Source of the DNA: Tomocerus qinae
Lineage: Eukaryota > Arthropoda > Collembola > Entomobryomorpha > Tomoceridae
Direction of reading: 5' to 3'
NCBI GenBank assembly: GCA_020055645.1
Contig: CM034546.1
Location: forward strand, 36,208,001-36,272,000
DNA: 64,000 nt
Under the pieces are notes generated by a model that had not been told where the DNA came from, made no database searches, and saw only the letters and a program-made list of their open reading frames with translations. The number at the start of each line of letters is the position of its first letter. Within the stretch, counting starts at the first letter, position 1. Positions 1 to 64,000 of the stretch are shown here, piece by piece. The position numbers and the translations under genes were made by a program.

Positions 1-500
1 CCACAACCCTGTTCATTAATAACGTGTATCGGCTCCCAATTCTCCCATAGCTACCATACATAATGTTACCATGGTTACAAACTCATGTTACCATAGCTAC
101 CAAGCTCACTTCTTTGTGAAAGGCCGTTGTGAAGCTGTGTTCAAACTTCTAAGGGTTGACAGGGAAGTATTCCTTAAGTGGATGTGAAAATAAACTGTAT
201 TTTAACTATCTCCGAATTATTAATCTTTAATATTATTCCCAAAAACCATTAATAAATAATTTGCGTTTGAAAGTGGAAACAGTTATGTAATACGGCTTTT
301 TAATGGATGAAGTTTAGCAGAATTTTTCAAAGATTATTTTGCTGCTTTACTGTCAAACTCTCAAAAGTTTATTGGTTTTAATAATTGTGCTTTTACCTCT
401 TTTGACCGCTAGCTATGGTGTAGTTATTGCTGTATTTCTCCGTAGTTGAAACGTCAATTTTTTAAGCATAAACAATAATAAACGTAAACATTACGGGACT
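1..500. other. no recognisable gene
   Basis: AT-rich sequence with stop codons in all frames and no homology that I recognise. It leads into the interspersed repeat that starts near 505. Confidence 0.5.
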
Positions 501-504
501 TTCC

Positions 505-1245
505 TATTAAGGCTGCCTCGATTATAACATTGCTTAGCGACTAGCAGAAATAAGTGATTTTACTATGGGGTGCTTGGTAATAAACAAACCCAGTCAGTAG
601 AATGTGACGTAATTTTAAATTGGAATTTGGTACCCTTCCTCCCCGTACACAGTGTCAATTTCGTTAAATATAGTTTTATTTTACTGAAACCAATGTTTTT
701 AACCTTGTAAATGCATAAACTTATGTTTCTAAATTTTTAAAACAAAGGTACTGCCATTTTTCAAAAACCTCGGTTTCAAGACCCACCGCCTGTTGTGGTA
801 TTATGGGGAAGCTATCACAGTTTGACAACCAGAGAACTGATTTGACTCAAATTTAATACAGTCCGTCACGGGCCAATAAGGAATGTTTTTCATAACTTTT
901 ATCTAAGTCCGTCAAAGTGTTTGTTGGGGCTAATGGTTTCAAAATGTAGTATCCCAAAAAACAGAGCACAAAACTCTGCGGTGGTCTCTTGATTTTTAAA
1001 AAATCTTTTCATGAAACAGAGAACGAGACGAGTTTTTCAAACTCCCATCCATTTCTACCACTTCAAAAGCTATTAAATTTTGAAAAATTTAGGGATTTTT
1101 TGGTAAAAGGGCCACAATGCCCCCTCCGAAAATATGTTGTACATGTTTAAAAAATATGACAAATTTTTATTTCACAAGGGGATGTGTTATCAATGTTTTG
1201 TGCATCGACGGGTCAGCCTTAAGCGAATTTTGTTTTTCCTCTAGA
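505..1245 (+). repeat. interspersed repeat, copy A
   Basis: Several blocks recur in the same order and orientation at about 32775-33245. Shared landmarks are a 'gctgcctcga'-like start, 'cccttcctccccgta' near 640, 'acgagacgagttt' near 1024, 'aaattttgaaaaat' near 1074 and 'gtcagccttaa' near 1212. Copy A is longer because it holds about 300 bp (roughly 660-955) that copy B lacks. No coding capacity is visible. It is probably a non-autonomous or decayed transposon, class unknown. Confidence 0.7.
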
Positions 1246-1368
1246 CTTTGCTATATTTATGCGTCGATTTATAATTTAACTCCATTGAAACCCCATTGTT
1301 AAGTATCAGTAGTATTTGTCAAATATCCATCAAAACTAAGTTATATTGTCTTATTTTTCGTTATTTAT

Positions 1369-1550
1369 TAGGATCGAAGCTTTGCTTAGTATCCTTATAA
1401 ATTTGTCGCCGTCACTCTGTCCGATCGTCTGGTCGTCTGGTCGTCCGGTCGTCTGATCGTCCACTAATTTTATTAGCACGTATATCTTTGCAACGACATA
1501 ACTTATTCCAAATCTGTTTTTTGCACATGGTAGCATATATATTCAAGAGC
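1369..1550 (+). repeat. GATCGAAGC-family interspersed repeat with GTCTGGTC simple repeat
   Basis: It begins AGGATCGAAGC, passes through a short tandem run of GTC(T/C)GGTC-like units at 1428-1460 and ends in a block with 'aacgacataactt' and 'tgcacatggtagca'. The first part recurs directly at 13349-13412 and the whole recurs inverted at about 14232-14358. The layout of a simple repeat flanked by conserved blocks suggests an old non-autonomous element. Confidence 0.7.
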
Positions 1551-1669
1551 AACCAGTTATGATTAGAATTCAAATTCGACGCATCCCCTGGTTTGTGGAA
1601 ACTAAATAATACAGAAGGTGAGGCAGACGGTAGTAGTATACAGCAGGTGAGTCAGGCAGCGTAGTAGTA

Positions 1670-2968
1670 CACTCTAAATAAATTTCAGCATATTTTAATC
1701 AAGTTTGGGGATTCGGTACTCAACATTTAAGTACAAAATGCGCTGACTCAACTGTTGAACAAAATTTGCTTAATGGGCTTGAGTAAAAACACTTGAGCTA
1801 ATTTTACTCACTTGTTGAGTAGTTTGTTCTATCTAAGTTGAGCTAACCATTGCAGTCGGTTAAGTAAAACATACTCAAAAATTGAGTAAACGCTAGTAAA
1901 CGTTTGAGTAGTACATGCTATCTTGTTGAGTAATTCTTATATAAAAGTTGAGCAAAACCATTAAATCAATAATTATTAAAACAATATTAAAATTTTTATT
2001 TATTAAAATTCTACAAACCAGTAGCAGATGCAGTGTCCTGTGGTAATTTTATCTTAATTAGAAAGAAATTGGACGGTGAAGCTGTACATCGTCATGAATA
2101 CTATAATTTCTGCAATGAAAAAGTATATATACAAACATACATTAAAATGATGCCTATAATGCACTTGTAGTTTTTTAGAATCAAAAAATGCGAAGAAAAA
2201 AATAAGGTAAATGTTCAAAAATGTTATAAATTAGAAATATCAAAAGTGTAGTATATATTATATTTTAATTGAGGAAATAGAACAATAACTTTACCTTTAA
2301 TTGTTGTCAGTAGCTAACTTCAGATTCAGAAGTTCATAATCAAAACCAGCACAAACACTAAATCCCAAGGTATTGGAAAATTTTAGATTGAAGGGGACGC
2401 ACGTTAAAGTAATTTCATGCTCCTCATTTTTAATTGTAACGGCCACCAGAAAACCGCAGGGTACAAGAGAATGGAACCATGACCTCAATTGTATTTGCAA
2501 AAAATTCGGTTTTTCGAGGCTGAAATTGCTTTATGTCCCATCACTATGACAATCTAAAACTTTACCTACCTTGGTAATGAATCCAATGTCGTAAAATAAA
2601 CTTCACATTTTAAAAATTAAATTCTAAAAAGTAAACATTCGAAGCCATGCCGTTAAATAAATAAACAGTGTATGCTCAACTATTAAGCAATAATTACTCA
2701 ATATGGTGACATTTTTTACTCAAAATTTGAAACATTGGTATATTACTCAATATTAATCAAAATTTAAGCAACTGTATAGTACGGTTAGTACAACCTCTTA
2801 AATGTTCAACCAAGTTGACTAAAAATTGTTAAACAGTTGACTGCATTTGATACAACCTTGAATGTTCAACCTGATTAGATAAAAATTAGCCAACATTTCT
2901 CCAATTTCTCCTCAAACTTGAGTAAAATAATTTTACTCAACAAAAATGACTGAAATTTATTTAGAGTG
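1670..2968. mobile_element. 1.3 kb TIR transposon with subterminal TTGAGT arrays
   Basis: The ends are inverted repeats starting CACTCTAAATAAATTTCAG (left at 1670; right complement ending at 2968), flanked on both sides by TA, a possible target duplication. About 280 bp inside each end are dense short motifs, TTGAGT/ACTCAA and TTGA(A/G)C, on both strands (1710-1960 and 2670-2940), as expected for subterminal transposase-binding repeats. The middle (about 1980-2640) has no transposase. It holds only a 60-codon open stretch on the minus strand (2500-2297, ending in TAA just before a possible donor) and a minus-strand AATAAA near 1995, perhaps a captured exon. The element therefore looks non-autonomous. 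The superfamily cannot be settled from the TIR alone. Confidence 0.75.
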
Positions 2969-3160
2969 TAGAGTAGAGGACTATGACTATGGGTGCTATC
3001 TAAGAGACTACACTCCGCGCTGGTATTAACATGCATTAAAACTGCGGGTACACAAATGCAGTAAAATAGCTTCACTGTTCTAGTACAACCTACACAATTT
3101 TCGTTTCATTTTCGTTTCATTTCGTCACTCCATTATAAATACGCCGTCCATCGTCATTTT

Positions 3161-3737
3161 ATTAGAAATACGTAATTACGTCAAAATATAAGGATTTTCG
3201 TTCATCGTAACTTCATTATGACAACACCTGTGACCTGTGCTGTGCTAGTATTAACTTCATCTGTGGTGAGTATAGTTAACTGTAATGATTACGACAACTT
3301 TATTAAATTTAGGTTGTTTACAGACTGAAAAATGAATCCTTCATCACTAATAAATGGTATTCTATATTATTTGCAGCAATAGTACAACTTTTTACCGTTT
3401 TACAGCCAGCAGTTCTGTATTTTGGATGAGAACTTTTTAACGTCAAAATTAGAAATACGTAATTACGTCAAAATATATGGATTGTCGTCCATCGTAACTT
3501 CATTATGTCAACACCTGTGGCCTGTGCTGTGCTAGTATTAACTTCATCTGTGGTGAGTATAGTTAACTGTAATGATTACGATAACTTATTAAATTAAGAT
3601 TGTTTACAGACTGTACAAAATGAATCCTTCATCATTAATAAATGGTATTCTATATTATTTGAAGCAATAGTACAACTTTTTAACGTTTTACAGCTAGCAG
3701 TTCTGTATTTTGGATGAGAACTTTTTAACGTCAAAAT
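3161..3737 (+). repeat. 287-bp tandem duplication upstream of the Helitron ORF
   Basis: Two head-to-tail copies begin with attagaaatacgtaattacg at 3161 and 3448 and run into each other with about 95 percent identity by eye. Each carries a donor-like 'gtggtgagta' and a pyrimidine-poor 'ttttacag' acceptor-like site. A third partial start (aaccaaatataagg) follows at 3738. Its position just before the first coding exon suggests a duplicated promoter / 5' UTR intron of the Helitron gene. Confidence 0.8.
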
Positions 3738-3878
3738 TAACCAAATATAAGGATTATCGTCCAACTGTGCATCTGTGGTCAGTAGCCATTATAAATTTTT
3801 TATTGATTGTTTATATTAAGGTTAATTTTTTAATTATTTGGAATCTCATGGTAATGTATTGGGTTTGTAATAGTAGAC

Positions 3879-6800
3879 ATGCCGAGAACAAAAAGGCAAA
3901 GTGTTGCTCAAAAGCAAAAAATAAAGCAAAAATTATACCGTGAAAATAAGGCTAAGCTAGCACAGTCGGTTACTGAAACAGACGATGATCAGGCTGTAAT
4001 TGTGGATTCTCCTTCTGAAAGTAAACAGAATCCAGCTATATCGGAAAAAAACTGTACTGATGAAGCTACTAATACTGTTTGTGAAGTAAAAATTAGAGAG
4101 GAATCAGAAACGCGACAGCGTAATACCATTTATCGACGTCAAGCTAGAGTAAATCCAGAAATAGCCGAACGAGATCGTATTGTCAAAAATATATCTCAAC
4201 AAAAGATCAGAGAGGACCCACAACGACGACAAGAGGAACAGACTGTTGACACTGCTCTACGTCGTCAAGCAAGACAAAACCCCGAAAAAGCTGAACGAGA
4301 CCGTGTTGTCAAAAAAATATCTCATCAAAAGATCAGAGAGGACCCACAGCGAAGACAAGAGGAACAAACTGTTAACACTGCTCTACGTAATCTAGCTAGA
4401 CAGACCCCAGAAAAAGCGGAACGAGACCGTGTTGTCAAAAATGTATCTCATCAAAAGATCAGAGAGGACCCAAACCGACGACAAGAGGAACAAACTGTTG
4501 ACACTGCTCTACGTCGTCTAGCTAGACAGACCCCAGAAAAAGCAGAACGAGACCGTGTTGTCAAAAATGTATCTCATCAAAAGATCAGAGAGGACCCAAA
4601 CCGACGACAAGAGGAACAAACTGTTGACACTGCTCTACGTCGTCTAGCTAGACAGACCCCAGAAAAAGCAGAACGAGACCGTGTTGTCAAAAATATATCT
4701 CAGCAAAAAATCAGAGAGGATCTACAACGACGACAAAAGGATCAGGCTGTTAATAATGCTTCACGAAGTTTGGCAAGACAGGATCCAATTTACCGTACAC
4801 CAGAGAAAATAAAGGATAATGAAAGAAAACGTAAATTGATGACTGATTCAGACCACAAAAGAGATGTCCAAATAAGAAATGCAGAACTACAAAGGAAAAA
4901 ACGAAGACTATTCCAACCATCGTACGAGGATAATCTAGATAAATACAAAGAAAAGATTTGTCAGTCGCCTTCGTTTATTTGTTCCTGTTGTGGTAGCCTT
5001 TGGTATAAAGAGTCAACATCGTCTATCACTGATGTAGTTCTTCAACAGAAAGGATTTAATGATGAAGACATTAAACGCATTTTACATGTAGCACAAGAAA
5101 AACATTTATTGTGCTCCACTTGTCGAAGGAACGTTAATCAAAAACGTGTTCCCAGACTCTGCCTCTCAAAAGGGTTTGATTTTCCAGTTATTCCTGACGC
5201 ATTACAGGTATATTTAGAAGCTGTAAATTGTATTGCAATGCATTTATAATATTTTAAAACGGAATCTATTAATGCATTATTGTTATATTATTGCTACTTT
5301 TTAGAATTTATCGCCCCTTGAAGAGAGATTAGTCGCGCTAAGAATTCCTTTCATGCAAATACGACCGCTGGGTTTCGACAAACAATCAGCCCTTCGAGGC
5401 AATGTTGTCAACGTTGAAAATGACTTGGATAAATGCGCACAAGTCCTTCCGAGGTCGTTTAAGGAAACATCAACAGTTCAAGTTCGATTTATGAGAAGAA
5501 TGAACTACGAGCGTCCTTATATGCACGAAATAATTCGTCCATATAAAGTTTACATCGCCGCCAAATACCTTATGACGACAGACTTGTATCAATTAGAAAA
5601 TGTGGTTTTGTCAGAGGATTGGTCAGGATTTAACGAAGGTAGAATCATATAGAATAGAATATATATGTATTAATATTAATTTAGTGATACATTGTGAAGT
5701 TATATTTATACATTCTATAGAGGAAACAATGGATTTTATTGCACCGGAAGAGGAATCGGACGAAAATAATGAAGTTACACAACAAGGTAAAACTATTTCA
5801 ACAATATAAATAAGTGAAGTTAATTTTTATTTTGTATGCGAATTATAAGTAAATGATTTCCCTAGAATCGACGATAGCATTTACATGTGCGGAGAATGGA
5901 GTGGCACAAACTGTACCAACTAATGATGATTTAGTAGCTGGTAAGTTACAAATAAATAAACAGCTCAAGTCGAAATTTTGGAACTATATGGTTGCCATTA
6001 TTTTCTGTTGTGCATTTCACGTCAAAAGTTTTGAACTTTATGGTTGCAATTGTTTTCTTTTGTGCATTTCACGTCAAAATCTTTGTCAATTTAATATTTT
6101 AGAGGAACTTGCAGCATTTGATCTACCAGAAAACGTACAAAACATCGGGGCAGAAGAAACTTTAGTGTTTAATGAAAGAGGCATTCGTGGAATACAGATT
6201 GCTCCAGGCGAAGATAATACACCAAAGCATCTACATTTTGACCCGAAAGCAGAAGAAATGTCCTTTCCTACCATATATTGTGGAAAAGTCCGTAATTTCG
6301 ATAAGCGTGACCGAATAACGTATACCGACATTGCTAAATCTGAACTTCGCAGATATGACCGACGAGCATGTGCCCCAACCAAAATCTTGTATTCATTCAA
6401 ACGATCTTTTAATGAAAAAGTTGGCAACGCAATACAAATATGTCTCAGACAGAAAACCAATAACGACATGCAATTGACAGCTTCCTCCGCAAGAAAACCA
6501 GAAGTTCTGGAGCAGCTTTTGCGTCAAGATGATGGATATGCAGTTTTCAAAAACTTACGGTCCTCACCATCTTATTGGAAAGAAAAATCAAAAAAGGTTC
6601 TTGCTATGGTACGGCAAATAGGAAAGTGCACTTTTTTCATTACTTTGTCTGCAGCAGAGACAAAGTGGAAGGAATTAATAATAATGCTTATGGAAATTGT
6701 TAAAAAAAAGAAGATTACTGAATACGATGTGACACAGCTGTCATCCGACGAAATTCTGCAATTGCTAAGAAGTGATCCTGTCACTTGTATGCGGCATTTT

Positions 6801-9800
6801 GACCACAGATACCGAGCATTATTAAGCCTAATTCTTAAACATGAATGTGGGATGTTTGCCCCTTATGCTTTACAAGACTACTTCAGTCGTTTAGAATTTC
6901 AGATGAGGGGGTCTCCACATTCCCATGGTTTATACTGGATCAAGGATGCCCCAATCTATGACAAAGACAATGTGGATTCTAAAAAGGCTTGTGTTGAATT
7001 TATCGATAAATTCATTACCTGTGACAGGTGTGAAGAAGGAGTTATGAATACATTAATAGGCTATCAAATCCATAAACATTCACAAACCTGTGTAAAAAAA
7101 CTTAAGAGGGGTAAAAAATGTCGTTTTGGATTTCCAAAACCGCCGATGAAAGAAACAATGATTCTTGACCCTTTGGAAAAAGATTTGGATGAAGAAATAA
7201 AGATAAAAGCAAATGACCTTTTCATTATTCTTCAAAAAAGATTAGATTCACTGGGCAGAGAATTTCAAGAAAACATAGAATATGAGACATTCTTGCAATC
7301 TTTGGATACAAACCACAATGATTACATTTTGGCTGTTCGGTCTTCCATTAAACGGACTACGGTATTTTTGAAGCGTGAAACGAGTTCCATTTTTGTCAAC
7401 CCTTACAATCGGAAACTTCTAGAAGCATGGGGTGCTAATATTGACGTACAATTTGTAGTCGACACGTACGCTTGTGCCAAATATTGTGTAAGCTATATTT
7501 TAAAATCTGAAGGAGGTGTGTCAAAACTATTGCAGGCTGCTTCAGTTGACGCCCGAAGAAAGGACTCTTCTGTACAAAATAAATTGAAGCAGTTTGCAAG
7601 TATTTTAATTAATGGATCCGAAATTTCAGCCCAAGAAGCAGTAGCATTTCTACTAGGAATCCCAAATACTTACTGTAGTAAGCAAGATGTTTTTATTAAC
7701 ACTGGACTTCCAGATGAAAGAGTCAAGATTTTGAAGCCCCAATGTGATTTAGACAAACTTGAAGACGATTCAGAAGACATATTTGCTAAAGGACTTTTAC
7801 ATTACTATACTAAACGTCCTGAAGAACTTGAAAATATATGCCTCGCGGAGTTTGCTTCAATGTACGATGTTTCCAAAACGAAAAGAGGTTTATCGACTAC
7901 TGCCACTGAAGGAAATGCTGACAATGAAAGAGAAGAGGGTGAAATAAATATATTTTTAAAATCTTAACGTCCATCGTCTCATAATATTGGATTTGTATAT
8001 AAACAAAAAACATAACGTTTTTACTAATTTCATGTGTAAATGTTTGTATTATAGCGAACGCTCATTGTGCTGAAGACGTAGTACAAGATGTTGAAACAGT
8101 TGAAAAATTGAAATACTTTAAACTCATGGACTCAAATGGCTTTGCAAAAGAAAGAAGAAATAGGAAAATAATTAGATTTCGTCATTATAGCAAAACCGAA
8201 GACCCATTAAATTATAACCGTGAAAGGTTAATGCTTTTCGTTCCCTGGCGGGATGAAGAAAAAGATTTACTTGAGAGAGACCCCAATCAAAACTTAGAGC
8301 TTACTAACAAAATCATTTTTCAAAATGCGTCACCTTTTTTTGCACTCCGAGATGTAGATGACAATGCGTTACGTGCAATAGCGGATGAAATAGAAAATGA
8401 AATGATAGATGAAAATGATGACAATAACAAGGCGTTAGTCGATGAAGATCTCGAAGGCCTAATAATGGAAGATTTGGGAGGTGAAAATTTAGTGCAAGAC
8501 TTATTTTCGGCCAATAAAAGAGTGCAACAATTTCTTCCTCCACGAATGATTGAAGAAAAAGAATATCTAAAGATCATGAGGACATTAAATGAAAAGCAAC
8601 GCCGATTTGTTCTTAATGCATTACATTTATTGAAGACATCAGATACTCCATTTTATCATTTCCTAAGTGGCGGAGCTGGAGTTGGGAAAAGTCATGCAAT
8701 TACAGCTTTAGTACAGAGTTTCTTAAGATATACCGCCCAATTTCCTAGCACTAATCCAAACGAGATTTGTGTTTTAGTTTCAGCACCAACTGGTAAAGCA
8801 GCGTTCAATGTCTTTGGAATGACACTACATAGCACATTTCATCTACCAGCTAACCAGTCAAGCAATGAGAAGAATATGTGCGACCTTAATGCGGATGAAG
8901 CTAGCACATTAAAGGCAAAGTTAATTGGAACAAAGTTATTTATTATCGATGAGATTTCAATGGTCAGCGTTCGGCAGTTTTATCAAATTGATCAAAGACT
9001 AAATCAAATATTTCATCCGCAGCAACCATTTGGAGGAAGATCTATTATAGTTGTTGGTCATTTTCGTCAATTACCACCAGTTTTAGCATTTCCTGTATTT
9101 ACAATCCCAAAGCAGTCCCCTATGGGATTGTGTGTTGGTAACTATTTATGGAACAAAATTGAGCTGTACGAAATCGATGAAATTATGCGCCAGAAAGGGG
9201 AATTTGAATTCTGTAAAGCCCTAAATAATATGGCCGAAGGTTGTATGGACCCAGAAGATATAGCCCTCCTGAGGTCCAGAGAAATTAGTGCCGACAACCA
9301 ACCTCCTCCGGATGCAATAAGATTATTTGCAAGTAATGCTGCATGCCAAAAGTATAACTCGGTGGTTTATGAATCGCTTAATACCGAATGGACAATATCC
9401 ACTGCATATGACAAAATAGAAGGTGATGTAGTCTTATCTTGCTGTAAATTCAATAATATATTCATATTTTAATTTTTAGATTTTAACGTGTAACGATTCA
9501 ATTGTAGTTTTTAAAGTTATAAAAAGAGATCTTTGTTATTTGACGTGAAACGATTTTGTTTAATTTTGGAGACATTTGAATTCAATTTTACGAATTTACA
9601 GGTTATGGAAGCGAGGCACAAAAGAAAAAGCAACAAGAATTTGCCAGAACTCTAGAAAGGGATAAAACGGATGGATTACCATATGAAACCCGACTACAAG
9701 TAGGAGCTGAGTACTTTGTCACCACAAACATAGATGTTCAAGATGGGCTATTTAATGGTTCAACTGGGAATTTGAAAATGATCGAATATGGTTATACCGC

Positions 9801-10914
9801 CAAGAATGTTCGTGTCCCAACATGTGTATGGATGGATTTCCGAAATCCTTTAATTGGCAGTGCCAGTAGAGCAAAGACAAAATCCTATCAATTACGTAAA
9901 AACATTGATCCGAAATGGGTTTCAATCAGAAGAATCTCTCGAAATCTTAGTCGTAATCGAAATCATGGAGGTCTGCAAATTATAAGGACGCAAATACCTT
10001 TAGTGGGTGCAAATGCGATGACAATAACAAAGTCACAAGGGTCTTCTATTCCCATCGTAGTTGTTAACGGCAGACCTGGTCCAACAAGAAAACTTAGAAG
10101 GGAATGGCTTTATGTTGCCTGCAGTAGAGCAATGTCTTTAGCTGGTCTATTCATTAATGGAAAATTTGAACCCCCTAAGGCGCCTCGTCATAATGATCCA
10201 GTGAGTTTAGAAATGGAAAGACTAAGAACTAAACCAGTGAAGTTTTCTCTGAAATTTTTACAGGACTATGATGATAAATATGAAAAAATATTTTTCCACA
10301 ATATCCAGTCCTTTATCGCACATCATTTGGACATTACGGGAGATCAGTGTGCCATGAGTAGTAATATTCTTGCTTTCGTGGAACCCCATACAGTTTCCAC
10401 TGACCATTTGAATATCCCAACATACCACTGTGTTCATAGGACTGATTCGCAGCACGGGAGAAACTCCGAAGGCGCGCTTATTTTTTCAAAAACCTTGATG
10501 CTTCCACATTCGTTTACGACAATAACGGATATTACTGAAAAACGAGGACACTGCATTTTTGTGAAATGGAAAGCATCTGGTGTAAATCTTATTATGACTT
10601 ATAAATCTCCTAAGTATTCAAAGACAAAGTTTGTATCTAGGCTGGATGGTTTGTTATCTACTACAGCTGAGAAAATCGTCGTATTTGGCGATGTAAACAT
10701 AAATATCCAAGATCAGAATGAATGTATTTTAAATGTTTTCCGTAAATACAATTTAAAAAGTAATCTCGATACAGCCAACTCTACTACCGATGGAGGGAGT
10801 CATATTGATATTTGCTTTTCTAACCTTGATGACTTGACAGCTTGGTGTTATGAAGGATATTATAGCTACCACAAGGCAATTTGTATTGTATGGCAGAAGT
10901 GTGAATTACGATGA
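3879..10914 (+). CDS. Helitron Rep-Pif1 helicase-endonuclease-like protein (7 exons, 2106 aa)
   Basis: Exons 3879-5207, 5305-5638, 5721-5786, 5866-5940, 6103-7938, 8055-9422 and 9602-10914 join at GT-AG sites with every phase matching, giving 2,107 codons with the stop. Order: a charged 42-residue repeat region (about residues 70-300), a cysteine-rich segment (CSCCG, CSTCRR; DUF6570-like), the Rep domain with HUH motif SPHSHG (about 872) and tyrosine motif YACAKY (about 1054), and Pif1 helicase with Walker A GGAGVGKS (about 1418), Walker B FIIDE and motif VI YVACSRA. The C-terminal 200 residues resemble an exonuclease/endonuclease/phosphatase domain (HNIQS, GDVNIN, SHIDI, YSYHKA). Oddities: the usual helicase GD..QLPP reads GHFRQLPP, and the usual SDH of the nuclease reads SYH. 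Rep proteins nick and rejoin single-stranded DNA in rolling-circle-like transposition. No frameshift or stop was seen. Confidence 0.9.
4080..4790 (+). repeat. 126-bp tandem repeat inside the Helitron ORF (42-aa units)
   Basis: 'gatcagagaggac' recurs every 126 bp (4205, 4331, 4457, 4583, then a variant at 4709), with a degenerate unit before. Units three and four are almost identical. Each encodes 42 residues rich in R, E, Q and K (motifs QKIREDP, RRQEEQTVDTAL, PEKAERDRVVKN), likely a long charged helix. Because 126 is a multiple of three, copy-number change keeps the frame. Confidence 0.9.
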
Positions 10915-11187
10915 AGGGACAATTAACTCAACTTTGATGTTATTACTGTATTTAGTTGTTATAATAATGCTGCTCATTAACTAATAATTAAATAATAACG
11001 TGATCATTATTGTAATATTAAAGTTAATAAAATTTTATTTATTGTAATGGTCCCATGCAAACACGTGGTCAATAAACATGCTTTAATTTTTAACACTTAA
11101 TTATTTAATATAATAATTAATTAATTAGCATTTAATTAGTAACTTAATTGATAAATGGAGATTCTTAAGGGTTTCAAAAACTTTTCA

Positions 11188-12535
11188 CTACAATTTCATT
11201 TGTTCATCAAACCAGTTGATCAAATCTATGTTTTCAGGAATATCGGGATCAATCTAAAAAATATAGATAATATAGTTTACAAAGTACTATAAATTTCATG
11301 TTAAATGTATCAAGAATTTTCCCTTGCTTACCCACAAAGTAGTATGGTTCACTGAGTTCAACGAAATCTGTCCCCCGTAATTGGAGACAACAGCATTCCT
11401 AATTGCCACCACACAATTTTCTTTCGGGAAATTTAAGTTTGCATTGCTACCCCATACTGTCATGTTTAGCTTGAATAATAAAATGCATAATTAATGTGAC
11501 TGGCATAGTAAAATGTAAGTAAAAATAAAATAAACATATATTATTATAATACAGTTACGAAAGATGTATCCGTAATATGAAAATCTCGCTTCATGCGTCC
11601 ACTAGCGGTTTTAGCAGCTCCCCAGTCTTTAACAACGACTCCGTATACATCTATCATTCATACAATCAATGTATTTAAATATACGGCAGTTTGGTTGACT
11701 TACAAATGTATCATTGTAGTTAAACTTACCAACTAAAGATTTAATTGGTTTCCCTTGTATTTCATCTAAGGGTATAAATTTAAATGGAATGGGTGGAAAT
11801 TCTACAGTATCCTCAGGCTCAAGTTTCACAAGTGTCGATGAAGCGTTCAGATAAATTTGGAACTTGTGGCCGGTCGAACTTCTGTATTGTGGATTTTCTA
11901 CCTTCACGTCAAAAGTCTGTAGTTTGTAAATATGATTTATCTAAAAATATATAGTTAAAAAAATACAGTTATACCAGCAACATGTAATACATATATTTAA
12001 AAACATTTCACGTCAATAGTTAATTTCATATATTACCTTCACCAAATCGTTCATTTCCTCAGCTTGAGACCGAAAAGCGACTACTGCTATCTCTCCGGTG
12101 TTGTCAATACCATGAAATTTTAGAATAGCGCCATATGTAGAATCCTGCAGTTCTGACTTCATAGTTACACGGAAGGATATGATGTCATTTACGCTAAAAT
12201 ATATGAATTAGAGAATTTTAAAATTACATTTTTCAAAATGAAATTTTTAGCATATACCTGACCCAAACGTCAACGGTGATTACTTACATACTTCCGGCTT
12301 CAAGACTGGCAATTTCCAACGACTTTGGCTCTTTGGGTTCATCAGATTTCATTTTCTTAATTTTCCAGAAGTCATATCCTAGTCTTTGTTTAATTGGGGT
12401 TTCGTAATGGCCATTTGATCTCAGATCATCCTTTGTAGGCGTAGACGGTCCACTTATGGCACCTCCCTTTGTTGGTGTCGATGGCCCACTTTCAGCAGCT
12501 CTCTTGGTTCCCGTTGACTTAGAGGAAGATGCCAT
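11188..12535 (-). CDS. RPA70-like single-stranded DNA binding protein (6 exons, 303 aa)
   Basis: Exons, in transcript order: 12535-12288, 12193-12037, 11940-11730, 11650-11559, 11469-11332 and 11253-11188. They total 912 nt and join in frame to a TAG stop. The N-terminus has two short repeats (SGPSTPTK). Then come two OB folds like RPA1 DBD-A (ISFRVTMKSE, HGIDNTGEIAVVAF) and DBD-B (SLVDVYGVVVKDWG, KRDFHITD, MTVWG, CVVAIRNAVVSNYGGQISL), ending in IDPDIPENIDLINWFDEQ, which matches the linker after DBD-B in cellular RPA1. It lacks the RPA70N domain and the zinc-bearing DBD-C, so it is about half the cellular length. Single-stranded DNA binding is inferred. It converges on the Helitron helicase gene with 273 bp between the stops, and probably travels with it. 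Confidence 0.88.
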
Positions 12536-13345
12536 TTAGACAAACCAGCTTGATAATTGTGACGTAAAATCAAATTAAACTGGTAATAAATATTGTATTT
12601 GAAAGCAAGTATCAGGAAGATGGTAATAAGACTGTTGACTATCACACTCAGTATTGAGCATTACTGACTAAAAAAACGTTCCGACGACGAATAGAAGCGT
12701 GATCGGTAGTGAGGGTAAACCGAAGCTAAGGTTAGGTGATTCGATGCATGTTGAATAATGTGCTGTAACTGTCCAAAAGATGGCATGTAAATTATGATAT
12801 ACGTAGATGTTGGCTTTGATGCTTTGATGACACAAATGGGATATATGCATTATTACTTTGCTAATGTAAGCATCCTTTTCTTGGTTAATTCTTATTCCCC
12901 AGGAATATTCTTATGATATTTAATGTATAATGTATTGCACCTATTTCCCATTTCATTGACTCATATCTGGTGCATTAATGAAGTGACCCAAACTTATAAC
13001 ATTATTTAATTAAATGTATTTTTTGTGGGAATTAAAAATATTGACATTTAATTTAACGGTTGTTCTACTACATGGTCATCTATTTCAAACATGTAAGATT
13101 GGTATTAATTCTTTTCTTAAATAATTAAAGCTAAATCAAAAACTACAATTCTTTTGTATTACAAACGCAACTCAAATTGTAACCGTAAAGACAAAAATAT
13201 TTGGCCATCATCAACGAATACATACAAGTCACATGTTATCATAATGGCTACAAATGTGAAGATTAAATCGAATTCATTGATTTCTTATAAGTCGAGGTAA
13301 AATGAAGTCAATTCTTAAATTATTTACGCTAAATCTAAAAACTTA
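12536..13345. other. AT-rich spacer, likely RPA-like gene 5' region
   Basis: There is no open frame with family features. The first part is the immediate upstream region of the RPA-like gene and should hold its promoter; I saw no convincing core element. The rest is unassigned. Confidence 0.4.
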
Positions 13346-13348
13346 CTA

Positions 13349-13412
13349 GGATCGAAATTTTGCTTAGTATCCTTATAAATTTGTCGCCGTCACTGTCCGA
13401 TCGTCCACTGTT
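13349..13412 (+). repeat. GATCGAAGC-family repeat, short direct copy
   Basis: About 60 bp matching 1371-1440: a start of the type GGATCGAA, then 'ttgcttagtatccttat' and 'ttgtcgccgtcact'. It stops at the GTCC simple repeat. Confidence 0.75.
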
Positions 13413-13682
13413 GGCAAGGAGCATTATCATAAATCACTATTTAGGTATTGTTTAAATCACAATACTATATTCAATTTGTATTGCAATCCAAAAAAATTTT
13501 AATCGGGTATAATCCTAATCGTAACACTCTATTCTTTCCAGCCTTACAGTCACCTGGTGCGGAATTGATTGCGTTCTGCATGTTGACTCTAAGATGGTGA
13601 AAAATCGACGTTCATTATTTGGAATAAACATTATCATTATCATTATCGTGGAATCTTCAAAATCCACAAGATATCACTATTG

Positions 13683-13935
13683 AGCTTGGTGTTATGAAGG
13701 ATATTATAGCTACCACAAGGCAATTTGTATTGTGTGCCCGAAGTCTGGATTACAATAATGAGTCAATTAACTTTATTGAAAATGTAATTTAAACACACAA
13801 ATAATAATAATGTAGCTCATTTACTAATAATTGAATATAATAAAACGTGAATACTATTGTATTACATATAAAGTTAATAAAATTTTATTTATGTAATGTT
13901 TCCATGCAAGCATGTCGTTTACTGATCCACTGCCA
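13683..13935 (+). mobile_element. relic of a second Helitron 3' end
   Basis: From 'gcttggtgttatgaagg' on, this matches 10842 onward of the Helitron: the last 70 or so coding bases of the nuclease-like domain, then the 3' flank including 'agttaataaaattttattta' and 'ccatgcaa'. Identity is high in the coding part and falls with indels in the flank. The upstream coding sequence is absent, so it is a 5'-truncated or deleted copy. The match ends near 13915, which brackets where the element's conserved 3' part stops. Confidence 0.8.
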
Positions 13936-14231
13936 GGTGGATATCAATTTCGCATTCTAATGATAACTGATTGTGGCTGAATACATGTGCTACCTAGCCA
14001 GGAGTCTGAGTACTTTTTGCTCCACCGTGCTCTTTTTTCCCCTCAAATTACATTTAGCATAAGTTGGTACACGGAAGTATTACTACCATGTACTACCATT
14101 TTATATAGTATGCTTTTGTGTCAATTTATTCTGAAAAGAAGAGGTGGGATTTTAAACAAAAATTGTTAGTACTCCGACTCTTAATTCTCTTATTACGAAG
14201 TGATAAGAATAGAATATACAGGTAATCTTGA

Positions 14232-14358
14232 TTAATGTGCTACCATATGCAAAAAGCAGATTTGAAACAAGTTACGTCGTTCCAAAAATATGCGTGCATA
14301 TTATTATCGAAGGACAACCAGACCACCAGAAATTTTTTTTAAATCTCCCGCTTCGATC
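14232..14358 (-). repeat. GATCGAAGC-family repeat, inverted copy
   Basis: The reverse complement reads from AGGATCGAAGC through a shortened GTC-rich part to the 'aacgacgtaactt' and 'gcatatggtagcac' block, matching 1370-1545. It ends just before the first RTK promoter block. Confidence 0.7.
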
Positions 14359-14394
14359 CTGCGTATACGCCTGTTTGCCAACAGTTTATTATTA

Positions 14395-14835
14395 TTCTAA
14401 AACCGCAGGTTTCCTTTTCTCATTGTAGTTCATACGGGGAGAGCACTGTGTATTTATTATTCACTCACTCAATTCCCATTTCAAATGCTTAGCTTAGCTG
14501 TTTAATGTGGGTTTCAATGACCTTAAACTATGTCACAGGAAAATGCCACAGTAACTGTTAATGTTGCTTCGTAGTTCTTACGAAGCAACATTAACAGTTA
14601 TGTACATCGAATAGTAAATAATAATTAGAATTCGATGGATTGAGCAAACACCCAATTCAATTTAAGCATAAGATACAAAATTTGCAAGCCAGTGGACTAA
14701 TAAAAACAAATAAACTTTCCTTGTTTTAAGTTAGTCATTCCAGCAAAAGTTAATAAGCTGGATGATCTATCGTTTATAATTTAGAAAGGGTGCACTAATA
14801 GCTTTGTTTTGTAGTCTTCTGCACAAGCTTATAAA
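14395..14835 (+). promoter_or_regulatory. RTK1 upstream block, conserved between tandem copies
   Basis: This stretch before the RTK1 start resembles the region before RTK2 (49405-49858) and blocks at 61910-62130 and 63725-64000. Shared pieces include 'tttccttttctcattgtag', 'tatttattattca', a 'gtcacaggaaaa.gcca' box, 'gaattcgatgg.ttgagc', 'tttccttgttttaag' and 'gtcttctgcacaagct' just before the ATG. Conservation outside coding exons suggests promoter and 5' UTR. A private hairpin insertion sits at 14552-14600. Confidence 0.6.
14552..14600. repeat. perfect 22-bp hairpin upstream of RTK1
   Basis: The arm 14552-14573 is the exact reverse complement of 14579-14600, with a 5-nt loop. The corresponding place upstream of RTK2 (near 49560) has no such structure, so it was gained here or lost there. 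Confidence 0.9.
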
Positions 14836-17800
14836 ATGAAAGTTACTTGCAAAATAATTCTCCTGTTTGTAATTCAGGAATTGTTTCTAACTAATGTGAT
14901 TGCCAATGTTACAATTTCTTCAAAAGAGACCGGAAGAAGTGTTACAACGTTGGAGTGCCAATTTACAGATAAAATTCAATCTGTCTACTGTAATATTACG
15001 ATTGACTTTCTTTTCCTTATTTTCAAGGATATAAAAGAACCTTTTGGTGGTTGCTATGACAACGACAACAACCTAAAAGTTTTATTGACTAAGGTATCTG
15101 AACTCAAGTCTTTTGAATGCATCTCTGACGATCCCATCGCAATTGATTTTGACTTTGGAGATAAAAAGCCATTGCCACAATTCACAAAATTTAAAACAGA
15201 ACGGATCTCTCCTGATTTCTCCAATTCAAGTTCCTATAAATTCAGAATTAAAATGATCGTCCCAAAAATGTATTCATATATCAACGAAGTAAGCTTTCGT
15301 CGTTTCACTTACACAATACTCAACCTTAATCAGACGACGGAAATTCAAAATACAAAAATAAGTTTCGTAATATTTGGTAATTAATTTCTTTTTGGTTAAG
15401 CTGTACCTGAAGTTATTGCTAAATTCAAATTAAAGTCCGGTTTCCTAGTTACGAACAGATTTTCATACTATCATATTCCCATTTAAATTACACATTACAC
15501 ATATTACCATATCATCGTTAAACCTAATATCTTGAAGTAGAAAATAAAAATGTGAAATTTTCAACATGTCATGCATAGGCTTCGACGAATCTTTTTTGCA
15601 TTTAATGTATGGCTGTTGGAGTAATGGTCTCTGGTCCTTAGGGATGTTCCTAAAAAAGTACGAATTTCACATAAAATCGGGATCACATTTACCCACAATT
15701 TTTGCGAATTACCTAGCAACAGCCCTACTTGTGGGTGATATCTCTGACCTTAATTACACGGTATTGCATGTAATGCAAATACAAGTACATTATTTGACGT
15801 TTTGGATTGCATTTTACTTAAATCTACACCCTGCTCAATTTGTCAGTCAGTTAGATTTTTGCAGGCACCTTGGCATACAAATTGTTTATGGCATTGATTA
15901 TAAAATTTCAATACTTAAATTTCATTTGCTCTGTACATGCTATAGCTTGTACTTATTTCAGAATATTTCTATTTTTCTATGTAGAAAAATTCTAGAAAAT
16001 CAATTCATTATTCGAATAGAAAGATTTTGTGTAGTCACCGTTAAATGAAATTGACACGAAGAACTAAGTAAATTTTAATCTACCAAAACTTTTTTAGATG
16101 ACACTTTTTAGATTTCCAATACTATATACTATCATCTTAAATAATTTCAGTTAATACTTGGACCAGCGGATTAATTTACGCATTTGCATTCTAGGTTTCT
16201 ATGATGCATTCGGACTCACGGGATTTACCAGCATTGAAGTCGCAGAGGAAGTAGTGTACCTTCCATGTAGCGATCACTCTGCCCATTATTCCCTTTATTT
16301 CCTGGAAGGAATCAAAGCTGATGGAACTTGTCCTGTAAATAACTTTTGGTGGTTATAATTTTTTTAACTTAAAATATTTACTTCTATATTTGAAATTTAG
16401 GATTCTCCTTCGAAACTAAATCTAAGTAGTGATAGCTCTATGGTCCAATTTAACAAATATGAAGGATTCAGAGTCAACATGAGCAGTCTATGGAACAGGA
16501 GAGGACTGTTGCTTTGTGTCAATAGAAACGTTGAAAAGGATCCGAGCAAGTGGTTTATTGGGGATACATGTATACCAATTGGACTACAATTTCCTCCAAG
16601 TATGTTTAATTAAGTAGTTTCTTAAGTATCTCATTACTAATTATTTATCGTTAGTTTCATTATTTTGCTGTGTTTTAAGCAACTTCAGTTTGAGGCAGTA
16701 AATAAATATACACATGCATTTACAGATCAACAAAATAGAAAGATATATACGGGTTGTCCCTGCCAAAAGGGATGGGAAGTAGTCTAAGTTCTAGGTCTCT
16801 AATTCGCCATCTGTATCTGAGGAATTACGAAAGATTACATTACGAAAGACAGTTTAAAATTAGTTCAATGAAAAAAGATTGATCAATATTTGTTGAAATT
16901 CCATTTTCAATGATTTTTAGATCATTTAATGTCAAATCTTGTTGATGTATTATTTACAGCTATTTAATTGATGTCAAATTACGATATTGACAGTTTCATA
17001 AATTCATTTGTTTTTTGGTAGGTACTCTATTTAGAAAACTGAATGTAAAACACTAAACACACGACGCTTTAGTTAATACAAGGCAATTAAACATTTGCAA
17101 ATTGACTTGGAAAGTTGTAGATGAATTATGCGCCATTGTGTTTGAATTTTGAAAGATTGAACCAAATAATATCCAATCATTTATGTCACAGGCTTACAAT
17201 TTTTCCCAGACGTCCTTGAGACATACTATGATTCGGTTGAATACCCAACACGTCTTTCGAAATCCAAAACTCGTTTGATTTGCAGTAGTACGGAAACAAA
17301 TGTTACGATTATTTCTGGGTAAGCATGTCCAGATAATTGAAGTAAAATCTAATATGATATGTTGTTACGTACTTAAGTAATGATTACATACAGAATGGGG
17401 AAGGAGGTAAATAATTCACTAAAACACTATGAAGTCAGCAAGCCTGAGCATCGTTTTGTAGCCGAAATGGAATTATCAAACTCTCAGTTGCAGGGAGATT
17501 ATGTTATAAACTGCACTAACGCTTCCAACACGACAAACATGTTATATAGTTGGCTGTTCTATGCTCTTAAACCCGACCTCAAATATGATCCCATTATGGA
17601 GGGATTCGTTTGCAGCACCAAAGAATATACCAATATTAAAATGCTGCAATTAGAATGTGATGACATTTCAAATTGTCGCATATGGGACAACTTTCTACAG
17701 TTTAAGGTAATCATTTTCACGTGATTTTGCAATCACCTAAATAAATAATAAACAGACGTAGAATACCGGCTGTTTAATCTTTGATACTTGATATGTCGAT

Positions 17801-20800
17801 GCTTGTATATTAATAACAATTTGTATTTAAATGAATTTTGCTTATACAGTAATAATGAAGTAAATTGTAGCTTTTGGTATTGGTAATGATGTGAGAAAGA
17901 TTAGTAATTATTATTTATTTGTGGCAGAATGGGCGTGCAGTTTGCGATATGGGTGAAAAATGTGGTGACAAGCCAACATTTTTCGAAGATACCAAATGTG
18001 TTTTAAGAGCGAGACGAGCTGTTGTGCAATGTCAGCTCTTCAACTCGATTAGGAAGGAAATATATTTCAGAGGATTTGATGGAAAAACATGTGAGTTATT
18101 TCAGTCATTCTATAAAATGACAATCACTAATTGCACATCTGATTAAATCTAATTTTTCAACACGTTAAGTTAAAAGAATGGGATTTAAAGTTTATGGCAC
18201 ACACAGGGATATTGTATGGCAAGAAATTTTATTGAAATTTTAGTAAGCAGTTGTACTTTGTATGTTGTATTATATAGAAAATCGTGTTAATTTTGCTGAT
18301 AAATAAGGGAATGGTGATAAGAGTATTGTGTGAGACAAAATGGTGGACGTGACATAGATAATGTAAATATTTCGTCATTGCAAGTACATAATTAATTTTT
18401 TCGTATTTTGATTTGATGATAAAGTCGACTGGTACTTGCAAGTAATTTAATTTAAGTAATATACTTGCCATTTAAGTATACCTGGTAACCCTGTCTCCCA
18501 TTTTTCAAATCGATTGGTGAAGCATACGCTAGTGAAAGAGAGAATTCGTATACACGCCATTAGAATCCTCACATTCGAATTGACAATTAATGTCAGTTAT
18601 AGACATAGACACCGACCAGGCCCGCAGCTTAAGATGCATCTAATATAAATTTGAATATTTTTCGTTACTGTAAACCGATAGCCGTAGTTCTGCTTATTAG
18701 GCACATGTCACAAAGACCTGCTTGCCTGACTTCATTTCGGCTTATCGTACTACCTTAACTGAAACATCATTGAAATTCTACAACAGTAATTGAAAAATTA
18801 AAAGTTAACAAACAAGAAAAATTTAATGCAATTAACAGGAGTGCAATTCGACAAAAAGAAAACCACGTGGAAAAAATTTTAAATATTGCATAAAATTTTG
18901 CTTCACAAAAAATTCAATTTCAAGTTCTTGTCCCTATAAGTCAATAACACTACAACAATAAGTCCAAAAAAGGGCCCAAAAATGTGGACTACGGCCATTT
19001 AAAAGGTAATGTGTTAGCATTTTTTAAATGTTGTGACTACGTGTGTTTTTGGATTTATCCCATATTGAAGCATTCAAATAATATTTTTAAGTATTGCACG
19101 AGCAGTGCATAAGTGCATATTTTACAATTGAATACACATACTAATCCAGCTAAATTATTATGCCATATTCCTATTCATCGCTTAATTTGACGCACACTGG
19201 CTTAAAGTTGTTCTAGTTCAGACGTGTAAAAATTTTCCGCATTAAGTGCGTTATATTAAGCAGGTTTTAATTTGATTAGATTGCGTTTGGCTGGGTTTTA
19301 GAACTGTGGCAAATCAACACAAAGAAGTACAAACGGAATTGTCACGTGTCTAACTTGTGCCGTTTATCTAATAGTAATGATAATGATAATATTATAGTAG
19401 TTTTAGTAGTTGCAATAATAGTACCTTATACCTTCCGAAAACTTTGTTTAACCTTAACTTGCCCTCTTTACTTACTCTTGGTACACTTATTACTACCATT
19501 CATTATTCCCTTAACTACCAGAAAAATTCACACGGTTTTCTATAAAAACAAACCATACAAAATTTCTATGGAAGCAATATGCCAATTCCATTTTTCCTTT
19601 GTTAAAATACATTCTTTGAAATGCATATTGCTATATATGTACAAATGAGGACCTTATAAATGCTACTTCTGACATATAGAGACTAGGAGTCATTAAAAAA
19701 ATCCTCTAATTTCATTCAATCAAGCGATACTAAATAGCATATAAACTACAAAGGAAATTTCATGTTTCTACCGCCGCTTATTCAAAATTCACATTCAAAT
19801 ATCAAAAAATTGCTATCCATTTCATTATATTTAAGATACACAATCCGATGTCAAAACGGAAGCAATTGTAGAGCTGAAATGTTTGAACGAAGACGGTTAT
19901 TTCATCTTTGGAATAAGCGTCACCTGTTCTTGTGAAGGACATTCCTTTTTCCACGCCCATGGAATTCATTGGCTTGTCGTTTTTACTAATGGCTCCATAC
20001 AACCCATTCCGAAAGGTAGAAATTGATGTTGTTTAATATTTATTAGTATGGCCACAGTAGTAGGTTGCGCAAATGATTTTGAAATAAAACTTATTTACAG
20101 ATATAATAACGTACAAGGAACGGCCAACAAAAAAAGACGCCCACAATCCATTGAGCGTTGTTGACATCTGGTTTAAGTTTAAGGACATGAAAAGCATCAT
20201 TTGTGCTGTTCCAGTATTAAGTACAAAAGAATGGCACAACGCCACTGAATCCATTCAATACATAGGTAGCTCTTATTTGTTTATGATTACAGAAAGATTT
20301 CCTAATGAATTCATATAAATATTTAAATACTTCAGATGGAATGGCTCCCAAAATATTGTCTCTTGAAACCGGAAAAGAATTTTCTGTTGGAGAGAAAGGA
20401 CAAAGCTTGAGTTGTGTAAGCGAAGGTCGTCCAACTCCCGACGTCAAATGGTCTCGGAAAAATGGCGTAATAAGTCTTTTTTGGTTTTTAATTTAATTTG
20501 TGTTTTCAGCGATGCAATCGCAGCGTCCGATAGAAGATTATTTAACTCACGACAAGCGAAATATTTACTTTTAGCTTGCCCAGGGATAGAGTTTTAGAAC
20601 CACATATAAGTCCATCAGTCGGCAATCAGTGTTATCCGTGTACCCGGTAACTTTTGAAGACATTGATGGATTTCATTTTAAACTAAGCTTGGCGAAAATT
20701 TCGTCTATAGACTTTTGACAAAGCCTATTGAAAATGGGCCACATTGGCCTATGGGTTGCCAAGATACCGCGCGCTCACTTTCTCTTCAGTTTGATATTTA

Positions 20801-23800
20801 AACTGAAATTTGGACATCAAAAGATTTTATCATGTTTCCTATAAATTGTTATATAGAAGCCCAGATAATTCTCATATATAGATAGCTCCTAGAGCAGCCA
20901 ATGTTTTACGAAAAAGACCAGCGTCATTTTAACCATATACGGACCGATATCTCCCACAGTGCAGTGTAGGGAAATTGACTAGTACCTCTTGATATGGTTT
21001 CGAGTGGGAAATGAAAGAAGTAGGAAATTTCCCATTTACTAGTGGGAAAAGTGGGAAACAAAAAGGCCACGTGGGTGGCATAATGGAAAATAGAAAAATC
21101 AAGTGGGACATAGACACTAATTCCGCAAGATGGCCACACTCATTTGCCACTATTTCCCAAATTGGTGAGATTTCCTGGTGTCCAACAAAATTTGCTGCAT
21201 GGGAAATGGGAATATCCGATACTATGATTCTTGAGATTTGACCCGCGCGGGGAGTCAAAACGGCCAAAAGGCATAAACGGTTAAATTAGAAAACTTAATA
21301 CGCCATCTGACTAGAAATAGAAATTATGTCTTTTTGTTTATTTTAAAAGAAAGAACATCAAATTTAAATAATTCCCAATATTTTGAATTTGTCGAATTAA
21401 ATAATCGACTCAAGGATTTATTTTATGAGGTTTGACCATTTTGATCGGTTGTTGTCAAAACGGGGTTGACCACAACCTAACCAAGGTATCGAAAAACCCG
21501 GGTTTTTTAGGAAAAAACCCTCGACCCCGGGTTTTTTGGGTTTTTAGGGTATTTTGGGTTTTTTGGGTTTAAGGGTTTTTTATATAAATATAGGTATAAA
21601 TACAAGCCTATACTATACCATATATGAAAACTACAGCTGACAACAACAACAACCGTGTCAACTACTATTACTTACGTCATGAAAAGAAAAATTAAAGCAT
21701 AAAAGTTTAAATTTATTATGTTGTAACGTAGCAAATGCAGTATTTTTGTGAACACCTATATTATTATTACTGTTTGATAACAACTAGTGAATTATTAAGA
21801 TTATAATATTTCACTGATTATATTGACTTTAAGTGATCTTTCAGACTTTTCCATCCTCGGATATTTGTTAATGGATTAAAGTTTAAGACTCTCGAGGATA
21901 ACATTTTGAATGTTTATTCAACTAATGGTCAAGCTTTCGACAACTCTCCGTTGTCTTCATCAGGACAATTATCTTTCAAAAAAATTAAAAACTCATATTA
22001 TGAACTAACGTTTATTCATAATATGAGTTTTTAATTTTTTTTGAAAGATAATTGTCCTGATGAAGACAACGGAGAGTTGTCGAAAGCTTGACCATTAGTT
22101 GAATAAACATTCAAAATGTTATCCTCGAGAGTCTTAAACTTTAATCCATTATATTGACTTTATGAAATTATTCTTTTGTTAATTTGAAGCTTTAATTGCA
22201 AAGCATTACAGTAATGAATATGTAAGTGATAAATTGAAATTATGTGTACAACAATATTATAAACATAATCTTCACAATGCAATGACTAAAGTATACATAA
22301 AACTAATATTATTATAGCCCTCACATTACGATACATTAATTACCCGTAGAAGTGTAGAAGCTATATTTGTTTCCACCTGATTATGCATTTGTTTACATTT
22401 TTGAATAGAAATTAGTATGTATTGCGTATCTAGATGGAGCTGTAGTGCAAATTTTTGTATGTTTTGTAAAAAACCCAAAAAACCCAATAAACCCGGGGTT
22501 TTTTAAGTAAAGTGGGGTGGGTTTTTTGCCAAAAAACCCAAAAAACCCCAACCCATAAAAAACCCGACCCACAACCCTGAACCTAACCCTTGTTGTCAAA
22601 CGTCTTGTAACGTCTTAATACGTCACTATCTTCGCTACATTTTACATTACATCATCACATTACACGTTTATTAGCCATCAATCGATAATGATTATATCTG
22701 TAATAACGTTGATTCAAATATATACCTCTATTATTGGGAATATATTTACAATATTTTTGCTGATATAGCCCATTACAGCTTCATTAAGCGTCACCGGTCA
22801 GAAAAATTTCAAACAATTAATATTTTCGGACTACAATGAAACGTTGGACGGTGAATATGTGTGTAGGGCATCAAATATATTTGGAAACGCAGCAAAATCT
22901 TTTAAAATTTCGACAAAGAAAGGTAAAAGCAAATTTTAAATCCGGATTTAAACTAAGTTAAAAGCAATAAAGAGATGGTTATGCACATTTAAAACTTTAG
23001 ATACAGATTCCGCATTTGGTATTACATCGATTTTAATCCTGACGACATTGATTTGCATTTTGATATCGATATTGCTTACTGTGTATTTCATACGCCGCCT
23101 GAGAGCCTCGCAAGTGAGTGTATTTATATTCTTCCTAAAGTACTCAGAGTTTCTAAAATCTATTTTGAGCAGAGGCCGTTTTTACAATTGGAGAATTTGT
23201 TTTTATATTACAGCAAATAATTGCCCATTTAACTGAGTCGGAGATAGATGACTTTTTTAAAGGAAATGAAAATCTACAGTCTACACAATCAGACCCGTTT
23301 GCATTACCATATGACATGCAATACGAAATGGCTAAGGATTCTTTTGAAATAGGTCACACTATACTTTGAAGTCATTGAAATGCAATTTCAACTTACTGTT
23401 TGTTCTTAGGTTCATTTGATATTTGATAATCCTTTAACCCCACAGACAAGAAACAAATTTTGGGCTCAGGAGAATTCGGAACGGTGTACAAGGGAAACAT
23501 TCACACTAAAGGGGAGTTTGCATTCAAAACGACAAGAAATATCTGCTCGTCTGAAGGTCTAAAAGGAATGCTTTCCGAATTGAAAATAATGATCTACGTC
23601 GGTGGACATGAAAATATAATCAAACTAGGAGGAGCTTATACACAAGAGATTAAAACAGGTGAAAATTACTATTTTAATAAATATAATTAAATATTATTAA
23701 AATTTAAGACAGAATATTTTTATTTGATTTTATTCTAAAAATATATTTAAATGTACTTATAGGTGTATTGTTCATTGCTACTGAACTTTGTTCGATGGGA

Positions 23801-24900
23801 AACTTACATGGTCATCTACGAAATATAAAACAAGAAATTTCAGAAAATTTGGATTTCCTTAGGTAAAAATACCAAGGGGGTTTAATTTGTCGAAGTAATT
23901 CTGATTATTGCAATTCATTTGCAGATCGGAATCATACACAAAATGTCTACGATGGTCAGAGGAAATTGCCAACGGGATGGATTATCTTTCCTTGAAACAT
24001 GTATATGCAAAAATTGAATCAAATGAAATTTGAAGGTATAATTATGCTTTATCGTCTTATGATTTCCATTTTCTGCATTCAGGTAATTCACTCGGATCTT
24101 GCTGCCCGGAATATTCTGTTGACGGAGAGGGAAGTAGTAAAAATATCGGATTTCGGATTAAGTCGTCGGATGTATAATTACGTGGACTACAAGAAAACGG
24201 ACAAATCAAATCCTCTGCCGTGGAAATGGATGGCTATCGAGTCTCTTAGAGAAATGACCTTCTCCACTCAGTCCGATGTCTGGGCCTATGGCGTCACTAT
24301 CTGGGAAATATTTTCTCTTGCAGACGTCCCCTTCCCTGGAATATCTTGGACTATTGAATTTGTGGAGATGTTGGACCAGGGACTCAGAAATCTTAAACCG
24401 AAATATGCCTCCAATGAATTGTAAGATTCTATTGTTGCCATTATTTTAATAAGACTGTAGATTGCATGTTGAAATTCATGTGCCAAGATAGATATCTTTA
24501 GCATAACATGAAATGGAAATGTTGATGTAACAAGCAGTCTTTCAGACTTTTTCATTCTGCCCTATAGGTACAACATTATGCTCTCCTGTTGGTACAAAAA
24601 TCCTGCCGACCGTCCAGATTTCGGTTCCTTGAGATATTTCTTCATGGATTACGTAAGCCCTAAATATGCATCAGTATCCATTTTGCAAAAGTCTCCATCA
24701 CATATCTTTCGTTTTAAAATATGTTATACTATTAGCATGATTGTTATACATCACAAATTACCCAAAAAGTTCAGCTAATTATGTTTTAAGTTTGTTTCAT
24801 TTGTGACGAAATTCTCCCATTATAGAAAGTTGAAGATTTAAACGGCGAGACATCCGACCGTCCAAACCAGGAAGACTTTTATGTGGACTTAAATCCTTAA
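14836..24900 (+). CDS. receptor tyrosine kinase, copy 1 (18 exons, 1083 aa)
   Basis: Exons: 14836-15376, 16195-16334, 16401-16599, 17192-17318, 17394-17706, 17928-18090, 19836-20015, 20101-20265, 20336-20466, 22769-22922, 23001-23113, 23214-23352, 23446-23658, 23763-23862, 23925-24000, 24083-24420, 24568-24652, 24826-24900. All phases match; the total is 3,252 nt. Order: signal peptide (MKVTCKIILLFVIQELFL), a fast-evolving cysteine-bearing ectodomain, an Ig domain split over exons 9-10 (LSCVSEGRPTPDVKW; DGEYVCRASN), one membrane span in exon 11, then the kinase with GSGEFGTVYKG, FAFK lysine, [15 protein letters not shown] and WKWMAIESL. The arginine of HRD is serine; the catalytic aspartate remains. 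The activation-loop tyrosine pair and the split before the HRD exon recall the PDGFR/VEGFR/FGFR class. The ligand is unknown. Confidence 0.92.
18192..19600. mobile_element. possible transposon in RTK1 intron 6
   Basis: This intron is 1.7 kb. Near its start is 'tatggcacacac...attgtatggc'. Near 19545-19595 is the approximate inverse, 'catacaaaatttctatgg', followed by 'aattccatttttccttt'. The same words form the ends of the foldback element at 26101-28502, so this may be a diverged relative. The interior shows no coding region. Confidence 0.4.
21482..22579. mobile_element. non-autonomous hAT transposon in RTK1 intron 9
   Basis: Ends CAAGGTATCG / CAACCCTG are imperfect inverted repeats of the hAT CAGGG type, flanked by an exact 8-bp direct repeat AACCTAAC (21474-21481 and 22580-22587), the size made by hAT transposases. 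Subterminal runs of GGGTTTTTT at 21500-21570 are mirrored as AAAAAACCC at 22465-22565. No transposase ORF is present. It lies between the two exons encoding the Ig domain. The matching intron of RTK2 (about 53777-54730) lacks it, so insertion followed the gene duplication. Confidence 0.9.
21869..22151. repeat. near-perfect palindrome, ~137-bp arms, inside the hAT element
   Basis: Left arm about 21869-22005 and right arm about 22014-22151 are reverse complements apart from one A/T-run length difference, with a loop under 10 nt. 'ttatattgacttta' occurs on both sides (from 21815 and from 22150), a possible direct repeat of an insertion nested in the hAT element. Confidence 0.9.
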
Positions 24901-25369
24901 AAAATATCAGATTTTGCCTTAAGTTGAAGCAATGGCCTTATACTAGAGTGAACAAGGAGCAAATAAGTGTAACAATGTCACTTTGGGGCAAATACTCATT
25001 CACACTCACACAAAATCAGATTAATCATTAACTTTGTCTTGTAGTTTGTAAATTACATTTAAATATGATTACTTCATCATTTTGAAATAAATTAAGCATT
25101 TCTAATTTCAAGAATGAAAAACGTGGAACCTTCTAATGCTTTGCCTTTCTTTATTAAATATTGAACCACATGATACATTACCCTATCATCAACCTCAAAC
25201 TCACGAATGATCCATTTGCAAAAATTCCTTTGCCCTAAATCATTCTTCCTCTCATTCATCATCGTCATTCATCTACTCACGTTAAAAGGGTTCACATCAG
25301 AAACAAATTTCTCATGCAATTTCTCATGCAACAACTACGAAAAGCATTTCATCTTAAAACGTGAACTCC

Positions 25370-26080
25370 ACGTCCATTAAAGACTCCATGGAATTGGAGA
25401 GCGTTACGAGTGCAATTTTTGCGGAAAGTCATTTAGTGGCTATTGTCAGTTAAAAACCATATAATTGCCCACATTGGCGAAAAACATTTTCAATTTCATC
25501 TATGTGGAAAAGTATTTCCTTCCAAACAATCTTTAGAAGGACATTTAAAAACTCATACAGGACAAATGCAAAATTTGAAAAGCGTTTGCTCAACAAACTG
25601 ACCTGATCAAACATGATAGACGGTACTCAGGATATAAACCTTGTAAATGCATTCAATGATTCTTTAAGGCCACCACAGGAAACATTTTACAAAATCATAT
25701 AAAAAAACTCATTTGAAAATAAAAGATTCACATTCTGCCCTTACAGTTGTTCTAGAGAATACTTGCTCGATATGCATATACAAAGCCATAAAAAAGAATT
25801 CCATTTTCAATGCTTTATCTGCGATAAAGAATTTTATACTAGAAATGGGTTCAATAAACATTTAAAAGGAATTTTTGGATTTAAACGGCCCTACAGGTGC
25901 TCGTTGGGCAAAAAATTGTTTTACACACCTTGTGAAAAGTATTATCATCAGAGATATGTTTATTTCCAAACTGCATCTTACTCTGCTAAGAAAGGAATTC
26001 GAAAAATATCATCACCCTGCATACCTACCTGGAAAGTAGTAGAGCCTGAAGATCTCCCTGCATTTCTGAAAGTCGATTAA
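25370..26080 (+). pseudogene. degenerate C2H2 zinc-finger gene
   Basis: Finger pieces are readable in shifting frames: ECNFCGKSFSG near 25410, LCGKVFPSKQSLEGHLKTHTG near 25500 (21 codons, in a different frame) and QCFICDKEFYTRNGFNKH near 25808, with GE(R/K)-type linkers. Stops and frameshifts separate them. The longest open part is 25763-26080. C2H2 fingers bind DNA in intact genes; this one cannot make a full array. It resembles the general style of the two intact finger genes in the window but not closely enough to call it their direct copy. Confidence 0.75.
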
Positions 26081-26397
26081 TTTACGGGTGCGTTTTAAGT
26101 CGTATGGCACACACCTTAATTCTGTATGGCGGAATTATTGACATTTAGTCTTACCTGGTATGGTGTTCAAAAGAGCTGAACGTTTGGATGTGTATGGAAG
26201 TATGTATGTATGGAAGACATAAATAAATAATATGTAATTTAAGACCCAAGTAGAAACTGTAATAGCCAGGAGGAATGCATAGTTATGCACAGAAGTGAAA
26301 TCATTGCTCTAGGTTCTGACGTTATCTCGTAATTAGCATACTGTATTTGTGTTTCATGTATTTCGTTACAAGTTGCCTTTCAGTGAACACAAGGACC

Positions 26398-26610
26398 ATG
26401 GCCGGGTCAAGCAAATTTGTTAGTTTGCAATACAAAACGGATAGTGACTGTGACACTGACGATAGTGACAAAGAAAATGGAAAAAAGAAGGCAAGGGTTC
26501 CACAGACTTGGACAGAAATTTATATAGAGACTGAAACATTATCCTGGAAGTTAATAAGACAAAACAAAACTTTGGCGTCTATTTGCTGCAGGCATCGAAA
26601 AAATTTAAAT
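26398..26610 (+). CDS. N-terminal fragment of an unknown element-encoded protein
   Basis: From ATG 26398 the frame reads MAGSSKFVSLQYKTDSD, then an acidic serine/aspartate stretch, a basic KENGKKKARV patch and WTEIYIETETL, before losing character in the simple repeat after about 26610. I recognise no family. It sits inside the inverted repeats, so it may be the surviving start of the autonomous element's protein. Confidence 0.4.
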
Positions 26611-26655
26611 TTCCACAGTAACAAGCTCCTCCCACTTTCTAATTTCCACACTTTA

Positions 26656-26706
26656 GCTCCGCCCCAAGCCACGCCCCCTGCGGCGGCGTGGCTTGGGGGC
26701 GGGGCT
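26656..26706. repeat. GC-rich hairpin, left border of the minisatellite
   Basis: 'gctccgccccaagccacg' folds back on 'cgtggcttgggggcgg' across a GC-rich loop. It is conspicuous because the surroundings are T-rich. Confidence 0.8.
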
Positions 26707-26729
26707 AATCCAAATTTCCAGTGCAACAT

Positions 26730-28180
26730 AGATTTTTTTAATTCCAATTTTTCCGAAATTTTCAAGTTTTTTCCCAATTTTCCAGTTTTTTCCCAATTTT
26801 TCAGGTTTTTCCCAATTTTCCAGTTTTTTCCCAATTTCCCAATTTTTTTCATAATTTTCCAGTTTTTTCACAATTTGCCCCAAATTTTTATTTTCATCAA
26901 AATTTTCCAGTTCTTTCCAAATTTCCGTTCTGCCCCTTAATTCTATTTTCGCCCAAATTTCCAGTCTATCCCTAAACTCCATTTTCGCCCAGTTTTCCAG
27001 TTTTACATTTAACTTCTACTTTCATTAAGTATTTCCAGTTTTTTTCTAATTTGACAGTTTTCTTCCAAATTTCCACTTTTTTTCTAAATTGCCAGTTTTC
27101 TTCCAAATTTCCAGTTTTTTTCTAAATTGCCAGTTTTCTTCCAAATTTCCAGTTTTTTCCTAAATTTATTATTTCATTCAAATTTCCAGTTTTTTCCTAA
27201 ATTTATATTTTCATTCAATTTTCCAGTTTTTTTAAAGCTTTCAAGTTTCTCCCAAATTTTCAGGTTCCTTCAGATTTCCAGCTTTTCCCAAATTTTCAGT
27301 TTTTCAGAAATTTTTATTTGTACTCCAAATTTTCATTAGTTTTTGCCAAATTTCCATTTGTAGCCCAAATTTCCAGTTTTTTCTAAAATAATTTCGATCA
27401 AATTTCCAGTTTTTTTAATTCACCAGTTTTTCCCAAATTATTAGGTTCCTCCAAATTTCCTGTTTTCCCCAAATTTTCAATTTTACTCCAAATTTTCAGT
27501 TTCCCCTGAAAATTCCCTAAATTTCCACCTTCATACAATTTTGAAGTCTTTTTCACGGTTGCGGTATTCGGATAGGGGGATGTGGACAAATTGGATAGAA
27601 AGGTTTTTGTCTACTGGAAAAATGATGATTTTATCCGGATAAAATTAATTTCATCCGGTTAAAATGAATTTCATCCGGACAAAATGGTTATGTCTAGTGG
27701 ACGAAATGGTTTTGTCCAGTGGACATCACCAATTTCATCCGGACAAAACGCAAACCCTGGTCTTTTCCCAAAATTCCAGCTTTTTCCTAAGTTTATAATT
27801 TCTATCAAATTTCCAGTTTTTTTAAATTCTCCTGTTTTCCCCAAATTTTTATTTTTACTCCAAATTTTCAGTTCCCCCCAAATTTTCAGTTTTGTTGCTT
27901 TTTTTCAGTTTCTCCCTAAATTTCAATTGTTCCCATAATTTCCAGTTTCTCCAAATATGATTTTTTTTACAAATTTCCAGTTTTCTCCAATTATGTAATT
28001 TTCCCCCAAAGTTCCAGTTTTCCCCAAATTTTTACTCGATTCATACGTCATACTAATCTTTGATGTGTTTCATACAAAAAAACCCATTTCCAATCAATTT
28101 TAAAAAAATTTAAACGGACAAAACAAATTTTCAACGAATTCCCCGAGCCCAAATTTCCGATTTCCAGTTTTTAAATTTTC
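26730..28180 (+). repeat. degenerate T-rich minisatellite, TTTCCAGTTTTTTCCCAAA type
   Basis: About 1.4 kb of variants of a roughly 18-20-bp unit with cores TTTCCAG and CCCAAATT; unit length and T-run length drift. Strong strand asymmetry (pyrimidines on plus) runs throughout. Open frames crossing it are low-complexity by-products. The run is interrupted at 27560-27750 by a different repeat. Confidence 0.85.
27560..27750 (+). repeat. TTTCATCCGGACAAAATG short repeat cluster
   Basis: Within the minisatellite, variants of 'atttcatccgg(a/t)(c/t)aaaat' and 'gt(c/t)(c/t)a(g/c)tgga' recur at least six times (for example 27634, 27650, 27670, 27708, 27735). A distant echo, 'actagtggccaaaatgg', lies at 29197. 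Confidence 0.65.
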
Positions 28181-28208
28181 AATTTCCACACTCCACGCTC
28201 CAATTTCC

Positions 28209-28250
28209 ACACTAAGCCCCGCCCCCTTCGGGGGCGGGGCTTAGTGTGGG
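28209..28250. repeat. 19-bp-stem GC-rich hairpin, right border of the minisatellite
   Basis: 'cacactaagccccgccccc' pairs perfectly with 'gggggcggggcttagtgtg' across a 3-nt loop. Confidence 0.9.
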
Positions 28251-28509
28251 AGGAGCAAGGTCTGATTTCCACAGCAACCACGTTGCAAGGTTGCAAGAGA
28301 TTTTCGATGCCTGATTTGCTGACTACCTACAATCGGAATTTGAAATTGACATTTCGAATTATTAACATATTTAACTGCATTGCGAACAACAAAAACCTAT
28401 ACCATACCTATTCAGTTTTGCCATACTTATTCATAAATTACATACAAAGTTGGATAAACTATTTTTCAAAATCTCATACAAAATTAAGGTGTGTGCCATA
28501 CGAATTCCA

Positions 28510-30080
28510 TTTTTCCTTTAATTTACATGCTATAAAAATAAAATAATTTATGCTAATTTCTCTTCAATTCTAAGCCAAGTCACGGATAAAATTAATCCCC
28601 TTTAGAATATGTCTTACAGGTTAACTCTACAGAAGAAAACACCGCCTTTGTAAAATAGCTTTTGTATTCCTCGGAGAAAATGCACCTGGTTAATAATAGA
28701 ATAGAATGATTAGAATTCTTACGTTTCCAAAATGTCGGCTTTAAAACTTAGTTTTGCTTATGCCTTTCTCAAACTACAAAGTCCAATTTATAATTTAAAT
28801 TCTGTTACTGATTTTTAGCATTATGCCGGGCACTAGATTAATACCCACGGACATTTCTGATATCTGAAAAAAAGCTTAGACTAAAAGATGATATTTCACT
28901 CACTACCCTAAAGCGGACAAAAAAGCAGTTATAAAATTTTTTCGAACACCTAGGGTTTTTTATTTTTCTATATCAAATAATTTCTGTCAATTAGATATCT
29001 ATGAAAATTAGATAACTGAAGATTTTGCTGTATATGTCACTTTCAAAGGCAGCCACATTTATTACACGATTGAAAAGTTTTGAATATTTCTTTTAATTAG
29101 CATTGATACAAAATATATGTACATCATAATAACAGTATTCCATTTTAGCCGGCTAAAAAAATGATTTTGACCAACCAGCCGGCTAAGTGACTGAAATGAC
29201 TAGTGGCCAAAATGGCCAAAAATCATGGTTTTTTAAATTTCTCGCCAAATCAATATTTTGTAAATTTTTTTTCATCTCGTCAATATTGTTAGTCAAAGAA
29301 ACTAGTCCTAAACTACAAGTCTTTTGGAAAATATTGGAGACACAAGGTATTATATTAGAGTTTCCAAAAATCCCTACCAAAGAATTTTGCTTAAAGTATT
29401 TAATGAGTTATCCATGATCATTTATTGAAGTACAAAAACACATGATGACGCTCATTCAGAGGCCGTGTCCAGGTTACCCTTAATATGCAGCTTCAAATTC
29501 CTTTTTGTTGATGTAAAATTTGCAAAATAACAAGGATCTGCACTACCTTGGGCACAGATAGATGGCCTACTTTTCTATCAACAAGTCACAAACCGAATAG
29601 TTTAACGCCTATTTTCATTAAATATACTAATACCTACATAGAAGTATTAAATAATTTTTAAATAACGAGATAGAATTAAAAGAAAATGTTTAATGCACGC
29701 CGAAAGTCAACATGGACAAATTATTACTTTAATAAATAGGCATTTTCCAAATACTTTGATCCAGCAATTTTTGGAATGTAAACTAAAATATAAGTAAATA
29801 AACCACTTTTAATTTTTCTTAAAATAATGAATTTATTCAGCACAGGAAGTCAATTATTTTATTCGAGATAACAATCTTAAACTTATTATGAGCCGGACAG
29901 TCTGGCTCAGACTATTACTATTGTATAGTGTATTGGATTCAAGTACGTAGCAAAAGAAAAAAGAGTAAAAAACATTGGTAAATCATAATTATTTTTTAGT
30001 TTAAAACTTTATCCCCTCCCATTTGAGTCACAACATACATTGTAAACATCACAACTGTGTCTTTCACCATAACGACCTTG
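28510..30080. other. no recognisable gene
   Basis: AT-rich, with no family-like frame. A small inverted pair 'agccggctaa' occurs at about 29148 and 29178. The last part is the 3' flank of the minus-strand F-box gene. Confidence 0.4.
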
Positions 30081-30084
30081 CGTT

Positions 30085-32498
30085 TTAAGGCCAATCCGAA
30101 ATTTTTTGAAACTCTTCTTTTGTCATACCTTTCCCCACATTATTTTCAAAAACATAATATTTATAACTGTCGTACTCATCAACGGGACCTTCAACTTTGG
30201 GCAAAACGTCATTGTGATTGGTACTTACATAAATACGATGGCCCAAACATTGTTTTTTGTTTTCCAGAAATTTCAAAAATTCCTCATAAAAACCTACCGT
30301 GTCAGTCCTGAGGGATAAAAGAACCAGGTCTTTTGTTTGAATTTGGGAACTGCATGTTTCTATGATTTCAGATAGTTGGTATTCGTGCAGGACAAGTTTA
30401 TCAAGAATTAAATTCCTATTTTCTACATTGTTAATGGCAATTTTTTTGAGGTGAAGTATTTTCACACTTGTTGTTGTAAACCACATTGGACTCATTTCAA
30501 TTTCAGTCACTAATCCCTCTATGTAAATCCTAATCAAATTTGGACATCTGACGTTTTGAATAAATGTTGAAAAATCATCGACTGCTGAAAGCAATATCAA
30601 ACATTTTAAATTATCTAGAACTACCGGTTGGGTAGACATAATGAAATGTTCTTTGAATCCAATAATGTTGAGCGTTTCCACTGATTGTGGAAGAAAAGAA
30701 ACATCAAGTTGAAATAATACCAAAGTGAGTTTTTTGATTTTCATCTTTGTCAATTGTGTCTTCTCTGTTAATTTCATTGCTAAAAGAGTGAGTTCATTTA
30801 CGGTCCAATTTGACGTTTTACAGTTTATGGGTGTAATGCTTGATAATCCGAGGCATTCCAGTTTCTGATATCCGTTAAAGTCCAAAGAAAGTTTCGTTTC
30901 AATTTCCGAAAGGACACTCCTCCAGGCAAGTTCAATTTTTTTTGCTCTACGAAAATCAATAAAATCGTTAGCGCATAGCTGGTCCACAAGATTTCCGTCT
31001 CTACTGAATCTCGAACTTTGTATATCCAAGTTGATTGGACTGATTTGAATTCCACCTTGGAGATTTACTGTACATTCTTGTAAGTCCAAATCTTTAACAT
31101 TGGATAACGCATTTGAATCAATTGAGAGTTTTACTGCTTCAGAAGAATCATCTTTAATAGAAAGTTTTGTGCTTGTTTCTGAACTTGTTGTGGCAATTGG
31201 AGAATTATGTATCCATGGAGTTATGTCAAAACTATCCACCTTTTCCCAATCATCATCAACTAAATATAAGTTTTTCAACTCAAGGTGGGTAATGTATTGT
31301 TGTTGATTCCGAAAGAAATAATTCAATTCGTCTAAGGTCCAAGGATCTTCGGTAGACTGTTTACAAAACGTAAATTGGCTGAAGGGAAGAGTTTGACCTT
31401 CATCCCGTCCAGAAAAGAGTTGGAAAAAGTTTATAGGACTGCGTCTTTCGGAAATGCCAATACCATTTTGTAAACTGGAATCGAAAGTAATTTTTGATCG
31501 AGGTACCAAAACATTAAGTCCAACTGATGCCCATTCTTTGGATATCAAACGAGATTCTTTGATTTCTTCAAAAGTCAAATACTGAAGTACGCATTTGATT
31601 ACCTAAATATCAATAAATATCAAGACATTTAATTTAGACATTGAAATTAAAGCATTGATAAACACTACAGTTTAGAGAATATTAAAAACAAATATTTACA
31701 AGACGTACCACACTATTTTGCAACGGATTTTTTGTCATTAAATTGCTGCGTCCTAGAGTGCCATCAACATCATCATTTTTGATATCGGTACCATTTTCGT
31801 GTATGTTGGTTTTCTTTTCCATTTGAAGCTTTCCTTCCTTAAAATATGAATTATTTATATTTTTCAAAAAATTAACTGCCAACAGCCGCACATTTAATAA
31901 CTTTTTGAATAAAGCTTTTTAAAATAAGACAGTAAATATATTTTAACTGGCTAATCAAGCCCACTAATTATTTATAAAAACTGAAAGTCATACAGAGGTG
32001 CTTCTACGTCCATATTTAATTTTTTTTCAAGATTATTAACTTACAAACACTGACATTTCTTCTTCCGTGACGAGATGGTATTCAAATAACCTGGACATAA
32101 TTTTCAGTAAAAACCGATTCTCGTCTCCGTCTGGGAGTTCTGAGTTTTTTATGTCTTCTATGCATCGAATGGAATGTAATAATCTTGCAGCGTTGTCACC
32201 ACAATCCATTGTCTTCATCAAATGATGCAAGGCCGTATTTTTATCGTTGAGTGTCCTCGTGGTTTTCTAAAACAGAAAGATAAATACACATGCCATCAGC
32301 CATATGTCATTAGTTAGTCAAAACTCGAAAAGTATGTTTGGGATAAAATCAACAAATATTATGTTCTGCAAATATGGCAAAAGCTGGAAACGTTTATTTT
32401 TTACTTACAATTCGAAGCTTTTCATTTTCAGTGATCCAACCTTTTTGACAGCTGAAATTTAAAACCACAGTGAGCAACCTCTCTTCTGTACATGCCAT
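30085..32498 (-). CDS. F-box protein with leucine-rich C-terminal region (4 exons, 673 aa)
   Basis: Exons in transcript order: 32498-32409, 32266-32045, 31900-31709 and 31602-30085. All are multiples of three and end in TAA, giving 2,022 nt. Residues 1-104 are mostly helical with no family that I can name. The F-box straddles the exon 3-4 junction (NPLQNSVV then IKCVLQYLTFEEIKESRL and SKEWA, about 160-195). The rest has leucine-rich segments (YITHLELKNLYL, NVKDLDLQECTV, LTKMKIKKLTLVLFQL) compatible with irregular LRRs. F-box proteins tether substrates to SCF ubiquitin ligases via Skp1; here that is inferred from the motif. The start is the first ATG of a short exon. Upstream exons cannot be excluded. 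Confidence 0.82.
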
Positions 32499-32774
32499 GT
32501 CAAATGTTGAAATTTAACTTTGGAGTCCAAAATTTTTGCACAACTTTAGCAACCAATAATATTAACTGTTTAGGTTTACTGATAATTGTAATTTGTAATG
32601 AATCGAATGTATGTAGAAAAAGAAGGTTTATTCGATTGTCGATTCGAGTACAAAAATTAAAGCCGATTAAAATAACGCAACGCCAACGATCTTTTAATGT
32701 CCCCGCGTTGTGTGTTGTGTTAGTGACTATACTGACTACTACTTGCTATTGCCTATGTACAGCGGCTTGCTAAA

Positions 32775-33245
32775 GTAAGTCTACCTCGATGATATGGTTG
32801 CTTAGAGAAGAGCAGAAATGAGTAATTTTACTACGGGGTGCTAGATTATAAATAAACCCAGTCCGTAGAACGTAACGTAATTTTAAATTGGCGCCCTTCC
32901 TCCCCGTAGTAAAAAGTGCCCCAGGCTAGTGGTACCGTAAGGAGAGGTCTTGGAAAGACTCAATAACAGTAAGACCCAGTTTGTTGCAACCGACTTCAAA
33001 AGTACCTGAAAAAATAGGGCACAAATTTCTGCAGTGGGCATTGTCTCCTGATTTTTTTTCATAGAACAGATAACGAGACGAGTTTGTCAAACTTCAATGT
33101 ATTTCTCCCACTCCAAAAACTAATAAATTTTGAAAAATGTAGGGACCCCCCCCCGAAAATATGTGGTATTATTCCCCACGTGGGGTGTGTTACGTGTGTT
33201 ATCAAAGTTTTGCACATCGTCGAGTCAGCCTTAATGTACTGCTTA
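32775..33245 (+). repeat. interspersed repeat, copy B
   Basis: Shorter counterpart of 505-1245, sharing 'cccttcctccccgta', 'acgagacgagttt', 'ttttgaaaaatgtaggga' and 'gagtcagccttaa' in order. A C9-10 run at 33147 and an imperfect 'ccccacgtgggg' palindrome at 33175 are private to this copy. Confidence 0.7.
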
Positions 33246-34298
33246 ACTTTCATACCTCAATTTTTGATGCCGGTGGATTTTATTCATAACTTAATAAAAG
33301 TTTTTTGTCGTAGTGTCCTTTACTAAAATATAATATCAAAAAACAAAGTACATTTTAAGTTTTCAGAATCTACTCCCAATCTTACTGAAGTTCTTTTTTT
33401 TAGCTGCAGATGAAACGATTGTTATCAGCTTTTTGTTAATGGGGAAAAGAAAGGTTCAGACGCCCAATTCTGTTTTAATTAATGCGAGCAATAAGCAGAG
33501 TATGTCTTTTCACCAGATGATTTCTGTACAAATGACTAAAATGACTATTAAGTGTATTTCACCGTCGTATTTTGTTGTAACTGTAACTTCACCTAATCTA
33601 CAGGTAGAATTCTTGCCTACTTAAACGTTACTTAAAGGTTACCTTCCGTAATTTCCTTCCTGGTTGACTCAAAATTCAAGTCAGGTTGAAGTCCAAGTGG
33701 GCATGGTATTCATGAAAGATTCAGTATAAAATGTAATTTCATGGAAAGTTTCATTTAAAGAGATTACTTTATGTGATAAAGTCTTACTATGACACTCGAA
33801 TTCCGACTCCGATTAACGGCGAGCAAGTGTTTTCAAATAATGTAGAAAGTGACACCTTTATTTGAGAGTATGGTAAATGTCAAATGTATTATATTTTGGT
33901 TCTGTCTGAGACACTACGAAAACTGGGAAGATAGAAAACTATTGAAAATTCTCTTGCGAACCGAAAAATCCGTACATAATTAAATAGGAAGCTACATAAT
34001 TATGGATTGAATCAAATGAAAACATACACGACAAATTGAAAAGAAAACGACGCCAAAAAACTTTGTTGTCTGTGACTGCTACAATAATCTAGAATCTATA
34101 CCGTGCTACACACATCAATGTGAATGTTGTAATCAAAGTTTAAGCGGTAAAATTGGTTTCAAATAGTCAATGTGGAACATTTTAGTCAGGAAAAAGATTC
34201 AGGTTTAATTTTTTCAAATTAGTGATTAATTTTTGATTTCATAATTCATTAGTAGTTATTTTTCTATTTTTATAAGTATTATTACAGAAGTATCCATA

Positions 34299-37200
34299 AT
34301 GTCGGCAGTAACTGATCATTGTCTCCTGTGCTGTACGACGGTCCTCAAAAACGCGGAGAAGGTGCTACAAAATCAAAACGGGCATTTAGGAGCCAGTATT
34401 GATTTGATGACATTGTGTGACATCCTAAAGGTTAGTGTTAACGAGGCTGAAAATTATTTAAACCAGACAGTCTCGTTGTGTTTGACATGTGACGGTGATA
34501 TAACTGAAATAAGAAAATTGCTTTGCGAGATTAAAAAGATTAAAAAGAATTTGTCACTGACAATGAAAGCTGTTAAATTAAAATTACATTCAAGTCTCCG
34601 CTCAGATGATTCGAAATCTGCACTTAACCAGATTCGTCGTGGAATCCTTTTCGGTAAATTATCAAATATTAACAACCTCTATTAAAAATTTAATTTTGAA
34701 TATGTTTGGTAAAAATAGGTTATCAAAGTTTAAATTGAACTTATTATTTCTGTTTTATTTATTGTTGTAGACTTGAGCAACATTCTGGGACAAGCTATAC
34801 CACAGAATCTCTATTCTATTGGCAATAAAATAAGAAAATCCGATTTGAGAGTTCGCGATGAAAACGTGGATTCTGAAAATGAAAATAACTACGTGCCGAC
34901 CCCACAAGAGCCGGAAACTTCAATAACGAAGAAAACAATATCTCCAGGGAAGAAAAAATATGAACTAAGAAAATCTTCATCAAACATATCCAAAAATGTT
35001 GGTATAACAGAATGAAAATTTTTTATATTTAAAAGGCTCACCACGCCTACATAGCAACCGCATTGGCCTATCTAAATGCGTATTAAAAATGCTTTGCATC
35101 CAGCTTTATTCCTCCCGAAGGATAAGGTCGATTTTTATGGAACTTACATTTTTGGAATCCTGGACTATCGAGGAACACAAAAGGGTTCTTAGATTTTTGA
35201 TATCGTTGCTTTAAATGGTGCAAAAAAAATCAGCATTGTATAAAAAGTAAAACTGATTAACTTTTTGGGAATTAGAATTTTTTAAAAGCATTTAAAGCAA
35301 CTATATCAAAAATCCAGAAACCCTCGTGTGTTTCTCGATAGTCCAGGATTTCAAAAATGTAAGTCCCATAAAAATAGGGCTTATCCTTCGGGAGGAATAA
35401 GGCCGGAAGTAAAACATTTTTTAACATGCATTTAGATAGGCCCGGTTGCTATGCAGACATGTGTGGTGAGCCTTCTTAATTGTTACATACTTATACTTTG
35501 TTTGCGTAAATTTTGCTTATGAATTTTTAATTACGTTGATATTTATAATAATTATTGCGCAAGCTGTACAAAAATTGATACTTCTCGTTTTCAGTAGTAA
35601 CCGAAACTTGATGGTAACTTTGTTATACTTTAATCTAACACGTTTTTTGTTCCATTTTTTATGCCTTATTTATGTAACTGTACAGAATATTCGCAATACA
35701 TGCAAAATGTTTTGGTAGTTTTAAAAACACGTAAAAAGTTCACATATTTCGCGGGCACCATGTGTATCAGTATTCTTAATTTCGTATAATTATTTCGTCA
35801 GATATCTTCCAGTTACAAGGATGTTCCAGAAAACGATAATTTTGAATCGGATTTCAGTGATGGAGGACTGCCATCAGATAACCCTAACTCTGATCCCGAT
35901 TTTTGTGGAGATATTACGTCAGATAACGAAGAAGATGATGAAGAATGTAATACCAGGAACAAAAGGTAGGTCAATAAACGGTGTATCATGTGAAATATTA
36001 ATTTTATGTTGAATTGCGTCCTGCAAGAAACATCATATCAGTTTTATTTCGGTTTTTATTAATTAGAGTACAAAACCGCATCGATTTATCCACGATTGTT
36101 GAAGAGGATGAATTGGCGAAGAAGCTTCTAGACGGTACAGCCATAAAATGTTGTTTAATATAAAAAAATTGTTACTTAATATTTATTATAAGTACATTTT
36201 CACTTATTTACTAAATATTCCAATGACCCGAAAGAAATAACTCAGAAATAAGTGATAGCCCGTAGTCGGAAATTGTTAAAATGATATTATGTGTCAGTTA
36301 TTTTATGTATTTAATGTTTTGCTAACAAATTTTGCCAAAATTGTAGGTGAATCATGTTTTAACAAAGATTTTGCACTACCTATAAAACTGGAGGTTGACT
36401 CTGGCGATGATCCAGTTGGTGAGGATTCCGTCAACATTGAAAAAGTTAGCTTATCTAGCGGCGGTCTTCAGGAAAACGGTAATAATGTGAATCATTTTCA
36501 TTTATAAATACATTACTATAACAAACTTACTTAAACAATTTTAAAACAATATCATAGTAGACCATTAATATAAATAAAAAAGAATTGTCGCTGATTTATT
36601 TTTTCACTTTTAGAAAATCCGTCTTTACAATTAAATACTAACGTTACAATAGCCAATCCTGAGAATTCACATGAAGGTTCAAGTTCAATTGGTGAAAATA
36701 AACCAAATCAAAGAAAGAAGAAAAATATGAAAATAAATAGTAAAAAAGTGGTTGAAATGGGTGCATGTAGCTATTGTGGAAAACTTATGAACAAGAATAT
36801 ATTAACTGCTCATGAAGATAGACACAGGAAGAAGAATGGTGAATATTATAAGTGCTCGCATTGTGGAAAAGGTTTGCCAGGTTCATTTCAGTTAAAAGTA
36901 CACGAGCGACTCCACACGGGAGAAAAACCTTTTGTTTGTGAAATTTGTGGCAAAGGTTATACTCAGTCTTACTATTTAAAAGCTCACAAAAGAGTCCACA
37001 CTGGGGAAAGATGTCTATGCTCCATTTGTGGAAAATCTTTTATACACAACAAAGAATTAATTAGACATCAAAAAATTCACACTGGTGAACGACCTCATGT
37101 TTGCTCGATCTGTGGGAAAAGTTGGCTAGACAAAGGAGACTTGGCAAAACACATGCGAATTCACACTGGAGAAAGACCTTATGTTTGTGACATTTGTGGG

Positions 37201-37530
37201 AAAACTTTTATTCAATCCTGTTATTTAAATACTCACAAAAAAACTCACACCGGAGAAAGAAATTACAAATGTACTGTTTGTGGAAATGCTTTTACTTTCA
37301 AGAGTCACTTAAATGGACATATGAAAATTCATACTGGAGAGAAAAGTCACAAGTGTGAAATTTGTGGAAAATTTTTTCGACAGCGTCACACCTTAAGAAG
37401 ACATATACGATCACATACTGGAGAAAAACCCTATAACTGCGAATTTTGTTGCAAGGTTTATGCAGATAGGTATAAATTGAGTAAACATATAAAGAAATTT
37501 CACACCGATAATCAACAGAGTACAGAATAG
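34299..37530 (+). CDS. ZAD-like / C2H2 zinc-finger protein 1 (6 exons, 620 aa)
   Basis: Exons 34299-34653, 34771-34997, 35802-35965, 36067-36134, 36347-36478 and 36614-37530 sum to 1,863 nt in frame. Exon 2 must end at a weak donor (AAT|gttggt) to keep phase; the paralogue needs the same site, so either it is real or a short exon is missed. The N-terminus has a paired CxxC layout (CLLCC; CLTC) like the zinc-finger-associated domain used for dimerisation in insect factors. An acidic linker (DPDFCGDITSDNEEDDEE) follows, then nine C2H2 fingers with TGE(K/R) linkers, the first without normal spacing. It is likely a nuclear DNA-binding regulator; target unknown. Tandem with the paralogue at 39280. 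Confidence 0.88.
35029..35480. mobile_element. foldback MITE in intron 2 of zinc-finger gene 1
   Basis: The left half (35034 on: 'aggctcaccac', 'cctatctaaatgc', 'ttattcctcccgaaggataag', 'cctggactatcgag') is mirrored in the right half down to 35473, giving arms of about 200 bp. TTAA-like tetranucleotides border it (35027 region, 35477 region), compatible with a piggyBac-type target but not exact enough to claim. The equivalent intron of the paralogue lacks it. Confidence 0.8.
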
Positions 37531-39279
37531 GGACAAAATATACTGACTTAAATTAATTTTGCTGAAACAATTCAATATGATATTGTCATGCAGTGAATGC
37601 TACCTATTGCTGTCTATTATTGTTTTATATATATTTGCAAGTCTAAATAAATGTTTACACTTCCAACAAATTAAGGAGGAGGGGGATGTGATCATTGACC
37701 ATTTTTAGGAACGGCTTTTGTAGTGTATTATTACAATTTATTATTATTACTAATAAAGATTGTAGATATTGTTATAATTATAATATTTTTCGGCCACAAT
37801 TCATAACTAAGACTGGCTGTACGTTCTTGTGTATTATACTTTACCATTTACAAATACTGTAAATTACTTTGTGCATATGAAAAATACAATTAGAAATTAT
37901 TCCACATCAACCTAAAGCAAAAACAGTCAGGTTTCGTGAATATAAAAGCATTTTTGATTTTGTTTACTTGCTTAAAACGTAGTGCATACCGAGATTTCAA
38001 ATAAATCGTTTTTTCTAAAGATTTTGAAACCAAAATAGTTTTCTTACAACTCTTTTTGAATATAATAATTATAGTGAACCCAGCTAAGGGGGCAAATCTA
38101 GCACTCAAGAGAAATTCAGCAGGCCACCCATCACAGTAATAAAAACAATTTCGAAAACATCCCATTAGGTTGTTAACTTTGTAAATAAATACAAAGTACA
38201 TTTAAATTAATACACCTTTATTTTCTACAGTGGTTGGAAAAATTAGCTGCAGCCCCAACTTCCTGATAAAAAGGAATTTCCTACACCAAAATAATAACTG
38301 TAGATAGTAGCATCAAATATAGGGAACAATGAAAGACTATTTCCGAAAAAAATCCCACAAAGTTACCAAAACTTTTAAAATCGAAAAAATAAGATTCCCT
38401 CTACGATTTTGGAAAAACGTTCAAATCCCATGAGTACAACTTACGAATAAATATTTTTAAAGAATAGTTAATTACCCAGTGCTGTTATTTAATTCTACAA
38501 AAAGATATCCCAACTGGCACAAAGGAATTAAGAGGGTAGTAAAAAGTAAACCTAGCTCTATTAAAAATGTTGAATAAGTTTTTCGATATTATAGGAGAAC
38601 CAATTTGGGTTAGAAGTTTTGAAATGCTATTTAATAAGCACATTCAACATTACGATCATTACGAAATGTTCCCTTTCGCTAATCATTTCCATTCGATCCC
38701 CAGTCACCATTCAACCTTTTTATGTAAACTATTATTATTTAGATGTCATAACATAGTATGAAACAACTCATTTCGTTGGTTGAGAGGAATTGGGCTTGCG
38801 CATTTTGCTTTTAAGGAGCCTGCATATATTCCGTGTGCAGTTGATGGGAGGAGGGGATAACCAAAAGTGTTGCAGTCAGCACTTGCGTTACACATGTGGG
38901 AGGGGGTTTTGCTTTACTTAGTATATGCAGGTTCCCTAGGTTCTCCCTACCACACTACATACATATATATATATAAATATATATAGACAGGTAAATTTAT
39001 CAAGTCTGCGATTATATATAGAGATAATTCACTTTCAACCGTATAAAGGTAAGAGTAAGAGGTAACCGATCTATATCTCGAAACTTGAGGGAAGCTTGTA
39101 ATCAAACTTTGAGCGGCAAAGACGAATTCTTCCTACTTCGTTGTTAATTCCTCATTGCCAAATTACCAATGTCAAATAATTGTCAATTACTATTACTGTC
39201 AAACAATTTTTGTTTTATTTAAGTTTTGCATTGGTGGTAGTATTTTAATTTTTATTGTGCTATTTCTGACGTATCCACA
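37531..39279. other. intergenic, no gene seen
   Basis: AT-rich spacer between the two finger genes with an (AT)n microsatellite at 38960-38987. The last 200 bp resemble the region before zinc-finger gene 1 ('aatcaaactttgagcgg' at 39101 against 'aatcaaagtttaagcgg' at 34131), so the promoter was duplicated with the gene. Confidence 0.5.
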
Positions 39280-41855
39280 ATGTCGGCAGCAGCTGATAAT
39301 TGCCTCCTGTGCTGTTCGTCGGTCCTAAACAACGTAGAAAATGAGGTACAAAGTAAAAACGGGCATTTTGGAAGCAGTATTGATTTGATGACACTGTGTG
39401 ACATTCTTAAAGTTAGTGTTAACGAGGCTGAAAATTATTTGGACCGGACGGTTTCCTTGTGTTTGACTTGTGACGCTGATATTAATGAAATTAAAAAAAC
39501 AGTTTACGAAATTAAAAAATTAAAAAAGAATCTATCATTAACGATGAAAGTTGTCAAATCAAAACTGGAAATAAGTCTCCAAACAGAGGATCCGAAATTT
39601 GAATTGAATCAAATCCGCTGTGGAATTCTTTTTGGTAAATTATCAAATCCGAATTCAAATAGATTTTAATATACATAATAGTCCATGAATTCATGAACAC
39701 ATGTTCAAATGTTTTTGTTGCAGACTTAAATAACATTTTAGGCCAAGCTGCACCAGAGAATCTCTATTTAAATGGCAGTAGAACTAAAGAACCAAAGTTA
39801 CTCTCAGATTTTGAAAACATTATTTGCGATGATCAGAATTATGGAACAGAAAACGAGACTAAATACACGCCGACGACTGAAGAGCTTGAAAATGCTATTT
39901 TGGAAGAAACAATAGCTCAAAGGAATAAATATGAACTCAGAAAATCTACATCAAATATTTCTCAAAATGTTGGTTTTAACAAAACTTAAAGTATATGACT
40001 ATTTGCTTGGAAAATCAAATTAGGATTTATATTATAATATATATTTCAATATTTTTATGAATACAGATTTATTGTTAATAACGCTCCGTTGCTGTTATTT
40101 TTGTTATTTAAAATGGTTGTCTTATTGGCTTTGTCAGTAGTATTATGTACACCTTCTTAGTATTTATTTTCAAAAACAATATTCTTACATTATCTTCTAT
40201 TCTAATGTTATTCTTTCAGGAATCCTCTCTATTATGTACAAGTGTTCAACAAACCGACCAAGTGTCAACGGATTTCAGTGATTTGGAACTGCCATCAGAT
40301 AATGCTGATTTTGATCCGGATTTTTGTGAAGTTTTTTCTTCAAATGATGAAAACGATAATGAAGACAAGGATTGGGTTTCTAAAAAGAAGAAAAGGTAAG
40401 TGAATTGCTAATATCCATTCATCTCATCACAGAATTCGAATTTATGTAGGTACAATTTTTGAGAAATGTAATAATTTTATAGGATTCAAAAACCAGCAGG
40501 CATATCGCCAGTGACGTTCGATGACAAAGATAATTTGACGAACAATCCTAAAGATGGTACAATAACATGATGTTCATTAATTTAAAAATAAATTAAATGC
40601 ATAGTTGTTGTAGTTGTTTCGCCTTCATATTATGTACTAATTTTATAGAATGTCATTTTTGTGAAAATTGTAGATGCAGTCAGTTTTAGCAATGATTTGG
40701 CGCAACTGCTACCTGTTAAATTTGAAGACGAGTGTGGCAGCAGTGATCTTGTCGGGAATAATGATATGCACGTCAACGTATTTAGTGATGGCAATGTTAA
40801 GGAAAACGGTAATCGTCAATTTGTTTTCTATTTTTGTTATAAACCACAGTGAAAAAGATTTTACTGTATTTGAAAGTTGTCTGATTGATTTAAAGATGAT
40901 TTCATTTACAGAAATAGGATCGGAACAATCGGAAGTAAATATCACACCTTCTGGACAATCAGATAAAGTTCAAAAACCAACTACTGAGGTTTCTCAGCAA
41001 GGTTCAAGTAATGTTTCTAAAAAGAAATTAATTCCAGGAGTTAAGAAGAGGAAGAAATCTAGAAGGCAATTGGCTAACATGGTTGCATGTAGCTTTTGCC
41101 AAAAAGTTGTGCACAAGAATCTTTTGAAAGGTCATGAAAACGCCCACCGAAGGAAGAATGGGGAGAAACTTCATAATTGTTCGTTTTGTAATAAAGGGTT
41201 TCCATGTATAAAAGATGTAAAAGTACACGAGCGAATTCACACTGGAGAAAGACCTTATATCTGTGACGTTTGTGGCAAAAGTTATATTCAATCAGGGTAC
41301 TTGAAAATTCACAAGAAAATTCACACTGGAGAAAAAGCTTGTAAATGCTCGTTCTGTGGAAGAGGCTTTATACAAACGAACGAGTTGGCTCGACACTTAA
41401 GAACTCATACGGGAGAACGACCTTTTCTTTGCACAGTCTGTGGGAAACGTTTTCCAGGAAAAACAGAATTAGGAAAGCACGAGCGAGTTCATACTGGAGA
41501 ACGACCTTATGTTTGTGACATCTGTGGGAAAACCTACCCTCAGTATAGTTACTTAAGTTCCCACAGAAAAGTCCACACCGGAGAAAGAAATTACAAATGT
41601 AAAGAATGTGACAAAACTTTCAAGTTGAGCCAACATCTAAATAGACACATGAAAGTTCATACTGGAGAGAGAAATCACAAGTGTGACACTTGTGGAAAAT
41701 GTTTTAATGATGGTTGCTCCTTCAAAAGGCATTTAAGGTCCCACACTGGAGAGAAACCCTATAAATGCAAGTTTTGTGAGAAACCCTATGCAGACCAATC
41801 TAAGATGAAGAGACATGTAAAGAATCATCACAGCAACAATCCACCCCCAACTTAA
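39280..41855 (+). CDS. ZAD-like / C2H2 zinc-finger protein 2 (6 exons, 642 aa)
   Basis: Exons 39280-39634, 39724-39968, 40220-40395, 40483-40556, 40674-40808 and 40912-41855 total 1,929 nt in frame, mirroring zinc-finger gene 1 exon for exon; exon 1 is 355 nt in both. It has the same CxxC pair N-terminus (CLLCC; CLTC), acidic middle, basic KKRKKSRRQ patch, and nine fingers. Finger frameworks are conserved, but helix residues between the second Cys and first His differ in most fingers (for example WLDKGDLAK against FPGKTELGK), which predicts a different DNA target. The weak exon 2 donor is the same as in the paralogue. Confidence 0.88.
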
Positions 41856-42310
41856 TTACTACTTGCCATATTATAAAAGTAAATTAACATATTTGTTCCT
41901 GTTTTTGACTCATATATTTTAGCGTGAGTTATTATAGTACCAATACTGAAAAAAGTAATTTATGGTTTGTTTATTATTTGTATTTTTTTAAGCGTAATAA
42001 ACTTTCTTTTGTTCCAAACATTATCAATTTGAAGGTCACATTAATTTTTAGCAATGTAAATATTGGTTTTGTACCTGTGTTAATTTTATTTTAGTACGAC
42101 TATTATACTAGGTAGGACGTTGCGTTGATGTTTGAAATAGGAAAAAATAGTATAATAATAGATTATTGTGCCAATGTCAATATTTTGTGCTAATAATTTT
42201 GAAGAAACGTTATATGTAATTTAAGTCAAATATTTAAATATTTCTGATTGTACTTAGCATTAGTGAATAATTTACAGAATTTTATATGTTTTAGTTGGAT
42301 AGTTTAAGAT
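41856..42310. terminator. convergent 3' flanks of zinc-finger gene 2 and GST
   Basis: There is no coding signal. AT-rich, with polyadenylation-like AATAAA on plus near 41996; the GST 3' end lies to the right on minus. Confidence 0.4.
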
Positions 42311-43250
42311 TTATAATTCTGTAGGAGGCGAATTTTGAATCCACTCTTGGATTTCAGGGATACTATAGACTTTTTCCACCAGTTTTTTCAATGGTTCCAG
42401 TTCAGTATTATCCTCGGCAATCAGTGTAGTGTTAAACAAGCTTCCTGACTGCGTTACGACGTAAGCGACATAAATATCTGCCCATGTCCATTCATCACCC
42501 ACAAACCACTTCCCGCCATTATCTTGAAGATTTCTGTTTAATTTATTTAGCCATTGCAATGTAGAATCCTTTACCGTTTCTCTATCTTTGTCCTCTTCGT
42601 TGAAGCGTTTCAAATAGGCTATTTGTTAAACAAATACAATTTTCTTTTAATTTATAATTGACAGTAATTATCGCTGTCAGTTTTTTCATAGACTACTTAT
42701 AATACTGTATAGCTAATGTATATATATCTCGAGTAGTGAGCGGTTCCCACATAGCGTATAATAAAATTGTAAATTAAACATGCAACTTACAATCCATCAA
42801 AAATTCATTGGCCGAATCCACAATTTCGTCACATTTTGCCGCTTCAAATTCATTTTGTCCAACAAGATTAAATTTTCTAGCTAAATATCGAGCTATAGCC
42901 AGTGACTGCGAAATGACTCTTCCATCCTTTAGCTCTAGAACTGGACAGATGCCCCATGGTAGTGCTTGTTAATAATATACAGAAACAAATCTCTATATTA
43001 GTGATTAAGAACAATAGGTAGAATACAATTCAGCAGTAACCGTGCAATACTCCTGAAATTTTAATGACGAAAATATAATGGGTTGATATTTCTTACTTGC
43101 TTTAATTTCCTCCGGAAGATGAGGCCATAATTCATCTTTTGGAAATCGGATTTCTTTGAATGAAGCTTTGCCGATTGACAAAATAAATCTGATCGGTTCA
43201 CAAATTCCGCGAGTGTTAAAATATATCAATTTATATTCAGAATCTTCCAT
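42311..43250 (-). CDS. sigma-class glutathione S-transferase (3 exons, 211 aa)
   Basis: Exons in transcript order: 43250-43097, 42964-42791 and 42618-42311, total 636 nt in frame. The N-terminal thioredoxin-like fold reads YKLIYFNTRGICEPIRFIL, with the catalytic tyrosine in YF, then LPWGICPVLE (cis-proline glutathione site), DGRVISQSLAIARYLA (SNAIL-type motif) and an all-helical C-terminal domain with WFVGDEWTWADIYV. Length and motifs fit sigma-class / hematopoietic prostaglandin D synthase-like GSTs, which conjugate glutathione to electrophiles or isomerise prostanoid-like substrates in the cytosol. I start at ATG 43250; upstream in-frame sequence has no better ATG. A fragment of its last exon is found at 63502. 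Confidence 0.93.
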
Positions 43251-43820
43251 TATTTCCAAGATTTTTATCTCCACAGCGTTGACTCTGATTGTGTAAACAT
43301 GTAATGCTTCCTAACTAAATGAATAAATGTACAATTGTCTGAAAGCGCCGGGGACGCCTGAAAGTCAAGCACAATGACTATATTATATCATAATATGTAG
43401 AATGTAGGTATACATCATAGAAGAGGCAAGCAAGGATTTAATATCCAGAATGTACCAATACATGTAGCATGAAATAAAACAAATTGAGCATGTTGAGCAA
43501 CTGGCTGTCTATTGTACACGTTTTATGGCCTATTGCACATATTTATAGTTTATTGTAACAATATATCCCTATGCGCATCCATATAGTCATGGTATTCAAA
43601 GTACTTTATATCTGTATCTATAGGTAAGTCTCATCTTCACTGACGAGTCTGTGAGGCTCGTTTGTAAGGCAACACCACAGTAACACAGCGGCTATCGGCA
43701 ACGATTATTCCCAAATTATTCTCAACTAGATTAGATGGATCCAATGTATCCCAGAAACATTTATTGTTAGTGTTGCCTTTGGGCATAATACTATTAGTCT
43801 GCGGTCCCGAGCCCCTTACA

Positions 43821-44036
43821 ATGAGCACCCAAGACAAATCCAAACGAAGAACATCAAAACCGAATCATTTCGCTTTCCAAATTTTGAAGTACTTCAAAAT
43901 TGTAAATAAGATTTTTTTGATTTTCATTTTGGCTATTTTTGTAAAATATTATGGCTACAGTAAGTTTGGGGGTTTCAACGTGGCCGATTTGAACAGAGTG
44001 AGCAAACACTGCGCACAGCCTATTTTGGATGCATAG
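43821..44036 (+). CDS. small membrane protein or first exon, unknown
   Basis: ATG 43821 opens 71 codons: a basic polar start (STQDKSKRRTSKPNH), one hydrophobic span (IVNKIFLIFILAIFV), then a short tail ending AQPILDA and TAG. The layout is that of a type II anchor, as at the front of Golgi glycosyltransferases, but no catalytic exon follows nearby. It may be an orphan exon, a small gene, or chance in AT-rich sequence. Confidence 0.35.
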   Translation: MSTQDKSKRRTSKPNHFAFQILKYFKIVNKIFLIFILAIFVKYYGYSKFGGFNVADLNRVSKHCAQPILDA

Positions 44037-44240
44037 TAATATAAATGTTGCAGATGATTCATATAACTTTGGGCATTCATACTATCATAAGTAGTTATTC
44101 TTATACGTCATATATTTATCTACTATATAGGATACTTATCTATCTAGGTATTACATAATATGATATAAGTGACACACTAACTGGCATGTTTTATCTTCCA
44201 TTCAACTGCATGTCGTATATTATTATAATACTCACTCATC

Positions 44241-45011
44241 CAGGGCCGCCCGGAGGCATGGGCGAGCAGGGCAACCGCCCGGGGCGGCAAAAGTAAGGGG
44301 GCGGCAAAATACCAAAATTAGCCCATACAATTTGGCAAATTTAGCATAAATAGAACAGTTAAAATTTTCTCTGTCCAATTGTATTTTTATTTTGGAGAAT
44401 CGTTTAAAAATTAATAAAAATATCAATTGCAAAAAATAGTTCTCAAAACAAATGTGAAATGATTCGCTGGTCACTCATACCGATATTACTTAGATATTAT
44501 TAGTATTTGAGTCATTGCAGAACAGGGCCGTAGTCCTGAATTCGAAGTAAATAAAAGTCATAATATAGTAGAAACGTTATACGATTTAAGCTGAATTTGG
44601 ACTCATTTGTCAAAATAATCTAATTATGCACTCAATATGTATATTTGTGTATGTATTTGTGGAGCGCGATTTTGTGATTTTTAGGCTATTATTGACTCAT
44701 TTTAGACAAAATAAGCCAAAGTTTAAGCGATTATGCCTAATATATTCTCATAGTCATATGATATCATTGCCCCCTCCGAAATCGACTTCTAAATAAGGTA
44801 CTGCTTTCTTTGACGAAAATTAGTCAAAAATGACCTAAACATGATCGATAATCGCGCGGGGTGCAAAAAGCTTTGCAAAGTTTTTAGATTTCGGGGGATG
44901 GGTGCCCTCAACGCATAAGTGATTTTTCGTAGCGAGAATATATTATATAGTCAAAATGAGGGGCGGCATTTATATTTTGCCCAGGGTGACAATTGAGCTC
45001 GGGGCGGGCCT
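44241..45011. mobile_element. hAT-like non-autonomous element with GGGCGGC ends
   Basis: Left end CAGGGCCGCCCGGAGGC, right end with 'cccagggtgac' and 'ggggcgggcct'. CTCATC directly repeats on both sides (44235-44240; 45012-45017), a partial 8-bp target site. The CAGGG start and GC-rich subterminal parts in AT-rich surroundings fit hAT. No transposase is seen. Confidence 0.6.
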
Positions 45012-45030
45012 CTCATCCATCAAAGTAAAA

Positions 45031-46085
45031 TACGGGTGCTATTTAATGTGTCCCTGAAAAAATTTAAAAGTCCCTGAAAAATAATTGAAACGGTCAATTG
45101 CTGACTATGTCCCTTCGTTTTATTAATGGGTCCCTATGGAATTATTTAAAAAGTCCCTACAAATGCTTAAATGGTACATGGACCAATTAGTGTGGTGTTG
45201 TCAACGTCATTTCTAGTATAAGACTACAAGGAAATGAATATTGTGTTAAGATTGAGAACTTGGAGGTACAATCAGATAAGTTGAAATAAACGACCCAGTT
45301 CACTATGGCTAGAATCTCACATTTGTCTCCAACTCTCTGCACAATTAAGATATTGACGCGTCTTCTGTTCTATTACTTCGCAAACTAACATAATATTATA
45401 GCTCCGACACAGAGGAAAAATAACCATTGATATTTCAAAATTCAGCTGAAAAAAGATTAGATTGGACTTTTTTGTTAAAATACGAGACCTAAGAAGAATC
45501 TAATAGAGCCCTTCTTACTTTATGGACTCAAAGATCTGTGAATTTAAGCAGCAGTGTGGAAGTGTGCTACTGTTAGTGCAAACAGAGTAAAATGTCCGTG
45601 TAAGCCAAATTTGGTATGCAATTAAGGCAAAGGTTGCCTATTTTAAAAATCGCGCAATTAAATACACAGGGCATACCGGACCCAGATTTTGAGGGAACTA
45701 ACTTAATTAAAACAATAACATTAAGAGGTATTTGCGTAACCTCTGCCTTACTTCAACCTAAAATTTGGTTTTCGATGAAGGGGATGCGTTTTTATTTTTC
45801 CAACAAGTGTTCACTTCCACCTTTAAAAAATTATTTGAAGCGAAAGAAGGAATTAAAAAACTTTCTAAAAACATTTCTAGTAATGACATTTCAGAGTCAA
45901 CGAGTTTCATTATTTTAAGAAAGCAAGACAACTATTTGTGTACCATTTCAACATTTGCAGGGACATTTTAAATAATTCCATAGGGACCCATTAATAAAAC
46001 GATATGACAAAATCAGCAATTGGCGTTTCAATTATTTTTCAGGGACTTTTAAATTTTTTCAGGGACCCATTAAATATATCCCGTA
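45031..46085. mobile_element. 1.05 kb TIR element with GTCCCTGAAAAA ends
   Basis: Inverted repeats of about 130-150 bp: the left carries TATTTAATG, GTCCCTGAAAAA, 'ataattgaaac' and 'attaatgggtccctat'; the right carries the same words inverted to 46085. The short motif GTCCCT recurs several times in each arm. The interior has only small frames (45616-45971) without recognisable domains, so it is non-autonomous. It abuts the hAT-like element on its left. Confidence 0.85.
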
Positions 46086-46089
46086 AAAT

Positions 46090-46890
46090 ACATATATTAT
46101 AATATTTATACATCATTTACTGTACTAAGTTCAAAAGTTTATATAACTAATTCTGTTTGCGTATTATATGGATTAAGACCAACATAAAAGATATCAATTT
46201 AGTATTGCATGCAAATACACCGTGTTTCACTTCTTCTTTCACCCAATGGATTTCAGCAATTGGAATTACTGTAGAGTATAGTATGCACAATGCACAACAC
46301 TTAACTTGAAAGCCTATCCAAAATTACATTAATGACCGCACTTTACTTTGATCAATAAAATTAAACATTACGTGGTTCAATAAGTCTCCGAAAATAAATT
46401 TGAGAAAATGTCTGCAAAGATTTGACTCTTGTACAGGGTGTCAAATTGGGATTCAGGCCCTATGTATCTAAAGAACAGTAAGTAGCACGACAAAACCGTT
46501 GATACCAATCGAAAGCCCGTGCAAAAATACATTGAAACACCGGTTTTCATCAACTTATTCCAACGCATTCGCTTACACCCGCAGTTCTCCCAAAAAAGTT
46601 GAAAATATAAATAAATTACTATCTAATTCGTGACCAAATCTCTCGCGGGGGCTGAATTTAGGCAGCGGTACTTTGTTGCCACTGTCTCCGCTGTTGCCGC
46701 TGGGAGGTATGGGGGATGAGCGGCAACAGCATAATATCGGAGACAGTGGCAACGGCGGAAACAGTGGCGACACGCTACAACCACTAGCGGCAACAGCGGC
46801 GAACATGTCATCTGTAGGTATATACAATGCTATTCGAAACTCTAATTTAAAAATTATTTCATACATTTTTTTAAATTCTTATATAATATA
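46090..46890. other. no recognisable gene; GGCAACAGC-rich patch
   Basis: GC-richer stretch at 46660-46810 with imperfect 'gcggcaacagc' / 'gccactgtc' repeats on both strands; it generates frames on both strands but no conserved domain. Confidence 0.4.
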
Positions 46891-47143
46891 ATTTTATATA
46901 CAAGAACATGATAACATTAGGACATTACTATAATTTATAATTAGTAATATTTTTTTAATTACTTTAATTGAACAACAAATTACTTAACTTTATTAAGGTT
47001 ATATCCATAATATAATATTTTTGAAATTACTTGAGAGGAAGTTGGAGTTTAAGTTGGACAGTCTTTTATTTGAGCGCAAATATCGTTTCATAGCTTTAGA
47101 TTGAATGCTGTTTTTTTGTATTGAGCAAACTGAATTAAGAATA

Positions 47144-47771
47144 TTAAATGTTGTTTTTTCTTCTGCACTTGCAGTAAATTATTGCAAGAATGACTGTCAA
47201 GATGAATGCAAATGGACTCAGTGTAATGGTCAGTATCCTGTAAATAATTTAAAAATTTAAATCTTGAAGGAATAAATAAATTTAAGCTCATTTTTTAGTT
47301 ATTTGCTTACCAATATTTATATAAGCCGTTGTTCAAGCTCCCATCTTTAATTGTTACTGTGTGTGATAAACTAGATCCATCAGCGGTATTAGAAATCATT
47401 TCCAATTTAGACGGGTTGAAATTTGGAATTTCTTCTGAATCGAAATATATAGTATTTTTATTTACTTCCCAAACAGGCATACCGAAATGTTTTAATCTTT
47501 CCATTTTTATACTCCCTGTTGAATCAGAAACGTTGCGATTCGCGTGTTCCAAATTAGGAATAACTTCATTCCGATTGATTGTTTCTAAAATTCATAATAT
47601 TTAAAATTTACTTTGAGTATATCGTAATTGTAATTATTGGAAAAATAATTTGAAAAATTTAATACCAGCTTTATATAATAGAGTTGAAGCTTGAACGAGT
47701 TGAGTAAGGTAACAATGGCAACAGAGGATCCAACTAATGACAGTTGAATTATTAAGATCAAGAAGCTTCAT
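47144..47771 (-). CDS. small single-pass membrane protein, copy A (3 exons, 157 aa)
   Basis: Exons in transcript order: 47771-47666, 47584-47311 and 47237-47144, 474 nt in frame to TAA. Exon 1 encodes a hydrophobic leader (STVISWILCCHCYL). Exon 2 encodes a roughly 90-residue extracellular segment (MPVWEVNKNTIYFDSEEIP; SLSHTVTIKDGSLNNGLYKYW). Exon 3 is a membrane span (SPFAFILTVILAIIY) plus a tail CKCRRKNNI. This gives a type I topology by inspection. I recognise no family. The same three exons, with identical lengths and phases, occur in copy B. It lies about 2 kb upstream of, and divergent from, RTK2. A surface role, perhaps with the neighbouring receptor, is inference only. Confidence 0.82.
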
Positions 47772-48516
47772 TTTTACTTGACTTAATGACTTCCCTTAAA
47801 TTACTGGTTCCAACATTCTCAGGAATAAAGAGCGTTCTAACTTTTAAATAGGAATATAAACTTTAGTAAAAATTGTCGTAAACAAATAACAAGTAAATGG
47901 TTACATTTCTTATCGTGTCGGCTATACATAGAACATTACTCGTCTTTACTTTGTAACCGCTTCGAGATTCTACTTACTTAACGCAGATATGATTAGACTT
48001 ATGTTGAATGGACTACAATGTAAAAGAGTTTGTACTTTGAGCATTATATTTTCATCGTAATAAGGAAAGAGTATAAAGCGTTTAATGACTTTGCCCTGAC
48101 GTAGGTCAATAAAAGTAGAATTATTAATGAATGCATGAATAGTACGATTATTTCTTTATCAGACATAAACAGTCCAGAATGAATGCCAGAGAATTCTTAA
48201 TGTGCGTATGTCATATGCAAATATCTTTAAGCATATATAAGTAATGTAAAGCATACCAAGTAGCAGAAAAATTCTAATGCAACGTTTAATACGTATTATA
48301 CTACTTAGTAATAAAAATAAAAGTAGGTGAATCATAAACGTTTTAATTATATCTATAGTGTAGTATCCGTATCATTTTTCGTGCAGTATCATTCTTTATT
48401 TATTGAAATGGAAAGTCTTATGTATTTTTCAGTATTATTTTTAAAACTATATCTGTATAATAATTCCTCTTAGGCATTGTATAGCTTTTCGGTACTCTAA
48501 AATCGGGAACATTGCA

Positions 48517-48675
48517 ATGGTTGGTTTCGAACAAGTTAGTCCAGTTGTACCGGCGTTGGGAGGGCCAGAATTAATAAAAGAATTTCATGATGTACAAAAA
48601 GAAGCTACTTTTGACTTTGGAGGTGATGCTTTTCTCCCAGTAGTTATTTTATCAATTTTCGAAATCACCTATTGA
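48517..48675 (+). other. short ORF, unknown
   Basis: ATG 48517 reads MVGFEQVSPVVPALGGPELI and on through EFHDVQKEATFDFGGD, to TGA. The counterpart near 61760 has indels that break the frame. It may be a captured gene fragment; no family recognised. Confidence 0.3.
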
Positions 48676-48765
48676 TAAATACTTAAGTTTTAATATTAAG
48701 GAAAACGTCTGACAATTCATTTATGGTTATGTAATTTGGATCGGATTGAGACAAATCTAATCCTC

Positions 48766-48962
48766 ATAGTATTAAATGCATCTGCGGCCTTCAATTTTTT
48801 GCTCTAATTTAGCAATTTTTTCAGAATTGGAGCTAATATTATTTGTTAGATCTGGTTGTTCAGCAACAGGCTCATGCTCATCAATTTTAAAATTTTTTAT
48901 CTTGTCTTCTAGTTCAAGTAGCCTATTGTGAATGGAGAGTTGAGAAACTTTAATACCGTGCA
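48766..48962 (-). other. coiled-coil-like ORF fragment
   Basis: On minus an open stretch reads SQLSIHNRLLELEDKIKNF and later SSNSEKIAKLEQKIEGRR before TAA, with heptad-like leucine spacing. No ATG or exon partners were found. It is absent from unit B. It looks like a stray piece of a coiled-coil gene. Confidence 0.35.
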
Positions 48963-49404
48963 GTCATCACAGATCCAGATATAGTTCGTTAAATTTTTAA
49001 CATACAAGCACAGCTGTGATGAAACGTGTTGTTACAATAACCGCTGCACGGCACACACCCCCGTTTACATCATCATTGATTAATTGTCGAAACTGTCATC
49101 GGTGATTTTGATAATTGATCATGCGCTCTGCTACACTAACACGAAGCGGTTAGGTATTATATTAGTAGGTAACTAAATATATTTCTACTACAGATATTTT
49201 AGAATATAGATGAACAATAATATTCGTTAGAAAGATATGTACGTAAGCATCACGTGACTTATGATTGAGTTGTTTTTCCCTTGAAGCTTGGTTATATTTA
49301 TGAGTTTATTTTAAAAATTAATTTCATTGAAAATCTAGTTAATAAGTATCATTATTTTTGATTGAAGAATGAAATAATTGATTAGTCTTAATGTACTTAC
49401 GAAC

Positions 49405-49858
49405 CGCGAATTTCCTTTTCTCATTTCCTACGGTAAGGCTACTAAGTATTTATTATTCATCGATTTCTTTGAAGAATTCCTTTCTAAATGCTTTGCTGAT
49501 TAATTTATTTTTAAAGAACCCCTAACCATAGTCACAGGAAAGCGCCAAAGCCATAGAAAATCTATTTATTAAGCACTTTAGTAATGTGCTTACTTGTATG
49601 ATTGGTAATGTATATCCGATAATAATGGTAATTACAATTCAATGGGATGAGCTAATAGACAGTTTAATTTAAGCATAATATACAAAATGTGAATGATATT
49701 GGCCTAATAAATACAAAAACTTTCCTTGTTTTAAGTCAGTCATCGTCTTCGTAATCAGAGTAAAAATTATATAGCTTAATAAGTAATCTATCGTTTGTAA
49801 TCTAGAAATGGTCCATTAAGTGTTTTGTTTTGTAGTCTTCTACACACAAGATTGCAAA
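49405..49858 (+). promoter_or_regulatory. RTK2 upstream block
   Basis: Matches the regions before RTK1 and at 61910 and 63725: 'cgaatttccttttctcatt', 'atttctttgaagaattcc', 'catagtcacaggaaa.cgcc', 'tttagtaatgtgctta', 'tttccttgttttaag' and 'gtcttctacacaa' just before the ATG. Presumed promoter and 5' UTR. Confidence 0.6.
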
Positions 49859-52800
49859 ATGAAATTTACTTGGAAAATAATTTGCGTTTTTGTAATTCAG
49901 GAATTATTTCTAACCAACGTGATTGCCAACGTTACAATTTTTTCAAAAAAGACTGGAAGAAATATTACAGCATTGAAATGCCAAATTACTGATAAAATTC
50001 AATCTGTTAACTGCAACATTACGATCCACCTTCTTTTCATTAAGAAAGAAGAAGCTTTTACAGGTTGCTATCAGAACGACAACAATCTAAAGGTTGTATT
50101 GAGTTCCGCATCTGACCTCAAGTCTTTCGAATGCATCTCTGACAATCCTATCACAATTGATTTTGACTTTGGAGACCAAAAGCCATTGGTACAATTCACA
50201 AAATTCAAAACGAAACGGAGCGTAACTGATTTTTCCAATTCCAGTTCCTACAAGTTCAAAATTAAAATGATTGTGCCAAATGATAGATCATATATTTTAG
50301 ATGAAAACTTTTATCGGTTGACTTACACAATACTCAACCTAAATCTACCGACGGAAATTCAAAATACGAAAATACGTTTCTTATTATTGGGTAATTAATA
50401 AAAATTTACTTTACGAAAATCTGAAAAAATACACAGGATACAATAGACGAGTAATGTCAAAGTCTCTAACTATTTTGCATTTTCTCCTTATGTAGTTGCA
50501 TTATCTACTCATGTCGTTGCATTATCTCTCCAATGTTGTGGCTTTTAAGTTACGTTTTCTCCCTTATCGTTTCATTATATAAATCGACATTTTCATAATC
50601 TATAGAGGTAAATTTGGGTTTTCGTTTTAGGCGTTTTTACCGAATACCGTTAAGGATGCTATAATTTAAGTGAATAATACACTCTTTGGACTAGTGAAAT
50701 TTCTAATACAAGTTACGCATTGGTATACTAGGTTTACGTGGGCTTAAGAAACGATTCACCAACATTGAAGTCGTAGAGAAAGTTCTGTACCTTCCATGCA
50801 TCGGTCAATATCATTCCCTTTTTTTCTTGGAGGAATTCAACTTCGACACTAATGTCCTGGAAACTTGCCCAGTAAAATGACTTTATGTTGGACTTATTTC
50901 TAATTTCTTTAACTTAAAATAATTACTCTTGTATTTGAAATTTAGGATTCTCCTTCGAAACTCAATCTAAGTGGCGATAGCTCTGTGATACAATGGAACT
51001 CTTTAGAAGGATTCAGAGTCAACATAAGCAGTATATGGAATAGACGTGGAATGTTGCTTTGTGTCAACAAAGACTTTAAACGTCCGAGCATTTGGAAAAC
51101 TATGCAGCCATGCTTTGGACTTCAATTTTCTCCAGGTATCTTTACATTTATCTTTGAGATACTATACTAAACATATATACACACACAGTGTCCCAGCCAA
51201 AAATGGATAAAATATAATATAAATATAGAAGCAACCAGTAGTATCTTAAAAGCTAGTACTTTTAAAACAATGTTTCATACATAAACATTTCAAAAGAACG
51301 TCTAAGTTAGGACATTGAAGTTTTGAAGAATGTTTAACTAATACTTATTAGTTGAAATTCCATTTTCGATATTTAATGTGCCTGTGTGCTCCATTCTTTC
51401 TACAATCACAATGCAAAGGTAACAAAAGGTACTTGTTTTTTACGGAAAAGCAAAAATGCACTGCTCTTTTTTTTAAAAAAAGTAGCCCTTTTTAACATTT
51501 AAAGTTATTTACAATTGCATCTTAAGTGGAAGTGAATATATGAATGGGGCACGCTGCTACATCAAAAAGGTAAAAAAGGCAAAAATAACTACTTTTAAAA
51601 AATCGTACTCCTACCTTTTTAATAAAAATGCCAAAATGATCCATTTTGTTTCTTGAAAATGAGCAAACCGGTCAAATGGAGTCAGCTGTCTCCATTTAAA
51701 TTCTGAGGCCTAATAGGCTTTCAAAAAGGAATGTAAAAGGAATGAAAAGAGATTTATCTATAGATAATAATTAACTGTCATCTACAAATGCAAAAATTAT
51801 TTTAAATATTTGCATCCAGATAAAAAATAATAGAAATATGCAGTAAAGTAATCCAAACAAATAATATCAAACAGTAAGTTTCTTCCCACCCCGTCGTCTT
51901 AGTTCTCTAAGTTATCATTATCAAATCAGAAAATCACACAATCCAGTTCTCTAAAACAATTAGGGTTGCTACAATGGTAAATTAATTACATTTAACACAA
52001 TTTTTTCTTTGCAATGCAACTTTTGAATGTTCATAACTGAATTAATTCTAATAATTTATTTCACAGGCTTACAAATTTACCCGAACATCCCTGTAATATT
52101 CTATGCTCGTGATTTGGTTGAATCCGCAACACGTATATCGAAATAAAATTGGCACTTGATTTGTAGTAGCACGAAAACAAACGTTACAATTATTTTAGGG
52201 TAAGAATGTCACTGTCAGACGATATAATAACTAAGATTTGTGAAGTTTTTTATTATTAAGTAATGACTGCATACAGATCCGAGGAGAAAATAAATGTTTC
52301 ACTAACACATTATGAAGTCAGAAAACCTGAGCATCGTTTTGTTTCGGAAATGGAAATATCAAACTCTCAGTTGAAGAATGTGTCATCCGAATATTATCCT
52401 ATAGCTTGTACTAACTCTCCCGACAAGGCAACAATTTTACATGTTTGGGTGTTCTCTGGTAGTCAAATCGAACTCATCTATGACCCCACAATAGAGAAAT
52501 TTGTTTGCAGCAATGTTAAAAACATCAATATTAGAATATTGCAAATAGAATGTAATGAAATTTCACAATGTCGCATGTGGGACAACTATCTACAGTATAA
52601 GGTTGTCATTTTCATGTGATTTAGGGTTTATTTTAAAATAAATTCCGTGAAAATAACGAAATATTAATTGTTTGTGGTAGAACGGACTTGAAATTTGCGA
52701 TGACCAGGAAATAACTCTTATAAAGGGGGGAAAATGTCAAGATAAGTCGTCATTCGCAAAACAAGACAATTTTTCATCTTGTCAATCTATTCCCACAGCC

Positions 52801-55800
52801 AAACGAACTGTTGTACAATGTCTGCATGAGTTCATTGGCGACAGTTCCTCTATTAGGAAAGAATTATATTTCAGAGGTTTTGATGGAAAGACATGTGAGC
52901 TACCAATATTATTTCACTAATGATTTAAAACAATACTTTGGGAATCACTTATACATTACCTATCTGAAACAAATATCTAGAGACATAATTTGTAATTATT
53001 CCAATTGTATTATCGATCGAATTTCAGTTCTTACACAGTCTTATTTATTAAAACTTTTCTTTCATTTCCTTTAATCAAGTGGCATACAAGCTACAAGAAA
53101 TATTTCATTCCTTATATTTTAGATTCACAATTCGATGTCAAAACGGAAGCAATTGTAGAGCTGCAATGTTTGAACGAAAGAGGTTATTTCATCTTTGGCC
53201 AAAACACCACCTGTTCTTGTGAAAGACATTCCTTTCTCCACGCCCATGGAATACATTGGCTTGTCATTTTTACTAATGGCTCCATACAAACCTTTCCTAA
53301 AGGTAAAAATTATAAAGTTTAGTATTAACTAGTTCTTATGACCAAAATAGGCGGTGCGTCAGATTTCCAAATAATATTACTGTTCGCAGATATCATAACG
53401 TACAAAAAACGTCCAACAACAAAAGACGCCTACAATCCATTGAGCGTTGTTCGGATTTCGTTAATTCCAATATATAATCGCAGACTGAGAAAAATTTTAC
53501 TACCTATATAACTATGTATGTCTGGTAGGGCAAATTTGAATTTTATCGCGTGGATTCAAGGATTTTATTACTAAATAATACCTTTTAAAATCGAGTCGCA
53601 TATGCTGGGAGCTACTAGTAATCTATAAGTATTAAAATAATTTAGATGGAATGGCACCCAAAATATTGTCTCTTGAAGCGGAGAAAGCATTTTCTGTTGG
53701 AGAGAAAGCACAAAGTTTGAGTTGTGTCAGCGAAGGTCGTCCAACTCCCAATGTCGAATGGTCACGGAAAAACGGCGTAGGAAAAGTTTTTTTATTTTAA
53801 TTTGCTATATGTTTTCAGCAGTCGCAAACTCCGATAATTGCCAAATCGGTGTCTTCCCTTTTCTCCTTCCCCCTTCCCTGTTTTTCCTTCTCTAATCAAG
53901 CGTTTTCGGCTTTGCCTACTTTCAAAAACTTTCCGGTAACCAGGATACCGGACAATTTCTACCAGCTGTCCACATTTACACGTTAGATGTACAAGCGCCA
54001 TTCAAAATGATGATATTCATTTACATTAAAAATAATTTATCATATTTCTTTATATATCGCGATTCGCAATGAATCATTGCATTACTAATGCATATAAAAC
54101 GGACTGTTTCCATAAATAGTTAAAGGTTATTTCTGTCCATGATAGAATGTGTTTACGTACACACAGTAACGTCCTATACTAGATTGAGCTCGTGATATAT
54201 TATTTTCTTCTCTATTTACTTTTACGTTTAATACGGCTTTTTAACTAGTTGTTTCTTGGGAATTCCAGCGATCTCTGTGTCTGCCGCTCGTCCATTATTA
54301 GCACGATAAATCAAGAACCATATTTGAGATATATTTAGTTTAAAAAAATCAGTACGTAATCTAGGTATGAAAAGTGAGGTTAAATTTGAAAATGGACATA
54401 ATCGGACGAGTTTGTTGTTTGCGCGGTTTAATCACTAAGACATTTCCTTAACTTTAGCTCAGTTCTCATTTCCGCACTGCTGAATATCATGAGATATCCT
54501 AATCGAAAGGTAATTCCTTAGGTCAGACCAATCTTTGGTCAAGCGCAAAATCATAAGGTTAAAGTTCTTAAGAAAAGTATGTCTTAAAACGTCACAATCA
54601 CATTTTCACATGGATTTGATATGGTTTATTAGTAATCTATCGAATGAATAATATGGCAACTATAACATTGTTATTGTTATTACTACATATTTCATCAGAA
54701 ATATATTTACAATTTGTTTGCTGATAAAGCCAATAGAAGCTCCATTAAGCGTCTCCGGTCAGAAAAACTTCAAGCAATTAATATTTTCGGACTACAATGA
54801 CACGTTGGATGGAGAATATGTTTGTACAGCATCAAATACCTATGGAAATTCTACAAAATCTTTTAAAGTATCGACCAAGAAAGGTCAGTCAATTTCAGCA
54901 GTGTGGATTTCAATTTGAACTATGCAAAAGCTCATAATGCGATGGTATTGCATAATTAAAATATTACTGACGCAGATTCAACATTTGGTATGACTATGAC
55001 TATGACGTCAATTTTAATTCTAACGACATCGATATGTTTACTGATAGCGATATTAATTATTGTGTATTTCATACGCCGCTTGAGAGCCTCACAAGTGAGT
55101 TTATTTATGTCTTAGTATATCGAAAGTATTTTCAAAGTTTCAAAAATCTATTTTGGCACAAAACGTTTGATAATTTGAGAAATTGTTTATATAGCGAATA
55201 ATTGCCCATTTAACTGAATCGGAGATAAATGAATTTTTTCAAGGAAGTGAAAATCTGCAGTCTGCACAATTGAACCCTTTCGGATTACCCTATGACATGC
55301 AATATGAAATGGCTAAGGATTCTTTTGAAATAGGTCAGGTTATACTTCCGAGTTGCTGAAATGAAATTTCAAATGTTTTGGTTTCATTTGATTTTTTATT
55401 ATCCTTATTAATTGCTGCAGATAAAACACACATTTTGGGCTCTGGAGAATTCGGAACGGTGTACAAGGGAATAATTCACGATCGAGGGGAGTTTGCATTT
55501 AAAACTACAAAAAATATTTCCTCATCAGAAGGTCTAAAAGGAATGCTATCCGAGTTGAAAATATGGATCTACGTCGGTGGACATGAAAATATAATCAAAT
55601 TAGGAGGAGCATATACACAAGAGATTAAATCAGGTCACAATTACTATTTTAATAAATGCAACTAAATAATAGAGCAGAATATTTTCACAATTTAATTCCT
55701 GATTCCTGCACTTTAATTAAAATTAAAAAATATCATTAACATGTACTCGTAGGTGTATTGTTCATTGCTACTGAACTTTGTTCGATGGGATCTTTACAAA

Positions 55801-58027
55801 ATCATCTACGAAACATAAAACAAGAAATTTCAGATAATTTGGATTTCCTTAGGTAAAAATGTAAATCGGGTTTATTTTTCCGAAGTAATTGTGATTTTTG
55901 TAATTCATTTGTAGATCGGAATCTTGCACAAAATGTCTACGATGGATTATCTTTCCTTGAAACATGTACGTACAAATATTAAATAAAATGCAATTTGTAG
56001 GTATAATTACACATTATCGTTTTAATGATTTCCATATTCTGTATTGAGGTTATACACTCTGATCTGGCTGCCCGGAATATTCTGCTGACAGAGAGGGAAG
56101 TAGTAAAAATATCGGATTTCGGATTAAGTCGTCGGATGTATAATTACGTGGACTACAAGAAAACGGACAAATCAAATCCTCTGCCGTGGAAATGGATGGC
56201 TATCGAGTCTCTTAGAGAAATGACCTTCTCCACTCAGTCCGATGTCTGGGCCTATGGCGTCACTATCTGGGAAATATTTTCTCTTGGAGAAGTCCCGTAT
56301 CCCGGAATATCTTGGACAATAGACTTCGTAAAAATGTTGGACCAGGGACTCAGAAATCTGAAACCAGATTATGCCTCCAATGAATTGTAAGATTCTATAT
56401 TAATGTTGCCAATTAAGTCAATAAAAAACTCTAGCTAGACGGGTATAGTAAGCATGTATCCAGTAGGGGGCGAGAAGGGCGCAGCGCCCACTGAATCTAT
56501 GAGAAAAGGTTTTTTTCAAAAAAGAGCCAAAGTTTAAAAAAAAAATTTCGTCATTATTTTTGGTTGCTCCTCCTTGATAAAATTTCTTGATGCGTGCCTG
56601 GGTGTAGGAAAGTATCAGCTATTTTTAGCTGGCCCGAGGAAGCGAGCTTTTAGAACCGCACAGTCTCATCGGTGGGTTCTGAGTACCTACGTCCTTCCGT
56701 ACCCATGATAACTTTCGAAAGCATCAACCGAAGCTGACCAAAATAGGCATAAACAATGCCTACAGACCGGTGACGAACCCTACTGATTTTTGTTAAAATC
56801 GTTTTATAAATTGCTGGACTAATAACAATTTTCAGGGAAAAACCATTTTAGACCTCATTGGTCATATGAAAAGGACCTTTTGGAAAAGGAAAAGCAAAAC
56901 AACTTTTTAACCCTTGAACTGATTTTGCTAAAAGTTGGTTTGGAGAACCGCCTTAAGTCTATCTCCTGACGCATTTTGAAAGAGTTGTAAATTCTCAGTT
57001 TTTCGATTTCAAAAGACCCTACAAAGTTTCAAAAAAGGGGTTTTTACGGAATTTTTTCCAAAATATAAAACTTTTTCCTAAAATCTGTTAGGTTCAAATT
57101 AAAGAGATTATGAAACCAAACTTTAGGGGTATATCAAGCATTTCACTTTTGGTGACCCCTCCTCGGTGTCAAAGGTCAAAACTTGGTCTTTTGAAGAATT
57201 TCACCGTTTGAGGTATCGAAAGCGAATCGAATCGAAAGCTAATAAGGACCCGATGTCACTGAAGGCTTTATTTTGGATAATAATTATCTCTAAAACAGTT
57301 TAAGGGTCATTTAATGCAATAATACTTCAACATTGATGTATATGAACAATCACAAAATTGATAAAATAATTCCGAAAAATATGCATATTTCTGCATACTA
57401 AAGGCTGATAAAATGACTTAGATTGAAATTTTGTTACACACAAATTCTAGGGAAATGCAATCTTTAATTTTGACTGATTTCCAATCAGCTGGCTTCAATT
57501 GCTTCAAGGAATATTTTGTTATTATACTCAAATACTGTCATATTAAGATAGGCATTCTGAGTAAATATCGCTGATATTTAGTAAGAACCACACGGTGCAG
57601 AGAAATAATTATACACCTAATTGGCACCTAGCACCTTTAGTGGGAAAATATTTGTATAAATATTGATAAAACGAGCAGTTTTGACGTCTTCTGACTTTTT
57701 AATTCTGTTTTGCAGGTACAACATTATGCTCTCCTGTTGGAACAAAAATCCTACCGACCGACCTGATTTCAATTCCTTGAGATATTTCTTCATGGATTAC
57801 GTAAGTCGTAAATATACCAATACCATCTTTAGTCTCCATCTTTGAACTAAAATAAGTTATTATAGATATTGATAGAAAGAACAAATTACCCAACAAATTT
57901 TGCCAATAACACTTGAAGTTTGTTTAATAATATGAGAATTATCCCATTATAGAATATTGAAGATTTGAACGGTGAGACATCCGACCGACCAAACCACGAA
58001 GACTTTTATGCCGACCTAAGTCTTTAA
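49859..58027 (+). pseudogene. receptor tyrosine kinase, copy 2, with disabling changes
   Basis: It parallels RTK1 over all exons (signal peptide MKFTWKIICVFVIQELFL; Ig half [37 protein letters not shown]; tail ending DFYADLSL). Three defects are visible. In exon 4 (about 52073-52199) an in-frame TAA lies at 52144-52146. Exon 8 loses homology after 'ccattgagcgttgtt' (53450) and runs into unrelated sequence. In exon 15, at 55953, 25 bp present in RTK1 between two 'gatgg' words are missing, shifting the frame to a stop within five codons. The start chosen is the ATG matching RTK1, not the in-frame upstream one at 49820. It may still be transcribed, but a full receptor is not possible from this sequence. 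Confidence 0.82.
56455..57700. mobile_element. unidentified insertion in an RTK2 kinase intron
   Basis: The intron between the HSD/DFG exon and the next is about 1.3 kb here but 147 bp in RTK1. The added sequence starts near 'cagtagggggcgagaagggc' with a GC-rich end and has no coding region. No clear TIR or target duplication was found, so the class is unknown. Confidence 0.45.
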
Positions 58028-59715
58028 TAAATGTCAGATTTTGTCTTAAGTTGAAGCTATGTTAAATCATTGGCCTGAGAGAGAGATCAAAAACGGAGTG
58101 AAACATTGTCTGTTTGGGGCACATACTTGCTCTGAAACAAACGCGCTTAGCGCCATCAATCGTTTAAATTTATCTATGCTCGATAGTTAATAAACCACAT
58201 TTATGATTTAAATATGATTGATTACTTAACTATTTTGAAATAATTTTAGTATCACTAATTTCAAGAAAAGTACTTGGAAAGGCCTAATGTTTTGCATTTT
58301 TGGCGCATTCTTGAATAATTATTTAGCATTAAAATAATTTGCGTGACATCGCGTCATATTGCGCACTCTTATCTGGAAGGATCGAGAAGAGAGACACCAG
58401 AAATAATAAAATAAAAAGTTGAAAGGGAAGCCATGTGCTAGTTTCTCACTTCAGTCCTTTCTCTGCTTACTCTTTCATTCCCTCATTAATCTTTCTTCTC
58501 TCTTTATATTCTACACAATGTATTGCATTAGAAACTGATTAAATAAATACTGTTAAAAGTCACTATCTTACATTCTTAAAATTCCTAGTATTATTATTGT
58601 TAATAATTTCGCAGGTACGTATAAGTCCTCCAAATAGTTAGAACATTCCGGCTTCAGCGGTCACATCACGTTACCGGTACCTGAGTGTATTCCAAATGAC
58701 ACTGCTGTCTAATACCTGGAATAAACAGCATTGCCAGAAAATACTTGACAGTAAAACCACATTTGGCATTATGACATGAGAAATACTATTTGAAAGTTTA
58801 TCTTAGTTATCAATTTAGAAATTTTTGAAGAAGATTGAAAGAAATTGACCCAAACATTTTCTAAATAAAAAATTGATTCAAACTATTCAAAATTTTGTAT
58901 AACCTTTTCCGATTTCCTGACCTAAATAATCATAATTTTAAATTTTTCTGAAAAGTTCACAACCCTTCTGAAATAACTTCGGGAATTTCTATAATCTATC
59001 GCCGGGATGGTTAATTTTCCAACTTAATTGTGGTGCCATTACTTTTTTTACTTTTTATTTCAATGATTTTTTGAAAAACCAAATACCAAGTGATTAATCA
59101 CAATTCCCTTTGAATTGTCTTTCAAACGATGCATATCACAAACTAAAAATTATCACTATAGTCCGATTGCGAAGATCCATAAGGGTGACATAATATGAAA
59201 TGAAACACGGTGTACATTTACTTATGAGTATCGTGTTGTTTTTGATAGCCTAGAAGAGGGAGTTTTAGTAAAGAAATAATATGTTTATTAGCACGCATCT
59301 TATTCACCGTATACTACGGATACAGATAAGTAATAAGCAAACTACATAAACGAAACATTCCTAAGGTAGAATATCGAAGCCGATTTCTTTGAATTAGAAC
59401 TTCATTTTATCGACTACTATTAAAATTATTTAATCTAACTGTCTACCAAAAACCTATAAATAGATATGCCAACTCTGCGTGCGTTTATTTGAAATTAGTT
59501 TAATTTCGATGAGCATATTATTCTGTACTTACTTTTTTGAGACCGCCAGCACTAAATACTAAATTGATTAACAAGGGCTTAATCTCAATGCAAATGACTA
59601 TGTTAGTATTATATTCACTAAACTCAATTCGACGGCGTGTACGCATGTTCGTTTAATTATGGATTGAAATCAATTTTCCCCCTTCCTTTAATATTCAAAG
59701 TAAATTGGTATAATC
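58028..59715. other. no recognisable gene
   Basis: Downstream of RTK2; AT-rich with C/T-rich patches (58430-58520), no family-like frame. Unit B begins after it. Confidence 0.4.
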
Positions 59716-59972
59716 TAATATACAAGAGCATGATAATTGATAACATTAGGACATTACTATAATTTATAATTAACAAAAAAATTTTAAAGCACTTTAAATT
59801 AACAATAAATTACTTAAATATGTTAAGGATAAGTACATAATATAATATTTTTGAAATTACTTGACACGACGTTGGGGTTAGACAGTCTTTCATTTGAGCG
59901 CAAATATCCTTTCATAGCTTGCTTTGGATTGAATGCTGTTGTTTTTGTATCGAGCAAACTGATTTAAGGATA

Positions 59973-60597
59973 TTAAATGTTATTCTTTCTTCTGCACTTG
60001 CTGTAAATTATTGCAAGAATAACTGTAAAGATGAATGCAAATGGACTTAGTGTGATGGTCAGTATCCTGTAAAGGATTTAAAAATTTAAATCTTGACGAA
60101 ATAAAAAATTAAGCGAATTTGGTAGTTAAATTTGCTTACCAATATTTATATAAGCCGTTGTTCAAGCTCTCATCTTTTATTGTTACTGTTTGTGATAAAC
60201 TACATCCATCAGTGGTATTAGAAATCATGTCCAATTTAGACGAGTTGAAATTTGTAATTTCTTCTGAATCGAAATATATAGTATTTTTATTTACTTCCCA
60301 AACAGGCATACCGAAATGTTTAAATCTTTCCCTTTTTATACTCCCTGTTGAATCATAAACATTGCGATTTGCGTGTACCAAATTAGGAATAATTTCATTA
60401 TGGTTGATTGTTTCTAAAATTCATAACATTTAAAAATTACTTTGAGTATATGTAATTGTAATTATTGGAAAAATAATGAAAAATTTAATACCAGTTTTAT
60501 ATAATAGATTTGAAGCTTGAACGAGTTGAGTAAGGTAACAATGACAACAGAGGATCCAACTAATAACAGTTGAATTATGGAGATCAAGAAGCTTCAT
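59973..60597 (-). CDS. small single-pass membrane protein, copy B (3 exons, 157 aa)
   Basis: Exons in transcript order: 60597-60492, 60413-60140 and 60066-59973, with the same lengths (106, 274, 94) and phases as copy A, ending in TAA. Leader STVISWILCCHCYL is unchanged; the ectodomain differs at scattered positions (for example RERFKHFGMPVWEV against MERLKHFGMPVWEV; DGCSLSQTV against DGSSLSHTV); the span and CRRKNNI tail are kept. Preservation of all splice sites and the frame, next to an RTK that decayed, suggests selection on this gene. An upstream in-frame start exists through an inserted repeat (60622-60695); I prefer the ATG shared with copy A. Confidence 0.82.
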
Positions 60598-60621
60598 TTT
60601 TACTTGACTAAACGACTTCCC

Positions 60622-60695
60622 TTCTGGACTTCGACTCGACTTCTTCGACTTCGACTTCGACGACTTCGACTCGACTAAACGACAAACGACTACTG
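60622..60695 (-). repeat. CGACTT-type simple-repeat insertion before membrane protein gene B
   Basis: About 70 bp of 'gacttcgactcgacttc' units, absent from copy A where the flanks are continuous ('cccttaaattactgg' near 47797). On minus it adds an in-frame serine/lysine-rich extension (SKSSKSKSKKSSRS) before the conserved ATG. Confidence 0.8.
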
Positions 60696-61360
60696 GATTC
60701 AAACATTCTCAGGAATAAGGAGCGGTCTTGCTTTTAATTAGGTATATAAACTTTAAAAAAATTTTCGTAAACAAATACCAAGTAAATGGTTACATTTCTT
60801 ATCTTGTCGGCTATACTTAGAGCATTATTCGTCTTTACTTTGTAACTGCTTCGTTCGAGATTCTACTTAACGCAGAGATAGGATTACAACTTATGTTGAA
60901 TGTACTACAATCAAAGAGAGTTTGTGCTTTAAGATAATATTTTCATCGTAAGAAAAGGGTATAAAGCGTTTAATGACTCTGCCGTGACGTAGGTCAATAA
61001 AAGTAGAAGTATTAATGAATGCATGAATAGTACGATTATTTCGTTATCAGACATAAACAGTTAAAATTGAATACCAGAGCATTCTTAATGTGTGTATGTA
61101 ACATGTAAATATTTATATTATATATGTACATAAAAATAAAGCATGCCAAGTAGCAGAAAAATACGTATGATATGTATTATTACTACGTAGTTAGTACGTA
61201 TCTAAAATAAAAGTAGATGAATCATTTTGACGTTATATCTAGTGCAGTTTCCACGGTCATTCAATTTTTATTGAATTGGAAAATATTTCTTATTGAACAA
61301 ACTTTTAAATTTCACAGTAGAATATACATTATGAATATATATGTATTTTTGCATGTATAA

Positions 61361-61634
61361 TATCGTCTGCCTAACATTACTAAGTAACAAGCCATTTCAT
61401 CATGACTGCTACAAAGTAACAAACCATTTTATCATGGCTGAGACAAAGTAACAAACCATTTTATCATGGCTGAGACAAAGTAACAAACCAATGTATCAGG
61501 AGTTAGGTTTGTTACCTTGTCGCAGCCATGATAAAATGGTTTGTTACTTTGTCTCAGCCATGATAAAATGGTTTGTTACTTTGTAGCAGTCATGATAAAA
61601 TGGCTTGTTACGTTGTAATATTAGGCAGACGATA
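61361..61634. mobile_element. foldback element with internal 36-bp repeats
   Basis: Arms 61361-61490 and 61507-61634 are inverted copies starting TATCGTCTGCCTAA. Each arm is itself three copies of a unit of about 36 bp containing 'caaagtaacaaaccattt' and 'tatcatggctgaga'. Unit A lacks it at the matching place (about 48430), so it is a recent insertion. Folded as RNA it would give a long duplex. Confidence 0.88.
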
Positions 61635-61909
61635 TAGTGATCTTATTTTTCAATATTATTTTTAAAACTATATTTGTATAATAGTTGCTCTTCGGCTTTG
61701 TAGACCCTATTTCGTTATACTCTAAAATAGGTAACAAAGGAATGCACTTAGAAGCAACTGGAAAGTTAGACTAGTTGCACCGACGTTGGAGTGGCAGAAT
61801 TAATAATAGAATTTCATGATGCACAAAATGAAACTACTTTGGCGATGGGGCTTTTCTCCCAAGTACCTTTATTTGAAACATGAAATAGTAAACTCTTAAT
61901 GCACTTATA

Positions 61910-62400
61910 AATCGCGAATTTCCTTTCTTCATTGTAGTTCCTACGGGCATAGTACTGAGTATTTATTATTCACCGATTTCTTTGAAGAATTCTTTTCTAA
62001 ATGCTTCACTGATTCATTCATTTTTAAATGGCGTCAAACCATAGTCACATGAAAACGCCAAAGCTATAGAAAATCTATTTAGGCACTTTATTAATGCACT
62101 TAGTTCTATAATGATAAGTTTTGATAAGTTAGCATATTTCTTTATCTATTTGCATTAACACAATGCTTTGATGAAAAGGTTTTGCCAGAAATAAATTGGA
62201 TGTAGGAACGCCATTCAAACTGATAATATTAATTTACATTAAATTGTATACGTTAACATTATAAATTTCTTTATCTATCGCATTGAATCATTGCATTACT
62301 AACGGTATAAAACGGACTGTTTCCATAAATACAAGATTATTTCTGTCTGCGAGAGAATGAGATCAGTTTTCGTCAACAGTAACGCCCTATTAGATTGAGA
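61910..62400 (+). pseudogene. scraps of a third RTK copy
   Basis: 61910-62130 matches the RTK upstream block ('gcgaatttcctttc', 'tttctttgaagaattc', 'catagtcacatgaaaacgcc'). 62205-62400 matches RTK2 intron 9 near 53995-54195 ('cgccattcaaa', 'tgaatcattgcattactaa', 'ataaaacggactgtttccat'). No exon survives. Confidence 0.7.
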
Positions 62401-63500
62401 TATATCTATCAATCAGACTTTTGTATGTAACACTGGTTCCAACAAATCTGTCTGCGCCAATTACAAACTTTTGATATGTGAAAATATCAATTATCGCGTT
62501 AATGGATAATTAACGTATGTATAACTAATTAGCAAATTGACGTAAATCGTGTAAATTGTTTGAATGCTTTAAGAGTCTTCAGATGCGAATTGCATAGCCA
62601 TAAAATTTTCCTATCATTCTTTTCCTTTTTCTTTTACATTTTGATATGGCTTAGCTTAGTGTCAATTAAGGGCTTATCTACAAATTGATTCTACAATGGG
62701 TGTTCATTTAAGTTGGGCCACATTTACATTTCTGTAACCATAAGATAATCTAAGATGCTAATGTTCACTGGCGGAAAGGATTCAGAAATGCTTGTACACA
62801 TATTTGAAAATTCTCAAAAATACGTTACATGCAGTTGATTTCATATGAAAATGAAATTAGGTTTTCCCCCATTTTGGAATTAAAAATTTCTTTATGACAA
62901 AAACACGATATATCTAATGTGTATAAATAATTAGGGGGTGCCTAAGCACCGTAAGCACTGTCCTAAAATACATTAGAATACAATCCAAGTATATTATTCA
63001 GCATTGACATGGTTCCTGATATTCTGAACCTAAGTTATTTGCTTACTGACATTTCTTAAGCTCCTATGTCCCAGTTATATTGCGCATAGTAGTTGTAATT
63101 TAATACATTGAAGTATAATGATTTCACTCATGTGAACTGAGAACAAAATTTAATTTGACTATATAGAATTTGATTTATGTATTCTATGCTTAAAATGTTT
63201 TAAGAATTAAATCTAGACATCATTCAATATTGAAGATTATAGGGGTCTTAATGAATATGTTTTGTTCAGGGCTAATATCAGTATCTCTCAGACTGTTTGC
63301 AAAGTAGAATTTTTTCTACATAGTGTTGTTACCTAATCGTCCTTAAAGGTATCAAATACGCTTAGAGATGACACCGAAAATACTCAATATGCATCGGCAG
63401 GCTGCGTACAAAAATTGGCAATATATTAGGATCAGTAACATGTTTTTAATTTTGTTTACTAAAATTACGCTGTAGATAGCAAGTTACTCGTATAAGGGGC
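62400..63500. other. no recognisable gene
   Basis: AT-rich; no family-like frame and no repeat that I could match. Confidence 0.4.
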
Positions 63501-63501
63501 T

Positions 63502-63560
63502 CAGTTACTATCCTCGGCAATCATTGCAGTGTTAAACAAGCTTCTGGACTGTGTTCATGC
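63502..63560 (-). pseudogene. fragment of the sigma GST last exon
   Basis: 'tcctcggcaatcattgcagt' followed by 'gttaaacaagcttc' matches 42411-42455 within exon 3 of the GST gene, with a few substitutions and a one-base change at 'cttctgg' / 'cttcctg'. The rest of the exon is absent. Confidence 0.75.
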
Positions 63561-63724
63561 AGGCGCAACAGCAGTACTTGGTATCTAAAAGGACTGGGTG
63601 TTTCTATAGCACATAAATTATAAAATACTTATCCGCTCTGCATGTCATGGTTAACCTAGGGTGGGCCCTAGGGTTGAGCTTTCAGTCTGGGCGTGCGTGT
63701 CAGTAATTAAATAAAATTAGATTA

Positions 63725-64000
63725 GTATGTTTAAAAACCGCGAATTTCCGTTCCTCGTTGTATGTCATATCGGGAGGGTAAGCTGTATGTTTAATATTCA
63801 CCAATTTCTTTGAAGAATTCCAATTCAAAATGTTTAGCTGTATTATTTGTCTTAAAGACCTAATACCATAATCACGGGAAAACGCCCATGGCATAGATAA
63901 TCTATTTACACAGTTTAGTAATGTGCTTATGCTTAGTTGTATAAGAAATCAAATATATCAATAATAAATGGTAATAAGAATTCGATGGGTTGAGCAAACG
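63725..64000 (+). promoter_or_regulatory. upstream block of a further RTK copy (runs off the window)
   Basis: 'aaaccgcgaatttcc', 'atttctttgaagaattcc', 'tttagtaatgtgctta' and 'gaattcgatgggttgagcaa' follow the order seen before RTK1 and RTK2. By that spacing, an RTK start codon would lie about 200 bp beyond the window end. Confidence 0.6.

What the first reader, a model, noticed from the sequence alone, without database searches (positions are those of the whole stretch)
10915..12535. Convergent, spliced RPA70-like gene paired with the Helitron helicase
A 303-residue protein with the DBD-A and DBD-B folds and the post-DBD-B linker, but no RPA70N or DBD-C, faces the Rep-helicase gene across 273 bp. 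Plant Helitrons are known to carry RPA-like genes; a compact six-intron antisense version in an arthropod would be notable. It could supply the element's own strand-coating protein or compete with host RPA.
Basis: partly seen in the sequence, partly recalled or inferred. Interest (0 to 1): 0.8.

Follow-up and report, generated by a model that had tools for sequence, protein, structure and literature searches.

The report
Jumping gene carrying an RPA-like gene
A large rolling-circle jumping gene in an animal-like genome carries, back to back with its main enzyme gene, its own cut-down copy of a DNA-coating protein, an arrangement of a kind already known from related jumping genes in mites and flies.

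Summary
On the minus strand at 12535..11188 lies a spliced gene for a 305-residue protein; residues 88-302 match human RPA70 DBD-A, DBD-B and the following linker (E 7e-25). It has five introns, not six, and ends 273 bp from the stop of the Rep-helicase gene, which is the gene with six introns. That gene ends in an endonuclease-like domain, so the element is a Helentron. Helentron-type ends and a paralogous empty site bracket about 13.05 kb of inserted DNA with the RPA gene inside. The protein is far from core RPA1: 31.6% identical to human, whereas human and Ustilago share 49.8%, so a recent host RPA1 copy is very unlikely. RPA genes are already published for Helentrons of a mite (DBD-A and DBD-B) and Drosophila: a new member of a known kind. 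Antisense orientation and introns differ from the mite gene. Against: a partial copy of the element's 3' region, lying inside it, lacks the RPA gene, and other copies in the host genome could not be searched.

The parts
1354..14399 (+). Whole inserted DNA, about 13.05 kb, a Helentron (true 5' end probably near 1366; 3' end somewhere between 14385 and 14399)
   Evidence: Left flank 1230-1353 aligns to 49270-49390 (70%) and right flank 14401-14877 to 49402-49900 (69%), leaving 11 bp in the paralogue
1370..1395 (+). 5' subTIR AGGATCGAAGC (1370-1380) and, 3 nt further, its imperfect inverted partner GCTTAGTATCCT (1384-1395)
   Evidence: hairpin in the fold
1425..1461 (.). 8-bp tandem repeat next to the 5' end (DINE-1 elements carry a microsatellite)
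   Evidence: DINE-1 description
3879..10914 (+). Rep-helicase-endonuclease gene, 7 exons and 6 introns, about 2,106 aa; exons 3879-5207, 5305-5638, 5721-5786, 5866-5940, 6103-7938, 8055-9422, 9602-10914
   Evidence: Splice enumeration, this model read; Helitron_like_N 3e-24, PIF1 2e-25
10240..10911 (+). C-terminal EEP/AP-type endonuclease-like domain
   Evidence: No Pfam family above cut-off (best DUF7861, E 0.064); aligns over most of the domain with the endonuclease of L037, 20% identity, 30.8 bits, E 1e-4, against a maximum of 26.6 bits in 60 shuffles; L037 and L055 score Exo_endo_phos 3e-10 and 1e-10
11026..11043 (.). Possible bidirectional poly(A) signal between the convergent genes (AATAAA at 11026 on +; on - at 11034 and 11038)
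   Evidence: consensus match only
11188..12535 (-). RPA70-like gene, 6 exons: 12535-12288, 12193-12037, 11940-11730, 11650-11553, 11469-11332, 11253-11188; 305 aa
13343..13405 (+). Second copy of the 5' terminus (92% to 1365-1429), inside the element
13683..13918 (+). Copy of the endonuclease tail and 3' UTR (78% to 10839-11069), followed by the 3' terminal region with no RPA gene between
14226..14330 (-). Long subterminal inverted repeat, 78% to 1444-1548
14350..14384 (-). 3' subTIR GCTTCGATCCT (14350-14360), palindrome GCGTATACGC (14361-14370) and stem-loop CTGTTTGCCAACAG (14371-14384, stem of 5 bp)
   Evidence: both small hairpins are in the fold
49270..49900 (+). Paralogous empty site (not part of the element)

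Best explanation
This is a Helentron (endonuclease-bearing rolling-circle transposon) that carries its own RPA70-like single-strand DNA-binding protein. Shown: a protein with the two RPA70 OB domains A and B, its DNA-stacking aromatics kept, an open spliced reading frame, and a place inside the element. Inferred: the Rep domain nicks one strand at an end and the PIF1 helicase peels it off; the element's RPA coats the displaced strand, guarding it from nucleases and from folding until it is circularised or inserted. As it lacks DBD-C (the heterotrimer-forming part) and RPA70N (a protein-recruiting part; both roles recalled), it would act alone and draw in few host repair factors.
For: RPA70 DBD-A/B match E 7e-25, REPA_OB_2 9e-11. 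Human F238, F269, W361 and F386 align with F, Y, W and Y; K263, R335 and K343 are kept (residue roles and numbering recalled). Open gene with GT-AG introns. Rep, PIF1 and endonuclease-like domain in an open 7-exon gene. Helentron ends: 11-bp identical subTIRs (the only two exact matches among 8 places at up to 2 mismatches), 5' inverted repeat and 3' stem-loop, at spacings like those PMC4067079 gives if the 3' end is at 14399. Empty site. Precedent in a mite and Drosophila. TTGACGTGAA occurs 5 times in the element (4 in introns of both genes, 1 in an RPA exon) and 0 times in the other 51 kb; shuffle mean 0.05 for the element.
Against: No second copy of the gene pair could be sought in the host genome. 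A partial copy of the 3' region at 13683-14399 has no RPA gene in the matching place. No RPA match in G001 and G002, which hold two of the five loci with a Rep-helicase match (0 of 2, no positive control). Human R210, R234 and R382 align with Q, A and V and R216 with a gap. Sharing of k-mers between introns of the two genes was not significant against shuffles (75, 38 and 42 of 300 reach it at k=10, 11, 12), though only 7 of 300 sets of outside chunks reach it at k=11; the TTGACGTGAA motif was chosen after the fact and two of its five places lie in one 52-bp tandem repeat. The 3' stem is only 5 bp, and a scan for stems of 6 bp or more did not list it.
Confidence: 0.82

Rival explanations
1. 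A recent copy of the host RPA1 gene, captured or landed here by chance.
For: Helitrons capture host gene pieces (PMC6431247 passage); the gene has introns, which suits DNA-level capture.
Against: Over DBD-A/B it is 31.6% identical to human and 26.9% to Ustilago, and 23.3% to yeast DBD-A, while human-Ustilago is 49.8%, human-yeast DBD-A 46.8% and Ustilago-yeast DBD-A 55.3%. A recently copied animal RPA1 should be at least as close to human as a fungus is. No host RPA1 was available for a direct comparison.
Confidence: 0.04
2. An old passenger: a captured gene no longer doing anything for transposition.
For: The partial copy at 13683-14399 lacks it; no RPA was found in the genomes of L037 and L055 (weak).
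Against: The frame is open across 6 exons, the DNA-stacking aromatics are kept, and RPA genes recur in Helentrons of other species.
Confidence: 0.08
3. A composite: the RPA block (about 11070-13342) lay between two neighbouring elements, and read-through from the first 5' end to the second 3' end joined them. (It does not exclude that the RPA gene works for the element now.)
For: A second 5' terminus lies at 13343-13405, and a copy of the endonuclease tail at 13683-13918 runs into the 3' terminal region; the block sits between these breakpoints.
Against: It needs an RPA-like gene to lie by chance between two Helentrons, when Helentrons are known to carry RPA. The outer ends pair best with each other: 11 of 11 subTIR bases, against 9 of 11 for the inner copy.
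Confidence: 0.15

Closest known systems
Helentron-Mo of the mite Metaseiulus occidentalis (Thomas et al. 2014, PMC4067079; passages, section 7)
   Same: Rep/helicase/endonuclease protein plus a separate RPA gene with DBD-A and DBD-B; subTIRs and 3' palindrome.
   Different: There both reading frames are given as without introns (1,881 and 358 aa, frames +1 and +3). Here there are six and five introns, 305 aa, and the RPA gene is on the opposite strand. The mite sequence itself was not at hand.
DINE-1/HINE and Drosophila Helentrons (same paper; RPA homologues of two Drosophila Helentrons in the tree of PMC4683698, passages)
   Same: subTIR, 5' inverted repeat a few bases away, microsatellite, 3' stem-loop.
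   Different: DINE-1 subTIRs are 13 bp, here 11. RPA sequences of these elements could not be fetched, so kinship was not measured.
Plant Helitron RPA (PHRPA; PMC4683698, passages)
   Same: RPA70-like gene in a rolling-circle transposon.
   Different: PMC4683698 places PHRPA and Drosophila Helentron RPA apart and argues for separate acquisitions; no PHRPA sequence was available for comparison.
Core RPA1/RPA70 (human 1jmc, 8rk2; Ustilago 4gnx)
   Same: DBD-A, DBD-B and the NPDIPE..WF linker.
   Different: No RPA70N and no DBD-C hit; about 30% identity.
Helentron-like loci L037 (in a bin titled Candidatus Poribacteria) and L055 (in a bin titled Photobacterium), probably eukaryotic DNA (inference)
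   Same: Helitron_like_N, PIF1 and Exo_endo_phos in one reading frame.
   Different: L037 carries an OTU protease at the C-terminus; no RPA match in their genomes.

Membership tests
Helentron | HUH Rep domain, with S between G and P in the RG-S-PHxH motif (diagnostic in PMC4067079) | tested here: met
   Helitron_like_N 3e-24; EFQMRGSPHSHG and the two tyrosines of KYCVSYI
Helentron | PIF1-type helicase | tested here: met
   PF05970 2e-25, UvrD_C_2 4e-9
Helentron | AP-type endonuclease fused to the C-terminus | tested here: met
   Homology with the L037 endonuclease (Exo_endo_phos in L037 and L055). Pfam alone finds nothing above cut-off, the model was too poor to use, and where L037 has YYSDHD the window has YYSYHK
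Helentron | subTIRs (12-15 bp in the mite, 13 in DINE-1; 11 identical bp is that paper's bar for one family), 5' inverted repeat, 3' palindrome | tested here: met
   1370-1380 and 14350-14360 identical over 11 bp; imperfect IR 1384-1395, stem-loop 14371-14384 with 5-bp stem
Helentron | Insertion into TT / T-rich target | tested here: inconclusive
   Empty site found, but the flanks are about 70% identical, so the exact target is blurred
Helentron | Same gene pair in other copies of the element | not testable with these tools
   No whole genome held
RPA70 (RPA1) orthologue | DBD-A and DBD-B | tested here: met
RPA70 (RPA1) orthologue | RPA70N and DBD-C present | tested here: not met
   No Pfam hit in the 305 aa; DNA on either side of the gene was not scanned for them
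Plant Helitron RPA | Groups with PHRPA in a tree | not tested
   No PHRPA sequence at hand

The most novel reading that the evidence does not exclude
A Helentron lineage that took up an RPA gene independently, or remodelled it into a five-intron antisense gene sharing a bidirectional poly(A) signal with the transposase gene. Splicing and overlapping convergent 3' ends would then set the ratio of transposase to strand-coating protein, a built-in regulatory switch. I saw no such description in the passages I read of five papers.
Probability: 0.2. Interest if true: 0.5.

Novelty: new member of a known kind. Interest (0 to 1): 0.3.

Why it matters
It is a well-bounded Helentron with both its genes open, so it is a fair candidate for testing whether transposon-borne RPA helps rolling-circle transposition, a role that PMC4067079 cites as proposed while saying that experiments are needed. 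It also suggests that the RPA gene of a Helentron can be spliced and on the opposite strand.

Tried and rejected
Own-genome search: no genome held. The five protein queries matched 2, 3, 1, 41 and 116 stretches by pattern and confirmed none; one search had 0 matches; one search gave 17 loci. Of all 136 loci, 5 matched the Rep-helicase protein at E <= 0.01 (L037, L055, L135, L136, L101), all from genome contigs and none of the 17 viral ones; 1 matched RPA, at E 0.008, taken as chance (L023). RPA was then sought in the genomes of 2 of those 5 loci only.

Structure of the endonuclease alone: AlphaFold2 model with mean pLDDT 36, too poor to use, no fold search made. PDB search with the Rep part gave one chance hit, E 2.8; with the helicase C-terminus, PIF1 at E 0.0014-0.0067 and otherwise hits at E 0.068 or more. 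tRNA and Rfam scans were empty. A tree of RPA OB folds was not built: only human, Ustilago and yeast (DBD-A) sequences were at hand, so pairwise identities were used. Of three paralogous stretches, the left flank matched only that at 49 kb (E 2e-10); those at 61 and 63 kb gave nothing better than E 0.01, though the right flank also matches that at 61 kb.

Papers seen as passages without use for the RPA question: PMC5148889 (no RPA-like genes in the Fusarium elements) and PMC6544945 (does not mention RPA).

Rejected: recent host RPA1 copy; six introns in the RPA gene; intron kinship between the two genes as a whole (not significant against shuffles).

Full report
What is there. On the minus strand, exons 12535-12288, 12193-12037, 11940-11730, 11650-11553, 11469-11332 and 11253-11188 join to 305 codons and a stop. 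Of 144 GT-AG combinations tried at five frame breaks, 4 read to the natural stop, giving 305, 303, 303 and 301 residues. Residues 88-302 match human RPA70 DBD-A, DBD-B and the linker after it (1jmc, E 7e-25) and Ustilago RPA70 (4gnx, 3e-15). Pfam finds REPA_OB_2 (9e-11) above its cut-off, POT1 and tRNA_anti-codon below theirs, and neither RPA70N nor DBD-C. The four aromatic positions that stack on DNA in human RPA70 (F238, F269, W361, F386; roles recalled) are F, Y, W and Y here, and K263, R335 and K343 are kept; R210, R216, R234 and R382 are not. The gene ends 273 bp from the stop of the Rep-helicase gene. Between them AATAAA stands on both strands at 11026-11043.

The partner gene. Seven exons from 3879 to 10914 read without a stop (8 splice variants of 2,103-2,118 aa; the 2,106-aa model was used). 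It has Helitron_like_N (3e-24), PIF1 (2e-25) and UvrD_C_2 (4e-9). The C-terminal 224 residues give no Pfam family above cut-off (best DUF7861, E 0.064), but they align with the endonuclease of L037 (20% identity, E 1e-4; 30.8 bits against a maximum of 26.6 in 60 shuffles). L037 and L055 carry Exo_endo_phos (3e-10, 1e-10) after the same Rep and PIF1 domains, and their Rep parts are each 33% identical to the window's. The Rep motif EFQMRGSPHSHG has the serine that PMC4067079 names as diagnostic for Helentrons. So the element is a Helentron. One caution: where L037 has YYSDHD, the window has YYSYHK.

The ends. Left flank 1230-1353 aligns to 49270-49390 (70%, E 2e-10) and right flank 14401-14877 to 49402-49900 (69%, E 8e-66): the paralogue is an empty site with 11 bp where this locus has about 13.05 kb. 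The left flank matched only this one of three paralogous stretches. Just inside lie AGGATCGAAGC at 1370-1380 and its exact inverse at 14350-14360. At up to two mismatches 8 places match in the window against 7.5 expected; only these two are exact. An imperfect inverted partner follows 3 nt after the left subTIR (1384-1395), an 8-bp tandem repeat lies at 1425-1461, and a 3' stem-loop with a 5-bp stem at 14371-14384. PMC4067079 describes such features for DINE-1 and mite HINEs: subTIRs of 12-15 bp (13 in DINE-1), the 3' subTIR 38-60 bp and a 5-10 bp palindrome 8-35 bp from the 3' end. These spacings are met if the 3' end is at 14399 (39 and 15 bp), less well if it is nearer 14385. The RPA gene is therefore inside the element.

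A complication. Inside the element, 13343-13405 repeats the 5' terminus (92%) and 13683-13918 repeats the endonuclease tail and 3' UTR (78%), running into the 3' terminal region without an RPA gene. This may be a shortened relative (HINE) in tandem or nested, or the mark of a read-through composite. I cannot tell which. It is the strongest point against calling the RPA gene a fixed part of the family.

Origin of the gene. Over DBD-A/B it is 31.6% identical to human (209 columns) and 26.9% to Ustilago (208), and 23.3% to yeast DBD-A (90), while human-Ustilago is 49.8% (219). A recent copy of an animal RPA1 would not be this far off. This is a pairwise argument, not a tree, and no host RPA1 was at hand.

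Link between the two genes. TTGACGTGAA occurs 5 times in the element, 4 in introns of both genes and 1 in an RPA exon, and 0 times in the other 51 kb; shuffle mean 0.05 for the element. Two of the five come from one 52-bp tandem repeat, and the motif was picked after seeing it. A general comparison of k-mers shared by the introns was not significant against shuffles (38 of 300 at k=11); against random chunks from outside the element, 7 of 300 reached it. I count this as a weak link.

What is known. PMC4067079 (passages, section 7) reports a mite Helentron with an intronless 358-aa RPA of DBD-A and DBD-B, and says that Helentrons encode RPA and OTU proteins. PMC4683698 (passages) puts two Drosophila Helentron RPAs in its tree and mentions RPA homologues in zebrafish and sea anemone Helitrons. 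[quoted passage not shown] So the kind is known; the splicing and antisense orientation differ from the one published gene whose structure I could read.

Host. The neighbours include C2H2 zinc-finger and tyrosine-kinase coding pieces, which fits an animal; 'arthropod' rests on nothing tested here.

Noticed in passing
3879-5249: The N-terminus of the Rep-helicase holds about five 126-bp (42-residue) tandem repeats before a CxxC zinc-finger-like part; no Pfam family above cut-off.
   Followed up: partly
6016, 6068, 9540, 11903, 12007: TTGACGTGAA is found in this window only inside the element, mostly in introns of both genes; TTGACGT also recurs upstream of the Rep-helicase.
   Followed up: partly
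14597-25148 and 49605-58299: Large diverged duplication with small proteins that start like secreted ones (no Pfam hit for the one scanned) and tyrosine-kinase pieces.
   Followed up: no
34247-37516 and 39229-41844: Duplicated C2H2 zinc-finger genes, each with a CxxC...CxxC leader reminiscent of ZAD (label recalled; the one leader scanned has no Pfam hit).
   Followed up: no
21869-22151, 35027-35480, 61360-61635: Long palindromes of about 280-450 bp, 98%, 80% and 91% self-complementary, possibly foldback elements.
   Followed up: no
L037, L055, L135, L136, L101: Helitron/Helentron-like genes in records filed as bacterial bins (L135 titled as a sponge symbiont), probably eukaryotic DNA binned with bacteria.
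   Followed up: partly
10839-10911: The endonuclease-like domain ends YYSYHK where L037 has YYSDHD; its activity may be altered.
   Followed up: no
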